64,000 nucleotides of DNA from Tahibacter harae. Lineage in GTDB: Bacteria > Pseudomonadota > Gammaproteobacteria > Xanthomonadales > Rhodanobacteraceae. The DNA is taken from the NCBI RefSeq assembly GCF_024437735.1, contig NZ_JANFQO010000002.1, positions 62,001-126,000 of the forward strand, read 5' to 3'. A model generated the notes under the pieces. That model had not been told where the DNA came from. It ran no database searches and worked only from the letters and a program-made list of their open reading frames with translations. The position numbers and the translations under genes are program-made. Below are positions 1 through 64,000 of the stretch, piece by piece. The stretch's first letter is position 1. Every line of letters starts with the position of its first letter.

Positions 1-303
1 CAGCGAGGCGGCGTTGTATTCCAGGCCGGTGGCGGCGTTGTGCACCGAAAAGCTCATGGTCGTGGCCTGCGTGGCCACTCCGAGTTCGGCGAACAACGCA
101 CTCAACAGAGGGTAGTTTTCCGCATTGTGGACGATGAAGCCCGTATCGATACGGTAGACGCAGCCGCCCTGCTCCACGGTGTGCGTATCCGTATGGCCTC
201 CCAGGCGCTCGTCGGCCTCGAACAGCACCACCTCGTGCGTGCGCGACAGCAGATAAGCGCAAGCCAGCCCCGAGATGCCGGACCCGATGACTGCGATGCG
301 CAT
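1..303 (-). CDS. FAD-dependent amine-oxidase-like protein, 3' part cut by window edge
   Basis: This is the first 101 residues of a flavoprotein running off the left edge. The start MRIAVIGSGISGLACAYLL is a Rossmann beta-alpha-beta with a GxGxxG dinucleotide-binding loop, followed by a FEADERLGGHTDTH segment typical of NAD(P)-binding flavin amine oxidases. The ATG at 303 lies just past the TGA of the upstream desaturase (306-308), so it is the last visible gene of the sigma/anti-sigma/desaturase operon. Relatives of this family often precede DUF1365 and a cyclopropane-fatty-acid synthase, with a proposed role in membrane-lipid modification. That continuation lies outside the window and is inference. 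Substrate unknown. Confidence 0.85.
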   Translation of the reverse strand, partial: MRIAVIGSGISGLACAYLLSRTHEVVLFEADERLGGHTDTHTVEQGGCVYRIDTGFIVHNAENYPLLSALFAELGVATQATTMSFSVHNAATGLEYNAASL

Positions 304-305
304 GC

Positions 306-1244
306 TCACCTCCGCGCCTTGGCCAGCACCCAGGCCGGCACGGGCTTGAGGTCGTGCACGAGCCCGGCCAGGGCGAGCAGGCGCAGGCCATACCAGCTCA
401 GATCGACTTCCCACCAGCGGAAGCCTTGCCGTGCCGTGCCCGGAAAGAAGTGATGGTTGTTGTGCCAGCCCTCGCCGAACGTCAGCAGCGCCAGCCAGAC
501 GTTGTTGCGGCTGTCGTCGGCCGTGTCGAAGCGGCGCGAACCGAAGCGGTGGGCAAGCGAGTTGATGGTGACGGTGGCGTGGAACAGCACGACCGTGGAG
601 ATGGCGAACCCCCAGACCAGCAGTTGTGGCCCGCTGGTTTCAAGCCCCGGCGCCCAGCGCTGCAGCGCCCAGCCCAGGCCGTACAGCGCGGCTGCCAGTG
701 CGACGGGCACGGCGCTGTCGTAGCGGTCCAGCCAGCGCAGTTCCGGGAAAACGGCGAGGTCGCGCACGCGCGACAGGTCGGTGGCGAAGGCGCGCGGGGT
801 CAGGAACCAGCCGGCATGGCTCCAGAGAAACCCGTGGACACGCGGCGCATGCGGGTCGGCGGGCGTATCCGCATGACGATGGTGGTGGCGGTGATGCGCC
901 GCCCACCACAGCGGGCCGCGCTGCACGCAGGCTGCGCCGATCACGGCAAACACGAACTGCACGGCGCGCGAGGTGCGGAACGTGCGGTGGGAGAAATAGC
1001 GGTGGTAGAACGCTGTCAGCGCAAACATGCGCACCGCGTAGAGCACGACCGCGACCACCACTGCCGTCACCGAGACGCCGACCGCCAACACACCCAGGCA
1101 GGCCAGGTGCAGGCCGATGAAGGGCGCCGCCCGCAGCCAGTCGATGCGGTCCGCGTCCACCGCAACGGTGGACGCGGCGGCCGCGTCGAACCACGCGCGC
1201 AGCGACGCTGCCGCCGCCGTCCATCGCTTCGCCGTTGTGTGCAT
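306..1244 (-). CDS. Acyl-CoA/fatty-acid desaturase (SCD-type, delta-9 family)
   Basis: Membrane di-iron desaturase of 312 residues that introduces a double bond into a fatty acyl chain. All three histidine boxes are present: HRYFSH at 81-86, HHRHHH around 117-122 and HNNHH at 261-265. Hydrophobic stretches near 41-75 and 177-225 fit the usual membrane-spanning pairs. Length matches bacterial SCD-like enzymes. The ATG at 1244 has a weak GGAA upstream. The gene sits 65 bp after the anti-sigma gene and abuts the FAD oxidoreductase, so expression is probably set by the ECF sigma factor at the head of the operon. Acyl-CoA versus phospholipid-acyl substrate cannot be told from sequence. Confidence 0.93.
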   Translation of the reverse strand: MHTTAKRWTAAAASLRAWFDAAAASTVAVDADRIDWLRAAPFIGLHLACLGVLAVGVSVTAVVVAVVLYAVRMFALTAFYHRYFSHRTFRTSRAVQFVFAVIGAACVQRGPLWWAAHHRHHHRHADTPADPHAPRVHGFLWSHAGWFLTPRAFATDLSRVRDLAVFPELRWLDRYDSAVPVALAAALYGLGWALQRWAPGLETSGPQLLVWGFAISTVVLFHATVTINSLAHRFGSRRFDTADDSRNNVWLALLTFGEGWHNNHHFFPGTARQGFRWWEVDLSWYGLRLLALAGLVHDLKPVPAWVLAKARR

Positions 1245-1309
1245 ACGCCGTTCCGGTCAGGGAGATACCGGAACTACGCAGCTCAGTGCGGTTTGGATTC
1301 AGCGCCCGA

Positions 1310-2059
1310 TCAAATTGATTGAATGTTGCCGCTGGCCACGACGGGCCCGTTCGGCGCGCGATGCGGTATGCCGGCCTGCTCCTCCAGCGTCACGGCCAGC
1401 GTCGCGCCCGAGGCCACGATGGCACGCAGCGCGGGCGGTACCTCGATCGTGTGCGCCTTTTCGTTGGACAGGAAACCCAGTGACTGCGGCGCACCGCCGG
1501 CCGGGATGATCCACAGCTCGTGCACGCGGCCCGACGGATCGGCCGGCGTTGGCACCGGCACCATCAGCACCTTGCCCTGGGTCGCGTCGATGCGTGCGAT
1601 CCAGCCGGTGGCGCCGCCTTCGCGTGCGAGCACGGTGACCGGCTTCGCAGCCTGTTCCTCGGCCACCGGCGGTACCGGCGCGGGCGTGCGCGCAACCAGC
1701 ACGGCCACGGCGGCAAGGCCCGCTGCCGCGGCCAGACCGGCCATGCCGCGCCAGAACCTGGCGTTGTCCCAAAGCGTGCGCGGCACCGGCTGCGCGGCGT
1801 CCCAGCCCAGGCGCGAACGGATACGCGGCCAGACATGCGGCGACGGCTGTTCCGGCGGCGCCTGGACCAGCCACGGCGCGAAGCGTCGCTCCCAATCGTC
1901 GACCCGCTGCGCAAACGGCCGGTCCCGCGCAATGCGAACTTGCGCCTTGTGGCGTTCCTCGGTGTTCAGCAGGCCGGCCACGTATTCGGCCGCGCGCACA
2001 TCGTCGCTGGGCGGCAGGGCGCCGTTGTCGTCGGGGGATGGATCGCGGGGCGTATTCAT
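1310..2059 (-). CDS. Anti-sigma factor, RskA-like
   Basis: Predicted single-pass inner-membrane anti-sigma factor (249 aa). The N-terminal cytoplasmic part has the short helical AAEYVAGLLNTEER motif seen in RskA-type zinc-free anti-sigma domains. One transmembrane helix (FWRGMAGLAAAAGLAAVAVL) lies near residues 105-125. The C-terminal periplasmic domain contains the VHELWIIPAGGAPQSLGF block typical of the RskA C-terminal family. Its ATG at 2059 overlaps the sigma-factor TGA as ATGA, so the pair is translationally coupled and this start is preferred to an ATG four codons upstream. It should sequester the adjacent ECF factor. The inducing signal is unknown. Confidence 0.88.
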   Translation of the reverse strand: MNTPRDPSPDDNGALPPSDDVRAAEYVAGLLNTEERHKAQVRIARDRPFAQRVDDWERRFAPWLVQAPPEQPSPHVWPRIRSRLGWDAAQPVPRTLWDNARFWRGMAGLAAAAGLAAVAVLVARTPAPVPPVAEEQAAKPVTVLAREGGATGWIARIDATQGKVLMVPVPTPADPSGRVHELWIIPAGGAPQSLGFLSNEKAHTIEVPPALRAIVASGATLAVTLEEQAGIPHRAPNGPVVASGNIQSI

Positions 2060-2628
2060 GATTCCAGGCACGCACGCAATTGCAGCAGGCCACGCCGGAT
2101 CCAGCTCTTGATCGACCCCAGCGGCGAGCCGGTGCGCTGGGCCAGATCTTCATACGTAGCGCCCTCGAAGAAGGCCGTGCGGATCAGGGTGCGCCGCCGC
2201 GCGTCGAGCTGGCCCAGGCACCGGTCGAGTTGGGAGCGCTCGCTGTCCGCTTCGGCGCGTGCCCCGGGGGTGGCCTCGGGATCGGACTCCAGCTCGGCCA
2301 GTTCGATCGTCTGGCGCGACGCCAGGGCCGGCGTCGCCCGCAGGCGGTCGATAGCGCGATGGCGCGCAATAGCGGCGAGCCAGGTCATAGCCGACGATTT
2401 CTCCGGCGAGAACTGCGGCGCCTTGCGCCAGACGGCCACATAGACGTCTTGCAGCACATCCTCGGCCTCGGCGCGATCGGGCAGCACGCGCAGGCAGACC
2501 CCGAGCAGGCGTGCCGCTGTCGCCTGGTAAAGCTGCTCGAACGCCGCCCGGTCCCCGTCGGCAACGCGCCGCAGCCAGGCCTGCTCAGGCCCGTCGACGA
2601 CACCTTCCTCCTGCGCGATGGCCTGCAT
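2056..2628 (-). CDS. ECF RNA polymerase sigma factor (SigK/RpoE-like)
   Basis: Extracytoplasmic-function sigma factor of 190 aa. Region 2 is visible as AFEQLYQATAARLLGVCLRVL then AEDVLQDVYVAVWRKAP. Region 4 is visible as RTLIRTAFFEGATYEDLAQR and the helix-turn-helix GSPLGSIKSWIRRGLLQLR. The start MQAIAQEEG (ATG 2628) is chosen because the longer frame upstream has a compositionally odd, Arg/Pro-rich leader. It heads an operon with the RskA-like factor, a desaturase and a flavoprotein, implying a response remodelling membrane lipids, possibly to oxidative stress. I could not recognise a convincing ECF promoter in the 135 bp upstream. Confidence 0.93.
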   Translation of the reverse strand: MQAIAQEEGVVDGPEQAWLRRVADGDRAAFEQLYQATAARLLGVCLRVLPDRAEAEDVLQDVYVAVWRKAPQFSPEKSSAMTWLAAIARHRAIDRLRATPALASRQTIELAELESDPEATPGARAEADSERSQLDRCLGQLDARRRTLIRTAFFEGATYEDLAQRTGSPLGSIKSWIRRGLLQLRACLES

Positions 2629-2763
2629 CGGGTCGCATCCCTGAAAGTTGATTTTCCCGCAACGGAACACGCGGCCCCGCGGAGCCGGACGGCGCGGCGG
2701 GCCGGATCGTGCTGGGACGCACGTGGCGGATTCGTGAATAAAGGCGTGCAAAGTGGCATGGCC

Positions 2764-3582
2764 TCACGATTCCTGGCAACGCGCGGTCAAGGGTTCGGCC
2801 GTCGCTGCCGCGATTTCACCGTCGGTGGCCGTGCTTGGCGCAGCGGCCGGGAACACGACGCGGAGCGTCTGCCGCTTGCCGCGGTCGTCGCGAATGGTCA
2901 CGGCGCCCTGGAATTCACGCAGCCGCCGCGCCGTCTGGTCGTACGTCAGCGACAGCGCTGGCACGGCGAACGCATACCAGCGGTCGAGTTCAACCGTGAA
3001 TCTCACGCCGGGGAAGGCGGCTCCCGGCTCCACGCCCGGCACACGTCGGATAACCACGGGAACGGCGGCGAGATCGGCGGGAAGCAGGAAGGCCGTCCGG
3101 AGCGGATTGCCGGTGGCCAGTTCGTCCCAACGGCGACGTATGAAACTGTCGAAGCCCGCGTCGGCGACGGAATCGGGCGCCAGGCGTACCTGCGCGCGGC
3201 GCTCCCCGGCAGTGCTGCCGGGCTGCCAGTAGACTTCGCGCCCGTCGGGGCCGCTGACCAGTCCTTCACGATATCCGTCGCGCTGGTCCAGGAAATCGAA
3301 ATCGGGCGAAGCCTCGTTGGCCTGCTGCCAACGCAGACGCTTGCGCGCGAAGGGGCGGCCATCGGCACACCGGTACAGCACCAGCCGCAGACGGCTGTCG
3401 CCTTCGGCATAGCGCCAGTGGGTTTCCCGATAGGCGACACGTCCCGTCCGGTCGTAGGCCACGCCGTCGTCGCGGTCCGCTGCCGGGGAAGCGCCAGCGT
3501 CCAGAACGAGCGCACAGCCGAGCATGCTCGATGCGGCACGCCGGACGAGGAGCCGGTAAGACAAGGCAAGGGGAATTTTCAA
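2764..3582 (-). CDS. Secreted/periplasmic protein of unknown function
   Basis: A 272-residue protein with an N-terminal export signal: basic MKIPLALSYRLLVRR, then a hydrophobic stretch ending near ASPAAD around residue 35. The mature part is mixed alpha/beta and rich in charged residues (e.g. YRETHWRYAEGDSRLRLVLYRC), without catalytic motifs I recognise. It ends in the same direction 135 bp before the ECF sigma gene, so it could be read through into that operon or be separate. A lipobox reading of MLGC is possible but poor because position -3 is Met. Function unknown. Confidence 0.75.
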   Translation of the reverse strand: MKIPLALSYRLLVRRAASSMLGCALVLDAGASPAADRDDGVAYDRTGRVAYRETHWRYAEGDSRLRLVLYRCADGRPFARKRLRWQQANEASPDFDFLDQRDGYREGLVSGPDGREVYWQPGSTAGERRAQVRLAPDSVADAGFDSFIRRRWDELATGNPLRTAFLLPADLAAVPVVIRRVPGVEPGAAFPGVRFTVELDRWYAFAVPALSLTYDQTARRLREFQGAVTIRDDRGKRQTLRVVFPAAAPSTATDGEIAAATAEPLTARCQES

Positions 3583-3981
3583 GGGCCGCTACGCTCGCCG
3601 GGGTCAGTTGCACTACATACGGTAGCCAGGGGCTTCTGGATGCGCGGTTCTTGCGCAACACCGCGGATGCTTCCGTGGGCGGCCCTCGTCCCGGAGCTTC
3701 GCGGCATTGGCCGCAACGCGGGTTGTTTCAGGCGGCGTTTCCTTCTTCCGCTCCGCTCGGCTGGCTGCCGATCAAATCCTTGCGGCACACCTCGTGAACC
3801 CGACTCAAGTTGCTCGGCCGCGGTGCTCATTCACAGGGAGCCCGTGCTTGCTGTTCCGCTGCGCAGAAGCACGCCACGGCTAAAGCGCCTCTCGCCGCGC
3901 TTGACCGATCCCCTGTCCTGAACGAGCATCCCCCACGCCGCCAGCCGGCGCCGTCGTAGCTCGACGCAAGGGGAACCACCG
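3583..3981. other. Intergenic region between divergent genes
   Basis: About 400 bp separating two divergently read secreted-protein genes. It should carry promoters in both directions, but only a TTGACC hexamer at 3901-3906 stands out, with no good -10 partner at 16-18 bp. A purine-rich AGGGGAA at 3969-3975 is the ribosome binding site for the gene at 3982. A minus frame at 3579-3830 has no recognisable product and an unconvincing composition. Confidence 0.6.
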
Positions 3982-6900
3982 ATGATTCGTCTTACCAGGG
4001 CCGCTCTGGGCGCCCTGTCCTTTTGTTTCGCCTTCGCGCCGCTGGCGCTGTCCGCAGCCGAGATCGCCGGAACCCGCCTCGCGGGCGCGGCGGGCGTAAG
4101 CGCAACCTCGGCGCAGTTGATGACGCGTCCTGCTGATGCGCCGGTTCCGCCGCCTGCCCTGCTGCGTCAGGCTGGCGCCAGCGCGAACCGGGCGGCGGCC
4201 GTGGATACCAGCGCCGCCGCGCGGTGGCCAGCCTCGGCGAAAGCAGTGCCGGGCGGCGACGCACCGGCAGCCCATACGCTGGGGATTGCTTTCGACAGCA
4301 TTGATGTCGCCGCCGCCGGCCAGATACTGGCCAATCCTTCCGGCGCGGCGGGTCCCACCCAGGTGGTGGTCGCCACCAACGGGCGCCTGCGCAGCTACAG
4401 CCGCACCGGCGTGGCCGATGGCGTACTGGATGCTCCGCTCGACAGCTTCTTCGCTCCGGCGATGACGCCGGTGGGCGGCAGCGTGGTGGCGAATTTCGCC
4501 AACACGCCGAACGTGCGCTATGACCGCTTTACCGCGCGCTGGATCCTCGCCGCGCTGGACAGCCCCTGCACCGCCGGCGACTGTTCCACGCGGGCGGCGA
4601 ACCGGGTGCTGCTGGCGGTGAGCGACGCCGCCAGCAATGGCACCCTCTCCGCAGGAACGGTGTGGACCTTCTTCAGCTTCCAGGCGGATACGACGAATAC
4701 CGCCATCCACCTGTCGCTGGGCGTGGATGTCAACGCGCTGTACATCGGCACAAGCATGCTCAATGGGACGGGCAGCCTGGTCGGCACCAATGGCTACGTG
4801 GTGCAGAAAAGCTCGGCCCTCGGCGCCGGACCTATCCTGGTGACGGCCTTCCCCAATCTCGTGAACGGCGGCACCGGTGCGGGGCCGTTCGCACCGCGCG
4901 GCGTCGACAACGTCGACCCCGCCGCCGCCGAGGGCTATTTCATCGGCGTGGACAACGCTACTTTCAGCACCCTCATGCTGCGCCGCGTGAGCAATCCCGG
5001 CAGCGCCACGCCGACCCTCTCGGCCAACATCGCGCTGACGGTGCCGACCACCACCTTCCCTGCCCGCGTGCCGCACCTGGGCAACACCGGCGGCACCAAC
5101 GGCCAGCTCGACGGGATCGACGACCGCCTCGGTGCCGCCATCGTACGCAACGGCCGCCTGTGGACGGCGCACAACTTCCGCGTCAACACCACGGGTGTGG
5201 CCAGCACGGCAGCGGGCAACCGCGTGGCTGTGCGCTGGTATGAACTGCAGAACCTCACCACCACGCCTACCTTGGTGGAAGCGGGCACCATCTTCGACAA
5301 TGCCGCCACCAATCCGGCGCAGCACTTCATTCCTACGGCCACCGTGACCGGCCAGGGCCATGCCGTGATGGGATTCACCCGCGCCGGCACGCTGGTGGGC
5401 GCCACGCCGGCCTATGCCGGCCGCCTGGCCGGCGACACCCTGGGCACCACCGCGCCCATTGCGACCTTCGGCACCAGCACGGCCAATTACAACCCGCCCG
5501 CCGATCCGGGCGGTGCCACCGGCCGCCTCTGGGGCGAGACTTCGGCCACCGTCGTCGACCCCATCGACGACATGACCGTGTGGACCTTCCAGCAATACAA
5601 CCATGCCCTCAACAGCTGGGCCATCCGTGTGGGCCGGCTCGCCGCGCCGCCGCCGGCGACGCCCACCTGTTCGGGCTCGCCCGTCGCCTTCAACGGCCCC
5701 ACCGGCAATATCGTGATCAACGCCACCAGCAGCGGCGGCTCCGGCTTCTACGATCCCGGCGCCAACCTGCCGGCGCCGGCGCGGCCCTTCGCCCACCTCA
5801 CGGCGGCGATGAGCAATGCCACGGTCAACAGCGTCACCTTCAACTCGCCCACCCAGGTCACGCTCAACGTGACTGCAACGGCAGCCGGCCTGCAGAACGT
5901 GACGATCACCAATCCCGACGGCCAGAGCGTCACCGCCAACGGCTGCGTGACGGTGAACCTGCCGGCGGCGGACCTCGCCATCACCAAGACCGACGGCGTC
6001 ACCACAGCCACTCCGGGCGGCAGCGTCACCTACACCATTACAGCCTCGAATCCGGGTGCCGTCGCCGCCACCGGCGCAACAGTGGCCGATACCTTCCCCG
6101 CCATCGCCACCTGCACCTGGACCTGCGTCGGTGCCGGCGGCGGCACCTGCACTGCCAGCGGCAGCGGCAATATCAATGACACGGTGAACCTGCCGGCCGG
6201 CGCCAGCACCACCTATACCGCCACTTGCACAATCAGCGCCGCGGCAACGGGCACCTTGTCCAACACCGCCTCGGTGACGATCGCCGGGGATCCCGACAGC
6301 GCCAACAACAGCGCCACCGATACCGACACACTCACACCCAGCGCCAACCTCGGCATCACCAAGACCGACGGCGTGACGACCGCGACGCCGGGCGGCAGCG
6401 TGACCTACACCATCACCGCCTCGAACGCCGGCCCCAGCAACGCGCCCGGCAGCACTGTGGCCGATACCTTCCCCGCCAGCGAAACCTGCACCTGGACTTG
6501 CGTCGGTGCCGGCGGCGGCACCTGCACGGCGTCGGGCAGCGGCAACATCAGCAATACGGTGAATCTGCCGGCGGGCGGCAGTGTGACCTATACCGCCAGC
6601 TGTGCGATTTCGGCCGCGGCGACGGGCACTTTGTCGAACACCGCCACCGTGGCCGCGCCGGCAGGCGTGACCGATCCGACGCCCGGCAACAATTCGGCCA
6701 CGGACAGCGACACGCTGAACGCCAGCGCCGACCTGGCCATCACCAAGACCGACGGCGTGACCACGGCAACACCCGGCGGCAGTGTGACCTACACCATCAC
6801 CGCCTCGAACGCCGGGCCAAGCAATGCGACCGGAGCAACGGTCGCCGACACCTTCCCGGCCAGCGAAACCTGCACCTGGACCTGCGTCGGTGCCGGCGGC

Positions 6901-8796
6901 GGCACGTGCACCGCATCGGGCAGCGGCACTATCAGCGACAGCACGAATCTGCCCAGCGGCGGCAGCGTGACGTATACCGCGAGCTGCACTATCTCGGCTT
7001 CGGCGACGGGCACGTTGTCGAATACCGCCACCGTGGCTGCACCGGCCGGCGTCACCGACCCCGTGCCGGGCAATAACGCGGCGACGGACAGCGACACCTT
7101 GAACGCAAGCGCCGACCTGGCGATCACCAAGACCGACGGCGTCACGACAGCAACGCCGGGCGGCAGCGTGACCTATACGATCACCGCCTCGAACGCCGGA
7201 CCGAGCAATGCGACCGGAGCAACGGTCGCCGACACCTTCCCGGCTTCGCTGACCTGCACCTGGACCTGCGTCGGCGCCGGCGGCGGCACGTGCACCGCAT
7301 CGGGCAGCGGCAATATCGCCGACACAGTGAACCTGCCCGCGGGCGGCAGCACCACGCATACCGCGAGCTGCACGATTTCCGCCTCGGCCAGCGGTTCGCT
7401 GAGCAATACCGCCACGGTCGCGGCACCGGCCGGCGTGACCGATCCGACGCCGGGCAACAACGCGGCCACGGATACCGATGCGCTGGGCGCCAGTGCAGAC
7501 CTGTCGATCAGCAAGACCGATGGCGTGACTTCGGCCACGCCCGGCGGCAGCGTCACCTACACGATCACCACGAGCAACGCCGGTCCGAGCAACGCCACCG
7601 GAGCAACGGTTGCCGACACCTTCCCGGCTTCGCTGACCTGCACCTGGACCTGCGCCGGCACCGGCGGCGGCACCTGTACGGCCAGCGGCAGCGGTAACAT
7701 CAGCGATACGGTGGATCTGCCGAGCGCCGCTTCCGTCACCTACACGGCGATCTGCGCTATCTCCGCCTCCGCCACCGGCACGTTGACCAATACCGCCACC
7801 GTGACCGCGCCGGGCAGCGTCACCGACACCAACCCGGCGAACAACGCCGCCACCGACAGCGACAGCCTCGGCGCCACGGCGGACCTGGCTATCAGCAAGA
7901 CCGATGGCCTCGCCACGGTCGCCGCAGGCGGCAGCACGACCTACACCATCGTCGCCAGCAATGCCGGCCCGAGCAACGCCGCGGGCGCCACCGTGACCGA
8001 CACCTTCCCGGCCGGCACAACCTGCACCTGGACCTGCGCCGGTGCCGGCGGCGGCACCTGTACGGCCAGTGGCAGCGGCACTATCAGCGACACGGTGGAT
8101 CTGCCGAGCGGCGGCAGCGTCGCGTACACCGCGGCGTGTGCGATCTCGGCCGCCGCCAGCGGCACGCTGACCAATACCGCCACGGTGACGGCCCCTGCGG
8201 GCACCACCGACCCGACTCCGGGCAACAACAGCGCCACCGATACGGACAGCGTCACCGTCACGCCGCCAGGCGGGGCCATGCTGAGCGGCACCAAGACGGT
8301 GAGCGGCAGTTTCGTGGCGGGCACGCACGTGATCTATACCATCGTGCTGAGCAACAGCGGCGCGGGCGCGCAGGGCGACAACACGGGCGATGAGTTCGTC
8401 GACACGCTGCCGGCCGGTCTCACTCTCGTCTCCGCCAATGCCACTGCGGGCACCGTCTCCAGCGCGGGCAACACGGTGCGCTGGAATGGCGCGATCCCGG
8501 CGGCGGGCAGCGTGACCATCACCATCGCCGCATCGATCAACGCGAATGCAAGCGGCCAGATCATCAACCAGGGCACGCTCAACTACGACAGCGACGGCAA
8601 CGGCGGCAACGATGCCGCCGCCGTCACAGACGATCCTTTCCGTCCGGGCAGCGCCGACGGCACGGGTTTCGTTGTCGTACCCGTAGCCAGTCCGCCGCTG
8701 CCAGTCCCTGCGCTCGATCCTCTGGCGCTGCTGCTGATGCTGCTCGGCCTCGTCGGCCTGGCCTGGCGCCGCTACGCGGCACGGTGTTCCATCTAA
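3982..8796 (+). CDS. Secreted DUF11-repeat protein with IPTL-CTERM-like anchor
   Basis: A 1604-residue exported surface protein. Residues 1-25 form a signal peptide (LSFCFAFAPLALSAAE). Residues about 90-550 are a beta-rich N-terminal domain of a kind common in Lysobacterales exoproteins. From nt 5968 come six closely similar DUF11 domains, each opening with a variant of ADLAITKTDGVTTATPGGS, then a divergent seventh (GTKTVSGSFVAGTHVIYTIV). DUF11 domains are Ig-like and usually cell-surface. The C-terminus, VPALDPLALLLMLLGLVGLAWRR, has the Pro motif, hydrophobic helix and basic tail of an IPTL-CTERM sorting signal with a diverged Pro-Thr-Leu (here Pro-Ala-Leu). AGGGGAA precedes the ATG. Probably an adhesin or surface-layer component; ligand unknown. 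Confidence 0.9.
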   Translation: MIRLTRAALGALSFCFAFAPLALSAAEIAGTRLAGAAGVSATSAQLMTRPADAPVPPPALLRQAGASANRAAAVDTSAAARWPASAKAVPGGDAPAAHTLGIAFDSIDVAAAGQILANPSGAAGPTQVVVATNGRLRSYSRTGVADGVLDAPLDSFFAPAMTPVGGSVVANFANTPNVRYDRFTARWILAALDSPCTAGDCSTRAANRVLLAVSDAASNGTLSAGTVWTFFSFQADTTNTAIHLSLGVDVNALYIGTSMLNGTGSLVGTNGYVVQKSSALGAGPILVTAFPNLVNGGTGAGPFAPRGVDNVDPAAAEGYFIGVDNATFSTLMLRRVSNPGSATPTLSANIALTVPTTTFPARVPHLGNTGGTNGQLDGIDDRLGAAIVRNGRLWTAHNFRVNTTGVASTAAGNRVAVRWYELQNLTTTPTLVEAGTIFDNAATNPAQHFIPTATVTGQGHAVMGFTRAGTLVGATPAYAGRLAGDTLGTTAPIATFGTSTANYNPPADPGGATGRLWGETSATVVDPIDDMTVWTFQQYNHALNSWAIRVGRLAAPPPATPTCSGSPVAFNGPTGNIVINATSSGGSGFYDPGANLPAPARPFAHLTAAMSNATVNSVTFNSPTQVTLNVTATAAGLQNVTITNPDGQSVTANGCVTVNLPAADLAITKTDGVTTATPGGSVTYTITASNPGAVAATGATVADTFPAIATCTWTCVGAGGGTCTASGSGNINDTVNLPAGASTTYTATCTISAAATGTLSNTASVTIAGDPDSANNSATDTDTLTPSANLGITKTDGVTTATPGGSVTYTITASNAGPSNAPGSTVADTFPASETCTWTCVGAGGGTCTASGSGNISNTVNLPAGGSVTYTASCAISAAATGTLSNTATVAAPAGVTDPTPGNNSATDSDTLNASADLAITKTDGVTTATPGGSVTYTITASNAGPSNATGATVADTFPASETCTWTCVGAGGGTCTASGSGTISDSTNLPSGGSVTYTASCTISASATGTLSNTATVAAPAGVTDPVPGNNAATDSDTLNASADLAITKTDGVTTATPGGSVTYTITASNAGPSNATGATVADTFPASLTCTWTCVGAGGGTCTASGSGNIADTVNLPAGGSTTHTASCTISASASGSLSNTATVAAPAGVTDPTPGNNAATDTDALGASADLSISKTDGVTSATPGGSVTYTITTSNAGPSNATGATVADTFPASLTCTWTCAGTGGGTCTASGSGNISDTVDLPSAASVTYTAICAISASATGTLTNTATVTAPGSVTDTNPANNAATDSDSLGATADLAISKTDGLATVAAGGSTTYTIVASNAGPSNAAGATVTDTFPAGTTCTWTCAGAGGGTCTASGSGTISDTVDLPSGGSVAYTAACAISAAASGTLTNTATVTAPAGTTDPTPGNNSATDTDSVTVTPPGGAMLSGTKTVSGSFVAGTHVIYTIVLSNSGAGAQGDNTGDEFVDTLPAGLTLVSANATAGTVSSAGNTVRWNGAIPAAGSVTITIAASINANASGQIINQGTLNYDSDGNGGNDAAAVTDDPFRPGSADGTGFVVVPVASPPLPVPALDPLALLLMLLGLVGLAWRRYAARCSI
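5968..8262 (+). repeat. Six tandem DUF11-coding repeats, about 384 bp each
   Basis: Repeat units begin at 5968, 6343, 6727, 7111, 7495 and 7879. Spacing is exactly 384 bp (128 codons) from the second unit on; the first is 375 bp. Conserved blocks such as the codons for CTWTCVGAGGGTCTASGSG recur nearly unchanged at DNA level, which marks recent duplication or gene conversion and makes copy-number change likely. Confidence 0.95.
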
Positions 8797-8836
8797 AGCC
8801 ACGCGATCGGCCCGCAGGGGGCATTCGGGGTTATCC

Positions 8837-11800
8837 ATGACAGCAGACACAGCGGAACCATCGGCCGGCGCGCCCGCGATCACGTCGGCCGAATGGCCGG
8901 GCGCACTTACGGCCTTGCTCGCCCCCGCAGCTGACGACCAGGGCCGCCTTACCGAGGCGGTCCCGCTCGCGGATGTCGCGCGCTACATTGCCCATGGCGA
9001 GCCCGCCGGACTGCCGGCGACCCTGGGCAAGCACGCCGCACTGTCCAAGCTGCTGCTCGACAACAGCGCCACCACCTGGACACGGGCGCTGGAGCCGGTC
9101 TATGCACACGTCGCGGCTGTGGCCCCGGCGATGCTGGTGCGCTGGGGCGAGATCGTCGCCGCCGTGCTGGAGAATCCGTATTACTGGTCCGGCGCGCTGC
9201 ACGTGCCGCCGCGGGCGCGCTGGGCCGAAGCGCTGCTGCATCAGATGATCGGCTGGGCGCGCCTGTGGCCGGAGCGGCCGCTGTACCGGCGCATCACCTC
9301 GGTGGTGTTTGAAAACGCCCTCGCCGCCGACGGCCTGCCGCCGTCCGCACTGGTGGTGGCCGCATTCGCGACGCCGCTGGAGCATCACCGGCAGGCGGAG
9401 ACCTGCGCCAGGGCGGTGGGCGCGCTGTGCGATTTCGGTGCCGCGGCGTTGCGCTATGCGGATCTGATAGTGCCGCACCTTGCGCCCGCCGATGCAGCCC
9501 AGCGCCTGCACGTGCTGACCCTGCTGACGCCGCTGACCGCCGAAGCCTTGACGCCCTTTGCCGCGCCGCTGGCCGAGCTGTCATGTGCATCGAGCAAGCA
9601 GGTGAGCAGCCTGGCCCAGGGACTGGCCTGGCGGATCATCGACGCTGCCCTGCCCTTCCTGCGCCAGACCGCACTCCGGTCGAAACCCGACCAGCGCGTG
9701 CAGGCGCTGCGCTTTCTCGACGATATCGCGCGCCGGCGCAACGATGCGGTACTGCGCGACTTCGTGCGCGACACCACGCGCGCCGACAAGGCTACCTCGG
9801 TACAGGCGCTGCTCACGGAATGGGAAGCGCGCGAAGCCGCCGCCCAGGGCCCGGTCAACGCCTATACCGTTCCCGTGATCGACTGGAGCGTGCCGGACGA
9901 TCCCGCGCTGGCGGCCGTGCTGGATACCTTCTGGCGCGAGGTCGACGACGCCATCGACCAGGGCAATGCCCGGGTCACGCAGGAGAACTACCGCGCGCCG
10001 GCGATCACGGCGCAGACACGGCGGCAGCTGCGCGACTACCTCGCCTCGGCCGAGCCCAACCCCACAGCCACCCTAACCCTGCACCACATTGCCGAAAAGG
10101 CCGTCCACGGCGCGCTGGAAAATCTGGCGCAACGCGACGGCACATCGCTGGTGCTGCTGCTCAAGCTGTATCGCTTCTTCGAGCTGCTGGTGAATCGTTC
10201 TGGCTGGCTGAACCATCACGGCATCGAGGCCGTGGAGAAGCTGCGACGCCGTACCGGCCAGCCGGCGATGCTGGAATACGCGCTCGCGCTGGCCGGACTG
10301 GGCGTGCCCACGGACAAGCTGCTGTCTGCGTTCGGCAATGTGCGCGAGCGGATCCGTCCCGGCGAACGCAGCGCCGAGGACCTGTGGCCGTTCTTCGCCC
10401 ACTACTTGAACGCGGTTGCGCACGAGTTGAAGTGGAAGGTGCAGAACCACCCGACCGCAGACCACAGCGCCCGCTTCCGCGCGCTGGGCCTGCTGCCGCA
10501 GGTGCCGCCGGAGCTGGTCGCGTGGCTGCTGGAGATCGCGCTGACCGGCCCCAAGGCGCAGCGCGGCCCTGCCCGGGATGTGCTGGCACGATTGCCCCAG
10601 CGCGATGCCCATGTCATCGCCGCGCTGTCGGACGGCAAGGCGGAAGTCCGCGCCGCCGCGGCCGCGTGGATACGCGACCTGGGGCTGGAAGCCGCAGTGC
10701 CCGCGCTGGAAAAGGCCGCCAGGACCGAAAAGCAGGAAGCAGCCAAGGGCGCCTTGCTGGAAACGCTGATCGCACTGGGCCGCAGCACAGCGCCCTTCGT
10801 CGATCGCAAGGCCCTGGCCAAGGACGCGGAGAAAGCCTGGGCCAAGGGCGCCGGCAAGGAACTCGACGGATTCGACTGGGAAGCATTGCCCCGCGTGACC
10901 TGGGCGGATACCGCAGAAGCAGTCGACCCGATACTCATTCGCGGCATGGTCATCCAGGCGGTGAAGCAGAAGACGCCGGAACCGCATGCCCTGCTGCGCC
11001 AGTACTGCGCGATGTTCGAACCGCGCAGCCGCGAAGCCCTGGGCCAGCACCTGCTGGAAGCCTGGATCCGCGCTGACACCCGGCCGATCAATGAAGCGCT
11101 GGCCCGGCAGTCCGCGCAGGAGCGCGCGCGCGACATGCACCGGTTCATCGCGCAGAACCCGCAGTACTACGCCGGCAGCCCGCAGCTGAACCATACGGTT
11201 GAACAGTTATACGATGCGCTGCTGCCGAAATACCTCAGTCAGCCCGAAGGCAGCGCGATCGCCAGCAAGGGCATGCTCGCACTGGCCGCCGCCTGCGCGG
11301 GCGGCGGCGCCGTACCGGTGGTGGCGCGCTATCTGAAGGACTATTACGGCACGCGCGCCGCGCATTGCAAGGCGCTGATCGCGATGCTGGCCTGGATCGC
11401 GCACCCGACCGCCGTGCAGCTGCTGCTCGCCGTCGGCAACCGCTTCCGCACCAAGGGCATCCAGGAAGAAGCCGCCCTGCAGGTGGAAGCCCTGGCCGAG
11501 CGCCGCGGCTGGACCGTGGCCGAACTGGCCGACCGCACGATTCCCGCAGCCGGCTTCGATGAGACAGGCACGATGACCTTGAGCTACGGCGATCGCGAAT
11601 TCGTCGCACGTTTGCTGCCGGACCTGAGCATCCGGCTGCAGGACAGCGACGGCAAGACGCTCGCCGCCCTGCCCGACCCGCGCAAGGACGATGACGAAGC
11701 CCTGGCCAAGGAATCGAAGAAGAGCTGGTCGGAGGCGAAGAAGACCCTGAAGACGACGCTGGCGCAGCAGACCGATCGCTTCTACGAAGCCCTCTGCACC

Positions 11801-12493
11801 CAGCGCGAATGGCCGTTCGAGGACTGGAAGCGCTATCTCCTGCAGCACCCGATAGCGCGCCACCTGGTGGAATGCCTGGTATGGGCCGTGGTCGAGGGCG
11901 GCGAAGTGCGGACGACGTTCCGGCCGCTGGGCGACGGCTCCCTGACCGACATCGACGACAACACGGTCACCGTGGCCGACACGGCCAAGGTGTGCATCGC
12001 ACATGCTTTCACCCTGCCTGCGGCGCTGGCCGATCGCTGGCAGCAGCACTTGAGCGACTACAAGGTCGTGCCGCTGTTCCCGCTTTTCGGCCGCGGCGTC
12101 TACCGCCTGCCGGCCGATCTGCAGCAGGCCCAGGAGCTGAAGGATTTTGAAGGCTACGTATTACCTAATTTCACGTTGCGCAGCCGCGCACAGAAACTGG
12201 GCTACGCGCGGGCCAACCACGGCGAAAGCTGGTTCACCGAATACACCAGGACCTATCGCGGCCTTGGCATCACCGCCGTGATCGAATTCAGCGGCAGCAG
12301 CTTCCCGGAAGAAAACAAGCCGGTCGCCCTGCTCAGCCTGAAATTCGAGCGCGTCGAAGGAGATTTGCGCGAAAGCCTGACGCTGGGCGAGGTTCCCGGA
12401 CTGCTGCTGTCGGAGTGTTACCAGGATCTGCGCCAGCTTGCGGCCGAGGGCAAGGGCTTCGATCCGCAGTGGGCGAAAACCTGCGGGGTATGA
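8837..12493 (+). CDS. DUF4132 (MolR/YehI-like) HEAT-repeat protein
   Basis: A 1218-residue soluble protein without signal peptide. The middle is helical with HEAT-like units, for example LPQRDAHVIAALSDGKAEVR followed by AAAAWIRDLGLEAAVPALEKA near residues 590-640. The C-terminal third contains the block FTLRSRAQKLGYARANHGES and WFTEYTRTYRGLGITAVIEF characteristic of DUF4132 proteins. In that family the domain is often linked to WGR domains or MoxR ATPases. No WGR domain or ATPase is seen here. An AGGGGG lies upstream of ATG 8837, 40 bp after the DUF11 gene. Molecular function is unknown; family assignment is from motif recall, not a search. Confidence 0.75.
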   Translation: MTADTAEPSAGAPAITSAEWPGALTALLAPAADDQGRLTEAVPLADVARYIAHGEPAGLPATLGKHAALSKLLLDNSATTWTRALEPVYAHVAAVAPAMLVRWGEIVAAVLENPYYWSGALHVPPRARWAEALLHQMIGWARLWPERPLYRRITSVVFENALAADGLPPSALVVAAFATPLEHHRQAETCARAVGALCDFGAAALRYADLIVPHLAPADAAQRLHVLTLLTPLTAEALTPFAAPLAELSCASSKQVSSLAQGLAWRIIDAALPFLRQTALRSKPDQRVQALRFLDDIARRRNDAVLRDFVRDTTRADKATSVQALLTEWEAREAAAQGPVNAYTVPVIDWSVPDDPALAAVLDTFWREVDDAIDQGNARVTQENYRAPAITAQTRRQLRDYLASAEPNPTATLTLHHIAEKAVHGALENLAQRDGTSLVLLLKLYRFFELLVNRSGWLNHHGIEAVEKLRRRTGQPAMLEYALALAGLGVPTDKLLSAFGNVRERIRPGERSAEDLWPFFAHYLNAVAHELKWKVQNHPTADHSARFRALGLLPQVPPELVAWLLEIALTGPKAQRGPARDVLARLPQRDAHVIAALSDGKAEVRAAAAAWIRDLGLEAAVPALEKAARTEKQEAAKGALLETLIALGRSTAPFVDRKALAKDAEKAWAKGAGKELDGFDWEALPRVTWADTAEAVDPILIRGMVIQAVKQKTPEPHALLRQYCAMFEPRSREALGQHLLEAWIRADTRPINEALARQSAQERARDMHRFIAQNPQYYAGSPQLNHTVEQLYDALLPKYLSQPEGSAIASKGMLALAAACAGGGAVPVVARYLKDYYGTRAAHCKALIAMLAWIAHPTAVQLLLAVGNRFRTKGIQEEAALQVEALAERRGWTVAELADRTIPAAGFDETGTMTLSYGDREFVARLLPDLSIRLQDSDGKTLAALPDPRKDDDEALAKESKKSWSEAKKTLKTTLAQQTDRFYEALCTQREWPFEDWKRYLLQHPIARHLVECLVWAVVEGGEVRTTFRPLGDGSLTDIDDNTVTVADTAKVCIAHAFTLPAALADRWQQHLSDYKVVPLFPLFGRGVYRLPADLQQAQELKDFEGYVLPNFTLRSRAQKLGYARANHGESWFTEYTRTYRGLGITAVIEFSGSSFPEENKPVALLSLKFERVEGDLRESLTLGEVPGLLLSECYQDLRQLAAEGKGFDPQWAKTCGV

Positions 12494-12737
12494 GGCGGCG
12501 CCTGGACCGATGAGTCAGGGCGGCTTTCGCGTCCCTGCCGCCGTCCCGGCGTCACAGCAGCACCAGCCCGACTCGGCTTGCCGTCGCGCCCGTTCTTCGC
12601 GGTATTCCTTCCAGCTATATCGCCCCTGATACAAACATCCTTGCTTTTTCGTGTTTTCCACACTGGGCCCATGGTCACGGGGGACTGTGCGCCCGGGATA
12701 TTCACCATCAACAGCATGTTTTTGGGGAGGAAAACCA

Positions 12738-13802
12738 ATGTACAGAATTCTCGCAGGTATGGTTGCGCTCGGCTTCCTGGGCTCGGCAAGCGCGGCCGGG
12801 CTAGACGTCGCCCTGTCCGGACCGCTTGCCAAGAGCGATTACGGCAGCGGCAAGATCCACTACGCATTGACCAACCACACCGGCCGCACCCTGCATGTGC
12901 TGCGCTGGCAGACGCCGCTGGACGGCCTTTCCGGCGAGCTGTTCCAGGTGACAAAGAATGGCGAGCCGGTGGCCTATGAAGGCATTCTGGCCATGCGTAC
13001 GGCGCCGACGGCGGCCGATTACGTCGAGCTGGCACCGGGCGCGACGCTCGCGGCCGAGATCGACCTTACGGCCTACTACGACATGAAAGCGGGCGGCCAG
13101 TACGAAGTGCGCTATGCGCGCGATGCGCGCGACGTGATCGCCGAAGTCGCCCAGTCGGCGAAGGGCGGCCTCGATGTGGGCTATCTCGACTTCGACCGCG
13201 CCGCAGCGACTTCGATCCACGTCGACACGGCGGTCGATGCGTTCGACGCACCGGCGCTCAAGGCCGGCCCCGGCCTGTTGGCCGCGACCAACAGCTACGA
13301 AAGCTGCTCGACCACGCAGAAGAACGCCATGCCCGCGGCGCGCACGCAGGCGACAAGCTACGCGAACAGTTCGCGCAACTACCTCAATGCCGGCAGCACG
13401 GGCACGCGCTACACCTGGTGGTTCGGCGCCTACAACGCATCGCGCTATTCGACGGTGCGCTCGAACTTCACGCGCATCTACAACGCGCTGTCGTCGCAGC
13501 CGTTCGTGTTCAATTGCACCTGTCCGGCTGCGCCGAGCGCGATTGCGTACGTCTATCCGAACCAGCCGTACCGCATTCACCTGTGCTCGTCGTACTGGGG
13601 CTATCCCAATGCCGGCGCGCCCTATTCCAAGGGCAGCATCCTCGTGCACGAGGTCAGCCATTTCGACGTCGTGGCCAATACCGACGATGTGACCTACGGC
13701 ACGACGAACTCGCACAACCTCGCGCTCAGCAATCCGGCGTCGGCAGCGCGCAATGCCGACAACTACCACTACTTCGCCAACAACGCGAACAACGGCAACT
13801 GA
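12738..13802 (+). CDS. Secreted M35-family (aspzincin) metalloendopeptidase
   Basis: A 354-residue preproprotein of the deuterolysin/peptidyl-Lys metallopeptidase family. Signal peptide 1-20 (LAGMVALGFLGSASAA). Residues 21 to about 180 resemble the N-terminal beta-sandwich prodomain of bacterial homologues. The catalytic domain carries HEVSH at 304-308 and the third zinc ligand Asp in NTDDVTYG (Asp317), matching the family's GTxDxxYG pattern with G replaced by N. Two cysteines (CTC, 260-262) and others fit disulfides. A strong GGGGAGG precedes ATG 12738, which I prefer to the upstream in-frame ATG at 12651 because the latter adds a non-signal leader. Probably an extracellular protease, possibly Lys-specific by family. 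Confidence 0.92.
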   Translation: MYRILAGMVALGFLGSASAAGLDVALSGPLAKSDYGSGKIHYALTNHTGRTLHVLRWQTPLDGLSGELFQVTKNGEPVAYEGILAMRTAPTAADYVELAPGATLAAEIDLTAYYDMKAGGQYEVRYARDARDVIAEVAQSAKGGLDVGYLDFDRAAATSIHVDTAVDAFDAPALKAGPGLLAATNSYESCSTTQKNAMPAARTQATSYANSSRNYLNAGSTGTRYTWWFGAYNASRYSTVRSNFTRIYNALSSQPFVFNCTCPAAPSAIAYVYPNQPYRIHLCSSYWGYPNAGAPYSKGSILVHEVSHFDVVANTDDVTYGTTNSHNLALSNPASAARNADNYHYFANNANNGN

Positions 13803-14172
13803 GGGCGCTGGCCGGGCCCGGCATATAGCCCGCAGGTACCCGGATCGCACCGCCCGGTTCGCCGGGCGGTGCGGCAACCGCAGACTCCGCTCAACCTCGC
13901 ATCGTCCGTAGCGCCAACGGCCGGGGCCGTATCGACGCGCGCAGCACTTCATGTCGCCTATGCGCTCCAGCAACCAGACTTGCCCGCGTTCCTGCGGATT
14001 CCCCGGCAGAGCCTGGTTGCGCAGTTGTTCATAACGTGTCGAATGCACAAAAGCCGCGCATGGCGTTTGCTCCGCGGATTTCCGTGTATTCCGCGAGAAC
14101 GGCAGCGACCGGCAAGCACAGGCTCAGGCGCACGCGGCCAATCTTCAGGCTTCCCACCACCCGGAGAACGAC
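13803..14172. other. Intergenic region after the M35 peptidase
   Basis: About 370 bp with the TTCG hairpin near its left end. The rest shows no convincing ORF. GGAGA at 14162-14166 serves as ribosome binding site for the next gene. A promoter for that gene is expected here but none is distinct. Confidence 0.55.
13847..13872 (+). terminator. Perfect 11-bp hairpin with TTCG loop
   Basis: GCACCGCCCGG (13847-13857), TTCG loop, CCGGGCGGTGC (13862-13872), 45 bp after the M35 stop codon. No T-run follows, so it is a GC-rich hairpin that may end transcription or protect the 3' end. Confidence 0.7.
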
Positions 14173-14565
14173 ATGACGAATGCCGCCGACATCATGAAGC
14201 TGGAGCGAGAATTCTGGCAGTCCCTGGTGGACGGGACGCCGAAAAAAGCCGCCGCATTGCTGACCGATACGGCAGCCAGCGTGTCCATGTTCGGCATCCA
14301 CCATTTCGGCCCGGCCGAATACATCACGATGGCCGAGGAAGGCCCGGCGAAACTTACCGGCTTTTCCTTCTCCCAGGAAAAAGTCCTGTTTCCCGCGGCG
14401 GATGTGGCGGTTGCCACCTATGAAGTGGCGCAGACGGTTGAAATGAACGGCCAGCCTCAGGAAATGGTGTGCCTGGACAGCACCACCTGGGTCCGACGCG
14501 ATGGCCGATGGCTGGCCGCCGTCCATACCGAGACGAACAAGCAGGACAAGCAAGGCCAGCCGTAG
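14173..14565 (+). CDS. NTF2-like / DUF4440-type small protein
   Basis: A 130-residue soluble protein with the cone-shaped NTF2/SnoaL-like pattern. There is an N-terminal helix (IMKLEREFWQSLVDGTPKKA), then alternating strands including SVSMFGIHHFGPAEYI, ending in a WVRRDGRWLAAVHTET strand typical of DUF4440 and related domains. Members range from enzymes to binding proteins, so the fold does not fix a function. A GGAGA lies upstream of the ATG. It stands alone, convergent with the Pfa synthase operon. Confidence 0.8.
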   Translation: MTNAADIMKLEREFWQSLVDGTPKKAAALLTDTAASVSMFGIHHFGPAEYITMAEEGPAKLTGFSFSQEKVLFPAADVAVATYEVAQTVEMNGQPQEMVCLDSTTWVRRDGRWLAAVHTETNKQDKQGQP

Positions 14566-14624
14566 CCAGCCGGGTCATTGGCGGTGCGGACCGGCGTGGT
14601 TCGCACCGGGCCAGGTCAGGTTAT

Positions 14625-14653
14625 ACGCCGCGCCTGCCGGCCCTGCGCGGCGT
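14625..14653 (-). terminator. Hairpin between NTF2-like gene and Pfa3
   Basis: ACGCCGCGC (14625-14633) pairs perfectly with GCGCGGCGT (14645-14653) across an 11-nt loop. It is 33 bp past the Pfa3 stop on the minus strand and could also serve the NTF2-like gene on the plus strand. A second, weaker hairpin is CGGTGCG/CGCACCG at 14582-14588 and 14602-14608. Confidence 0.5.
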
Positions 14654-14685
14654 GATCGACAGGGCGGCTGCCATTGCTTTCGTCC

Positions 14686-17600
14686 TCAACCGTGAAGACG
14701 CAGGCCGAGCCCGCTGGCCTCGTAGATCCTCTCGCCGTCGACCCACAGGCTGGCATCCGCGACGGCATAGTCGGGACCGGATTCGGTCACCTGCAGGGTG
14801 ATCGCCACGGCGCCGTGGTGGGGCAGTACCTGGCCGCGGTATTTCCAGGTGTGTTCGCGTCCCAGCAGCGGCGCCGGGACACCCTCTGCCGCGCTGCGCG
14901 TCGTACGCAACCACTGTTCCAAGGTCTGCAGCATTGCCTGCACGCCGAGCGAACCAGGCTGCACCGGATCCTGGAAGAAATGCGCCTTGAAGAACCACTC
15001 GCCGGCATCGACGCGCTTGCCCGCGCGGATCGCATCCGGCCAGACGCCTTCGACGCGGTCGATCATGCGCAGCGGCGATAGGCCTTCGAGTTCGCGCGCG
15101 GCATTCGCTTCGCGGCGCAGCAGCGCCTCGTGCGGCTCGCTGCGCGGCAGGCCGGCCTGCGCCGCGAGCGCGGCGCGCGGGAAGAAGCCGAACACCGTCT
15201 TCAGCGTGTAGACCTCGCGCGCGCCGACCGTGCAGCGCACGTCGAACGCGACGATGACCATGCCGCCGGACGCCGCGACCGAGGTGAGCGTGGCATGCGT
15301 GCTGAGCGTCTCGCCGCCGCGCAATTCGGAGTGCTGCGTGCCGCGGCCGTCCAGGTTGCGGAAGCGCAGCTCTTCTTCGCTCGCCAGTGCGCAGCCGGCC
15401 CAGCTCGACAGCCAGCCGCACGGCTGCAAGGCGGCTTCCTGCAGCAGCGCGAACGGCACGGCGCCGGCGGCATCCAGATACCAGGCGTCGCGCGGCACGT
15501 CGAATTCGGCCACGACGCGCGCGCCGGAACGCATTTCGCCCTGCGTACCTTCCACGTGCGCGATGCGGCTGATGCACAGGTACGGCGGTGCCGGCAGGCG
15601 CGGTGCGCGCAGCGTGCCGTCGAAGCGCTCGTACAGGGCGCCGAACGCGCGCGACGGGCGGCCCAGCGCCGACGCCAGCAGGCCCTCGCTGTCCGCGGCG
15701 GGGAAATCCGGTACCAGGCGCAGCGCAAGACGCCGCGCATGGAATGCCTTCAATCCATCGACCGTGCACAGCAGATCGGCCCAGATCGTCGGCACCGGTC
15801 CCGCCGCGATCTCCTCGACGAATACCTCGGTCACCAGCAGCCGCGAACTCGGAATCACCTGGCCGCGGCATTGCAGTTTGTAGGCGAGTTCGGGCACCGG
15901 CTCGAAGCGCGCGCCATCGTGCTCCAGCGTGTAGCCGCAGGCGGCGAGATGGAACGCGAGCGCTTGCAGGCAGCCTTCCAGCATCAGCGTGCCGGGCATG
16001 CACGGATCGTTCTTGAAATGCCCGTCGAAGAACCAGCGCGACGGGTCGATGTCGAGTTCGGCCTTGAGATACCCGCGTCCCCAGGGACCGCCGCGCGGCT
16101 CGCACGCGCTCACGCGGTCCAGCAGCAGCATGTCGCCGGACTGGATGCGCGGGCTGCGCGTGTGCGTACGCGCAAGCTCGAACCCGGCGCCGAAACACGC
16201 ATGCGTGTCGCCGTCCGCAAACGCTTCCAGCGCGGCGCGGTCGAAACGGGTGCGCCCGCTCACCGCGCGCGGCGGATCCAGGCGCGGGTTCGGGACAATC
16301 TCCTGCCCTTCCGGCGTCCACAGGCAGCCCGCCGAGCCGGCGAGTTCAGCATCGGTGAAGAAGCCGGCCTGGCCGTTCCTGACCGTCAGTTGCCTGCGGC
16401 TGCCATTCATGCAGTCGTAGTGGAAGAACATGAGGCGCACGTCGCCCTGGGCGGCGTGTCCGTCGAGATGGATATCGAAGGTGATGGTTTCACCCGCGCG
16501 CGGCAGCTCGCCGTGGTAGGTGAGTTCGCAGCCGAGCAGGCGGTAGACGCGCTCGCCGCGATTGAGCGCATCGACGCCAAGCCAGGAGATCAGCATGAGA
16601 TCGGCCTGCCCGGCCTCGACCATCACGCCGCCCGGCATGCGGCCCTGATGCAGGTACCACGGTTCGGCGCCGATATCGGTCTGCGTGGTGATAGAACCCG
16701 TGCCCATGCTCATCGGCTCGGCGTGCAAGGCGGTCACCCGATCGGCCAGCAGCAGCGGCGGACGCGGCATGCGCACCTGGCGCCGGAAGCCGTCCTGTGC
16801 GGCGAACTGCGCACCGAAGATCTGCGAGATATTGCCGTCGGCGTGGACCAGCAGGTCCGCGCGTGTGAAGCGCACGGTGCGCTCCGCCGCCTCTGCGGCA
16901 GCAGGAGCCAGGCGCCCCTGCACCCCTGCCTGCCCCGGCGCCGGCGCGTGGACGACAGCGCCGCCGGATGCCTGCTCGACCTGCCGCGGCTTGTCTGGCC
17001 CGCCGGGGCCGTTCTGCGGTTGTCCCGCCGCGGCTGGCAGCAGCGCCGGGACCGCGAGCGCAGACGCGCCCTGCCGTCCCGCACGCAGCAGCGCTTCGGT
17101 CGCCTTGGCCTGCAAGGCGAGGAACTGCCCGTGCGCCCGCGTCTGCGCTTCCGTGAACGCCTGTTGCGCCGCGGCGAGTCGCGCCAGCTCGGCGCGAATG
17201 CCCTCCAGCGCAGGATGCGCCGCCTGCCGCGGCGATGGCGGCGGCGCGGCAAGCGCCGACGCGGCGACGGACGGCAGCGCGACCGGCGCGGCAAACGCCG
17301 GCGCTGCGGCAGGCGGCGTCATGACCGGCGCGACGGGCGTTGTCGCTGCAACGGAAAGCGCCGCGCCCACGTATTCGCGCAGCGCGCATTCGGGCCCCGC
17401 GTAGTCGAGGACCGCCGGCAGCCGCGGCGCCGGCGCCATCGTCTGCAACGTGTCCTCGCGCGGCGGCAGGCGCACCGGCGGCGGGTGCGCGTCGAAGCGG
17501 CGCGGACGCCTGGCCCCGGCGCGCGGCACCGGCGCGAGCGCGGCTTCCAGCGCCGCGTGATCCACCGCCACGCCGGCGGCGAGCAGCGCCGCGGTCGCGC

Positions 17601-20600
17601 CCAGCACGTTCTCTATGCCCTCGCCCTGGCGGTCCAGGCTCACCACCAGCGCTTCGCGCGCGCCCAGCACATGACGGATCGCGCGGCCGAAGGTGCCGCC
17701 CGGTCCGTGCTCCACGAACACGCGCACGCCGTCGTTCCACGCGTTCTCGACCAGCGCACGGATGTCGATGGTATCGGCGGCCTGCGCGAGGATCGCCTGC
17801 GCGCAGGCCTCGCTGTCCGGCGCATAGGGCCGGCCGCTCGCGGTACTGTAGATGCGTCCGCGCCGCGGCGCCGAAGTTGCGCGGCGGTGCACGTCCAGCC
17901 AGGCGCGCTCGACGCCGCGCAGCTCGGGCACATGCACCACCAGCGAATAGTCCAGATGCAGGCAGCGCGCCGCGCCCAGCCGTTCGACCACGCGCGCGCA
18001 CTGCTCCGCGGCGCCCGCGACGAGGCAGCTCGCATCGTCGTTGATGATGGCGATATGCATGCGGTCCAGGCCGGCCAGCGCGCGGCGCACCTCATCCAGC
18101 GGCGCGGCGACGGTCCAGCATTGCCACGCGGCCGGCTCGCCCCAGGCGCGCGCCAGCAGATCGAAGCGGCCGGCGAGTTCGCGTTCGAGCAGCCCTGACG
18201 CTTCCATGTCGTCCATCAGCGCGTCGGGATCGTTCCAGACGCCCGCGGCAATCAGCGCATTGGTCTCGCCCGACGAATAGCCCAGCCACGCATCGGCTTC
18301 CAGGCCGAGCAGGCCTTCGCTCAACGCCAGGTGCAGCTGCGACAGCGCCGAGGAACCGCACAGTTGCTCGAATACGCTCGGCGGCGCGTCGCCCGCTGTG
18401 AAGGACCAGGCCAGCGCAGTCGCCAGGCGCCGGCTGCGCGCGCGCAGTTGTTCCTGCAGCTGCGGCAGGTGCAGCAGCAGGTCGCGGCCCATGCCGCGAT
18501 ACGACGCCCCCGCACCGGCAAACGCGAATGCGATCTGGCCGCCGACCGGCCGCGCGCGGAAGAACACGCCGCGGCCGGCGGGCGCACCGGTTTCCAGGTG
18601 GGCGACGGCGCGTGCGCGTACCGCGTCCAGCGCCGCTTCGGTCGCGACGAGTACGCAGCGCGCCGGACCGTCCAGGCTGCGGCGGTCCTGCTTCAGCGCG
18701 GCGATCACCGCGGCCTTGTCGGCACCGGCGAAACAGTACAGGCGCGCGACAGCCTGTTCGGCGCGGCGCGGATGCGCCGGGGCTTCGACGAGACCCGCCG
18801 CACGGCGCGGCGCGGCGCAAAGCCACGGTTCGCCGTCGAAATCGCGCCGGTGGTGCAGCGCCAGCGCCGCCGCAGCGGTTTGCACCAGTCCGAAAGCGGC
18901 CTGGGCGTAGCCGAAGCGCTGCCGCAGCAGGGCCTGCAACTGCGGCAGCGGTGCTTCCGACGCGGTTGCGGTCGCAGCGATACAGGCCTCATCGACCAGC
19001 GCATATACCCGGTCGCCGTCGCGCTGCGCGTCTTCGAGCCGCTTGAGCACCAGCACCACCGCCGCATCGCCGCCCGCTTCCCCGCTCGCCGCACGGTGTA
19101 CCGCCTCGCAGCCGAAATCGACTGCGCCGACGATGGCCGCATCCAGCTCACCGCAGGCGAGCGCACGCGCCGCGATGCGCAGCGCCTGCGTGCCCGACGC
19201 AGCACCGGCCTGCAGCGTGAACGACGGGCCGCCGAGATCGAACTGCGAGTTCAGGCGATTGGCCGGAATGTTCGGCATCGAACCCAGCACTGCGGCTGCT
19301 TCGAGCGCCGGCACCAGCGTCGCGCGCGCCCGTGCCGCCCAGTCGTCGCCGCGGCCGTTGGTCAGCCGCCAGCGCGCGCCGTGGCGCGCGACTTCCGGAT
19401 CGGGCTCCAGGCCGATCAGCGCCGCGCTGCGCTCGCGCGGCAGCGGCGCCGTCTCCGCCAGCGCCTCGCGCGCGGCCGCGAGCAGCGCCAGTTGCTGCGG
19501 CAGCGCCTGTTCGAGATCGCGTGGCGGAAAACGCAGCCCGTCCATATCCAGTTCAAACGAATGCATGCGGCCGTCGCGCGTCGCGCGGGCGCCGGCATCC
19601 GCACCCTCGCCGCTTTCTGCGCGTCCCTCGAACAGCGCGCGCGCGAACGCGGCGCGGTCGGGCGCATCGGCAATCTTCGCGCCGATGCCGACGATTGCGA
19701 CCGGACGCGCGAGGGCGGCGGCGGGCTCGCCGCCGATGCCGGCGTCATCTTCCGAAACGATCAGATGCGCGTTGTTGCCGCCGAAGCCGAAGGCGGAAAC
19801 CGCCGCGATGCGCGGGCCGTCGCTGCTCCATGGCTCGGCTTCGCGCAGCAGCCGGAATGGCGTCTGCTGCAAGGCCGCATCGGGATCGCCGCAGTGCAAG
19901 GTCGGCGGACGCACGCGGTTGCGCATGGCTTCGAGCACCTTGATAAGCCCTGCCGCGCCCGCGACGGTAATGAGGTGGCCGAGATTGGATTTGAGCGAGC
20001 CTATCGGCAGGTCGCGCGCCTGGGCGAACACCTGGGCGCTGCTGCGCAGCTCCGTGGCATCGCCCACCGGCGTGCCGGTGGCATGGCATTCGAGCAGCGA
20101 CACCTGCGCCGGTTCGACACCCGCAAGCGCATACGCGGCGCCGAGCGCGCGCCGCTGGCCTTCTTCGCTGGGCGCCAGGAAGCCCTTGCCGCGGCCGTCG
20201 TTGGACAAGCCGACGCCGCGGATCACGCCATGGATGGTGTCGCCGTCGCGGCGCGCATCGGCCAGGCGCTTGAGCGCCAGGAATGCCGCGCCTTCGGCCG
20301 GCAGCAGTCCGTCGGCCTCGCGATGGAACGGGCGCGAGCGCCCGGACTTGCTCAGCGCGCCGAGTGCGCAGAAGCCGACATGGAGGAAAAGATCGTCCGC
20401 GCGCTGTACCGCGCCGGCGAGCATCACGTCGGCGCGGTCGTCGTGCAGCGCATCGCAGGCGAGCTTGATCGCGTACAGCGACGAGGCGCACGCGGCGTCG
20501 AGGCAGAAACTTCCTGCCTCCAGCGCCAGCGCGCGCTCCAGCATCGCCGCGGTGCCGCCGCTCATGAAGCGGTTGCGCGGATCGATGTCGCCTTCGCCGC

Positions 20601-21012
20601 TCCACACCTGTTCGCAGAACGCGGCCATGTGCGCGGTCGGGAAACCGAGATTGCCGAAGACCGCACCCACCCGGCCGGGCGTTCGCGTCTCGCGCAGCGC
20701 TTCGCGGGCGCAATGCAGCGTCCAGTGCACCAGCGGGTCCAGCCCTTCAAGTTCGGCGGCCGCGACTGCGAAGCCGTGCGGGTTCCAGATCGTCTCGAAG
20801 CCTTGCACATAACCGCCGCGATCCGACCATGCGCGGTCCGGCTGCGGCGCCTCGGGCGCGCATAGCGCGTGCTCAGGCGCGAGGCGCCAGCGGTCCGCGG
20901 GTACGCGCGTGACCAGGTCGCGCCCGTTGACGACCGCGTCCCAGAGTGCGGCCGGACTCAGCGCGCCCGGCAGCACACAGGCGCGTCCGACGATGGCAAT
21001 TGGCGCGAACAC
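14686..21012 (-). CDS. pfa3: Pfa3-type PUFA/secondary-lipid synthase subunit: KS-CLF-AT-DH-DH
   Basis: A 2108-residue multidomain synthase. KS (about 1-425) has DAACASS with Cys175, His310 in ECHATGT and His346 in KSNLGH. A chain-length factor follows (about 437-720): KS-like, but the Cys site reads QAGAASG. An acyltransferase (about 800-1130) has GYSSGE and LVVHVPEL. After an Ala/Pro linker come four hotdog units forming two FabA-like DH didomains: pseudo-unit WYLHQGRMPGG, catalytic-type GHFKNDPCMPG, pseudo-unit WYLDAAGAVP, then AHFFQDPVQPG at the C-terminus. A GTG start at 21012 lies 4 bp after the Pfa2 stop. The order matches myxobacterial Pfa3. Product unknown: PUFA or another iteratively built lipid. 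Confidence 0.88.
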   Translation of the reverse strand: MFAPIAIVGRACVLPGALSPAALWDAVVNGRDLVTRVPADRWRLAPEHALCAPEAPQPDRAWSDRGGYVQGFETIWNPHGFAVAAAELEGLDPLVHWTLHCAREALRETRTPGRVGAVFGNLGFPTAHMAAFCEQVWSGEGDIDPRNRFMSGGTAAMLERALALEAGSFCLDAACASSLYAIKLACDALHDDRADVMLAGAVQRADDLFLHVGFCALGALSKSGRSRPFHREADGLLPAEGAAFLALKRLADARRDGDTIHGVIRGVGLSNDGRGKGFLAPSEEGQRRALGAAYALAGVEPAQVSLLECHATGTPVGDATELRSSAQVFAQARDLPIGSLKSNLGHLITVAGAAGLIKVLEAMRNRVRPPTLHCGDPDAALQQTPFRLLREAEPWSSDGPRIAAVSAFGFGGNNAHLIVSEDDAGIGGEPAAALARPVAIVGIGAKIADAPDRAAFARALFEGRAESGEGADAGARATRDGRMHSFELDMDGLRFPPRDLEQALPQQLALLAAAREALAETAPLPRERSAALIGLEPDPEVARHGARWRLTNGRGDDWAARARATLVPALEAAAVLGSMPNIPANRLNSQFDLGGPSFTLQAGAASGTQALRIAARALACGELDAAIVGAVDFGCEAVHRAASGEAGGDAAVVLVLKRLEDAQRDGDRVYALVDEACIAATATASEAPLPQLQALLRQRFGYAQAAFGLVQTAAAALALHHRRDFDGEPWLCAAPRRAAGLVEAPAHPRRAEQAVARLYCFAGADKAAVIAALKQDRRSLDGPARCVLVATEAALDAVRARAVAHLETGAPAGRGVFFRARPVGGQIAFAFAGAGASYRGMGRDLLLHLPQLQEQLRARSRRLATALAWSFTAGDAPPSVFEQLCGSSALSQLHLALSEGLLGLEADAWLGYSSGETNALIAAGVWNDPDALMDDMEASGLLERELAGRFDLLARAWGEPAAWQCWTVAAPLDEVRRALAGLDRMHIAIINDDASCLVAGAAEQCARVVERLGAARCLHLDYSLVVHVPELRGVERAWLDVHRRATSAPRRGRIYSTASGRPYAPDSEACAQAILAQAADTIDIRALVENAWNDGVRVFVEHGPGGTFGRAIRHVLGAREALVVSLDRQGEGIENVLGATAALLAAGVAVDHAALEAALAPVPRAGARRPRRFDAHPPPVRLPPREDTLQTMAPAPRLPAVLDYAGPECALREYVGAALSVAATTPVAPVMTPPAAAPAFAAPVALPSVAASALAAPPPSPRQAAHPALEGIRAELARLAAAQQAFTEAQTRAHGQFLALQAKATEALLRAGRQGASALAVPALLPAAAGQPQNGPGGPDKPRQVEQASGGAVVHAPAPGQAGVQGRLAPAAAEAAERTVRFTRADLLVHADGNISQIFGAQFAAQDGFRRQVRMPRPPLLLADRVTALHAEPMSMGTGSITTQTDIGAEPWYLHQGRMPGGVMVEAGQADLMLISWLGVDALNRGERVYRLLGCELTYHGELPRAGETITFDIHLDGHAAQGDVRLMFFHYDCMNGSRRQLTVRNGQAGFFTDAELAGSAGCLWTPEGQEIVPNPRLDPPRAVSGRTRFDRAALEAFADGDTHACFGAGFELARTHTRSPRIQSGDMLLLDRVSACEPRGGPWGRGYLKAELDIDPSRWFFDGHFKNDPCMPGTLMLEGCLQALAFHLAACGYTLEHDGARFEPVPELAYKLQCRGQVIPSSRLLVTEVFVEEIAAGPVPTIWADLLCTVDGLKAFHARRLALRLVPDFPAADSEGLLASALGRPSRAFGALYERFDGTLRAPRLPAPPYLCISRIAHVEGTQGEMRSGARVVAEFDVPRDAWYLDAAGAVPFALLQEAALQPCGWLSSWAGCALASEEELRFRNLDGRGTQHSELRGGETLSTHATLTSVAASGGMVIVAFDVRCTVGAREVYTLKTVFGFFPRAALAAQAGLPRSEPHEALLRREANAARELEGLSPLRMIDRVEGVWPDAIRAGKRVDAGEWFFKAHFFQDPVQPGSLGVQAMLQTLEQWLRTTRSAAEGVPAPLLGREHTWKYRGQVLPHHGAVAITLQVTESGPDYAVADASLWVDGERIYEASGLGLRLHG

Positions 21013-21016
21013 GCGA

Positions 21017-24000
21017 CTAGGCGCCGTTCGGCAAGGCGTGGTTCTGCACGCCGAGCATTTCGGCGTAGCGCCGGCCGCTCCGGTCGGTCAGCACGATATC
21101 CGTGGTCGTATCGCTGCTGCCGACCTTGCGCAGATAGGCGGTGGCCGTGATCGGGCCGGCGCTGGGCTCGGCGCCGAAATGCCGCAGTTCCCCGATGGCT
21201 GTCGGCAGCGTCTGGCCGCCGAGCAGGCGCCGGCCGTGCAGCGCGGCGACCTGCAGGCCGCCGTCGAGCGCGGCGACATCCAGCGTCCAGCTCTCCCCTT
21301 CCCAGCCGGCCGCGTCGACGCCGCGCACCGTCGCGTCTATGCCTTCGTCGGAAATGCCGCGCACTTCGTCGATCAGCTCGAACTGTTTGCGATGGAACAG
21401 CAGCTCGGGATAGATGCGTTCGCCGCTCCACGGGTCGAGGGTAAGGCCGGGCGCCTCGCGTCTGGGCTTGGGCGGTTCGGGCAGCAATTCCGCGCGGGCG
21501 CTGTAGTTCAGCGCGCCGCGCGCGTCGCGCACGGTCATCAGCAGCTGCGCGCCGCGCTCGCTGGGCAGCGGCGTCGCCTCAATGCGGCAGCGGTCGCCGC
21601 CATTGTCGAACCCGCCGAGACGGATGCCCTTGAGCACCTTGAGTTCGTGCAGGCTGGCCAGCGCCAGCCCCGGACGGAAGCTGCGCGCCGCGCGCGCCAT
21701 CCATTCGGCCACGAGCACGACCGGCACCACCGGCGTGCCTTTCACCGCGTGGCCTTCCAGGAAGGCGTGGCTGGCGCGCGAGACCACCAGTTCCACGCCC
21801 TGCACGCGCGCCTGCGCCCCGTCCATCAGCAGCGCTTCGCCGCGCGGCTCGCCGCCGAGCACCAATTCGATATCGGTGGCGCGCGAGTCGCACATTTCGT
21901 CGGCGAACATCTTCGCGCCGGCGTCCAGCGGAACCATGGGAACACCGAGTTCGGCAAAGCGCGCCTTCAGCGCCGGCGTGACCATGCCGCCTTCCCACGG
22001 TCCCCAGCCCAGCGACTTCGCGCGCAGGCCCGGGCGCTGGCGCGCCTCGGCCGCGACCACCTTGGCCAGCACTTCGTTGGCCATCGCGTAATCGCTCTGC
22101 CCGGTGTTGCCGCAGCGCGCCGACACCGACGAGAACACGCACAGCAGTTTCAGCGGATCGGCCGCGGTCGCGGCCAGCAGGGCGCGCAGCCCGCCGACCT
22201 TGGTGCCGAACACGAGGTCGAACTGCGCCAGCGTCTTGTCGGCGATGCGGCGGTCGGCGAGTACGCCCGCGGCGTGTACGACACCTGCGATCGCGCCCCA
22301 GTCCTGACGCACGCGCTCCAGCGTGGCGGCGAGCGCGGCGGCATCGTCGACCGCGACCGATTCGTAGCGCGCCTGCGCGCCCTGGGCCTGGATCGCGGCC
22401 AACGTCGCGCGGATCTCGCGCGCGCCGAGGATGCGATCCACTTCGCGCGACAGTTCGGCCGGCGTGAGCGCCGCACCGCGCGCGAGCACGATGCGCTTGA
22501 GCTGCGCTTCGTCGTCGACGCCGGCGCAGTCGGCGGCTTCCTCGCGCAGCGGCGTGCGCCCGAGCAGCACGAAGCGCGCCTTGCATTGTTTGGCCCATTC
22601 CACGATGCAGGCGGCAGTCACACCGCGCGCACCGCCGGAGACGACGACGACATCGCCGGCGTTGATCGCGGCGACCGAGGGACGTACCGCGCGCGCCAGG
22701 CTCTTCAGCGTGTAGCGGCCGCCGGCGGCGGGCAAGGCCACCTCGATCTCGCCGCCGCCGCGCAGCAGTTCGCCGGCGATGACCTCCGCAAGCGCCGCAT
22801 CGTCGCGCGCGCCGCGCTCCACGTCGATGGACTTCAGCGTCGCGCGCGGCCATTCCAGCGCCGCGGTCTTGACCAGCGCGGGCAGGCCCGCCAGCCAGGC
22901 GCGGCGCGCATCGGCATTGCGCAGGCCGAAATGGCCGCCGGTGTCCTGCACGGTCACGAACAGCGCATCGTCGACGCCGGCCAGGCGCTGCGCGACGACG
23001 AAGGCATCGCGGTTGACCGCCATCGCCTGCACCGCATCCTCGACCGGGCGCAGACCGCCCAGGTAGACACAGCGCTTTGCGCCGTCAGGCAAGGCCTCCA
23101 CCGCCTGCGCCTCGACACCGTTGCTGCGCAGCGCGGCCGCAACCGCGGCATCCAGGCCCGCAGCGCCGAGCACGAACACCGGCGCGCCGTCGCTCAGCCC
23201 CGGCGCGGCAAAGCCGGCCGCGGGCGCGGGCATGAGTTCGAGCACGAAGCGGCCAAGCTCGGCGCGGCGCGTCGGCCTGGCTTTTTGCACCTCGGCGCCC
23301 GGCGACGCTGCCGCGGCAGACGGCGCCGGGGTCGCGCCGAGGTAGGCCACGATGTCGGCCAGCGTATGCATTGCCGCCGGGGGCGCGCGGTCTTTCGCGA
23401 TGCCAGGTACGTGCCCGGTCATCGCGGCGAGGATTTCCACGCGCTTGATCGAGTCGATGCCGAGGTCCGCTTCGATGTCCATGGACAGATCCAGCATCTC
23501 CACCGGATAGCCGGTCTTGTCGGCGACGACGCCAAGCAGGATTCCCGCGATGTCGGCGGCGGCCGGGGCGGCGGTGGATGGTGCGACGGCGGGGATTGCG
23601 GCCGCCGCTCCGCCCTGCAGGTATCCGGCGATCTGCCGCAATGTATGCATGCCGCTCATCTTTGTGCGATCGGCCTGCACGACGAGCGCGCCTTGCGCGT
23701 GCACCGCGGCGAGGATTTCGACCCGCTTGATCGAATCGACGCCGAGGTCGGCTTCGAGATCCATGTCGAGATTGATCATCTCCGCGGGATAGCCGGTCTT
23801 CTCGGCGACGACGGCGATGAGAAGCGCGGCGAGGTCGGCGCCGGACGCCGGTGCCGGCGCGGCAACGGGCGTCGCAACGGCTGGAGCGGCGGAGACAGCA
23901 ATCGCCGGCGGCGCGCCAGGTGCAGGCGGGGCCGGCGGCGGCACGGCGGGCTGCGCCGGCATGGCCGCCGCGACCGGCGGCGGAACCGGCGACAGCGGCG

Positions 24001-27000
24001 CGGCGCTCTGCGCGGCTGCGACCGGAGCCGCGACTGCGGCGGCCGGCGCCGCGCCGAGCAGCGCGGTGAGGCCGTTGATCGCGCTCTCGGCCAGCTTGAG
24101 GTATTGCGCATGACTGTCGCTCAGCGCGCGCTGATAGGCGGCGTGCGCGTTCGCGGTCTGCTGCTGCGCCTCCTGGAACGCGGCGAGCCAGGCTGGCGAC
24201 AGCGGCGATTCTTCTTTCACGGTGCGTACCTCGACAACGGGTGCGGATTCCGCACGCGGCGGATTGGGAGCGGGCAGCTGCGACGGATCCGCCGGCGGAT
24301 AGGGTTTGCCGACATTGCTGCCGCTGATCGCGATGCCGTGTTTGTGCATCGCCGGCGGCGCCGGTACGCGCACGTCGGCGAACAGGGCCGGCAATCTGGT
24401 CACATGGCCCGCGGCGGCGAGCTGTGCGATACCCGCGAGCAGCGGTTCCAGATCGGACTTGCCTTTGCGATCCAGGGCTATCGCTCGATGCGCGCGCGTA
24501 CCCAGGATCGCGCCGACCAGCCCCTTGAGCACCGTGCTCGGGCCGACTTCGACAAAACAGCGCGCGCCCGCGGCGTACATCGCTTCGATGGTTTCCACGA
24601 AGCGCACCGGCTGGGCGATCTGCTGCGCGAGGACGGCGCCGGCATCGCCGGCGTACGGCGCGGCGTGCGCGTTCGCGTAGACCGGCACGCGCGGCGCGGC
24701 GAATGCGATGGTGGCGAGGAACTCCCTGAACGGCGCGCACGCGGGCGCTACCTGGGCGGAATGGAAGGCGGCGGCGACCGGCAGACGCTTCGCTGCCACG
24801 CCTTGCGCCTCAAGCGCGGCGATGGCCTCCAGCGGCCCCGATACAACGACTTGCTCGGGCGCGTTGTGGTTGGCAATGGCCAGCGACGGGCCGATCAGCT
24901 CGCGCGCCCGTTCGATCGGGCACGCCAGCGCGCACATCGCGCCGCTGCCGTCCGCCGCCGCGTCGCGCATCAGTTCGCCGCGGCGGCGCGCGATGCGCAG
25001 GGCGTCGGCTTCGCTGACGGCACCTGCCGCGTGCAGCGCGACGATCTCGCCGAAGCTGTGGCCGGCGGCCATCGCGCCCTCGACGCCGAGGTCGCGCAGC
25101 ACGGCAAGCAGTGCCATCGACGCCAGGCCCAGCGCAGGCTGCGCGTTTTCGGTGCACGTGAGCTGATCGCCCGAATTGCCGAACACGATCTCGTGGACGC
25201 CCAGGTCGGCCGCGCGGTCCCACACGGCGCGGGCCGCGTCGAACTGCATCGCCGCGGCGGCGCCCATGCCGGCGTACTGGCTGCCCTGCCCCGGGAACAG
25301 CAGCGCCAGCGCGCCCTCGGGTGCGCCCACACCGTAGCTGGTGCCGTCCGGCAGCTGGAACGGCAGCGCAGGACCGGCGGCGATCTTCGTCTGCGCGGCG
25401 GCCAGCCGCCCGTCGAGTTCGGCGGTGCTGGCCGCGACGACGGCGAGGCGCACGGCGGCGCTGTGGTCGAACGCATCGCGCGAGGCGCGTGCGAGCGAGG
25501 GCAACGGCAGATTGCCCGCACAGGATTGCCGCAGCTGCGTAATCTGTTCGATCAGCGCCGCGGCGCCAGGTGCGCTCAGCGCAACGAGTTCGTGCGACTG
25601 CGTCGCGAGCCGCTCCGCGCGCGGCGCCGGGCCGGCGTATTCCTCCAGCGCGAGGTGGAAATTCGAGCCGCCGAAACCGAAGGCGCTGACCGCCGCACGG
25701 CGCGGGTGCGAAGCGGCGCGGATCCACGGCCGCGCTGATGTATTGAGATAGAACGGGCTTTGCGGCAATTCCAGCCTGGGGTTGGGCACGTCGGCCTTGA
25801 TCGTCGGCGGCAGCACCTTGTGGTGCAGCGCCATCACCACCTTGAACAGGCCGGCGGCGCCCGCGGCCGCCTTGGTATGGCCGATCTGGCTTTTCACCGA
25901 CCCCAGCGCGCACCACTGCGTGCGCGCGGCATCCGCTTCGGCATAGACGCTGCGCAAGCCTTCGAACTCGGCCGCATCGCCGGCCTTGGTGCCGGTACCG
26001 TGCGCCTCGACCAGCTCCACGGTCGCGGGACCGAAGCCGGCCTGGGCGTAGGCGCGGCGCAGTGCCACCGCCTGCCCCGCCGACACCGGCGCGTACACCG
26101 ACTTCGCGCGGCCGTCCGACGAGGTGCCTACGCCGCGCAGCACCGCGTAGATGCGGTCGCCGTCGCGCTCGGCGTCGGCGAGGCGCTTCAGCGCGACCAT
26201 GCCCAGCCCTTCGCCGAGCATGGTGCCGTCGGCCTGGTCCGAGAATGGCCGGCAGTCGCCGCTGGGCGACAGCGCCGGCGTCTTGGAAAAGCACATGTAC
26301 ATGAAGATGTCGTTGAGCGTATCGACGCCGCCGCTGATGACGAGGTCGGAATCGCCCAGCTGCAGTTCGTTGACCGCCATCTGGATCGCGGAAAAGCTCG
26401 ATGCGCAGGCCGCATCGGTCACGCAGTTGGTGCCGCCCAGGCCCAGCCGGTTGGCGATGCGCCCGGCGACGACATTGCCGAGCAGGCCAGGGAACGAGGC
26501 TTCCTGCCACGGCACGTACTGCGCGGCGATGCGCGCGCAGGCGGCCTGCACTTCGTCTTCGGGCAGCCCCGTTTCGCGCAGCGCCTTCTGCCAGACCGGG
26601 CGCTGCAGGCGCGATACCAGCGAGAACAGCAGCTCCTGCGCGCTGGTGACGCCCAGGATCACCGAGATGCGCGAGCGGTCCATGGTCTCGAACTGCTCGC
26701 GCGCGGCATCTTCGAGCACCGCACGCGCCGCGATCAGCGCGAGCAGCTGCGAGGTATCGGTGGCGGGAATCGTCGCCGGCGGTATGCCCCAGCCCAGCGC
26801 ATCGAAATCCATCGGCGCGAGAAAACCGCCGCGGCGGGCGTAGGTCTTGTCGGGTGCCGCCGGATCCGCGTCGTAGTAGTCGTCGATGCGCCAGTGCGTG
26901 GCCGGTACGTCCGTCAGCAGATCCTTGCCGGCGAGGATGTCGCGCCAGAAGCCGTTCGCGTCGTGCGACCCGGGAAAGATCGCGCTGACGCCGACAATGG

Positions 27001-27028
27001 CGATTGGCTGGCGCTGCGGTGAACTCAT
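21017..27028 (-). CDS. pfa2: Pfa2-type PUFA/secondary-lipid synthase subunit: KS-MAT-ACP-ACP-KR-DH
   Basis: A 2003-residue iterative synthase. KS has DAACASS (Cys208), His343 in EAHGTGT and His384 in IGHTKAAAG. A malonyl-type AT (about 590-900) has FPGQGSQ and GHSFGE. An Ala/Pro linker leads to two tandem ACPs with DLGVDSIKR and DLGIDSIKR phosphopantetheine sites. The KR has SGGARGVTAA, VVHAAGVLADR and the SVSARCGNTGQSDYAMAN Ser/Tyr block. A C-terminal PKS-type DH has HAVKGTPVVP (HxxxGxxxxP) and LDGGLQ. ATG 27028 overlaps the Pfa1 TGA (ATGA); longer upstream frames are Arg-rich noise. PfaA/Pfa2 proteins usually carry four to nine ACPs, so two is unusual. No phosphopantetheinyl transferase is in the window. 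Confidence 0.9.
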   Translation of the reverse strand: MSSPQRQPIAIVGVSAIFPGSHDANGFWRDILAGKDLLTDVPATHWRIDDYYDADPAAPDKTYARRGGFLAPMDFDALGWGIPPATIPATDTSQLLALIAARAVLEDAAREQFETMDRSRISVILGVTSAQELLFSLVSRLQRPVWQKALRETGLPEDEVQAACARIAAQYVPWQEASFPGLLGNVVAGRIANRLGLGGTNCVTDAACASSFSAIQMAVNELQLGDSDLVISGGVDTLNDIFMYMCFSKTPALSPSGDCRPFSDQADGTMLGEGLGMVALKRLADAERDGDRIYAVLRGVGTSSDGRAKSVYAPVSAGQAVALRRAYAQAGFGPATVELVEAHGTGTKAGDAAEFEGLRSVYAEADAARTQWCALGSVKSQIGHTKAAAGAAGLFKVVMALHHKVLPPTIKADVPNPRLELPQSPFYLNTSARPWIRAASHPRRAAVSAFGFGGSNFHLALEEYAGPAPRAERLATQSHELVALSAPGAAALIEQITQLRQSCAGNLPLPSLARASRDAFDHSAAVRLAVVAASTAELDGRLAAAQTKIAAGPALPFQLPDGTSYGVGAPEGALALLFPGQGSQYAGMGAAAAMQFDAARAVWDRAADLGVHEIVFGNSGDQLTCTENAQPALGLASMALLAVLRDLGVEGAMAAGHSFGEIVALHAAGAVSEADALRIARRRGELMRDAAADGSGAMCALACPIERARELIGPSLAIANHNAPEQVVVSGPLEAIAALEAQGVAAKRLPVAAAFHSAQVAPACAPFREFLATIAFAAPRVPVYANAHAAPYAGDAGAVLAQQIAQPVRFVETIEAMYAAGARCFVEVGPSTVLKGLVGAILGTRAHRAIALDRKGKSDLEPLLAGIAQLAAAGHVTRLPALFADVRVPAPPAMHKHGIAISGSNVGKPYPPADPSQLPAPNPPRAESAPVVEVRTVKEESPLSPAWLAAFQEAQQQTANAHAAYQRALSDSHAQYLKLAESAINGLTALLGAAPAAAVAAPVAAAQSAAPLSPVPPPVAAAMPAQPAVPPPAPPAPGAPPAIAVSAAPAVATPVAAPAPASGADLAALLIAVVAEKTGYPAEMINLDMDLEADLGVDSIKRVEILAAVHAQGALVVQADRTKMSGMHTLRQIAGYLQGGAAAAIPAVAPSTAAPAAADIAGILLGVVADKTGYPVEMLDLSMDIEADLGIDSIKRVEILAAMTGHVPGIAKDRAPPAAMHTLADIVAYLGATPAPSAAAASPGAEVQKARPTRRAELGRFVLELMPAPAAGFAAPGLSDGAPVFVLGAAGLDAAVAAALRSNGVEAQAVEALPDGAKRCVYLGGLRPVEDAVQAMAVNRDAFVVAQRLAGVDDALFVTVQDTGGHFGLRNADARRAWLAGLPALVKTAALEWPRATLKSIDVERGARDDAALAEVIAGELLRGGGEIEVALPAAGGRYTLKSLARAVRPSVAAINAGDVVVVSGGARGVTAACIVEWAKQCKARFVLLGRTPLREEAADCAGVDDEAQLKRIVLARGAALTPAELSREVDRILGAREIRATLAAIQAQGAQARYESVAVDDAAALAATLERVRQDWGAIAGVVHAAGVLADRRIADKTLAQFDLVFGTKVGGLRALLAATAADPLKLLCVFSSVSARCGNTGQSDYAMANEVLAKVVAAEARQRPGLRAKSLGWGPWEGGMVTPALKARFAELGVPMVPLDAGAKMFADEMCDSRATDIELVLGGEPRGEALLMDGAQARVQGVELVVSRASHAFLEGHAVKGTPVVPVVLVAEWMARAARSFRPGLALASLHELKVLKGIRLGGFDNGGDRCRIEATPLPSERGAQLLMTVRDARGALNYSARAELLPEPPKPRREAPGLTLDPWSGERIYPELLFHRKQFELIDEVRGISDEGIDATVRGVDAAGWEGESWTLDVAALDGGLQVAALHGRRLLGGQTLPTAIGELRHFGAEPSAGPITATAYLRKVGSSDTTTDIVLTDRSGRRYAEMLGVQNHALPNGA
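23350..23860 (-). other. Tandem acyl-carrier domains within Pfa2
   Basis: Two ACPs only. The serine codons for 4'-phosphopantetheine attachment are at 23732-23734 and 23450-23452, 282 bp (94 codons) apart, each within L(G)(V/I)DSIKRVEIL. They are separated by an Ala/Pro-rich linker. Confidence 0.9.
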
Positions 27029-28656
27029 GCGAGGGGCCTCGGACGGAAATCGAACGCGGACGGCGGAATGGCCAAGCCGAAGGTACGCAGCTGCTGCACG
27101 CGCGTGAGCACCGCGGCGCCTTCGAGCAGGTTCAGCGCGACCTGCACGGCGGTGCGCCTCTCGGGCGCTTCGAGGAAGCTGCCCGCGGCCCAGGTGTTGA
27201 ACGCCCCCATGGCGGGGCCGCACCAGATCTGGTAATCGGTCAGCCGCTCGCTCACGCCGTCGATCGCCCAGCGGCTGGAGAGGCCCAGGTAGGAACGGAA
27301 TACCAGCGCCATGCGGTGCTTCGGATCGGATTCGGCGCGTGCGACGTGGGAGGGATCGCGCGAGGACCAGAATGCGCGCGTCGAGGCCCAGGCCTCGTCG
27401 AAGCTGGCGCGCAGCATGTCTTTCTCGATCTTCGCCCGCTCGGCGGCCGGAACCGCTTCCAGCGACGGATAGGCGCGGTAGATCTCGTAGAGCTTCTTCG
27501 CGCGGATCGCGAACAGGGTGCCGCGGCGCAGGACCTGCACATCGACGCCCAGCTCGAACATGTCGGCCGCCGGCGCCATGATGACATCGGCCATCGAGGC
27601 TTGCGCCAGCATCGCCCGCGCACCGGCGCCGAGGCCCGATTCCACGCAGGCTTGGTTCACCGAGCCGGTCTGCACATAGGCCGCGCCCAGCGCAAAGGCC
27701 GACGCCAGCGCACCCGGCGTGCCCAGGCCGCCGGCGGCACCGACGCGGATCGGCCGCGCGTAGCGCTGCTCCGCGACGATGCGGTCGCGCAGCGCCATGA
27801 TGGTCGGCAGCAGCGCGGCCAGCGGACGGTTGTCGGTGTGGCCGCCGGAATCCGCCTCGCAGGTGATGTCCTCGGCCAGCGGTATGCGTGCGGCCAGCTC
27901 GGCTTCGGCGCGCGTGAGTTCGTTGCGCGCGACCAGTGCGTCGAGCAGCGCGGCCGGCATCGGCGCCATGAACTGCTTTGCCACTTCCTCGCGCGAGACC
28001 TTGGCCAGCACGCGATGGCGGCGCCGGATGGCGCCCGTGTCGTCGACGGTGAGGCCGCTAGCCGCGTAGCGCACGATCGCCGGCGTGAGCCCCATGAACG
28101 CCGAGGCTTCGACGCAGCGCACGCCGCGCCGGATCAGCAGCGCCGCCACCGCGTCTTCGATCGCCGGCTCGTTCGGGCTGTGGATGAGGTTCACGCCCCA
28201 GGGCAGCCCGAGCGGATCGAGTTCGCGGGCCAGTTCATCGGCCGCGGCTTCCACGCGCGCCAGCGACAGGCCCGCGGCGCCGAAGAAGCCGAGGCAGCCC
28301 GCGCGCGCCATTTCGGCCACCAGCCGGGCCGTGGCGATGCCATTGGCCATCGCGCCCGCGACATAGGGAAAGCGTGTGCCGTGCGTCTCGCCGAAGCCGC
28401 GGTCGCCCAGCCACTCGGGGTACAGCGGCGGCAGCATGCCGAGCACCGGCCAGGCGCCGCTTTGGGCCGCGGCGACCAGCGCGCCGTCCAGCCCGACGCC
28501 GAGCCGGCCGTCGCGGTCGTCGCGGATCACGACCGCGGTATGGCGCACCTGGGCGCAGGCGGCCGCCAGCTCGGCCGGCGCGAACGCGGGCGCGCCGCCG
28601 TGCCAATACGCCGGCGCGTGGGGAGCAATCGGGGGGACACTAGCCAAAACTGGCAC
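27025..28656 (-). CDS. pfa1: Pfa1/PfaD-type enoyl reductase (NPD-like FMN enzyme)
   Basis: A 543-residue PfaD-family trans-acting enoyl reductase of the 2-nitropropane-dioxygenase-like TIM-barrel superfamily. It is expected to reduce enoyl intermediates held on the Pfa2 ACPs. Diagnostic segments are FPYVAGAMANGIATA, LGFFGAAGLSL, ITCEADSGGHTDNRP and the FMN-binding VGAAGGLGTPGALASAFALG with YVQTGSVNQACVESG. The C-terminal part (GPAMGAFNTWAAGSFLE) is the PfaD-specific extension. The GTG at 28656 has no clear Shine-Dalgarno, so an in-frame TTG at 28647 or a short-leader transcript is possible. First gene of the pfa1-pfa2-pfa3 operon and divergent from a TetR gene. Confidence 0.92.
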   Translation of the reverse strand: MPVLASVPPIAPHAPAYWHGGAPAFAPAELAAACAQVRHTAVVIRDDRDGRLGVGLDGALVAAAQSGAWPVLGMLPPLYPEWLGDRGFGETHGTRFPYVAGAMANGIATARLVAEMARAGCLGFFGAAGLSLARVEAAADELARELDPLGLPWGVNLIHSPNEPAIEDAVAALLIRRGVRCVEASAFMGLTPAIVRYAASGLTVDDTGAIRRRHRVLAKVSREEVAKQFMAPMPAALLDALVARNELTRAEAELAARIPLAEDITCEADSGGHTDNRPLAALLPTIMALRDRIVAEQRYARPIRVGAAGGLGTPGALASAFALGAAYVQTGSVNQACVESGLGAGARAMLAQASMADVIMAPAADMFELGVDVQVLRRGTLFAIRAKKLYEIYRAYPSLEAVPAAERAKIEKDMLRASFDEAWASTRAFWSSRDPSHVARAESDPKHRMALVFRSYLGLSSRWAIDGVSERLTDYQIWCGPAMGAFNTWAAGSFLEAPERRTAVQVALNLLEGAAVLTRVQQLRTFGLAIPPSAFDFRPRPLA

Positions 28657-28657
28657 T

Positions 28658-28711
28658 CAGTGGCACTTTAGGGGACGCCGTTATAGCCGTCCTGGGGTGG
28701 AAATGCCACTG
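28658..28711. promoter_or_regulatory. Overlapping divergent promoters and candidate TetR operator
   Basis: An 8-bp inverted repeat, CAGTGGCA (28658-28665) and TGCCACTG (28704-28711), supplies a GTGGCA -35 in each direction. For pfa1 (-): GTGGCA at 28709-28704, 18-bp spacer, TATAAC at 28685-28680. For tetR (+): GTGGCA at 28660-28665, 16-bp spacer, TATAGC at 28682-28687. Between the arms lies a second dyad, GGACG-N10-CGTCC (28673-28692), covering both -10 elements and a likely repressor site. TGGCACT is also directly repeated at 28651 and 28661. Assignments are by eye. Confidence 0.5.
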
Positions 28712-29287
28712 CGAGAAGCCAAGAAGGCCGCAGTCCGTCAAGCGCTGGTCGCCGCGGCGAACCGCCGCTTCCATCGCCACGGCTTTGAACAGACCACGAT
28801 CGACGAGATCTGCGCCGACGCCGGCGTGAGCCGGCGCACCTTCTTCCGCTATTTCGAGAACAAGGAAGCGCTCGCGTTTCCGCACCGGAACGAACGCCTG
28901 GAACGCTTCCTCGCCCTGCTCGACGGGGCCGGCCACTCGCCCAACCCGGTCGACGGCCTGCGCGCGATCTGCGAAATCTTCGCCCAGGAATACTCGGCCA
29001 ACCGCGCGGCCATCCTGGCGCAGCAGCGCCTGGTCGATTCCGTACCGGCTCTCGCCGCGCGCGAGCACGAGATCGACCGCGACTGGGAAACCGCGATGGC
29101 CGCCACGTTCCACCGCCGCTTCGGCCGCGGCGCCGCCTCCGAGCGCCGCGCACGCCTGATGGCCGGCGCCGCCATCGGCGTCATCCGCGCGACGATGCGC
29201 TACTGGTACGAAAAGGATGGCAAGCCCGATCTGGCGCGGCTGGGGCAGGAAGCACTGGACGGACTGGAGCAAGGTTTCCTGTCCTGA
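28703..29287 (+). CDS. TetR/AcrR-family transcriptional regulator
   Basis: A 194-residue repressor-type regulator. The N-terminal TetR DNA-binding domain shows RQALVAAANRRFHRHGFEQTTIDEICADAGVSRRTFFRYFENKEAL, with the helix-turn-helix at about 30-52. The C-terminal helical ligand domain contains the YSANRAAILAQQRLVDSVP block seen in TetR members acting near lipid or antibiotic genes. The start MPLREAKK (ATG 28703) follows GGGGTGG closely; longer upstream frames run antisense through pfa1. Divergent placement 46 bp from pfa1 makes it the likely local regulator of the synthase operon and of itself. The ligand could be an acyl-CoA or pathway product (inference). Confidence 0.92.
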   Translation: MPLREAKKAAVRQALVAAANRRFHRHGFEQTTIDEICADAGVSRRTFFRYFENKEALAFPHRNERLERFLALLDGAGHSPNPVDGLRAICEIFAQEYSANRAAILAQQRLVDSVPALAAREHEIDRDWETAMAATFHRRFGRGAASERRARLMAGAAIGVIRATMRYWYEKDGKPDLARLGQEALDGLEQGFLS

Positions 29288-29345
29288 GTGCTGCCTGATA
29301 CCGGACGAAGTTGATCGCTTCGCCGACGGCTTGAAATTTGGCCGC

Positions 29346-30506
29346 CTATTTCACCGGAACGCACCGCCGCAAATGCTCCGCCAGTTGCACGATCGGCGTA
29401 TCGCCCTCGATATCGCGCCGGTCGTAGCGGGAGTCAGCGTACGCGACCATGCTGTCGAAATTCGGGTTACCGGCGAGCCAGGCCAGCACGATCGGTCCTT
29501 CGGCGGACAGAAAATCGATACCGTCGATGCGAGAGCGATCGCCGTTCACGAGACGGTCCAGTTCGCGGACCTGGCTGCAGCGCTCGACCAGCACCGGCAG
29601 TTTCTTGCCGAGGAACTTGATGAACGCCTCGATATGCCGGAGCGATTTGATGTCGAAACCCCCGCGGCCTTCGATGCTTGCCAGTCGCAGATCGCAGGTC
29701 GATGAACGTTCGTGCTGCGGAATGACGCTCGCGACCAGCCGCTCTACCGTGTGCTGGCGCACGGAAATCAGGACGTCGCAGGTAAAGAAGGGAGGATCGT
29801 CGTAGCCGACGCCGCAGATCGTCAACGTCGTGTCGTCGCGGGTCTGGACGAAATCGTCGCCCCCGCGGGCTTGCCTTACCTCGAAGCCCAGCGGAATCAG
29901 TATTGCCTCCAAGGCACGTCCCAGCGTGGCGGTCAGCTCATCGCGATCATTCGGCCATCCGAAGGTGATCTGGGTGCCGTTGGCGACGACCGCGCCCTTG
30001 CGCGGTACCAGCCGCGTGAAACGCAACCCGCGATTCTCGCCGTAGCGGAAGCCGGTGCAGGACTTGGCCACGGCTGCAGGCACGCCGTAAACGGCATCGT
30101 GGCCCTCCGCGCGATGCCGCGCGATCGCCTGTTTGAGCAGCGCCGCCGTTTCCCTGGGCGGTTCCCCTTCGGTCTCGAGGTGTTCCGCGCCCTGATCGAG
30201 CAGATGCGTGATCTGCCAGACCTGCCTGCCGTCCTGCCACAGGAACGCAGTCGACGCATTGGCGTTTTCGCTTTCGGCGCAGCCGACCACGCTTGCCTCC
30301 AGCGACAGCGCCGACAGCTTCGCGGGGTGGATCAGTGCGTGCCAGAACGCATTTGCCGCGACGACATAGCCGCCCTGCGGCAGGGGTGCGCCGGCGATCT
30401 CGCCCTCGCCCTCGCCCACGGCGGTGCCGGTGTCCTCAAGGTTCAACGCCGCGAGTACTTGCGCCGGCGACAGCGCCGCCGACAACCACGAAAACGCCCT
30501 GCTCAT
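29346..30506 (-). CDS. Uncharacterised cytoplasmic protein
   Basis: A 386-residue protein without signal peptide or membrane helix, and I do not recognise its family. It is mixed alpha/beta, with segments such as PQGGYVVAANAFWHALIHP near the N-terminus and LASIEGRGGFDIKSLRHIEAF later. ATG 30506 is preferred because GGAGCAAG precedes it. The longer frame to 30653 is not preferred. The gene is convergent with tetR, with only 58 bp between stops, and has no operon partner. It could be an immunity- or SMI1-like protein or a stand-alone unknown; nothing decides this. Confidence 0.7.
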   Translation of the reverse strand: MSRAFSWLSAALSPAQVLAALNLEDTGTAVGEGEGEIAGAPLPQGGYVVAANAFWHALIHPAKLSALSLEASVVGCAESENANASTAFLWQDGRQVWQITHLLDQGAEHLETEGEPPRETAALLKQAIARHRAEGHDAVYGVPAAVAKSCTGFRYGENRGLRFTRLVPRKGAVVANGTQITFGWPNDRDELTATLGRALEAILIPLGFEVRQARGGDDFVQTRDDTTLTICGVGYDDPPFFTCDVLISVRQHTVERLVASVIPQHERSSTCDLRLASIEGRGGFDIKSLRHIEAFIKFLGKKLPVLVERCSQVRELDRLVNGDRSRIDGIDFLSAEGPIVLAWLAGNPNFDSMVAYADSRYDRRDIEGDTPIVQLAEHLRRCVPVK

Positions 30507-30968
30507 CCAGCTTGCTCCTTCCCATCCGGCGCGCGCCGCCGCGCAGTCTAGCGCGTCAGGGTTCGGCCAAGCCGACAGGGCAACCTGGCAACCAGAGACC
30601 AGGCATCGGCCAGCACGCATCACCGGTCGAATCTGACATCGCCGCTGTCGCAAGTATCGGCGAAACCGCGCTTTCCGATCCGCAGATTGTCCGGAGCGCC
30701 CCCGTGCTGCACCCCGTTACGGTCGCAGGAACCCGGATGCCATGGGTGACAGTGGCGCCTATCAGCAAGTCGACCGTGTCGTTGCTGTTGCCGGAACCGT
30801 ACAAGTGCAGCCGGCGTCCGCGCAGGTCCATGGGCAGGCCAGGGCGGACAGTCGGCGGTGCCGCCGCCGGAGCAGCCGCACTTTTTTCGGTCCGGATGAT
30901 TTTTTCGGGGTCAAAAAAACGGAAGACACGCTGATGCTGCCCCCTTTGCGGCAATTCCGGAGCCGTCC
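30507..30968. other. Intergenic region with AT-rich block
   Basis: About 460 bp between divergent genes. Near 30888-30922 is an AT-rich island unusual for this window: TTTTTTCGG, then ATTTTTTCGGGGTCAAAAAAAC, the latter a near-dyad of T- and A-runs around CGGGGTC. It is a plausible promoter or bending element for the gene at 30969. A minus-strand frame at 30556-30831 (91 codons) has tolerable codon bias but no recognised product, and I do not call it. Confidence 0.5.
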
Positions 30969-31553
30969 ATGTCCCGTCGCCCTGTTCCTCCCTGGTGCCA
31001 AGGCACCATCGCTGCCCTCGCCCTGGCCGCACCGCTCCCTGTGATGGCCGCGGGCGGCGCCTGCGCGGGGTCGCCGCCGCCGGCGTTCGAGCTTTCCATC
31101 GCCAGCGGGGCAATGCGCGACGGCGAGGAAAACCGGGTCGAGGTGCGCGCCCATGCCGACGGCTGCGTCGCCGTGCGCCGGCCCTGGTTTCTGCGCGAGG
31201 CGGGCGAGTACGAGCTGCGTCTGGATGCGCGGGAATGGGCGGCGCTGCAAAGCGCGGTGGCGCCGGAGGAACTGCGCAAGATCGATCCGCGGCGCCTGGG
31301 CGCACAGACAAGGCAGGTATGGAAGGATGCGGCGGCCGGCCCGGTCGTGTTCGCCGAGCCGGATGCGGATGTGTACACCCTGCGCTGGCGCGAGGGCGAT
31401 GCGCTGCGCCAGCTGGTGGCGGGTGATCCGCGCCAGGCGGCGGCGCGCCAGCCCGAATCGGCCGAGGCGGGCCGCGTCGCGCAAGCGGTAGCGGCTCTGC
31501 GTGCGCTGGCTTCGCGCACGGGCAAGCCTGTGGCGGCGGAGGGCGCGAAATGA
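30969..31553 (+). CDS. Small secreted protein coupled to the metzincin-like exoprotein
   Basis: A 194-residue exported protein with the signal peptide IAALALAAPLPVMAAGG. The mature part contains two early cysteines (GACAG and DGCVAV) and an RPWFLREAGEYELRLDAREW block; no known domain is recognised. GGAG precedes the ATG. Its TGA overlaps the ATG of the 2550-aa protein (ATGA at 31550-31553), so the two are translationally coupled. It could be a chaperone, inhibitor or accessory factor for that putative protease, which is inference from coupling alone. Confidence 0.8.
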   Translation: MSRRPVPPWCQGTIAALALAAPLPVMAAGGACAGSPPPAFELSIASGAMRDGEENRVEVRAHADGCVAVRRPWFLREAGEYELRLDAREWAALQSAVAPEELRKIDPRRLGAQTRQVWKDAAAGPVVFAEPDADVYTLRWREGDALRQLVAGDPRQAAARQPESAEAGRVAQAVAALRALASRTGKPVAAEGAK

Positions 31554-34500
31554 ACCGCACCCGCCTGACCGCATTGATCGCTTTCGCCGCGACCGCGCTG
31601 CCGCAGCTGGCTGGCGCCGGCAGCTTCATCGCGGTCGAAGAGGACGAACCCGGCCGCGTCGCACATCAGAACTACCAGGGCGCCGGCGGCGAGCTGGCGC
31701 AGATCCGCGTCTGCATCGACAACTCGGTCAACCCGGCCCTGGCCGCCGCCGCGGAACCGGCGGTGCGCAATGTCGTCGCCACCTACAACCGTATCCGTTC
31801 GCTGGCGGACAACACCTATGCCGAAGGTGCGGCGACCAGCGCGCCCCCGGACCAGGTGGATTTCGAAACCGTGCTGCTGCACGAATTCATGCACGCCAAC
31901 GGCCTGGATCATCCCAACCAGGCCAACAATCCCGCGGGCGCCGGCGGCTACAACTATGGCGACTCGCGCAGCGCCGACGGCGCCAACAACGTGCTCGATC
32001 ACCTTGGCGATGCCGACGGCATTCCCGGCTCGGCCGACGACCAGCGCGGCGACGACGTGAACCTGCTCTGGTATCCGCGCGGCACCAACGATCCCGCCGT
32101 GCTGCCTGCGGTGGTGGATACGACCACGATGGCGCGCACGCTGGACCATCTGCCGCCGGGCCAGCATTTCGCCGCGAACGCCAACAGCGCGGTGATGGCT
32201 GCGCTGGGCCATCCCAACAGCGAGGCGGTGGCGGTACAGGGCTATGTGCAGGGCCAGGTCGGCCGTCATCTGCACCATGACGACCTGGCCATGCTGCAGC
32301 TGGCGCGGGCCGGTATCGACGGCCTCGCCGGCACGGCCGACGACTATCGCACCAGCGCGGTGTTCGCCGGTTTCTTCAACAATCCGCAGGGCGGCGAATG
32401 CTCCATGGTGGTGCGCTTCATCGACGAGGTCGGCTTCGCCGGCACCCTGGTCGGCCTCACGCCGCTGGCGCCCAACCATTGGCGCCTGATCTACCCGACC
32501 CGCATGCGCTTCAACCCGGCGGTGAACTGGTACTTCACGCCGGGCGCCAACACCGCGATGCAGATAGACCCGGCCACGCCCGGCACCAGTTCCGGCGTGA
32601 CGCCGTACACCGTGCAGGTAACGGTGGCCAAGGCCGGCTACAACCTGATGAGCGGCACGCCGCGGGGAAGCGTGATCGTGCGCGACGGCGCGCGCGGCGA
32701 CCCGCTGACGGCGGCCTGTTCCATTGATCTCACGCCGGCTTCGGGCGGCAGCGGCAGCTGCCTGCTCACGCCCGTGACCGCCGGCCGCAAGATACTGACC
32801 GCCGACTACGTCGGCTGGGGCGGCTGGGACGGCAATACCGCCAGCGTCGCGCACGACGCTACCGGCGTGGTGACGTTCGCGAACATCACGCAGGCCCCCT
32901 CCCCGTCCGCCATCGGCGTCGATGTCAATTTCGACTGGGCGCTGGTGCCGCCGGGCGGAGGCGCGCCGGTGCAGGCCAGCGGCAGCGTCGTGGTGAAGGA
33001 AGCGGCCGACTGCGCTTCCGCGCCGGCCGATCCCGCACTGCAGTGCTCGGCGACACTGCCGGCGCACGGCTGTTCCATCCGCTTTTCCAGCCCCGGCACG
33101 CATACGCTGCGGCTGTGCTACAGCGGCGACAGCGCCGTGGCGCCGGCCCAGGCCAGCGTGGTGCATACCGTGCTCGCCGGACGCGCGACTGCGACCAGCA
33201 TCCTGGCGCAGTCCTCGTCGCTGACCAAGCCCTACGAGCCGTATACCGTACAGGTGCAGGTACGCGAGGTTCCGGACCAGGGCGGCCATCCGCAGGGCAC
33301 CGTCATCGTGCGCGACGGCGACGACAGCGATCCGCTGACCGCGCGCTGCACCGCCACGCTGGCCGGCACGCCCGACGAAACCGCGTCCTGCCAGCTCGCT
33401 TCCAACCGTGCCGGCGTGCACCCGCTCACCGCGTCGTTCGCCGACCAGGGGCTGTGGATGGGCAGCAGTTCGGCCTCGCTCGCCCATTCGGTGCGCAGCT
33501 TCGCCATCGTCAGCAACAATCCGTCCAGCGTGCCGCTGGGACAGGCGGCCAGCGTGGTGGTGGCGCTGGAAGTCGCGCCCTTCGGCGCCACGCCGGCGCC
33601 CAGCGGCACCATCGTCGTCAGCAACGGCAGCGACAGCTGCGAGATCGTGCTGCCGGCCAGCCATTGCGCCTGGCGCGGCAGCAGTACGGGCACGCATCAG
33701 CTGGTCGCCAGCTGGAGCGGCGATGCCAACTATCCGGCCATGACCACAGCCGCGGTGATGCAGACGGTGACGCCGGCGGCGCCGTATCCGCGCTGGGTAT
33801 CGCAGGCGCGCAGCGGCTATCCGGAAAGCAACGCCGCCTCGACCGGATCCAACCGCGGGCTGTCCGCGGACGGCCGCTTCGTGGTGTTCTCTTCCAGCGC
33901 GACCGACCTCGTCGGCGACGATACGAACGGCGTCGAGGACGTATTCGTGCGCGACCAGCTCAACGGCGGGCTGCGCCGCGTCAGCGTCACCGCCGCCGGC
34001 GCGCAGGGCAACGGTGCCAGCCGCCTGCCGGCCATCAGCGCCGACGGGCGCTTCGTGTCGTTTGAATCGCAGGCGAGCAATTTCTTTCCTGGCGACAGCA
34101 ACGACAAGGACGTCTTCGTCAAGGACCTCTACAGCGGCGCCCTGGTGCGCGCGACCACGCGCGCCGACGGCAGCGCGCCGACCACGCCCGAACTCGCGTT
34201 CGCCACCACGGCGCTGCGTTCCTCGCTGAGCGCGGACGGGCGCTTCGTGGCCTTCGCCACCTACCGCCTGCTGGCGCCCGGCGATACCAACGGCCGCGTC
34301 GACACCTACGTCAAGGACCTCGCCACCGGCGCGCTGGACCTCGTCAGCAGCAACAGCGCCGATCAGCCCGGCGACAACCACAGCCAGTTTCCCGCCATCA
34401 GCGCCGATGGCCGCTACGTTGCCTACAACTCCACCGCGGGCAACCTGGTGCCGAATTTCCCGGCGAACGGCCTGCTCAACCGCGTCTTCGTCAAGGACCG

Positions 34501-37500
34501 CCAGACCCGTGTTTCCTCCTTGGCCAGCGCCCTGGCGGACGGCACCGTGGCCGACGGCGCCTGCGGCGACTACCCGGCGATCAGCGCCGACGGCCGCTAC
34601 GTCGCGTTCCAGTGCAGCGCGACCAACCTGCCCGCCCTGATCTGGAACGGCGAGCGCGTATTCGTCAAGGACATGAGCAGCGGAGCGATCGAACTGGCCG
34701 CTTCCAGCATTACCTACAGCAACAGCCGCACGCCGTCGCTCAGCGCCGATGGCCGCTACGTCGTGTTCCAGACCGGCATCAATGCATCGCCCGGCTACGT
34801 CGCGGTGGTCGTCAAGGATCGCCAGAGCGGTCAGTTGGTCAACCAGCACGTTCTGCCCGGCAGCACCCCGGCGCAGGAGGACCAGGTGCCATGGGAAACG
34901 CGCATGTGGCCGTCGATCAGCGCCGACGGACGCTACGTGGCCTACCAGTCGGTGTCCGCGGCAATCGCGCCGCCGGACAACAACGCCGCTGCCGACGTGT
35001 TCGTGCGCGACCGCGTGGCCGGCCTGACCCAGCGCGCCAGCGGCGCCTACTTCGGCCTGCGCAACGACGGCGACAGCGACAACGCGGCGATCTCGCGCGA
35101 CGGCAGCATCGCCGTCTACGATTCCTTCAGCTCGCGCCTGATCGACGGCGATGCCAACGGCCAGCGCGATGTATTCGTCTACCGCAGCGGCAGCGGCACT
35201 GCGACGCGCCTGAGCACGGCCGCCGATGGCACGCCCGCCAACGGCGCGAGCTACGCACCGGCGCTGGCCGAGCACACCGGCGACGTGTTTTTCCTGTCCG
35301 CGGCCGGCAACCTGGTTGCCGGCGACACGAACGGCAAGGTCGATGTGTTCCGCCGGCATTCCAGCGGCGGCAGCATCCAGCGCATGAACCTGTTCTACGG
35401 TTCCCAGGCCAGCGCCGACGCACAGGCGCCGCTGGCGGTCAGCGGCGACGGCCGCATCATCGCCTTTGCCTCGGCCGATGGCGGCATCGCCGGCGATTCC
35501 AACGGGTTCACCGATATTGTCGTCTACCGGCCGTACAACAACGGCTCGGCCAATCCGCTGACGGTGGCGGCCAACGGCAACAGCCTGCAGCCGGCGATTT
35601 CCGACGACGGCCGCATCCTCGCCTTTGCGTCCGAGGCCACCAATCTCGGCGTCAGCGGCGCCGCCGGCGTGCGCAGCGTGTATGCACGCAACATGCGCGA
35701 GTACTACAACGTGCCCCAGCCCATGCAGCTGGTCAGCGCCGACGCCGCCGGCGTGCCCGCCAACGGCCGCAGCGAGCAGCCGGCCGTGAGCGCCGACGGC
35801 CGCTACGTCGCCTTCGTGTCCTGGGCGACCAATCTCGTGCCCGGCGACGACAACGGCGTCGCCGATATCTTCGTCAAGGACATTCAGACCGGCGCGATCG
35901 AGCGCGTCAACACCACGGCCGCCGGCGCGCAGGGCGCGGGCGGCGACTGTGCCTCGCCCGCGTTCAGTTCCGGTGCGCGTTTCGTCGGTTTCGTCTGCGC
36001 CCAGGGCAACCTCGTCGCGGGCGGCGGCGGCACGCCGGCCTACTACGTCAAGGACCGCAGCAATGCAGCGATCGTGCGTCTGTCGCAGACGGCCGGCGGC
36101 AGCGCGGCCGACGCCGCCAGCAGCGCGGGTGCGCATGCGCTGGCCGACAACGGCATGGGCGTGTTCGTCTCCGATGCGGGCAATCTGGCGGCGCTGGATT
36201 CCCCGCTGGTTTCCAACGTATTCCTCAACCTCTATCCGGCCGCGTTCAGTGCGAGTGCGGTCAGTATCGTGTCGACCTCGCCCGCCCAGCCGGAAGTCGG
36301 CCGCGGCTATACAGTCGCTGTCAGCGTGACGGGCTCGGGCGCAAATCCACCGACAGGCCGCGTGCGCGTATTCGACGGCACCGACGCCTACCCGACCTGT
36401 GTCGCCACGCTGACTCCGGGTACGCCTTCCACCGGCAGCTGCGAGCTGGGCACCGGCGTGAGCGGCACAGCCACGCTGACCGCGTACTACGGCGGCGACG
36501 ACAGCAATGGCGCGGCGGTCTCGCCGGCCTTCTCCGTGCCCGTACAGGACTTGGTGCTGCCGGCCAAACCGATCATTTCCACCGTCACGCCCGGCAACGG
36601 CCGCGCCACGGTGCAGATCGGCATGAGCAACGTCGGCTCGCCGTTTTCCGGCTATACCACCACCTGCGGGGCGCAGACTCAGAACAGTACGGGCATGCCG
36701 GTCGTGGTGACCGGATTGCAGAACGGCGTGACCGTGGACTGCCGCGTCGTCGTACACAACGTCGTCGGCAGCAGCCCGCCCTCCGATCCGGTCAGCGTCA
36801 CGCCCAGGGCCGGCACCAGCGCCGCCATCACCGCGCATACGCCCAATCCCTCGCGCGTGAACCTGGCCTACAGCGTGAGCGTGGCCGTGCAGGGCGAAGG
36901 CACGCCGGCACCCGGCGGCCAGGTGACCGTATCCGACGGCGCCGCCTCGTGCGTGGCGGCACTGACGCCGGGCTCGCCCTCCGTTGGAAATTGCACGCTG
37001 GTTTCAACGCTGCGCGGCAGTCGGACGCTGACCGCCAGTTACGCCGGCGACAGCGCGAACACCGGTTCCAGCGGCACCGCCGCACACAGCGTGGCCGATG
37101 TGCCCGCCGCGCCCGTGCTGACGCAGGCGGCACCGGGCAACGGCCGCGCGACGCTGACCTTCGGCGCTCCCGCGGACAACGGCGGCAGCGCCGTGCTCGA
37201 CTACACCGCGAGCTGCGGCGCGCAGTCCGCCGTAGACACGCAATCGCCGCTGGCGGTGACCGGCCTGACCAACGGCACGCCGGTGAGCTGCAGCGTGACC
37301 GCACGCAATGCACTGGGCCACAGCCTTGCCTCCAACGCCATCGAAGTAACGCCGGCCACCGTGCCGGGCAAGCCGAATCTGATCGGCGTGCAGCCGGGCG
37401 ACGGCAGCGCCACCTTCACGTTCTCTGCGCCGGAAAACGATGGCGGCAGCCTTGTCGACAGTTACCGCGCGGTCTGCGCCGGCAAGTTCGCCGCCGGTCC

Positions 37501-39202
37501 GGCATCGCCGCTGGTCGTCACCGGCCTGACCAACGGAACCGCGGTCCAGTGTTTTCTCACGGCCCACAACGCGATGGGTTTCAGCGCGCCGGCCGGACCG
37601 GCAAGCGTCACTCCGGCAGCCGCGCCCGGTGCACCGCTGCTGACCGCGGCCCAGCCCGGCGACGGGCGCGTGACCCTGGTGTTCGACGCGCCGGCCAGCA
37701 ATGGCGGCAGCGCGGTCCTCGACTACACGGCCACCTGCGGCGCGCAGTCGGCCACCGGGCCGGCTTCGCCCGTGAGCGTGAGCGGCCTGGCCAACGATGT
37801 CGAGGTGAGCTGCAGCGTCCGGGCGCGCAATGCGGCGACCACCGGCCAGCCCTCCAATGTCCTGGCCGCGACGCCGGCGCCGGCACGGGCAAGCACCGCG
37901 CTGGCGCTGAGCAGCGGCACCGATCCCAGCCAATGGGGCCAGCCGCTGTCCTTCACTGCCACGCTGCAGCCCGTCGCACCGTACAGCGCGACGCCGGGCG
38001 GCAGCGTCACGTTCAAGGACGACGGAACGCCGGTCAGCGGCTGCACTGATCTTGCCCTGACCACGACAGCACCGGTCACCGCCACCTGCACCACGGCCGC
38101 CCTCGGCGTCGGCCCGCACAGCCTCACGGCCCAGTACAGCGGCGACGCGGTCTACGCCGCGGCGCAGCAGCCGGTGTCGAACACGCTGAGCCATACGGTC
38201 GGCCGCGCGGTCAGCACGGTGGACTTCGACGTGCTGAACTTCGTCTATACCGGCAGCACCAGGACCGTCACCGCGCATATCCACGATGAACCGGCCACGA
38301 GCTGTACGGTGACGCCGTCCAGCATAGGGCCGGACATCGGCAGTACGCCGGTGACAGCCAGCTGCGAAGGAATCCACTACACCGCCAGCGGCAGCGCCAC
38401 GGCCGTCATCGCCCGTGCCCCAAGCACGGTGGATTTCGGCACGCTGAACTTCACCTACGACGGCAGCGCCAAGACGGTGACGGCACGCATCCACGACGAG
38501 CCGGCGACCAGCTGCACGGTGACGCCGTCCAGCGTAGGCCCCAATGCCGGCAGCACGCCGGTGACGGCCAGCTGCGAAGGAACCCACTACACCGCCAGCG
38601 GCGGCGCCACGGCCGTCATCGCCCGCGCCGCGAGCACGGTGGACTTCGGCACGCTGAACTTCACCTACGACGGCAGCGCCAAGGCGATCACCGCGCGCAT
38701 CCACGACGAACCGGCGACCAGCTGCACGGTGACGCCGTCCAGCGCAGGCCCCGGTGCCGGCAGCACGCCGGTGACGGCCAGCTGCGCTGGTACCAATTAC
38801 ACCGCCACGGGCAATGCCGCCGCTGTCATCGCCAAGGCGGCCACCACCTTGACGCTGACCAGCGACTGCCAGCGCACCTTCGTCGAGAACCAGCCGTATA
38901 CGCTGGTGGCGCGGCTCAACGGCGGCATCAACGCGACCGGCAGCGTCAGCTTCGACGACGGTCCGGCTTCCCTGTGCGTCAACCTGCCGCTGCTGAGCGG
39001 GGCGGCCACCTGCGTGGCGACGCTCTCGGCCCACCAGCAGGCAGTGGCGACGCTGGCGCTGGGCGCACGCTACGGCGGCGATGCCAACCACGATGCCAGC
39101 CAGGCCACGGCGATCAATGTCACCGTGCTGGGACTGCTGAACGCGATCTTCCGCAACGGACTGCAACTGCCGGGAGATCCGGATGCGTGTCCAGTAGAGT
39201 GA
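31550..39202 (+). CDS. Giant secreted metzincin-like protein with beta-propeller, Ig-like and FN3-like modules
   Basis: A 2550-residue exoprotein. After the signal peptide (ALIAFAATALPQLAGAG) comes a putative zinc-protease domain with HEFMHANGLDH at 111-121, a complete HExxHxxGxxH metzincin motif, and a possible Met-turn in NSAVMAALGHP. Big_3-type Ig-like domains follow (33000-33780). Then come about 14 PD40/TolB-like units, many with I/L-S-A-D-G-R-Y/F-V, at about 33793-36240, enough for two seven-bladed propellers. Further Ig- and FN3-like domains and three 70-residue repeats precede the tail NAIFRNGLQLPGDPDACPVE, a variant of the IFxDGFE C-terminus of Lysobacterales exoproteins. GGAGGG precedes the overlapping ATG. 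Proteolysis is plausible but unproven. Confidence 0.88.
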   Translation: MNRTRLTALIAFAATALPQLAGAGSFIAVEEDEPGRVAHQNYQGAGGELAQIRVCIDNSVNPALAAAAEPAVRNVVATYNRIRSLADNTYAEGAATSAPPDQVDFETVLLHEFMHANGLDHPNQANNPAGAGGYNYGDSRSADGANNVLDHLGDADGIPGSADDQRGDDVNLLWYPRGTNDPAVLPAVVDTTTMARTLDHLPPGQHFAANANSAVMAALGHPNSEAVAVQGYVQGQVGRHLHHDDLAMLQLARAGIDGLAGTADDYRTSAVFAGFFNNPQGGECSMVVRFIDEVGFAGTLVGLTPLAPNHWRLIYPTRMRFNPAVNWYFTPGANTAMQIDPATPGTSSGVTPYTVQVTVAKAGYNLMSGTPRGSVIVRDGARGDPLTAACSIDLTPASGGSGSCLLTPVTAGRKILTADYVGWGGWDGNTASVAHDATGVVTFANITQAPSPSAIGVDVNFDWALVPPGGGAPVQASGSVVVKEAADCASAPADPALQCSATLPAHGCSIRFSSPGTHTLRLCYSGDSAVAPAQASVVHTVLAGRATATSILAQSSSLTKPYEPYTVQVQVREVPDQGGHPQGTVIVRDGDDSDPLTARCTATLAGTPDETASCQLASNRAGVHPLTASFADQGLWMGSSSASLAHSVRSFAIVSNNPSSVPLGQAASVVVALEVAPFGATPAPSGTIVVSNGSDSCEIVLPASHCAWRGSSTGTHQLVASWSGDANYPAMTTAAVMQTVTPAAPYPRWVSQARSGYPESNAASTGSNRGLSADGRFVVFSSSATDLVGDDTNGVEDVFVRDQLNGGLRRVSVTAAGAQGNGASRLPAISADGRFVSFESQASNFFPGDSNDKDVFVKDLYSGALVRATTRADGSAPTTPELAFATTALRSSLSADGRFVAFATYRLLAPGDTNGRVDTYVKDLATGALDLVSSNSADQPGDNHSQFPAISADGRYVAYNSTAGNLVPNFPANGLLNRVFVKDRQTRVSSLASALADGTVADGACGDYPAISADGRYVAFQCSATNLPALIWNGERVFVKDMSSGAIELAASSITYSNSRTPSLSADGRYVVFQTGINASPGYVAVVVKDRQSGQLVNQHVLPGSTPAQEDQVPWETRMWPSISADGRYVAYQSVSAAIAPPDNNAAADVFVRDRVAGLTQRASGAYFGLRNDGDSDNAAISRDGSIAVYDSFSSRLIDGDANGQRDVFVYRSGSGTATRLSTAADGTPANGASYAPALAEHTGDVFFLSAAGNLVAGDTNGKVDVFRRHSSGGSIQRMNLFYGSQASADAQAPLAVSGDGRIIAFASADGGIAGDSNGFTDIVVYRPYNNGSANPLTVAANGNSLQPAISDDGRILAFASEATNLGVSGAAGVRSVYARNMREYYNVPQPMQLVSADAAGVPANGRSEQPAVSADGRYVAFVSWATNLVPGDDNGVADIFVKDIQTGAIERVNTTAAGAQGAGGDCASPAFSSGARFVGFVCAQGNLVAGGGGTPAYYVKDRSNAAIVRLSQTAGGSAADAASSAGAHALADNGMGVFVSDAGNLAALDSPLVSNVFLNLYPAAFSASAVSIVSTSPAQPEVGRGYTVAVSVTGSGANPPTGRVRVFDGTDAYPTCVATLTPGTPSTGSCELGTGVSGTATLTAYYGGDDSNGAAVSPAFSVPVQDLVLPAKPIISTVTPGNGRATVQIGMSNVGSPFSGYTTTCGAQTQNSTGMPVVVTGLQNGVTVDCRVVVHNVVGSSPPSDPVSVTPRAGTSAAITAHTPNPSRVNLAYSVSVAVQGEGTPAPGGQVTVSDGAASCVAALTPGSPSVGNCTLVSTLRGSRTLTASYAGDSANTGSSGTAAHSVADVPAAPVLTQAAPGNGRATLTFGAPADNGGSAVLDYTASCGAQSAVDTQSPLAVTGLTNGTPVSCSVTARNALGHSLASNAIEVTPATVPGKPNLIGVQPGDGSATFTFSAPENDGGSLVDSYRAVCAGKFAAGPASPLVVTGLTNGTAVQCFLTAHNAMGFSAPAGPASVTPAAAPGAPLLTAAQPGDGRVTLVFDAPASNGGSAVLDYTATCGAQSATGPASPVSVSGLANDVEVSCSVRARNAATTGQPSNVLAATPAPARASTALALSSGTDPSQWGQPLSFTATLQPVAPYSATPGGSVTFKDDGTPVSGCTDLALTTTAPVTATCTTAALGVGPHSLTAQYSGDAVYAAAQQPVSNTLSHTVGRAVSTVDFDVLNFVYTGSTRTVTAHIHDEPATSCTVTPSSIGPDIGSTPVTASCEGIHYTASGSATAVIARAPSTVDFGTLNFTYDGSAKTVTARIHDEPATSCTVTPSSVGPNAGSTPVTASCEGTHYTASGGATAVIARAASTVDFGTLNFTYDGSAKAITARIHDEPATSCTVTPSSAGPGAGSTPVTASCAGTNYTATGNAAAVIAKAATTLTLTSDCQRTFVENQPYTLVARLNGGINATGSVSFDDGPASLCVNLPLLSGAATCVATLSAHQQAVATLALGARYGGDANHDASQATAINVTVLGLLNAIFRNGLQLPGDPDACPVE
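38213..38842 (+). repeat. Three tandem 210-bp repeats in the metzincin-like gene
   Basis: Units begin at 38213, 38423 and 38633 with codons for STVDF and encode 70-residue Ig-like modules with HDEPATSCTVTPSS and GSTPVTASC. The three are nearly identical in DNA, indicating recent duplication. Confidence 0.93.
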
Positions 39203-39220
39203 GGCTGGACTGGCAGCGGC

Positions 39221-39254
39221 CCGGGCGAGTGCGCCGTCGCGCGCATTCGCCCGG
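39221..39254. terminator. Bidirectional hairpin between convergent genes
   Basis: A 14-bp stem with one G-T wobble: CCGGGCGAGTGCGC (39221-39234), 6-nt loop, GCGCATTCGCCCGG (39241-39254). It sits between the metzincin-like gene and the ABC1 kinase gene and probably acts in both directions. No T-run. Confidence 0.7.
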
Positions 39255-39346
39255 ACGGGCACGGCCCGGCGGCGCGGGCCACTGCCGATTCGCCGCGCGC
39301 CTGCGCCAGGACCCGCGCCGGCCGTACCGGACGCAACACCGCCCGG

Positions 39347-41026
39347 TCAGCGGCCGCCGCCGCTGCGGAAGATGGCCCAGAGCAGCCAGATGCCCGCGAG
39401 CGAGGCGCCGACAAAACCGAGCAGACCGAAGAACGGCAGGCCAAGCAAGGTCGGACCGCCTTCCACGGTCATCGTGATCGACGAACCGACGATCAGCGCG
39501 GCAATCACCAGACCGCCGGCCAGGCGGTTGGCGGAATGGCTGACGTCGCGGCTGAAATCGCGCAGCTCGTCGACCTGCATGCGCAGACCGGCCTTGCCGC
39601 CCTGCAAGGTGCGCAGCAGCCGGCGCAATTCCCGCGGCAGCGCAATGGCCAGTTCGGAGAAGTCGCCGACGGCGGCGATGCCGCGCCGCGCAAGCACGGC
39701 CGGCCGATAGCGCTCGATCATCGCGCGGCGCAGGAAAGGCCGCGCCTGTGCCGCCATGTCGAATGCCGGATCGAGGCGGCGGCCCAGCCCGTCCAGGGTC
39801 AGGCAGACCTTGATCAGCAGCGCGAGATCGGCCGGCAGCGCAAGCCCGTGCTGGCGCAGCAGCGCGGTCAGGTCCAGCAGCATGCGGGCCAGATCCAGCT
39901 GTGCCAGGGGCACGCTGTGGTAGCGGTCGATGAACGCATCGACATCGGCCGCGAGTTCCGCCGTATCCCCGTCGCCGCCGTCCGACCAGTCGAGCAGTAC
40001 GGCGCAGACGCGATCGGCGTCGCGTTCCACCAGCCCGGAGAGCAGCTGCACCACTTCGTCGCGCCGCGCCGGCGACAGCCGCCCGACCATGCCGAAATCG
40101 ATCAACGCGATGCGCCCGTCGCGCAGCGCGAAGACGTTGCCCGAATGCGGATCGGCATGAAAGAAACCGTCGCGCAGCATCATTTTCAGTACGAGCTGGG
40201 CACCGGCACGCGCGATGGCCGCGCGATCGATCGCCGCCCGCTCCAGCCCGGCGAAGTCGGCGAGCGGAATGCCGTCGACATAGTCCTGCACGTTCATGCG
40301 TTCGTTGGTACACGGCCAGTACACCGCGGGCACGATCATGCGCGGATCGCCGGAGAAGCGTGCGGCAATGCGCTCGGCGTTGCGGCATTCGGCCGCCAGG
40401 TCCAGCTCCTGCATCAGGGAGGCGCGGAATTGCCGCACCATGCCGACCGGATGGAAGCGCCGCAACCCGGGAAAACGCGCCTCGATGCGGCGTGCGGCGT
40501 ACTGCAGCAGGCGCATGTCCGCCTCGACCAGCGGCACTATGCCGGGGCGGCGCACCTTGATGACGACTTCGCGCCCGTCCGGCAGCCGCGCGCGATGCAC
40601 CTGGGCGATCGATGCGGCCGCCAGCGGCGTGGATTCGATGCACTGGAAAAACGCTTCGGGCGCCTGCCCCAGCGCTTGCTCCATCTCGCTCCGTACAGCC
40701 TCGAAGGGCAGCGCCGGCACAGCGTTCTGCAGCAGGCTGAACTCGGCTATCCACTCGGGCGGAAACAGGTCCACCCGCGTCGCCAGCAGCTGGCCCAGCT
40801 TGACAAAGCAGGGCCCCATCTCTTCCAGTGCATGGCGCACACGCACCGGCACGGGCTGGGATATCCAGTGTTCCAGCCGCTCCACGGGTATCGTGCCATC
40901 GACACGATGCAGCGCGCGCGCAATGCCGAGCCGGCGCAGCAGATCGCCGAAGCCGTGGCGTATCAGGATGCCCGCCAGGGTCTGCACGCGACGGGTGTCG
41001 TAACTGGCGATCAGGGTGTCCCACAT
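39347..41026 (-). CDS. ABC1/AarF/UbiB-family atypical kinase
   Basis: A 559-residue membrane-associated ABC1 kinase-like protein of the family needed for ubiquinone biosynthesis or extraction. It has the family KxGQ motif in FVKLGQLLATR, the Ala-rich nucleotide loop AAASIAQVHRA, the catalytic lysine in VVIKVRRPGI, HADPHSGNVF and the metal-binding DFGMVGR. Two C-terminal hydrophobic helices (GGLVIAALIVGSSITM and LGFVGASLAGIWLLWAIF) match the UbiB membrane anchor. ATG 41026 is preferred over 41071 because the conserved domain begins soon after and AAGG lies upstream. The next gene upstream is a quinone-reductase-like flavoprotein, hinting at a quinone-related pair; whether this is the genome's UbiB or a paralogue is not decidable. 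Confidence 0.9.
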   Translation of the reverse strand: MWDTLIASYDTRRVQTLAGILIRHGFGDLLRRLGIARALHRVDGTIPVERLEHWISQPVPVRVRHALEEMGPCFVKLGQLLATRVDLFPPEWIAEFSLLQNAVPALPFEAVRSEMEQALGQAPEAFFQCIESTPLAAASIAQVHRARLPDGREVVIKVRRPGIVPLVEADMRLLQYAARRIEARFPGLRRFHPVGMVRQFRASLMQELDLAAECRNAERIAARFSGDPRMIVPAVYWPCTNERMNVQDYVDGIPLADFAGLERAAIDRAAIARAGAQLVLKMMLRDGFFHADPHSGNVFALRDGRIALIDFGMVGRLSPARRDEVVQLLSGLVERDADRVCAVLLDWSDGGDGDTAELAADVDAFIDRYHSVPLAQLDLARMLLDLTALLRQHGLALPADLALLIKVCLTLDGLGRRLDPAFDMAAQARPFLRRAMIERYRPAVLARRGIAAVGDFSELAIALPRELRRLLRTLQGGKAGLRMQVDELRDFSRDVSHSANRLAGGLVIAALIVGSSITMTVEGGPTLLGLPFFGLLGFVGASLAGIWLLWAIFRSGGGR

Positions 41027-41218
41027 CGGTGCCGCGCCTTTGCTGTCATCGTTATTGGCGATTCGCCGCACGCGGCGGCCGCGGATCGCGCGGCCGCCGC
41101 CGCGGAAGCGCGATCGGCGGCATTCCCGGCCCGGCCGGGACTGCGTTCCCGCAAGGCGCCGGCAGCGGCAATGTCTGCACGGTGGCTGCCCGCTGGCCCC
41201 CGGCTGGCGGTGGCACGT

Positions 41219-41794
41219 TCAACCGCCACGCCTGCCGAGATCGGCGAGCCGCCGCAGCGCGCGCTCGCGCACGGCCGGCACGCCGACCAGGCCGATGCGC
41301 GTTTCGCGCACCGGCGCGATGCCGCAGAAACCAAGGATGCTCCTGCGCAGTGCGCGCGTGCCGTGGCCGCCGTACCACCAGCGATAGACCGGCGCCGGCA
41401 TGCCCATGGTCACGATCACGCGCGCGCTGCGGCCGCGCAGCAGGGCCTCGGGAAAACGCTGCGATTCGGCGCGGTGGGAGAAGCCGGGCCGCAGTACCTG
41501 CTCGAAGAACGCCTTGAGCCGCGCTGGAATCATGCCGAGCCAGAGCGGGTGCACGATCACGAGGTGACCGGCCCAGCGGATCTGCTCCTGGGCAAGCCGC
41601 AGCGGCCCGGCCACGGCTCCGGACTGGAATTCCCGTTCGCTCATCAGCCACTCGATGGGCAGCTGCGCGACGTCGATGCGGCTCAGCTCGTGGCCAGCCT
41701 CTGCGGCCGACGCCGCATAGGCATCGGCCAGCGCGTGACAGAAATGGCCACCGGCGGGATCGGGATGGCCCTGGATCAGGGTGATGCGGCTCAT
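41219..41794 (-). CDS. Flavodoxin-fold NAD(P)H-dependent oxidoreductase (MdaB/KefF-like)
   Basis: A 191-residue flavodoxin_2-family reductase using FMN or FAD and NAD(P)H to reduce quinones or electrophiles. It has the N-terminal strand and phosphate-binding loop ITLIQGHPDPAGGHFCHALA, the WAGHLVIVHPLWLGMIPARLKAFFEQVL block, and WWYGGHGTRALRRSILGFCG near the C-terminus. A good GGGAG precedes ATG 41794. It is followed 193 bp later by the ABC1 kinase on the same strand. A dyad TTGAC-N4-GTCAA 69 bp upstream may be a regulator site. Confidence 0.9.
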   Translation of the reverse strand: MSRITLIQGHPDPAGGHFCHALADAYAASAAEAGHELSRIDVAQLPIEWLMSEREFQSGAVAGPLRLAQEQIRWAGHLVIVHPLWLGMIPARLKAFFEQVLRPGFSHRAESQRFPEALLRGRSARVIVTMGMPAPVYRWWYGGHGTRALRRSILGFCGIAPVRETRIGLVGVPAVRERALRRLADLGRRGG

Positions 41795-42217
41795 GCAAGG
41801 TACTCCCGGCGCCGCGTTGGCGGCCCATGCCGGCGATGATCGGCGGCGGCACGAGCTTGCATGTTGACACCGGTCAAACCCGGCCCACGCTGCAGCAGCC
41901 CCCCTCGTAGCACCCTGGGCAGCGGGTTCGTCGAGTGCGTCGGCCTGTTCCGCGTGACGCCGCCCGGCGCCGGGCAGCCATGCCGCGGCGCCCGCGCGAG
42001 GCCATCACGACGAGTTCGCAGCCCTGTTCCCTGGGCGCGCCATGATTGCGGCACCGGGAGCGCTTTCGCCTGCGGTGCAGACGAACTGTGCTGGCGGCCT
42101 GAACGACGGCACTCGCCGGACGCGCTACGCCGCGAGGCCCGAAGACTGGCCGGGGGCCGGGTGGAAAAACCGCGGTCTTGCCTGTACCGTGAACTCCCCC
42201 GTCAGAACCCCCGGTCC
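41795..42217. other. Intergenic region between divergent oxidoreductase and sigma genes
   Basis: About 420 bp. It holds the TTGAC-N4-GTCAA dyad at 41863-41876. The plus-strand frame of the sigma gene remains open to 41861, but its extra 119 codons are Arg/Pro-rich without sigma-factor similarity, so they are treated as non-coding. Confidence 0.55.
41863..41876. promoter_or_regulatory. TTGAC-N4-GTCAA dyad upstream of the oxidoreductase
   Basis: TTGACACCGGTCAA has 5-bp inverted arms. It contains a perfect -35 hexamer TTGACA reading right and TTGACC reading left. No convincing -10 was found for either, so it may be an operator rather than a promoter. Confidence 0.35.
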
Positions 42218-42742
42218 ATGCAGCACGTCGTCGATGCCCGCGGCCTGGATGACTTGGTCGACGGTCTGTACCTGCAACTGCGCGCCCTGGCGCGCAGCGA
42301 GCGCCGGCGCGGCGGCGCTCCCGACACCTTGCACACGACGGCCCTGGTCAACGAGCTGTACCTGAAACTGGCCGACGCCGAGCGCCTGCGCTTCGGCGAG
42401 GCGCGGCAATTCTTTTCCTACGCCGCCAAGGCCATGCGCCATATCCTGCTCGACCGCGCGAAATTGCAGATGCGCCTCAAGCGCGAGGACAGGCGCCTGC
42501 GGGTAGCCCTCACCGATCCGGATGTGGAGGCGCTCACCGTCGATCCGGCGCAGGCGCTGGAGCTGGATGCGGCGCTCGACGGCCTGCTGCTGCACGACCC
42601 GCGCGCGGCCGACGTGGTGGAGCTGCATTATTTCGCCGGCCTGGGCCTGGACCAGGTGGCCGCGCTGCTGGGCGTGGCGCCGCGTACAGTGGCGCGCGAC
42701 TGGCGTTTCGCTTCCGCCTTCCTCAAAGCCCGGCTGACGTGA
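42218..42742 (+). CDS. ECF sigma factor paired with a Ser/Thr kinase
   Basis: A 174-residue ECF-like sigma factor of the subgroup often found beside TPR Ser/Thr kinases (TIGR02999-like). Region 2 reads LDDLVDGLYLQLRALARSERRR and LVNELYLKLADAERLRFGEA, then FFSYAAKAMRHILLDRAK. Region 4 reads VVELHYFAGLGLDQVAALLGVAPRTVARDW. The start MQHVVDARG (ATG 42218) is chosen by family length, although its Shine-Dalgarno is weak. Its TGA overlaps the GTG of the kinase gene (GTGA), so the two are coupled and the kinase probably controls this factor by phosphorylation. Confidence 0.9.
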   Translation: MQHVVDARGLDDLVDGLYLQLRALARSERRRGGAPDTLHTTALVNELYLKLADAERLRFGEARQFFSYAAKAMRHILLDRAKLQMRLKREDRRLRVALTDPDVEALTVDPAQALELDAALDGLLLHDPRAADVVELHYFAGLGLDQVAALLGVAPRTVARDWRFASAFLKARLT

Positions 42743-45516
42743 GTGCGGCGCCGCCCGATCTGCGCGCGTGTTTCGATCACCTGATCGACCTGACGCCGCC
42801 GCAGCGCGAGGCCTGGTTCGCGGCGCACGCGCTCGATGCGGAACTGCAGCAGGAACTGCTGGCCCTGCTGGCCGCCGATCTGCAGGACGCGCCGCTGCTG
42901 GCCACCTCCGCGGCCGCGCTGGCACAGCAGTACACGCCGCCGTACGACGACGGCGCCGGCCTGGTCGGCAGCAGCATAGGACCGTACCGGCTCGGCGCCG
43001 TGCTGGGACAGGGCGGCAGCGCCGTGGTGTTCCGCGCCCAGCGCGCCAGCGGCGCCGGCATGCAGACGGTGGCGCTGAAGCTGCTGCGCACAGGCCTGTT
43101 CTCCGCCGACGGACAGCGGCGTTTCCGGCGCGAACAGGGCGTGCTGGCGCAGTTGTCGCATCCGCATATCGCCGGACTCATCGAAGGCGGCATCAGCGAG
43201 GCCGGCATTCCCTACATCGCGATGGAATTCGTCGATGGCCTGCCCGTCACTGCCTATGCCGATGCGCACGCCCTGGACCTGCGCGCGCGCCTGGAACTGC
43301 TGGTCACGGTCTGCCGCGCCATCGACAGCGCGCACCGCAACCTGGTGGTGCATCGCGACCTGAAACCCTCCAACGTGCTGGTCAACACCGCAGGCGAGAT
43401 CAAGGTGCTGGATTTCGGCATCGCCCGCCTGCTCGACGACGACGATCAGCAGGCCACCCAGACCTGCGCAATTGCGCTGACGCCCGGCTATGCGGCACCG
43501 GAGCAATACCTGCCGGGGCCGGTGAGCACGGCAACCGATATTTACGCGCTGGGCATCCTGCTGGGGGAACTGCTCACCGGACAGATGCCGCCGCGCAGCC
43601 CTGCCCGCGCCGATCTGTCGCGCGCCTGCGCCGATGCGGCGGCGCTGCCTGCCGGCATGCCCGCCGCGCCCGTCCTGGCACGCCTGCTGCGCGGCGACCT
43701 GGATGCGATCTACAACACGGCGACGGCGCAGGATCCGGGCCGCCGCTATCACTCGGCGGCGCTGCTGGCGGACGATCTCGAACGCTATCTGCACAACCAG
43801 CCGGTGGCCGCGCGCACGCCCTCGGTCTGGTATCGCCTGCGCAAGAGCATGCAGCGCAACCGCACGGCGTCGGCCGCCGCGCTGCTGGCCCTGGCGGCCA
43901 TCGTGATCGGCGTCTCGCTGGCGCTGTGGCAGGCCCATGTCGCCCGCGAACAGGCGCAGCGCGCCACGGCGGTGCGCGATTTCCTGATCGAACTGTTCGA
44001 TGCCTCCAAGGCCGGGCAATTGCCGGACCAGCGCCTGACCCTGGATCAGCTGGTACAGCGCGCCGGCACGCGCCTGCAGACGCAGACCGATCTTTCCGTC
44101 CCCACGCGCGTGGAATTGCTGCGCACGCTGGGCGAAGTCCGCATGGCGGGCAGCGACTATGCCCAGGCCGGCCAGTTCTACGACCAGGCGCTGGAACTGG
44201 CGCAAACCTTCTACGCACCGACCGACACGGCCGTGACGCGGATCCGCCTGCTCCAGGCCAGCCTGCTGATCCATCAGTCGCGCTACGCCGATGCCAGCAG
44301 CATCTACGCCGCGCTGCTGCCGCAGATGCGCGCCGATATCAGCGCCGCCGGCGTGGACGGACTGCAGAATTACGCCAGCGCGCTGATGTACTCGGCGCGC
44401 ACCGAGCAGGCGCTGGCCATCTCCGCCGAAGCGGCACGGCAGGCCGCGGCCGTGTATGGCAAAGGCACCCTGGGTGCCATACGGGCGGACCTGGTGCGCG
44501 GCAATCTGCTGGTGGGCTCGGGCCGCCACGCCGATGCCGTGCAGTTGCTGGAATCCGCCTTGCAGGCCTGGCGCAGCAGCGGGCGCGCGCCGGACCAGGA
44601 CTTTCTCCAGGGCCTTACCGACCTGTCGCGCGTGTACCACACGCTGGGCCAGATGGCGGCTGCCGAGTCCCTGCTGCGCGAAACCCTCGCCACCGCCGAA
44701 CGGATCTACGATGCGCCGCATGACCGCATCGCGCTGGCCCTGCTCAATCTCGGCGACGCGCTGAGCCTGCAGGCGCGCCTGGACGAGGCCGAGCCCGTGC
44801 TGGTCCGCGCCCTGGCGATGATGCGGGCCGTCTACGGCGACGGCCATCTGCGCGTGGCCAATACCCTCGCCAGCCTGGGCAAGCTGGAACTGCGCCGGCG
44901 CGACCCGGCCGCGGCGGCCCGGCACATCCGCGCCGCGGCGCAGTGGTGCGAACATCCCGACCGGCACGCCACGCGCTCCTGCATCGAAACCTATGCCATC
45001 AAGACCGAACTCGCCCTGGCCACGGGCGAGCTGGACCAGGCCGACGCGAGCAGCGCCCGCGCGCTGGCGATGGCGCAGGAAATCTTTCCCCAGGGGCATC
45101 ACTGGATGGCCCAGCTGTGGCAGTTGCGCGCAGAACTGAGCCTGCGCCGCAACGACCCCGCCGCAGCCCTGGCCCTGTGCGATCAGGCGCACGACCTGCT
45201 GGCACGCCTGGACAAGCAGCACGGCACCACCGCCGAGACCGTGCTGGCACGACGCGCCAGCGCACTGGCCGCGCTGGGCCGCCCCGCCGAGGCACTGGCC
45301 GATATCCACCAGGCGCTGGCCCTGTGGCAGCAACTCGCGCCTGCCGGAAATTTGCACCGGATCGAACTGCTGGACCAGCTGGCATCGCTACACACCCGCC
45401 TGGGCGATAGCCGCGCAGCCCGCGATGCCGCCCGCCGCGCGGTCGCGCTGGTACAGGATCGCAGCCGGATCGAGCCGGCCTTGCTGGCGCGGATCGAGGC
45501 GCTGGCCGGGCGCTGA
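42739..45516 (+). CDS. Membrane Ser/Thr protein kinase with TPR sensor region
   Basis: A 925-residue Hanks-type kinase. The catalytic domain (about 80-350) has the GQGGSAV loop, Lys114 in VALKLL, HRDLKPSN at 205-212, DFG at 225-227 and TPGYAAPEQ. One transmembrane helix ([19 protein letters not shown], near 375-395) leads to a long helical C-terminal part with TPR-like repeats, e.g. DYAQAGQFYDQALELAQ and RHADAVQLLESALQAW, placed outside the membrane. The GTG start overlaps the ECF sigma stop. The arrangement suggests an envelope sensor acting through the sigma factor. Confidence 0.92.
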   Translation: MSAAPPDLRACFDHLIDLTPPQREAWFAAHALDAELQQELLALLAADLQDAPLLATSAAALAQQYTPPYDDGAGLVGSSIGPYRLGAVLGQGGSAVVFRAQRASGAGMQTVALKLLRTGLFSADGQRRFRREQGVLAQLSHPHIAGLIEGGISEAGIPYIAMEFVDGLPVTAYADAHALDLRARLELLVTVCRAIDSAHRNLVVHRDLKPSNVLVNTAGEIKVLDFGIARLLDDDDQQATQTCAIALTPGYAAPEQYLPGPVSTATDIYALGILLGELLTGQMPPRSPARADLSRACADAAALPAGMPAAPVLARLLRGDLDAIYNTATAQDPGRRYHSAALLADDLERYLHNQPVAARTPSVWYRLRKSMQRNRTASAAALLALAAIVIGVSLALWQAHVAREQAQRATAVRDFLIELFDASKAGQLPDQRLTLDQLVQRAGTRLQTQTDLSVPTRVELLRTLGEVRMAGSDYAQAGQFYDQALELAQTFYAPTDTAVTRIRLLQASLLIHQSRYADASSIYAALLPQMRADISAAGVDGLQNYASALMYSARTEQALAISAEAARQAAAVYGKGTLGAIRADLVRGNLLVGSGRHADAVQLLESALQAWRSSGRAPDQDFLQGLTDLSRVYHTLGQMAAAESLLRETLATAERIYDAPHDRIALALLNLGDALSLQARLDEAEPVLVRALAMMRAVYGDGHLRVANTLASLGKLELRRRDPAAAARHIRAAAQWCEHPDRHATRSCIETYAIKTELALATGELDQADASSARALAMAQEIFPQGHHWMAQLWQLRAELSLRRNDPAAALALCDQAHDLLARLDKQHGTTAETVLARRASALAALGRPAEALADIHQALALWQQLAPAGNLHRIELLDQLASLHTRLGDSRAARDAARRAVALVQDRSRIEPALLARIEALAGR

Positions 45517-45825
45517 GGGGCGGTAGTGGCACGGGTCCGCGCTGCGGCGGCCGCTGTCACCCGGGCTGCGCCTTTGCCTGGGCCTGCGGCTGGCCGGGTT
45601 TGCCGATGTGTTTCTTCGCAGCCGGCAATCGGTGCAGCTTCCTGCCGCGGCAGTCACGGCGGATTTCCTGTCGTGCGCAGTCAGCGGAACAGCGAACGGG
45701 ACCACGATGCGCAAGGCACCGAAGCGCCGTTGTCGATCCCCCCTGCATTGCTCACTGGCCTTGCGCACCCCGTCCGCCACGGTCTGTCCGATGGCTTCCG
45801 CACAGCTGCCGGGCGGATGCATGGA
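45517..45825. other. Gap between convergent kinase genes
   Basis: About 310 bp between two kinase genes reading toward each other. I see no T-run terminator. A minus-strand frame starting 4 bp past the left-reading kinase (ATG 45822) has plausible codon bias for about 40 codons (MHPPGSCAEAIGQTVADGV) and then decays to Arg-rich noise. It might be a decayed gene but cannot be supported. Confidence 0.4.
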
Positions 45826-48231
45826 TCAGGCTTCCTTCAGCGCCGCAATCCCCGCCAGATCCTCCACGATCTGCGGATGCGCGTCGTCGCCGAACACTTT
45901 GCGGTCGATGGCGAGCGCGCGCTGCCAAGCCTGCCGTGCGGCAGCGGTGCGGCCCAGGGCGGCCAGCGCGCGGGCGCGGGTGCGTTCGAGTTCGGCCAGG
46001 GCGGGACTTTCCGCGCCCAGGCTGCTGGTCAATGCCGGTTCTATCCTGGCCAGGCGCTGCAGCGCCGGATCGGCCTGGCCGCTGGCGACTTCCAGGTTGG
46101 CATAGTTCAGTTCGTAGTTCAGCGTGCGGGTGTTGTCCGCGCCCCAGGCCTGCGTCGCGCGGTCCAGCGCCTGGCGGTAATAGGGCCGGCTCTCGTCGAG
46201 TTTGCCGCCCAGGCGCAGGGCGCTGCCGAGCAGCGCGGCGAAGTTGATCGCGGCGAAGCTGAGATTGCCGAAACGCTGTTCGGCCTTGGGCAGCAAGCCG
46301 CGCAGCAGGGCCTCGGCTTCAGCGAAGCGCTGCTGGCGCAGGTACAGGATGGCCAGACTGGTCTGCACGGCGATGGTCTGCGAGTTCAGTTCGCCATTCA
46401 CGCGCAGGCGCCGCTGCAGCAAGGATTTCAGGGTTTCCTCGGCGGCGGCGAACTGGCCCAGTTCGGTGCGCGCGATCGCCAGCGTCTGCAGGTTGGCCAG
46501 CGTGGTTTCGTGGTCGCTGCCCAGCAGCCGCTCCAGCCGCGGCTGCAGCGCGCTGCTGGCTTCCAGCGCATGCGGGAAATCGCCGTTGTCGGTCCACTGG
46601 AAGATCAGCGCATGGGCGCTTTCCAGCGTATCGGGATCATCGGCGCCGAAAACCTGTTCGCGTTCGCGCAGGATGGCTTCGTACTGCTGCAGCGCCAGCG
46701 GCGTCTGGCCCTGGGCGGCCAGGGCGTGGGCGATCTTCTGGCGCACGGCCAGGCGCTCGCGCAACTGCCCGGGCGGCATCAGGTCCAGCGCTCGTTGCAG
46801 ATACTGCTGTGCCAGCGCGTATTCGCTGATCTGGTGGTAGGTCTTGCCGATCACCGCGCTGATCTGTGCCAGCACCCGCGGTTCGTCGGCCAGTTCCTTC
46901 TGCGCATTGCGCGCCGCGTCGTCCAGCAGCAGGCGCACCAGGCGCGTATCCAGGTTGCGCGCCTGATCGGGGTCGGCCGCGCTGAGCAGGTTGCCGAGGA
47001 ATTCGGCGGTGCGCTCGGCGCGCGCGCCGGCGGCCTGGGCCTGCTGGCGCTGCAGGCGTGCGTCGCGCAGGCTGAGCAAGGTACCGAACAGGCCGCCCAG
47101 CAGGGCCAGCACCGCGACGGCCGCGAGGCTCAGCACCAGCGCGTTGCGGCGCAGATAGCAGGCCAGGCGATAGCCGCGCTGCGCGCCCATCGCCGCGACA
47201 GGCTCGCGATCGAGGAAACGGCGCAGGTCATCGGCGAAGGCGCTGACGCTGATGTAGCGCTGGGCCGGGTCGGCGGCCGTCGCGCGTTTCACGATTGCGC
47301 GCAGCGCGCGCGGCACCGCGGCATTGGCGGGATCGTCGACGGCAGCCGCGTCCCAGCGGTCCGTGGCCGGGCACGGCGCCGCGGCGGTCCTGCCCAGTTG
47401 CAGCAGATGCCACAGCACCCGCCCCAGTCCATACACGTCGGTCGCAGTCGATACCTCGCTGCCCGCACGCTGCTCGGGGCTGGCATAGCCCGGCGTGAAC
47501 GCGCGCGAGCTGCGCTCGTCGACGGCAGCTGCAGACAGGCCGCGGTCGTCGATCAGGCTGGCGATGCCGAAATCGAGCAGGACGGGACGCCCCTGCGCAT
47601 CGACCAGGATATTTCCCGGCTTCAGGTCGCAATGAACGATGAGGCGCTGGTGGGCGAAGCTGACGCCGTCGGCGACCGCGATCAGCAGCCGCAGCAACTC
47701 CGGCAGCGCCAGGCCACGCTGGCGCAGATAGTCGTCGATGGGCACGCCTTCGACGTAGTCCATGACCAGGTAAGGCTGGCCCGACGGCGTGGCGCCGCCG
47801 TCGAGCAAGCGGGCGATGTTGGGATGCGACAGCCGGGCCAGGATCTGGCGTTCCTGCGCCAGGCGCTCCAGCGCCTCGCTGCTGGGAATGCCGCGCAGCA
47901 GCTTGACCGCGGCGATCTGCTCGAAATGACCGTCGTTGCGCTGGGCGCGGTAGACCGTGCCCATGCCGCCCTGGCCGATCTGCGCCAGCAGGGTCCAGTT
48001 GCCCAGGCGGTCGCCGACCTGCACTTCCCCGCCCGCCGCCGCCAGCGATTTCAGCGCCGGCTCCACGATCTGCCAGGGGTTCATCTCGGTTCGGTCGAGC
48101 AGGGCCTGCACTTTGGCGACGACGGCCGCATCGCCGCTGAGTTCGCGCAGGCGCGCGCTGCGCAGGGGTTCGTCCAGATCGCAGACGGCGTCGAACAGCG
48201 CTCGGACCTGCGCAAAGTGCTCACGTTGCAT
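45826..48231 (-). CDS. Membrane Ser/Thr protein kinase with TPR region, HCD variant
   Basis: An 801-residue Hanks-type kinase. The domain at about 78-340 has IGQGGMGTVY, Lys110 in AAVKLL, HCDLKPGN at 200-207 where HRD is usual, DFG at 220-222 and TPGYASPEQ. A transmembrane helix (LVLSLAAVAVLALLGGLFGTLL) lies near 358-380, followed by TPR-like helices (ALAQQYLQRALDLM, RFAEAEALLRGLLPKAE). Loss of the HRD arginine makes it a non-RD kinase, usually not regulated by activation-loop phosphorylation. MQREHFAQVRALFD (ATG 48231) is taken as start by family resemblance; in-frame ATGs at 48267 and 48300 are possible. No cognate ECF sigma adjoins it. Confidence 0.9.
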   Translation of the reverse strand: MQREHFAQVRALFDAVCDLDEPLRSARLRELSGDAAVVAKVQALLDRTEMNPWQIVEPALKSLAAAGGEVQVGDRLGNWTLLAQIGQGGMGTVYRAQRNDGHFEQIAAVKLLRGIPSSEALERLAQERQILARLSHPNIARLLDGGATPSGQPYLVMDYVEGVPIDDYLRQRGLALPELLRLLIAVADGVSFAHQRLIVHCDLKPGNILVDAQGRPVLLDFGIASLIDDRGLSAAAVDERSSRAFTPGYASPEQRAGSEVSTATDVYGLGRVLWHLLQLGRTAAAPCPATDRWDAAAVDDPANAAVPRALRAIVKRATAADPAQRYISVSAFADDLRRFLDREPVAAMGAQRGYRLACYLRRNALVLSLAAVAVLALLGGLFGTLLSLRDARLQRQQAQAAGARAERTAEFLGNLLSAADPDQARNLDTRLVRLLLDDAARNAQKELADEPRVLAQISAVIGKTYHQISEYALAQQYLQRALDLMPPGQLRERLAVRQKIAHALAAQGQTPLALQQYEAILREREQVFGADDPDTLESAHALIFQWTDNGDFPHALEASSALQPRLERLLGSDHETTLANLQTLAIARTELGQFAAAEETLKSLLQRRLRVNGELNSQTIAVQTSLAILYLRQQRFAEAEALLRGLLPKAEQRFGNLSFAAINFAALLGSALRLGGKLDESRPYYRQALDRATQAWGADNTRTLNYELNYANLEVASGQADPALQRLARIEPALTSSLGAESPALAELERTRARALAALGRTAAARQAWQRALAIDRKVFGDDAHPQIVEDLAGIAALKEA

Positions 48232-48659
48232 GAAGACCCCCTGGGATGCGCGCAACGATAGCGTCATTTCCCGGGGCTTGTCTGCGACCCGGTATTCCAC
48301 CAGCGCACGGTGTCCGGCATGACAGTCCGGCCGTCTGTTTTACGCAGGCATTCCGGCGCCGGAGGCGGCCGCATCCGCATCATTTCGCCGGCCACAAGTT
48401 GAACTTTACACCGATGCCCCATGCCGGACCGCGCCGCGGATCTTCCGGCCGGGGCCCTGCTGTGCGCGCCCGCGCAGCGGCCCGGGAAATCCGGCGGTGT
48501 CGCGTCCCGCGCCGGGGAAGCCGGCAGCACCACTGAGCGGGAAGTCAGCGTCCGGCCAGCCCGGTGGCAATGGCGTGATCGATAGCGCCGGGAACGGCGG
48601 CGGCGGTGCGGGTGCGGGTCCGCCGACGCCACGCATTGCGCCGGCCGGCGCCGCGCCGC
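48232..48659. other. Intergenic region upstream of the HCD kinase
   Basis: About 430 bp between two leftward genes. The segment nearest 48400 is relatively AT-rich (ACAAGTTGAACTTTACA) and may hold the kinase promoter. The remainder is very GC-rich with overlapping Gly/Pro-rich frames on both strands that look non-coding. Confidence 0.45.
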
Positions 48660-49169
48660 TCAATTCGCCGGCTTCACCTTCGCCGTCGTGTTATAGCCCT
48701 CCACGCGCAACCACCAGTTGCCGAAGGTGCCGGGCTTGATCGTCACCGCAGGGTTGGCCAGGGCGCGCGGGACGGTCAGCGTGCTGTTGTCGTCGATGCG
48801 CCATTGCTGGCCGTTCTCCAGGGTCAGGGTCGTGCCCTGACGCCAGCCCTTGAACTCGCCGGCGATGCGGCTGGACACGACGTTCTTGTCCGCGCGGCGC
48901 TCGCGCTCGGCGTCCGCGCCGGTGACGGCCGCGGCCGATTTCCTGTCGGACCGGTGCTCGAGCGCGCGCAGTTCGTCAGCGTGCTCGATGATGAATTGCT
49001 CCAGCACGGCGATCTCGGCGGGCGTGGCGCGTTCGAGTCCCGCCTCGCGGAATTTCGCGCCCATGACCTGTTCGAGACGGGACTTCGCGCCGTCGCCGGC
49101 GGCGCTGCCGGCAAAGACGAGCAGGCCCAGCGCGAGGCCGGCGGCGGAACGGATCGGGGCGCGACGCAT
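48660..49169 (-). CDS. Small secreted protein of unknown function
   Basis: A 169-residue exported protein: basic start MRRAPIRSAAG, hydrophobic LALGLLVFAGSAAG, cleavage near residue 25. The middle is helical and charged (LERATPAEIAVLEQFIIEHADEL, then ERERRADKNVV). The C-terminus is a compact beta block, LTLENGQQWRIDDNSTLTVP and KPGTFGNWWLRVEGYNTT, resembling small periplasmic proteins of Lysobacterales. AGGA precedes the ATG. No operon partner. Confidence 0.82.
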   Translation of the reverse strand: MRRAPIRSAAGLALGLLVFAGSAAGDGAKSRLEQVMGAKFREAGLERATPAEIAVLEQFIIEHADELRALEHRSDRKSAAAVTGADAERERRADKNVVSSRIAGEFKGWRQGTTLTLENGQQWRIDDNSTLTVPRALANPAVTIKPGTFGNWWLRVEGYNTTAKVKPAN

Positions 49170-49556
49170 GGGTTTGTCCTTCGTGGGCCGCAGTGGCGCG
49201 GCCCGCGATTCTCACGTGTCGCGGCGGGCGCGCCAAGTCCCGGCACGGCCGCCGCGGGAAACGATGCGAACGCTGCCGCAACGGCCGATGCCGGGCCGCT
49301 CCGGCCCCCGGTCCGCCGCGGCCATTGCACTGCCACGGCTCCCGCGCGCTACCATCGGCCATTTCCGCGCGCGGCCCTTCTTGAACAGCTATTTCCGCAA
49401 CCGCCTGCCCCGGCCCGGATGCCCCGCTGCCGGCCTGCATCGTCTGCCCAGCCGGCGCGCCGCCGCCGGCCGAAACCGCACGGCGCCGGAAAGCCCGCAG
49501 ACGGCGCGGCTCCCAGGCGGGCTGCACCATTGCTGCGCCCGCCCGGGTACGCCATC
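49170..49556. other. Intergenic region between divergent genes
   Basis: About 390 bp of very GC-rich DNA. The plus frame of the next gene stays open through it, with a possible ATG at 49418 giving an Arg/Pro-rich leader, which I reject. No clear promoter seen. Confidence 0.45.
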
Positions 49557-51995
49557 GTGAACGCCCGCACCGCGCAACCGGCGCTGCCGCCGCGCGCCAG
49601 CGTCCTGGATTTGGCAGCAACAGCGCTGGCCGGCCTGCTGTTCCTCATGGCCAGCGTACGCTTCGGCGGCTCGGTCGCCGGCGACGAACTCGATCCTTCG
49701 TGGACCATGGTGCTGCGCTGGGCGAGCATGCACGGGCTGCATTGGGGCAGCGAGATCGTGTTCACCTACGGTCCGCTGGGCTATCTCTATCCGCTGAATG
49801 CCTGCGATCCGGGCACCTACGGCGCCTTCGTCGCGGCGCAGATCGCGCTGGCCGCGGCGGCCGCCTTCCTGTTCGCGAACGCCTGGTTCGCGCAGCGCTG
49901 GCCCGAACGGCTGATGCTGGCGGCGGCGGTACTGATCGGCGCGCCGCTGCTGGCGGCCGACCCGGTGTGGCTGTCCATGCCGGTGTTCGCGCTGGCCGGC
50001 CTGCACGCCCATGCGGCCGCCGGGCGGCGGCGCGCACTGTGGCTGCTGCTCGTGGTCGCGGCGCTGTATGCGGCAACCATCCTGCTGATCAAGATGAGCA
50101 GCCTGCTGCTCATCGTGGCCTGGTGGCTCGCGGGCACGGCCGTGCTGCTGGCCACCGGCCTGTGGCGCCAGGCGCTGGCCTGGCTGCTGCTGGTGCCGGC
50201 CTGCGCCCTCGCCTTGTGGACCCTCAGCGGCCAGCGCCTGTACGACCTGCTGCCCTTCATCGTCAACGTGCTGGAAATGTCCCGCGGCTATACCGCGGCC
50301 ATGGGCATTCCGCCGCCGCTGCGCTACGACATCTACGGCCTCGGCGTGCTGGCCGGCTGCGGCGGCGCCGGGCTGTGGGCGGCCTGGCGCGCGCGCCGCG
50401 ATCCCGCCCGGCTAACTTGCATCGCGCTCTGCGGCCTTACCATTTTCGTCGCCTGGCGCGCCGGCTTCACCCGTGCCGATACCCATGTCGCGATCTTCGC
50501 GCTGACGGCCTGGCTGGTGCTGCCGCTGCTGCCGGGAATGACGCCCGCGCCGCCACCGCGGCTGCGCGCGCTGAGCCTGTTCCTGGCCCTGGCCGTGGTG
50601 CCCGTCGCCGACCGCTGTTTCAATCCCGGCACGGGGTACCAGTACGGCGATCTGGCGAGGGCGAGCGTGGACGTGCTGAAGAATAATGCCGGCCTGCTGC
50701 TGCGCCCCCTCACCTATCGGCCGGCGCTCATCGCGGCGCTGGAACGCGAGCGCCTGCGCCTGGATCTGCCGCAGACCCGCGCCGCCGTCGGGCGCCGCAG
50801 CGTCGATCTGCTGGGCACGCAGCAGGGCGTGGTCATCTTCAACGGCCTGGCCTACCGGCCTTCGCCCGTGTTCCAGGGCTACGGCGCCTATACGCCGCGC
50901 CTGCAGCAATTGAATGCCGCGGCGCTTAGCGGCCCGCAGCGCACGGATTTCGTGCTGCTGGCGTATTCGCCCATCGACGGCAACCTGCCCAGCAGCGAAA
51001 ACGCGCTCGCGTTCACCACGCTGTACCAGAATTACCATCCAGTACTGGTGGAAAAATCCTATCTGCTGCTGGAAAAGGGCGCGGCGTCCGCGCCGCCGCC
51101 GCTGGCGGCGGAAACCGGCTGGCGGCAGACGCCCTGGGGCGAATGGACCGACCTGCCGGCGGCACCGGAAAGCGTGACCGCGCTGGCTTTGCGCAGCGAA
51201 CTCTCGCTGGCCGGCAAGGCCATGGCACTCCTGTTGCGCGAGCCACTGCAATTCATAGAACTGGAACTTGCCGACGGTACGACCCGGCGCTTCCGGCTGG
51301 GCCGCGGCGCGGCGCCGGGCGGTTTCCTAGTGTCGCCGCTGGTGCAGTCGCTGGACGACTATGTGCGCCTGTTCGCCGGTGCTGATCTGCCGGCCGTACG
51401 GCGTTTCCGCCTGCTGCCGCAGAGCGATGCGCTGCGCCCCCTGTTTGCCGGCGACGTGCAGTGGAACGCGGCGCAGTTGCCGCGCCGACCGCGCGGCCCG
51501 CTGCCGCCGGCGCTGCGGGATGCCTTCTTTCCCGGTTTCTCGCAGCAACCGGAAAATGTGAGTGGCGAGGTGCGCACGCTGGAAGAAGGCGGGCGGCGTG
51601 TGCTGTTCATGCACAGTCCCGCGCAGCTGGGTTTCAGGACCGGCGCCGGCAGCTACGTCGTTTCCGGCGAAGTCGGCATCGTGCTCAATGCGTTCACCGA
51701 TGCCGGGTGCCGCGGCGGCGACGGTGTCGAGGTCCAGGCCGGCGGCGGCACGGACGCCGTGGCGGGATACCGCTACAACCCGTTCGCCGATGCGGCGCTG
51801 CGCCCGGCGCGCCGCTTCCGGCTCGGCCCCGTGACCGCCGATGCAGACGGCATGGTATGGCTGAAGATGGCGCCCGGCGCGGCGAACAACGGCGATTGCG
51901 ACTGGGCCTATGTGCGCGATGTCAGCCTCCGCGCGGCCGGAGACCTCGATCCCCTGGCGGGCGATCGTCCGCCTGAGCGCACGAAAGCGCAGTAG
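49557..51995 (+). CDS. Large polytopic membrane protein with periplasmic C-terminal part
   Basis: An 812-residue protein from a GTG at 49557 (MNARTAQPALPPRAS). Residues about 15-360 hold roughly nine to ten hydrophobic helices (e.g. [20 protein letters not shown] flanks, LLIVAWWLAGTAVLLATGLW). A DELDPSWTMVLRW segment follows the first helix, a position where GT-C-type glycosyltransferases carry acidic catalytic residues. The C-terminal 450 residues are soluble and beta-rich. I do not recognise a family with certainty; the topology resembles GT39/YfhO-like proteins. Its position next to a glycan-modification operon supports a role in surface polysaccharide or lipid glycosylation (inference). 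Confidence 0.75.
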   Translation: MNARTAQPALPPRASVLDLAATALAGLLFLMASVRFGGSVAGDELDPSWTMVLRWASMHGLHWGSEIVFTYGPLGYLYPLNACDPGTYGAFVAAQIALAAAAAFLFANAWFAQRWPERLMLAAAVLIGAPLLAADPVWLSMPVFALAGLHAHAAAGRRRALWLLLVVAALYAATILLIKMSSLLLIVAWWLAGTAVLLATGLWRQALAWLLLVPACALALWTLSGQRLYDLLPFIVNVLEMSRGYTAAMGIPPPLRYDIYGLGVLAGCGGAGLWAAWRARRDPARLTCIALCGLTIFVAWRAGFTRADTHVAIFALTAWLVLPLLPGMTPAPPPRLRALSLFLALAVVPVADRCFNPGTGYQYGDLARASVDVLKNNAGLLLRPLTYRPALIAALERERLRLDLPQTRAAVGRRSVDLLGTQQGVVIFNGLAYRPSPVFQGYGAYTPRLQQLNAAALSGPQRTDFVLLAYSPIDGNLPSSENALAFTTLYQNYHPVLVEKSYLLLEKGAASAPPPLAAETGWRQTPWGEWTDLPAAPESVTALALRSELSLAGKAMALLLREPLQFIELELADGTTRRFRLGRGAAPGGFLVSPLVQSLDDYVRLFAGADLPAVRRFRLLPQSDALRPLFAGDVQWNAAQLPRRPRGPLPPALRDAFFPGFSQQPENVSGEVRTLEEGGRRVLFMHSPAQLGFRTGAGSYVVSGEVGIVLNAFTDAGCRGGDGVEVQAGGGTDAVAGYRYNPFADAALRPARRFRLGPVTADADGMVWLKMAPGAANNGDCDWAYVRDVSLRAAGDLDPLAGDRPPERTKAQ

Positions 51996-52001
51996 CCGAG
52001 C

Positions 52002-52027
52002 CGGCGCGGCCTCGCACGGCCGCGCCG
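52002..52027. terminator. Hairpin between convergent membrane-protein and glycosyltransferase genes
   Basis: A 10-bp perfect stem, CGGCGCGGCC (52002-52011) and GGCCGCGCCG (52018-52027), with a 6-nt loop. It fills the 37-bp gap between two convergent stops, so it probably terminates both transcripts. Confidence 0.7.
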
Positions 52028-52032
52028 CAGAA

Positions 52033-55000
52033 TCAGCCCGGCCGCCGCGAGCGGATATCCGTCAGCCGCGCGCTTATCGCCGCCAGGCAGGCCGCGGCCG
52101 AAAGGCGCCGGCTCACGCTGGTCCTGGCGTTTTCTCCAATCTGGCGCGCATAGACCGGGTCGTCGGCCAGCCGCCGCAGATAGGCCGCCGCCTGTTCTAT
52201 GTCCGGCTCGGCCCAGTGCTGGTCCTGCCAGGCCGGATACTCGCCCTCGCGCACCGGGATCAAGCTGTAATCGACCAGACAGCTGTTGTCCGCATCCATG
52301 AAGGCCAGGTTGCCGGAATAGGCCGTGGCGACTACCGGCTTGCCCAGCAGCATGCATTCGGCCATGCCCAGGCCAAGGCCTTCGGAACGGTGCAGCGAGA
52401 CATAGCAGTCGCAGCTGGCTTGCAGCGCCCACATGCCGCGGCGGTCGAGGAAACCGTCGCGCACTTCGATGCGGTCGTCGGCCGCGGCCGTGTCGATGAG
52501 CTGCTGCAAGGCCTGCGGGAAGCGCGCGCCATTGGTCGTCTTGATCAGCAGGCGCACGTCACGGCGGCCATCGGCGAAGGCGCGGCGGAAGGCGGCGATC
52601 ACGCCTTCGGCATTCTTGCGCACCACGAAGGAGTTGAAGTCGAAGCTGAAGAGGCACAGGAATACGCCTTCGGCCAGGCCGAATTCGCTGCGCGCGCAAT
52701 CCCCGGGCAGGTTCACCTCCAGCGCGACCGGCACGATATGCACGGGCTTGCCGGTGCAGGCGGCGATCGCATCGCGCACGAACGGCGAACTCACCCAGAT
52801 TTCGTCGACGATATCGATGGCGCCATGCCATTGCCCGGGGAATTTCTCCAGTTCCCAGAACCAGCAGCCGATGTTGTAGCGCCCGGCGAACACCGCATCG
52901 CCCAGCTGTTCGCGTGCCACCGGCATCTGGTCGGCATTGATGCAGAACAGGTTCACGTCGTAGCGGCATTCCTCGGACAGGAATCGCTGCATGCTGCGGT
53001 CGCCCTGGCGGCTGGCGACGCCGGTGGCGAAGTTGCGCACCACGAAGGGCACGCCGCCGCCCTGCAGCGCATGCGCATAACGCCGCAGCACCTCGGCGAC
53101 GCCGAATTCGCCATGGGCATAGCCCACCAGATTGATGCCGCCCGTGCTTCGTGCAATGGCAGTCGTCGCGGCGGCCAGGGCCGGCCTGCCGGCCATGCGT
53201 TCCAGCCGGCGGCGCACGCGGTTGCGCGCGTCTTGCGGGATCAGCGCGTAGAAACGCAGCACCGGACGGAAGCGGCAGCTCCAGTTGATCAGGTCCAGGC
53301 ACGCGGACGCTGCGCGGCCTGCCGGCCCCTGTGCCGAACGCCAGCGCTCCTGCACGGCGTCCTGCGCGTGGTCCGCCGCGTAGGTCGCCAGGCTGTCGCG
53401 CGCCGCTTGGAGATGCCGCGCGGGTATGCCCATCTCGGCCTGGGCGGCGCGCGCAAACCAGCGGATGAAGCCGCGCCGGCCCGCGGCCTGGCCCAGGTCG
53501 AAGGCCTGCTGCAGGTCGGCGCGCAGCTTCCACACGGCGTACATCAGGCGCGTCACCGGTGCATCGGCGCGCGCGGGCAGTTCTTCGCAGGGAAGGTCGT
53601 ACAGGCGCCGGTCCATCGCGAACGGATCGCGCTGCGGCTGCGCCCTGCCCTTGTCGAAATAGCGCCGGTACACCGCGCGCACCGGCGCGCAGATCGGCTC
53701 GCCGTCGGCAAAGCGGCCGTAGGCATAGGGTTTTCCGCAGTGTTCGGCGTGGCCGTTTGCGGCCAGGCGGCGCAGATACTCCGCGTACAGGGGCTTGAGT
53801 TTTCCTATCGTCGCCCGCGTATGGCGGTTCTGGTGCTTGGAGAACTGCGCCGGATGCTGCAGATCCACGCCGCTGAAGTGGACAAAGGCCAGGCGCTGCT
53901 GTCCCGCATACCAATGCGGCCCGCGCCGCGATACCGGGCGCTGCGACAGATTCCAGTACGCCAGGTTGTAGCCTTTGTCGCGCAGCACCTGCACCGCGGG
54001 AAACAGGCCAGGCACCAGGTCGATCCACTTCTGGTCGGTGAACAGGCCTGCAGCAATATCGCTGAAGGCGCCGAATTCCAGGCGCTCCGCCCACCAGGCG
54101 ATCAGGCGATCGGCCTGTTCATGCGCGCCTATCGCGACGAAGCCGCAGTTGTAGGTGCCGCTGAGCAGAATATCGCGCTCGCCCGGCTGCAGGCCGTCGT
54201 CCACCGGGTCGACGAGGTGCGGCGTCAGCACCGCCAGCGCACCGCCGGCGAAAGCGGCTTCGACTTCGGCCAGCGGCGCGACCACCAGAATATCGGGATC
54301 GAGATAGACGATACCCGCATCCGGATGCAGGCGGCGCAGATGGGCGAACGCATACGGCTTGATCGCCGTATTGAACTCCATGATGGTGTAGCGGAACGCG
54401 AACGCGGCAAAATCCGGCAGCGCCAGCGCTTCGGCGGCGATGGTGGTGAACGGCGCGGCATCCAGCGCGGCGTCGCCTTCGTCGCGGTCGGCGAGGATCA
54501 GATAGCGCGGCGCCGCGGGATAGTGCTCCGCCACCGACTGCATCAAGGTGATGGCATAGGCCAGGTAGTTGCGCGAGGCGATGGTGAAGAATACGGGCAG
54601 GCCGCCGCGCTCCCGCAGCTGCGCAAGCGCTTGTGCCGCCGCTTCGTCGCGCGCCTGTTCCAGCGCCTGGGCATACTTGAGCGCTTCGTCGCGGCTCTCT
54701 TTCAGCAGGCGCGCGTATTCGACCGCACGGTCGCGGTCGCGCGCCAGCGATACGGCATAGGCGGAGGCGTTGCCGTGCTCGCGCTGCAGCAGCGCCACGG
54801 TATCGTCCTGGCGCCGCGCCTCGGCCGCCGCCTCGGCCAGCTGCGCGTCGCGCAGGTGGATTTCGGCGGCGAGGCGGGCCTGCAGCGCCGCGTGCTCGCG
54901 CTCGCGTTGCGCTGCGTTTTCGGCGGCGCGGTCGCGATCCTGTTCCAGCGACTGGGCGTAGGCGCGGGATGTGTCGCGCTCCCGCTCCAGCGCCTGGGCA

Positions 55001-56166
55001 TAGCCCACGGATTTGTCGCGCTCCTGCTCCAGCGCCTGGGCATAGCCTACGGATATGTCGCGCTCGCGCTCCAGCGACCTGGCGTAATCGAGCGCGGCGC
55101 TGCGTTCCTGCTCCCGTGTGGCGAGGGTCTGCTGCAGCATTGCGGCATGCGCGCCTGCTTCGGCAATCCGTGCATCGCGCAGGCCGATCTCGACGGCGAA
55201 CTGGCGATGCATGTCGGCGCGTTCGCTGTCGTGCTGCTGCGCAGCGGCATCGGCGCGGCGGCGCAGATCGTCGAATACGCGCTCCCGCGCGACGATGCTG
55301 GGACCGAGCAGCGCCTCGGCCGCGGCCAGCGACTGCGCGGCGCTGTCGAAGACCGCGAATTCCGACTGCGGCGCCTGCACCGCGCGGAGCAGGCCGGCGT
55401 GGACGTCGTGCCAGATTCCGGCGGCGTCATGAGCGGTTTCTTCTGTTGCGCGACTGCCGGCACCGCGGTCGAGGAAATCGTCGATCGCCGCCTCGGCCCG
55501 CGGCCAGTCCGGCCAGTCGATAGCAAGCTGCTGCCCCAGGCGCGCGAATTCCGCGCGCCAGTCGGCGAGCAGGGCATCGAACGCGACGAAGCTGCGCAGC
55601 TCGCCGCGGGTGAATTTTTCCGCCGCCAGCACGTAGCGCAGCCATACCGCCATGCCCTGCGCCGGCGGCAGCGCGTCGCCGCTGGCCAGCCGGCGCTCGC
55701 GCGCCTCCAGCGAAGCCGCGACGGCCGCAGGATGGCGGAACGGCAGCACGAAGCGCGGCACGATGTGCGCCTGGCGCAGCGCCTGCGACCACAGCGGAAG
55801 GAACAGCGCGATGCGCGGATCCTTCAGCACGAACAGGTTCGACGCCGGGTATTCGCCGGCGACCAGATCGCGGATATGCGCCGTCCATTGCTGCGCTTCC
55901 GCGCTGTCGAACCAGGCGGCCGGGAAGTTGACCGGCGAATACAGGTCCGAACCCAGTGCCGCGAGCAGGCGGTTGTGCAGTGCCTGCACCGCGCGCGATT
56001 CCCAGTGGCCGCGCTCGTTGCCGATGTCGGCGGGAATCAGCTCGCGCGCCAGCTGCGCGCCGAGCAGGTTGATGATGCGCGTCGTCGCCGACGTGCCGCT
56101 GCGATGCATGCCGGCGACAATGATCGCCGTGCGCTGCGCTCCCGTTGTCGGCGGCGGCTGGCTCAT
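52033..56166 (-). CDS. Sulfotransferase / coiled-coil / GT-A / GT4 fusion protein
   Basis: A 1377-residue multidomain enzyme. Residues about 1-290 are a sulfotransferase-like domain with the PAPS-type loop [13 protein letters not shown] at 19-31 and [12 protein letters not shown] for the 3'-phosphate. Residues about 300-510 are a long coiled coil with 14-residue repeats. Residues about 515-800 form a GT-A-type glycosyltransferase with [12 protein letters not shown] and the metal-binding YLDPDILV. The last 400 residues form a GT-B/GT4 enzyme with [20 protein letters not shown] and the E-x7-E motif [12 protein letters not shown]. It starts in an ATGA overlap with the upstream sugar-nucleotide enzyme. 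Probably builds and sulfates a surface glycan; acceptors unknown. Confidence 0.88.
54634..55086 (-). repeat. 42-bp (14-codon) coiled-coil repeats
   Basis: Four consecutive units starting at 55086, 55042-55044, 55000-55002 and 54958-54960 (minus strand) encode variants of [14 protein letters not shown]. Three further units ([14 protein letters not shown] and similar) lie at 54759-54634 after a non-repeating helical stretch. Fourteen residues equal two heptads. Confidence 0.85.
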
Positions 56167-57113
56167 GCCTGCAGCAACGCACGGAAATAGGCGATGGTTT
56201 CCTTCAGCCCGTCGTCCAGCCCGATCCTGGGCCGCCAGTCCAGGGCCTGCGCGGCCAGCGCGATATCCGGCCGGCGCAGCCTGGGATCATCCGGCGGCAG
56301 CGGCTGCTGCACGATGCGCGAGGTGCTGCCGCTGAGCCGCCGCACGCGCTCGGCGAGTTCGCGCATGCTCAGTTCGGCGGGATTGCCCAGATTGACCGGG
56401 CCGGTGAATCCGGCCGGTGCGTCCATCGCGGCCAGCAGGCCTTCGACCAGGTCGTCGACATAGCAGAATGCGCGCGTCTGGCTGCCGTCGCCGTGCAGCG
56501 TGATGTCCTCGCCGCGCAGCGCCTGGACGATGAAATTGCTGACGACGCGGCCATCGTCGACGCCCATGCGCGGACCGTAGGTGTTGAAGATCCGCACCAC
56601 CTTGATTTCCAGCGCATGCTGCCGGTGGTAGTCGAAGAACAGCGTCTCGGCGCAGCGCTTGCCTTCGGTATAGCAGCTGCGCAGGCTGATCGGATTGACC
56701 CGGCCCCAGTAGCTTTCGGGCTGCGGATGGACTTCCGGATCGCCGTAGACCTCGCTGGTCGAGGCCTGCAAGATGCGCGCGCGCCGGCGCTGGGCCAGGG
56801 CGAGCATGTTCATCGCGCCCTGCACGCAGGTCAGCGTGGTGCGCACGGGATCGCGCTGGTAATGCGCCGGCGACGCGGGACAGGCAAGATTGAAGATGCG
56901 CTCGACGTCCACGTCCAGCGGCACGGTGACGTCGTGCTGCAGCAGCGTGAAACGCGGGTGCCCCAGCAGCGCCGCGATATTGCCGCGCGTGCCAGTGTGG
57001 AAATTGTCCACGCAAAGGACGTCGTCGCCGCGCCGTATCAGGGCATCGCACACATGGGATCCGAGAAAACCGGCGCCGCCCGTCACCAGCGTTCTCTGCC
57101 CGCCAGCCCGCAT
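56163..57113 (-). CDS. NAD-dependent epimerase/dehydratase, UDP-glucuronate decarboxylase-like
   Basis: A 316-residue extended short-chain dehydrogenase that likely converts UDP-glucuronate to UDP-xylose. The NAD loop [10 protein letters not shown] is at 10-19. [37 protein letters not shown] and [20 protein letters not shown] are hallmarks of the UXS group, with the catalytic YxxxK in SCYTEGKR and [10 protein letters not shown] after it. AGGAACAG precedes ATG 57113. It is first in an operon with the sulfotransferase/glycosyltransferase fusion (ATGA overlap), so it may supply the donor sugar that fusion uses. Confidence 0.93.
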
Positions 57114-57147
57114 CTAGAGTCTGTTCCTGGTTCTTGCCGAAGCGGCC

Positions 57148-57176
57148 AACATAGCAAGGCCACGGAACCCTGTCGA
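57148..57176 (-). promoter_or_regulatory. Sigma-70-like promoter of the sugar-nucleotide operon
   Basis: On the minus strand: TCGACA (57176-57171, five of six to consensus), 17-bp spacer, TATGTT (57153-57148, four of six). Transcription would begin near 57141, about 28 bp before the ATG at 57113. Confidence 0.6.
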
Positions 57177-57212
57177 TCCGCTAAGCTTGCGCGCCATGCG
57201 ATCCCACCTTCC

Positions 57213-59960
57213 ATGAACGCCGCCGTGCTTCAGCCGCGCCGCCCGCGCCTGCGCGCCCTGCTCGCGCCGCTGCTGCTGGCCCTGGCCTGCTTCCTGGTCT
57301 ACAACGCCAACCTGCGCCAGATCGGCGCCGGCGACAGCATGCCCGCGCGCTACCTGCCGCTGCTGCTCTGGCACCAGGGCACCCTCGTCCCCGAAACCCA
57401 GGCACGTCTGTTCGCACACGGCCATCCCCTGGCGCTGCCGCGCTACCGGCCGGCGAACGACGACGGCAAGGCGGTCTATTTCGAGCCCACGGCCTATTGG
57501 CTGATCCGCACGCGCGAGCACGAGCTGGCGTCGTTCTATCCGGTGGTGACGCCGCTGCTGGTGGCGCCGCTGTACCTGCCCGCGGCGCTGTGGCTCGATG
57601 AGCACGGCTGGGAGCAGCCGCAGCTCGACCGCGTGGCGGAATGGATGGAAAAGCTGGCGGCATCGCTCCTGGCCACGCTCGCCAGCGTGCTCGTATTCCT
57701 GCTGCTGCGGCGCGAGGGCAACCGCTGGTGCCTGCCGCTGGCCCTCGCCTTTGCCTTCGGCACCAACACCTGGATGATTTCCAGCCAGGCGCTGTGGCAG
57801 CACGGCACGGGCGAGCTGCTGGTCGCCCTGGCCCTGCTGCTGGTGCGCGCCCCGGCCGGCGGCGCGCGCACCGTATTGCTCGGCGCCGTCTGCGTGCTGA
57901 TGGCGGCCAACCGTCCACCGGACGCCCTGCTGGCCGCGGCCTTCGGCGGCTTCGCGCTGTGGCGCGACTGGCGCAGTCTGGCCTGGCTGGCCGCCGGCGC
58001 CGCGCTGCCGCTGGCGGCGCTGCTGTACTACAACCTGGGCTTCATGGGCGAACTCGCCGGCGGCTACGGCGTGGTGAAGCCGCCGGTGAATTTCTTCCAG
58101 AGCGACTGGTCGGGGCTGGCCGGATTGCTGGTCAGCCCGGGGCGCGGCCTGCTGGTGTTTTCGCCCTTCCTCGCCTTCGTCGTCGTGGGACTGATCCAGC
58201 GCCTGCGCACGAACGAAACGCGCGCACTGGCTGTGCTGCTGACTCTGGCCGTGGTCGGCCAGCTGCTGCTCTACGCCCAGGGCGACTGGCGCGCCGGCAC
58301 AGCCTGGGGCCCGCGCTGGCTGACCGACATCCTGCCGGTGCTGGTATGGATGCTCGCCCCCGCGCCGCTGGTGCTGCGTCCTGTCGCGCGCGGCGTCCTC
58401 GCCGTGGCAATCGCGTTCTCGACGGGCGTGCAGGCGGTCGGCGCGTTCTGGTACACCCGGACCAGCGACGAACTCATCTACGCCGGCGACCCCGCTTCCA
58501 TGGCCGGCGCCTGGAATCCGCACAACATTCCCTACCTCGTCGAACTGCGCCATCCGCCGGCGCCGGGCGAGTTGCTGTGCGATGCGCGCGGCACGCTGGA
58601 CAAGGTCGGCCAGACGCGCCTGCCCACGGCCGATGGCCAGCTGCCCGAACTGCATCCCGGCGCAGTGCTTGAAGGCTGGGCGCTGGCCTGCCAGCGTTCG
58701 CCGGCGCAGCTGTTGCTGCTGGTCGACGGCGCCGTCGTAGGCACGACCACGCAGTTCCTGCTGCGCCCGGACGTGGACGCCGTGATGGGCACGCGCGCAC
58801 CGGCAGGCTGGCAGATCAGCGCCAACCTCTGGGGCGTGGCGCCGGGCGAACAGGTGCTGCAACTGGCCGTGCGGGTGGAGCCGCGCAGCGATTTCCGCAT
58901 CGTGCGCGAGCAGCGCGTAGTCGTGCGGCCGCAGCCGCCGCCGGCGGCGGCACAGGCGCAGCCGCTCCCGGCGCAAACGCTGGATACGCTGGCCGCCCGC
59001 GCCGCGGCACTGCTGCGCGAACACCAGACCGGTTACGGCGCCTGGCTCACCGCGCATACCAAGGGCCTGCGCTACGAAGCAGCGCAGCCGGAACTGAACA
59101 CCTTCCTCACCGCGACGCTGGTCGACCTGCTCGCGCCGCTGGCGCCGCAGCAGGATCTGACGGTGCCGCTGCAGCGCGCCCGCGCCCACCTCGCCGCGCA
59201 GATCGAAGGCAACGGCCTGGTGCGCTACCACGGCCTGCCGGACGGCCCGGCCATAGGCACGCTGGGCTGCGCCATCACGCCGGATGCGGACGACACCGCC
59301 CTGGCCTGGCGCATCGCCGGCCCCGCTGCGGCCGATCCGCGGCTGCGGCCCATGCTCGACCTGCTCGCCGGCTATCGCGATGGGCGCGGGCTCTACCGCA
59401 CCTGGCTGGCGCCGCGCAGACAGTATCGCTGCCTGGATCCCGGCAGTGATCCGAACCCGACCGATATCGCGATACAGCTGCACGTCTATCTCATGCTGCG
59501 CGAACGCGATCCGCCGGCGGCGCAGGCGCTGTGCGTCAGCCTGCAGCGTTCGTTCCGCGACGAAGATATCTGGGTCTACTACGCCAAGTCGGCGCTGCTG
59601 CCGTATCTGCGCGTGGCCGAACTGCAGCAGCGCGGCTGCGCGCTGCCGCTGCCGGCGGAGCGGCTGGCGCTTCCCGTCGCCGGACAGGCGATCTGGAGCG
59701 AGGCAGTCCACGCCCTGGTCGAAATCACCGCCGCGCCCGGGAACGCGGAGGCGAAACAGGCCGCGCAGCGCGTGCTGGCGCAACTGGGCGCCGACGATTT
59801 CGCCCTGCTGCGGAGCGCGCCGCCGCTGCTGTATCACAACGATCTCAGCGCGACGGTACGGCGCTACTACTGGTCCGAGGACGTGGGCTATGCGCTGTGG
59901 CTGCGGCTGCATCAGGCGGCCGGCGGCGAAGCCGAAGCAACGCCGCACGCTGCGCCATGA
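57213..59960 (+). CDS. Membrane glycosyltransferase-like protein with DxDD-bearing C-terminal helical domain
   Basis: A 915-residue protein. The N-terminal 440 residues are polytopic (e.g. [37 protein letters not shown]), in the style of GT-C/GT39-like proteins. A periplasmic beta segment follows (about 460-585). The last 300 residues are helical and resemble the alpha/alpha-barrel of prenyltransferase/squalene-cyclase-repeat proteins, including [16 protein letters not shown], whose DADD (691-694) matches the DxDD acid motif of class II terpene cyclases. Whether it is catalytic is unknown. The ATG has a poor Shine-Dalgarno. The stop overlaps the ATG of a UbiA-family gene (ATGA), giving a three-gene operon. 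Confidence 0.75.
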
Positions 59961-60835
59961 GCATGCAGAAGCTTGGCCACTGCGGGCGCATCGCCCGGCA
60001 CTTCGCATCCACCCGGGCGCTGGAAGTACTGGCGCTGCAGGCTTCGCCGGTCATCGGCATCTTCCTCGGCGGCTATGTCTTCGGCCGCGACAGCGCGGCC
60101 GCGCCCGGCCTGCTGGTGCTGGGCAGCTGTGCGCTGACGGCGCATATCTTCATCTTCAACGACTGGGCCGGCCATGCCAGCGACCTGCGCGACCCGCTGC
60201 GCGCGCCGCAGGTCTTCAGTCGCCAGGGCATCAGCCGGCGCGAGGTCGCGGCCGTCGCGGCCGCCCTGCTCGCGCTGGCCCTGATCGCCTTCGCCGCTGT
60301 CGGTTCCACCGCGCTGCTTTTCGGCGCGGCAATCGCCGTGCTCGGCCTGCTCTACTCGGGCTCGCCGGTGCTGGGCAAGAGCACGCCCGTCGCGGCCTCG
60401 CTGAATCACCTGGCCGGCGGCACGCTGCATTTCCTGCTCGGCTATACGTTGTTCCATACGCTGGACGCCAGCGGCATCTGGACAGGCCTGTTCTTCGGCC
60501 TGGTATTCGCCGCCGGCCATCTCAACCAGGAAGTGCGCGACTACGACGGCGACCGCGCCAACGGCATACGCACCAACGCCGTGGCATTCGGCCGCCGCCG
60601 CACCTTCGTCGCCAGCCTGCTCACGTTCACGGCGGCCTATGCATTGCTCACGGGGCTTGCCGCCTGCGCTGTCCTGCCGCGGCTGTTGCTGTGGAGCCCG
60701 GCCGCCTGGCTGCTGCACCTGGCCTGGTCCCTGCGCGCGCTGCGGCGCGGGCTGGATTTCGAGACGGCGCGGTGGATGCAGCGGCGCTATCGCTGGCTGT
60801 TCGCGCTGATCGGCCTGGTGATGCTGGCCGGATGA
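59957..60835 (+). CDS. UbiA-family membrane prenyltransferase
   Basis: A 292-residue polytopic protein. Both Asp-rich signatures of UbiA enzymes are visible: NDWAGHASD near residues 69-77 (NDxxDxxxD-like with the middle Asp replaced) and DYDGDRANG near 195-203. Seven to nine hydrophobic helices fit the fold. These enzymes transfer a prenyl chain to an aromatic or phosphosugar acceptor; the decaprenyl-phosphate phosphoribose synthases are one branch. It overlaps both neighbours by ATGA, so it works with the DxDD membrane protein and a DPM1-like GT2, pointing to a polyprenyl-linked sugar pathway rather than quinone synthesis (inference). Confidence 0.88.
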
Positions 60836-61596
60836 ACACCGCCGCCGCGCACGAAGCCGGAGCAACGATGCGGCCGAAACTGTCCGTGGTGATCCCCTGC
60901 TACAACGAGGAACGCACCATCCGCGCCCTCGTCGACGCGGTGCGCAGCGCGCCGTACGCGCCCAAGGAAATCATCATCGTCGACGACTGCTCGCAGGATG
61001 GCACGCGGCAGATCCTGCAAACGCAGATCGCGCCGCTGGTGCAGCAGATCCACTACCACGCGATCAACCAGGGCAAGGGCGCGGCGCTGCGCACCGGCAT
61101 CCAGGCCGCGACCGGCGACATCGTCATCGTCCAGGATGCCGACCTGGAATACGACCCGAACGACTACCCGCGGCTGCTGGAACCGCTGCTGGCCGGCCGC
61201 GCCGACGTCGTATTCGGCTCGCGCTTCAAGGCGGCGCGGCCGCCGCGCATGCTGCGGCGGCAATGGCTGGGCAACAAGGTGCTGACCTGGTGCTCCAATC
61301 GCTTCACCGGCCTGCGGCTGACGGATATGGAAACCTGCTACAAGGTATTCCGGCGCGAGATCATCCAGGCCATACGCATCGAAGAAGACCGCTTCGGTTT
61401 CGAGCCGGAGGTCACCGCCAAGGTCGCGGCAAGCGGATGCCGCATCCATGAAGTCGGCATCTCGTATCACGGCCGCAGCTATGCGGAAGGCAAGAAGATC
61501 GGCTGGAAGGACGCTCTGCGCGCGCTGTGGTGTATTGCGAAATACAGTCCGCCGCTCAGCGAGCGCTTGCGCGGGCGCTGGAGCGCCAGGCGATAA
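60832..61596 (+). CDS. GT2 glycosyltransferase, polyprenyl-phosphate sugar synthase-like (DPM1-like)
   Basis: A 254-residue GT-A enzyme with [18 protein letters not shown] at the N-terminus, [24 protein letters not shown], the metal-binding [12 protein letters not shown], and the [11 protein letters not shown] and [13 protein letters not shown] blocks typical of dolichyl/polyprenyl-phosphate hexose synthases. There are no C-terminal membrane helices. It likely loads a sugar onto a polyprenyl phosphate at the cytoplasmic face for use by a GT-C enzyme such as the first gene of this operon. Start overlaps the UbiA-family stop (ATGA). Confidence 0.93.
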
Positions 61597-61615
61597 CCGC
61601 AGCGCTCGCGGGACA

Positions 61616-61656
61616 GCGGCAGACAGGCCATTCACGGCCGTAGCACGCTCTGCCGC
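61616..61656. terminator. Possible hairpin between convergent GT2 and M23 genes
   Basis: GCGGCAGA (61616-61623) pairs with TCTGCCGC (61649-61656), with an inner GGCC/GGCC pair. It lies in the 105-bp gap between convergent stops. No T-run. Confidence 0.4.
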
Positions 61657-61701
61657 GCGCATTCGCCTGCGCCATTGCACCAGCCTGCTGGCGCGCCTCC
61701 T

Positions 61702-62820
61702 TCACTCGCGCCACTGCACCACGCCCAGTGCGGGCGGCATCAGCGCCTGCACTTCGCTGTTCTGTTCCGCCGCTGCCCAGGCGGTGGTGCCGATTTGCGC
61801 CGCATCGGCGTAGCCGCCCAGCAGGCGGTAGCGGTCGAAGGTGTAGGCCACGCCTTCGCTGGCCATTTCGTCCGGTCCGTCGGTCAACGCGAAATGCAAT
61901 TGCGGATCCGACGCGCTGCCGCTGAAACCCACCTCGGCAATCACGTCGCCGGCCTTCACGCGCGTGCCCGCGGCCACCTTGGCGCTGCCCGGACGCAGAT
62001 GGCCGTAGTGCGCATGGCGTCCGTCGTCCAGCGCCAGCGACAGGCTGTTGCCCTCGCGCAGCGTGAGCGTGTCCGACCGGCGCGCGCGCTCCGGCACATC
62101 GTCGCGCACGCGGCTGACTACGCCATCGGCCACCGCGAGCACCGCCTGGCCATGGCTGTAGGCGCGCGCCGCCAGTTCCTCGCCGGGAGGTGCCTTGCGC
62201 CCGGCCGCATCCAGCTTCACCCAGTCGACCGCGTAGCGTCCCGGCGTGCGCAGGCGTCCGTCCACGGCGTAGCCCACGCGGCGGTGGCCGCGCTCCCAGC
62301 GCGCATCGTAGACGGCCGCCCAGGGACCGCCGCGCAGCGGCGGCGAAAGCACCGGCGTCCGGCCGGCGACGACGGCCGTGCTGCCGCCTTCGACAGGCTT
62401 CGCCTCGCCGGCCGCATCCACGGCGCGGTAGTGGACGCGATGACGCAGCGCCGCAGGCGGTGCGCCGGCCAGCACCAGCTCGACGAAGACCACGCCGCGG
62501 CGGCCGGAGGCAATCGCCTTGTAGGTATCGCCCTTCCACTGCACGCCGGACCGGTCCAGGCGCTGCTCCAGCGCGGCGCCCTGATACGACGCGAGCACGC
62601 GCCCGTCTGCCGCATCCAGCACCTCCACCTGCACCGGCTGCAGATCGCGCCGGGCGAAGTTGTCCAGATGCAGCTCATAGATCAGCTCGGCGCCGCCGCC
62701 GACCGCGCGCACCATCGGCGCGGCCGGCACGCGCAGATCGAAAGATTCCTCCGGCGCAGCCTGCGCAAGCGGCGCGGCCCAGAGGAAAACCAGGGACAGG
62801 AGGGTGCTGCGAACCGACAT
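61702..62820 (-). CDS. M23-family (LytM-like) metallopeptidase, secreted
   Basis: A 372-residue exported protein. Signal peptide MSVRSTLLSLVFLWAAPLAQA. Residues about 25-170 form a beta-rich N-terminal domain. The LytM-type domain follows with RYAVDWVKLD (metal Asp), GQAVLAVADGVVSRV, HAHYGHL and PQLHFAL. HxH and downstream His are present; the usual first metal His is not obvious just before the Asp and may be His in GHRRVGYAVD. Probably a peptidoglycan endopeptidase or a pseudo-enzyme of that fold. ATG 62820 has GGAG upstream. Divergent from a small membrane-protein gene. Confidence 0.88.
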   Translation of the reverse strand: MSVRSTLLSLVFLWAAPLAQAAPEESFDLRVPAAPMVRAVGGGAELIYELHLDNFARRDLQPVQVEVLDAADGRVLASYQGAALEQRLDRSGVQWKGDTYKAIASGRRGVVFVELVLAGAPPAALRHRVHYRAVDAAGEAKPVEGGSTAVVAGRTPVLSPPLRGGPWAAVYDARWERGHRRVGYAVDGRLRTPGRYAVDWVKLDAAGRKAPPGEELAARAYSHGQAVLAVADGVVSRVRDDVPERARRSDTLTLREGNSLSLALDDGRHAHYGHLRPGSAKVAAGTRVKAGDVIAEVGFSGSASDPQLHFALTDGPDEMASEGVAYTFDRYRLLGGYADAAQIGTTAWAAAEQNSEVQALMPPALGVVQWRE

Positions 62821-62998
62821 CGACAGGCTCCGAATGAAGGGATTCGTGCAGGAATCCGGACAGTTTCCGGCATCAACCGCAACGTGATTTTCGTGCGGGC
62901 AAAAACAGGTATAGCATGCGCCGGCTCGCTGCCGGCAGGCCAGCAACGCTGTTTGAAAAAGCGCAATCTCGCCTGGCAGGAGAATCGACGGAGCAGTC

Positions 62999-63310
62999 AT
63001 GCGTGATCCGGCGCGACAGTTCCTGTTTGCATACCCAAGAACAACCGTCGGATTTCCGGAAAAAATCGCTGCCGTCGCAACACTGATCGTCGTCGCGCAG
63101 GCAGTGGCCGCTTTTGCGGCCGTGGCGGTTCTGTCCAGCGGATTCGCCTGGGTCTTCGTCATCGCAGGGCTGATCTCCTTTTTTGGCAGCCTGTGCCTGG
63201 CGATCTGGCGAAAGTCCCTGCGCTGGACGCTGGCGTTCGCCGCTTCGCTGCTCTGTTGGCTGGCAGCGTTCGCCGTGGCTCACGGCATGGCGATTTCACG
63301 GATGCATTGA
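62999..63310 (+). CDS. Small three-helix membrane protein
   Basis: A 103-residue protein with three hydrophobic helices (IAAVATLIVVAQAVAAFAAV, WVFVIAGLISFFGSLCLAIW and TLAFAASLLCWLAAFAVAHG) and a short cytoplasmic start. GGAG precedes ATG 62999. Family not recognised. It is divergent from the M23 peptidase gene and convergent with the ABC permease gene, so it is transcribed alone. Confidence 0.8.
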   Translation: MRDPARQFLFAYPRTTVGFPEKIAAVATLIVVAQAVAAFAAVAVLSSGFAWVFVIAGLISFFGSLCLAIWRKSLRWTLAFAASLLCWLAAFAVAHGMAISRMH

Positions 63311-63393
63311 GGCGGTATTGTCGTTGCGCCTTTGGCTGAGATACGGCCGGCGCGCCTCTCGCGATGGGCACAACGCCGCGCAGAAGCCGGCCT

Positions 63394-64000
63394 CTACCCT
63401 TTCTGCGCCTTGGTGGCGAAGACCACGTAGCCCGCCGCCGTCAGCAGCAGGAACCATCCCAGCGCCAGCCCGTGCATGCCGGAACTCACCACGGCCCGGC
63501 GCGCTTCCGGATTGTCCCGGAGGAAATCCAGCATGGTGTAGGCATACGGCACCAGGTTGGCGTGCTCCCAGGACAGGGCCGACAGCGCGGCCACCCAGGC
63601 CAGAAAGCCCATGCCGATCGGAGCCACGAAGTGGTTGAAGCGCAGGCTCAGCAGGTATTGCGCCGCGACGATGGGCAGGCAGTCGAGGTAGTACAGCGCC
63701 GTATCGGCGAAGAACTGGCGCAGCGGCGGCGCCGGCGGCACTGCCACGCCGCCGGGCAGCAGCGCCGGCAGCACGGCCGACAGCCATACGCCGAACACGA
63801 ACAGCAGCAGGAACTGCGCCAGCATCAGCAGGATCACCGCGAACTTGGCGAAGAAAATCGTCGCCGTGTGCAGCGGCAGCGCATGCACTTGTTTCCAGGC
63901 GTTGTTCCGCGTTTCGATCTGCACGACCAGGCTGGTGGCCAGGATGGCCGCCATCGGCATGAAGAAGATCGCCATGGACTCCCAGGCGTTGCGCCAGTGC
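63394..64000 (-). CDS. ABC-2-type transporter permease, 5' part cut by window edge
   Basis: The C-terminal about 202 residues of a permease. The frame continues upstream to the window edge (HWRNAWESMAIFFMPMAAIL), so the internal ATG at 63975 is not the true start. MAAILATSLVVQIETRNNAWKQVHALPLHTATIFFAKFA matches the ABC2_membrane_4 family of six-helix permeases found with lantibiotic-immunity or Gld-like exporters. Later helices include FLLLFVFGVWLSAVLPAL, PIVAAQYLLSLRF and LALGWFLLLTAAGYVVFATK. Its ATPase partner is expected further upstream, outside the window. Confidence 0.85.
   Translation of the reverse strand, partial: HWRNAWESMAIFFMPMAAILATSLVVQIETRNNAWKQVHALPLHTATIFFAKFAVILLMLAQFLLLFVFGVWLSAVLPALLPGGVAVPPAPPLRQFFADTALYYLDCLPIVAAQYLLSLRFNHFVAPIGMGFLAWVAALSALSWEHANLVPYAYTMLDFLRDNPEARRAVVSSGMHGLALGWFLLLTAAGYVVFATKAQKG

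Follow-up and report, generated by a model that had tools for sequence, protein, structure and literature searches.

The described systems closest to the locus analyzed here include the pfaD-first synthases of the myxobacteria Aetherobacter and Minicystis, with the marine EPA/DHA synthases (Types A and B; Shewanella, Moritella) comprising homologous enzymes on a distant KS branch. In Type A, pfaB is a separate gene and 4–6 ACPs are present (PMC3098273), and the Aetherobacter synthase is classed in PMC4882568 as Type L, which is defined by pfaD at the 5' end, a fused pfaBC, a C-terminal AT/AGPAT on Pfa3 and a KS phylogeny with the myxobacterial synthases. ACP number is reported to alter yield and not profile (PMC5067506). 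Single domains matter, since the lack of an AT in Sorangium Pfa3 has been suggested as the reason why no DHA or EPA is made (PMC8436480). For Tahibacter aquaticus, a pfa cluster has already been published (PMC8436480, PMC13291983), and the operon described here is a clade-specific variant of a known synthase type.

Organization of the pfa operon

The window, a stretch of 64,000 nucleotides from Tahibacter harae, contains three genes on the minus strand, in the order PfaD, KS-MAT-ACP-ACP-KR-DH and KS-CLF-AT-DH-DH. The original prediction had proposed this gene order, span and coupling as well as a gammaproteobacterial host, and it was borne out by Pfam and TIGRFAM matches and by the assignment to Tahibacter. 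The enoyl reductase gene pfaD (pfa1; 27025..28656, minus strand) matches TIGR02814 with 624 bits (cut-off 449). Its exact start is uncertain, because the GTG at 28656 sits within a conserved palindrome, and the true start is probably located slightly downstream. For pfa2 (21017..27028, minus strand; 2003 aa; TIGR02813 with 1362 bits, cut-off 1010), which is further supported by Pfam domains and motifs, the start is most likely the ATG at 27028, which forms an ATGA overlap with the pfaD stop, and not the GTG at 27223. Pfa2 contains two ACPs, each with a DSIK motif, and a C-terminal DH that combines a weak Pfam match (PKS_DH_N, 24.2 bits, cut-off 27) with the motifs HxxxGxxxxP and DGGLQ. The third gene, pfa3 (14686..21012, minus strand; 2108 aa), starts with a GTG 4 nt past the Pfa2 stop and encodes Pfam-supported KS and AT domains and three FabA stretches, with the AT matching the PfaB family at 55.8 bits, under the cut-off of 144.3. 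The conserved ORFs near +13.6 kb from pfaD are antisense and lie inside pfa3.

With TIGR02813 and TIGR02814 over their cut-offs and the Pfa3 domains identified by Pfam, the operon belongs to the Pfa-type secondary lipid synthases in the broad sense, and the full domain set and intact motifs make the synthase look catalytically complete. It has pfaD at the 5' end and a fused pfaBC, as in Type L, but Pfa3 ends in a FabA-like DH instead of a C-terminal AT/AGPAT. It differs from Type A in that the AT is within Pfa3, the ACPs number two and the KS falls outside the marine gammaproteobacterial clade. A search for PfaB (TIGR02816, 1e-12) matched 8 of 369 genomes, 2 of them over the family cut-off, and since all 8 matches are in frames of 1777–3013 aa, no stand-alone PfaB is among them.

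Two ACPs had been considered below the usual number. While the two ACPs themselves are real, ACP motif counts across 50 ER-first loci, which include the window and four other Tahibacter, gave one motif in 23 and two in 13, so that 36 of 50 carry one or two; these loci stem mostly from the best 80 PfaD relatives, with actinobacteria over-represented, and the motif may miss diverged ACPs. A low ACP number was therefore ruled out as a sign of novelty.

Phylogeny and exchange with myxobacteria

KS trees were built mostly from the best 80 PfaD-relative loci, some truncated or distant ones of which were left unlabelled; a usable PfaA KS was available for 77 and a usable Pfa3 KS for 51 of 82 labelled loci, and 54 of 89 rows were chosen for a later PfaA-KS tree. 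In the PfaA-KS tree, a single clade (100/99) comprises the 14 Xanthomonadales rows and is grouped (98/95) with 5 rows of myxobacterial or deltaproteobacterial origin. Here, myxobacterial rows with a G handle are those of the class of G407, a Myxococcales MAG, and "Polyangia" is a row label coined in this work. The Pfa3-KS tree is concordant, uniting Xanthomonadales with myxobacterial rows with starred support. Pfa3 KS shares only 70% identity with the best myxobacterial row. As in Type L, the KS phylogeny is thus with myxobacterial synthases in starred clades, in trees of genomes and MAGs of which none bears the name of Shewanella, Sorangium, Aetherobacter or Minicystis.

The marine side is anchored by gammaproteobacterial genomes and, in the Pfa3-KS tree, by a fragment of PDB chain 6riw (molecule name ORF10), which we take to be Moritella PfaC. 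This fragment lies far from the Xanthomonadales and clusters with the marine-type gammaproteobacterial rows L146 and L147. A position inside the marine EPA clade, which would have contradicted the original prediction, was rejected by constraining the Xanthomonadales with L146/L147 (AU p 3.8e-56). One further locus, L251 (family f8), has a PfaD match, yet is placed with other gammaproteobacterial rows in the PfaA-KS tree.

The transfer from or to myxobacteria that had been raised as a possibility agrees with these KS trees, which support a presumed exchange between the Xanthomonadales and a myxobacterial lineage in either direction. A tree uniting 14 myxobacterial rows apart from the Xanthomonadales was not rejected (AU p 0.185), so that either direction is compatible with the data. 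The gene order itself is that of Aetherobacter and Minicystis (pfaD first, KS-MAT-ACPn-KR-DH, KS-CLF-AT-DH-DH), but it is not specifically myxobacterial as had been thought, being shared by Streptomyces, Kibdelosporangium, Mycobacterium and Azospirillum. The pfaD-first clusters of Streptomyces and other actinobacteria have the order and most domains in common with Tahibacter, but differ in mostly having one ACP and in forming separate KS branches.

Genomic context and the link to PKS-NRPS genes

Within the genus, six of seven other Tahibacter genomes carry a PfaD of no less than 88% identity, and T. aquaticus DSM 21667 carries the same operon with the same two-ACP layout and a PfaD of 91% identity. 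The T. aquaticus copy has been published as part of a PKS-NRPS hybrid, whereas such a neighborhood was not found beside the window pfa genes. A 2026 survey of triple hybrids, which places T. aquaticus with its Mycobacteriales clade IV, proposed that the pfa operon of this strain supplies the lipid moiety of a hybrid lipid-polyketide-peptide. PKS-containing ORFs do stop about 9 kb upstream of pfaD in T. aquaticus, with an NRPS part according to the survey paper, and in the window genome the contig with the pfa operon also bears a PKS-NRPS cluster (C12:1-34022). However, no PKS or NRPS domains were found in the 22 flanking window ORFs scanned and no KS matches occur on C12 from 20,086 to the operon, so that the window locus does not show the arrangement expected of triple hybrid clade IV, with PKS and NRPS genes no more than 20 kb away from pfa. 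When the window contig is compared with the operons of four other Tahibacter, the block that all of them retain spans about −640 to +13,960 around pfaD (with upstream sequence of about 12 kb for T. soli and about 10 kb for G001). T. aquaticus and the window contig have further, rearranged blocks in common, but at the PKS ORFs there are just short matches of 65–71%. A 1000-residue piece of the T. aquaticus PKS has no match above 46% identity among six further genomes of the genus, although PfaD reaches 88% identity or higher wherever it is present in them. Furthermore, holding the Xanthomonadales together with three Mycobacteriaceae rows was rejected (p 1.7e-6). A role of the operon in a triple hybrid is accordingly very unlikely in our view, and we find the PKS-NRPS link published for the T. 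aquaticus copy doubtful; if our reading is true, that link would be called into question.

A TetR-operator unit upstream of pfaD

Divergent from pfaD, a gene for a TetR-family regulator (28703..29287, plus strand) encodes TetR_N and an MftR-type C-terminal domain (PF00440 and PF17754, above cut-off). Between both genes, alignment revealed the palindrome TGCCACTNAGTGSCA (28651..28665), a putative operator. Just upstream of it is TATAAC (28680..28685, minus strand; TATAA in 13 of 17 aligned rows), which may serve as the −10 element for pfaD. The palindrome precedes pfaD in 14/14 rows of the Xanthomonadales clade, in 4 of the remaining 57 ER-first rows, each a close relative of this clade, and in 0/17 non-ER-first rows, three rows being too short. 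It is the single genomic site at up to one mismatch; a reversed control pattern likewise gave one chance match. TetR homologues adjoin 13 of 14 operons of the clade, plus L209, L212 and L022. L244 (G565) has the palindrome and no TetR match at E 1e-12, and L211 (G444), from a sister subclade, has neither. Within the set, TetR and palindrome are restricted to the Xanthomonadales clade and its nearest kin, which distinguishes Tahibacter from the myxobacterial synthases, as do its two ACPs and the lack of DH4 and AGPAT.

What is new here is this conserved unit of divergent TetR, predicted palindromic operator and pfa genes, by which the operon is apparently self-regulated. Since the putative operator extends over the start of pfaD, TetR would most likely repress the operon, and perhaps itself too, until a long-chain acyl ligand releases it. 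Such a dedicated repressor could explain why a product is missed by standard profiling, and the TetR-operator pair would be a direct handle for turning such an operon on. It would equally permit silence, and the major fatty acids reported in PMC13178995 for strains of the related genus Dokdonella are exclusively branched or monoenoic. Nevertheless, we consider it improbable that the operon is silent or decaying and yields no product under ordinary conditions: the window frames are open, the motifs are intact and PfaA KS domains are 94–96% identical across Tahibacter, which together argue for selection on the operon.

The Pfa3 C-terminus and the predicted product

Window Pfa3 terminates directly after its last FabA-like DH. 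DH4 and AGPAT are absent, as the C-terminal scan gave FabA only and a search of Pfa3 for PF01553 (AGPAT) gave no match. All 10 complete Xanthomonadales Pfa3 have 0–17 residues beyond the last DH, compared with 686–694 in two sister myxobacterial rows, whose tail of about 690 residues holds an AGPAT and a probable DH4. The lack of an acyl-glycerol acyltransferase, already pointed out in the original prediction, is real and a trait of the whole Xanthomonadales clade. The end domains missing from these Pfa3 presumably serve to attach the fat to membrane lipid. Aetherobacter fasciculatus, which has no DH4, produces DPA/DHA, and insertion of an active DH4 shifted the profile (PMC6731297). The tail-less clade would be a natural test case for the roles of DH4 and AGPAT.

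The operon probably encodes a functional iterative synthase of the PUFA (secondary lipid) family, belongs to the myxobacterial pfaD-first type and is organized as a self-contained TetR-operator-pfa1-pfa2-pfa3 cassette; its product would most likely be a C20–C22 polyunsaturated acyl chain. If so, a gammaproteobacterial order other than that of the well-known marine producers would join the potential makers of PUFAs. By analogy to the known family, MAT would load malonyl units and two KS systems would condense them, KR and the Pfa2 DH would process the chain, two FabA-like DH units would dehydrate and isomerize, setting cis double bonds, and PfaD would saturate in selected cycles. The PfaB-like AT of Pfa3 may unload the chain, PfaB being described as a terminal long-chain acyltransferase (PMC12895367). 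Since the tail of the sister myxobacterial synthases is missing, the acyl chain would probably either be transferred to CoA or a soluble ACP or be set free, before acyltransferases of the cell esterify it.

Because the nearest myxobacterial Pfa3 have the tail, the product may differ from theirs, and an undescribed one is possible. A different secondary lipid altogether (e.g., a C18 PUFA, a lipid of the envelope or of resting cells, or a polyene destined for a hydrocarbon) would fit the clade-wide absence of the tail, the mere 70% identity of Pfa3 KS and the fact that products of 14 of 20 synthase types are uncharacterized (PMC3098273). Yet the EPA/DHA-type domain set is complete, with KS-CLF, AT and two FabA-like DH units, and the affinity is to myxobacteria, some of which are published PUFA producers (PMC8436480), so we regard this as unlikely and prefer a C20–C22 PUFA. 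A further reading, to which we give a fairly low probability, is that the Xanthomonadales possess their own PUFA synthase branch, which transfer has made common to them and the myxobacteria as a cassette including a private TetR-operator switch, and which has shed its built-in lipid-attachment module; the chain would then go to some acceptor besides phosphatidic acid and yield an undescribed, inducible lipid.

In any case, the ACPs would have to be activated by a PPTase encoded elsewhere. As predicted, the window contains none, but this is no deficiency, as a genome-wide PF01648 search revealed two PPTases (L001 and L002) in trans. This parallels Aetherobacter, Sorangium and Minicystis (PMC8436480) and Moritella (PMC4882568), where the PPTase is likewise apart from the cluster. 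By eye, L001 displays HGKP and FNLSH, matching the P1a and P1b motifs of PMC3098273, while its P0 motif (hRxhLS) is not evident; L002 has FNLSN in place of the P1b motif.

Domain organization of the pfa operon

Matches to Pfam and NCBIfam models confirmed the originally predicted gene and domain order of the pfa operon, a tight array of three genes, all on the minus strand, within the window (C12:62001-126000, from a source genome of 5.99 Mb in 79 contigs). PfaD (27025-28656) corresponds to the ER, Pfa2 (from the ATG at 27028 to 21017, with an ATGA overlap with pfaD) to KS-MAT-ACP-ACP-KR-DH, and Pfa3 (21012-14686, after a 4-nt gap) to KS-CLF-AT-DH-DH. The DH of Pfa2 is a weak single-model match (PKS_DH_N, 24.2 bits against a cut-off of 27), and the AT domain of Pfa3 is also weak (TIGR02816, 55.8 against 144.3; PF00698, 36.7 against 32.7). 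A check for motifs that are catalytic in this enzyme family showed that both KS domains carry Cys/His/His, the MAT GHSFG, the two ACP sites DSIK, the KR SGGARG and SDYAM, and the DH of Pfa2 HAVKGTPVVP; the AT of Pfa3 has GYSSG, and every FabA-like unit has its histidine in GHF or AHF. In the CLF of Pfa3, QAGAASG replaces the KS cysteine motif. Judged by its sequence, the locus is a complete Pfa-type lipid synthase. At loci assigned by name to T. aquaticus, T. caeni, and T. soli, PfaD is 90-91% identical to that of the window.

ACP motifs were counted at 50 loci where pfaD comes first and a single PfaA frame holds both KS and KR, including the window and four other Tahibacter loci. One motif was found in 23 loci, two in 13, three in 8, four in 5, and six in 1; thus, two ACPs, which the original prediction considered unusually few, are ordinary in this sample, which is skewed to actinobacteria. 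A published study reports that the number of tandem ACPs alters yield, with the product profile unchanged (PMC5067506). As had been noted, no PPTase is encoded in the window; a genome-wide PF01648 search revealed two, both elsewhere. For Aetherobacter, Sorangium, and Minicystis, the PPTase is likewise reported to be separate from the pfa cluster (PMC8436480).

Phylogenetic placement

Three maximum-likelihood trees were calculated (PfaA KS, 80 rows; Pfa3 KS, 52 rows; PfaA KS with extra Xanthomonadales, 54 rows). In all of them, the Xanthomonadales operons formed one clade, with the exception of L251 (genome G688), and this clade, which comprises 14 rows with a support of 100/99 in the 54-row tree, adjoins genomes of a myxobacterial class. 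The deltaproteobacterial MAG UBA796 is also joined to it in the PfaA-KS trees, and the grouping with five myxobacterial/deltaproteobacterial rows is supported by 98/95 (54-row tree). Far from this clade in the Pfa3-KS tree, the fragment 6riw, presumably Moritella PfaC, clusters with the marine-type gammaproteobacterial rows L146/L147. Uniting Xanthomonadales with L146/L147 was rejected (p = 3.8e-56), refuting a marine-clade placement, and so was a union with three Mycobacteriaceae rows (p = 1.7e-6). A constrained tree with 14 myxobacterial rows as a clade excluding Xanthomonadales was not rejected (p = 0.185). The KS trees support the previously suggested exchange between this lineage and myxobacteria, in one direction or the other. 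Within the order, PfaD was found in 13/348 genomes (E 1e-140), including G688 and one genome left out of the trees (G578).

A conserved TetR-pfa unit

When the window contig was compared with four other Tahibacter operons by blastn, the only block kept in all of them spanned about -640 to +13,960 around pfaD, i.e., the divergent TetR gene and pfa1-3. T. aquaticus shares further, in part rearranged, blocks with the window contig, and Tahibacter genome G005 shows weaker, mostly repetitive matches as well as one 74% block; T. soli and Tahibacter genome G001 yielded nothing more at the same setting, over shorter flanks. TetR homologues (E 1e-12) adjoin 13 of the 14 Xanthomonadales-clade operons, all except L244, as well as L209, L212, and L022 from the sister subclade, with no further match in the ORF set.

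Between TetR and pfaD in the window sits the palindrome TGCCACTNAGTGSCA. Allowing up to 2 mismatches, and with three rows too short to score, it was found upstream of pfaD in 14/14 Xanthomonadales-clade rows, in 4/57 other rows with pfaD first (L022, L208, L209, and L212, all sister subclade), and in 0/17 rows with other gene orders. It is absent upstream of pfaD in L211 (genome G444), a locus of the sister subclade. At up to 1 mismatch, the palindrome is a single site in the window genome; a reversed control pattern also matched once, so chance matches do happen. The C-terminal domain of TetR is of the MftR type, and MftR is reported to be controlled by long-chain acyl-CoA (PMC8728441). TetR would repress the pfa operon, and an acyl ligand would lift this repression. 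A fatty acid desaturase gene (PF00487; 306-1244, minus strand) lies about 13 kb past the end of pfa3, with nothing tying it to the conserved unit.

The Pfa3 C-terminus and comparison with known systems

The original prediction had pointed to a missing acyl-glycerol acyltransferase (AGPAT), and indeed 10/10 complete Xanthomonadales Pfa3 proteins end within 0-17 residues of their last DH, compared to a tail of 686-694 residues in G473 and G444, both sister rows. The G473 tail matches the acyltransferase family PF01553 (33.6 bits, cut-off 23), with PKS-DH-like matches under the cut-off (20.6 vs 23.7; 22.1 vs 27). In G444, PKS-DH matches lie around the cut-off (27.2 vs 27; 23.6 vs 23.7), and tail length suggests an AGPAT, the scanned piece having ended ahead of the acyltransferase region. 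PF01553 also occurs in Azospirillum and genome G532. Since some distant types lack the tail as well, its absence alone is not unique. DH4 is described as strongly shaping the product: Aetherobacter fasciculatus, lacking DH4, forms DPA/DHA, and insertion of an active DH4 shifts the profile (PMC6731297). Because PfaB is reported to be a terminal long-chain acyltransferase (PMC12895367), the AT of Pfa3 could plausibly unload the chain without an AGPAT. The nearest known system is the myxobacterial Type L, from which the window synthase differs in lacking the AGPAT, a criterion of that type, and in having a private regulator.

The T. aquaticus pfa cluster already appears in published synteny and trees (PMC8436480) and is catalogued as a PKS-NRPS-pfa triple hybrid (PMC13291983). 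A PfaD search of T. aquaticus at E 1e-40 gave a single match, so the published cluster is most likely the same operon as that of the window. In T. aquaticus, the ORFs with PKS domains stop about 9 kb upstream of pfaD. No PKS/NRPS domain was found in 22 ORFs flanking the window operon, and when a T. aquaticus PKS piece (1000 residues) was compared with six other Tahibacter genomes, no match exceeded 46% identity. Since the survey itself dropped clusters whose co-localisation is unconserved in close strains (PMC13291983), the T. aquaticus entry deserves review. Literature searches, with subscription journals mostly uncovered, found no PUFA synthase report for Xanthomonadales or Lysobacter, matches off-topic by title for a PUFA synthase with TetR and operator, and only PMC8436480 and PMC13291983 for Tahibacter and polyunsaturated.

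Additional observations

One T. aquaticus PKS piece had 33 matches in the window genome, 34 in G005, and 2-14 in five other Tahibacter, indicating that the first two are rich in PKS/NRPS genes. A PKS-NRPS cluster starting at the edge of the window contig (C12:1-34022; L127, L128) has no AT domain in five scanned proteins and appears to be of the trans-AT type; it includes a gene resembling HMG-CoA synthase, together with another ER of the PfaD family (C12:18695-20014, minus strand; TIGR02814, 636 bits). In G005, a PfaD-like ER (C1:3549693-3551095; L016) extends over two frames with a stop and looks broken. The window also encodes two very large repeat proteins on the plus strand, one of 1604 aa with DUF11 repeats (3982-8796) and one of 2550 aa with Big_3_5, fn3, and PD40 matches (31550-39202), as well as, at 41861-48300, an ECF sigma factor and after it a pair of Ser/Thr kinase-TPR proteins, one per strand.
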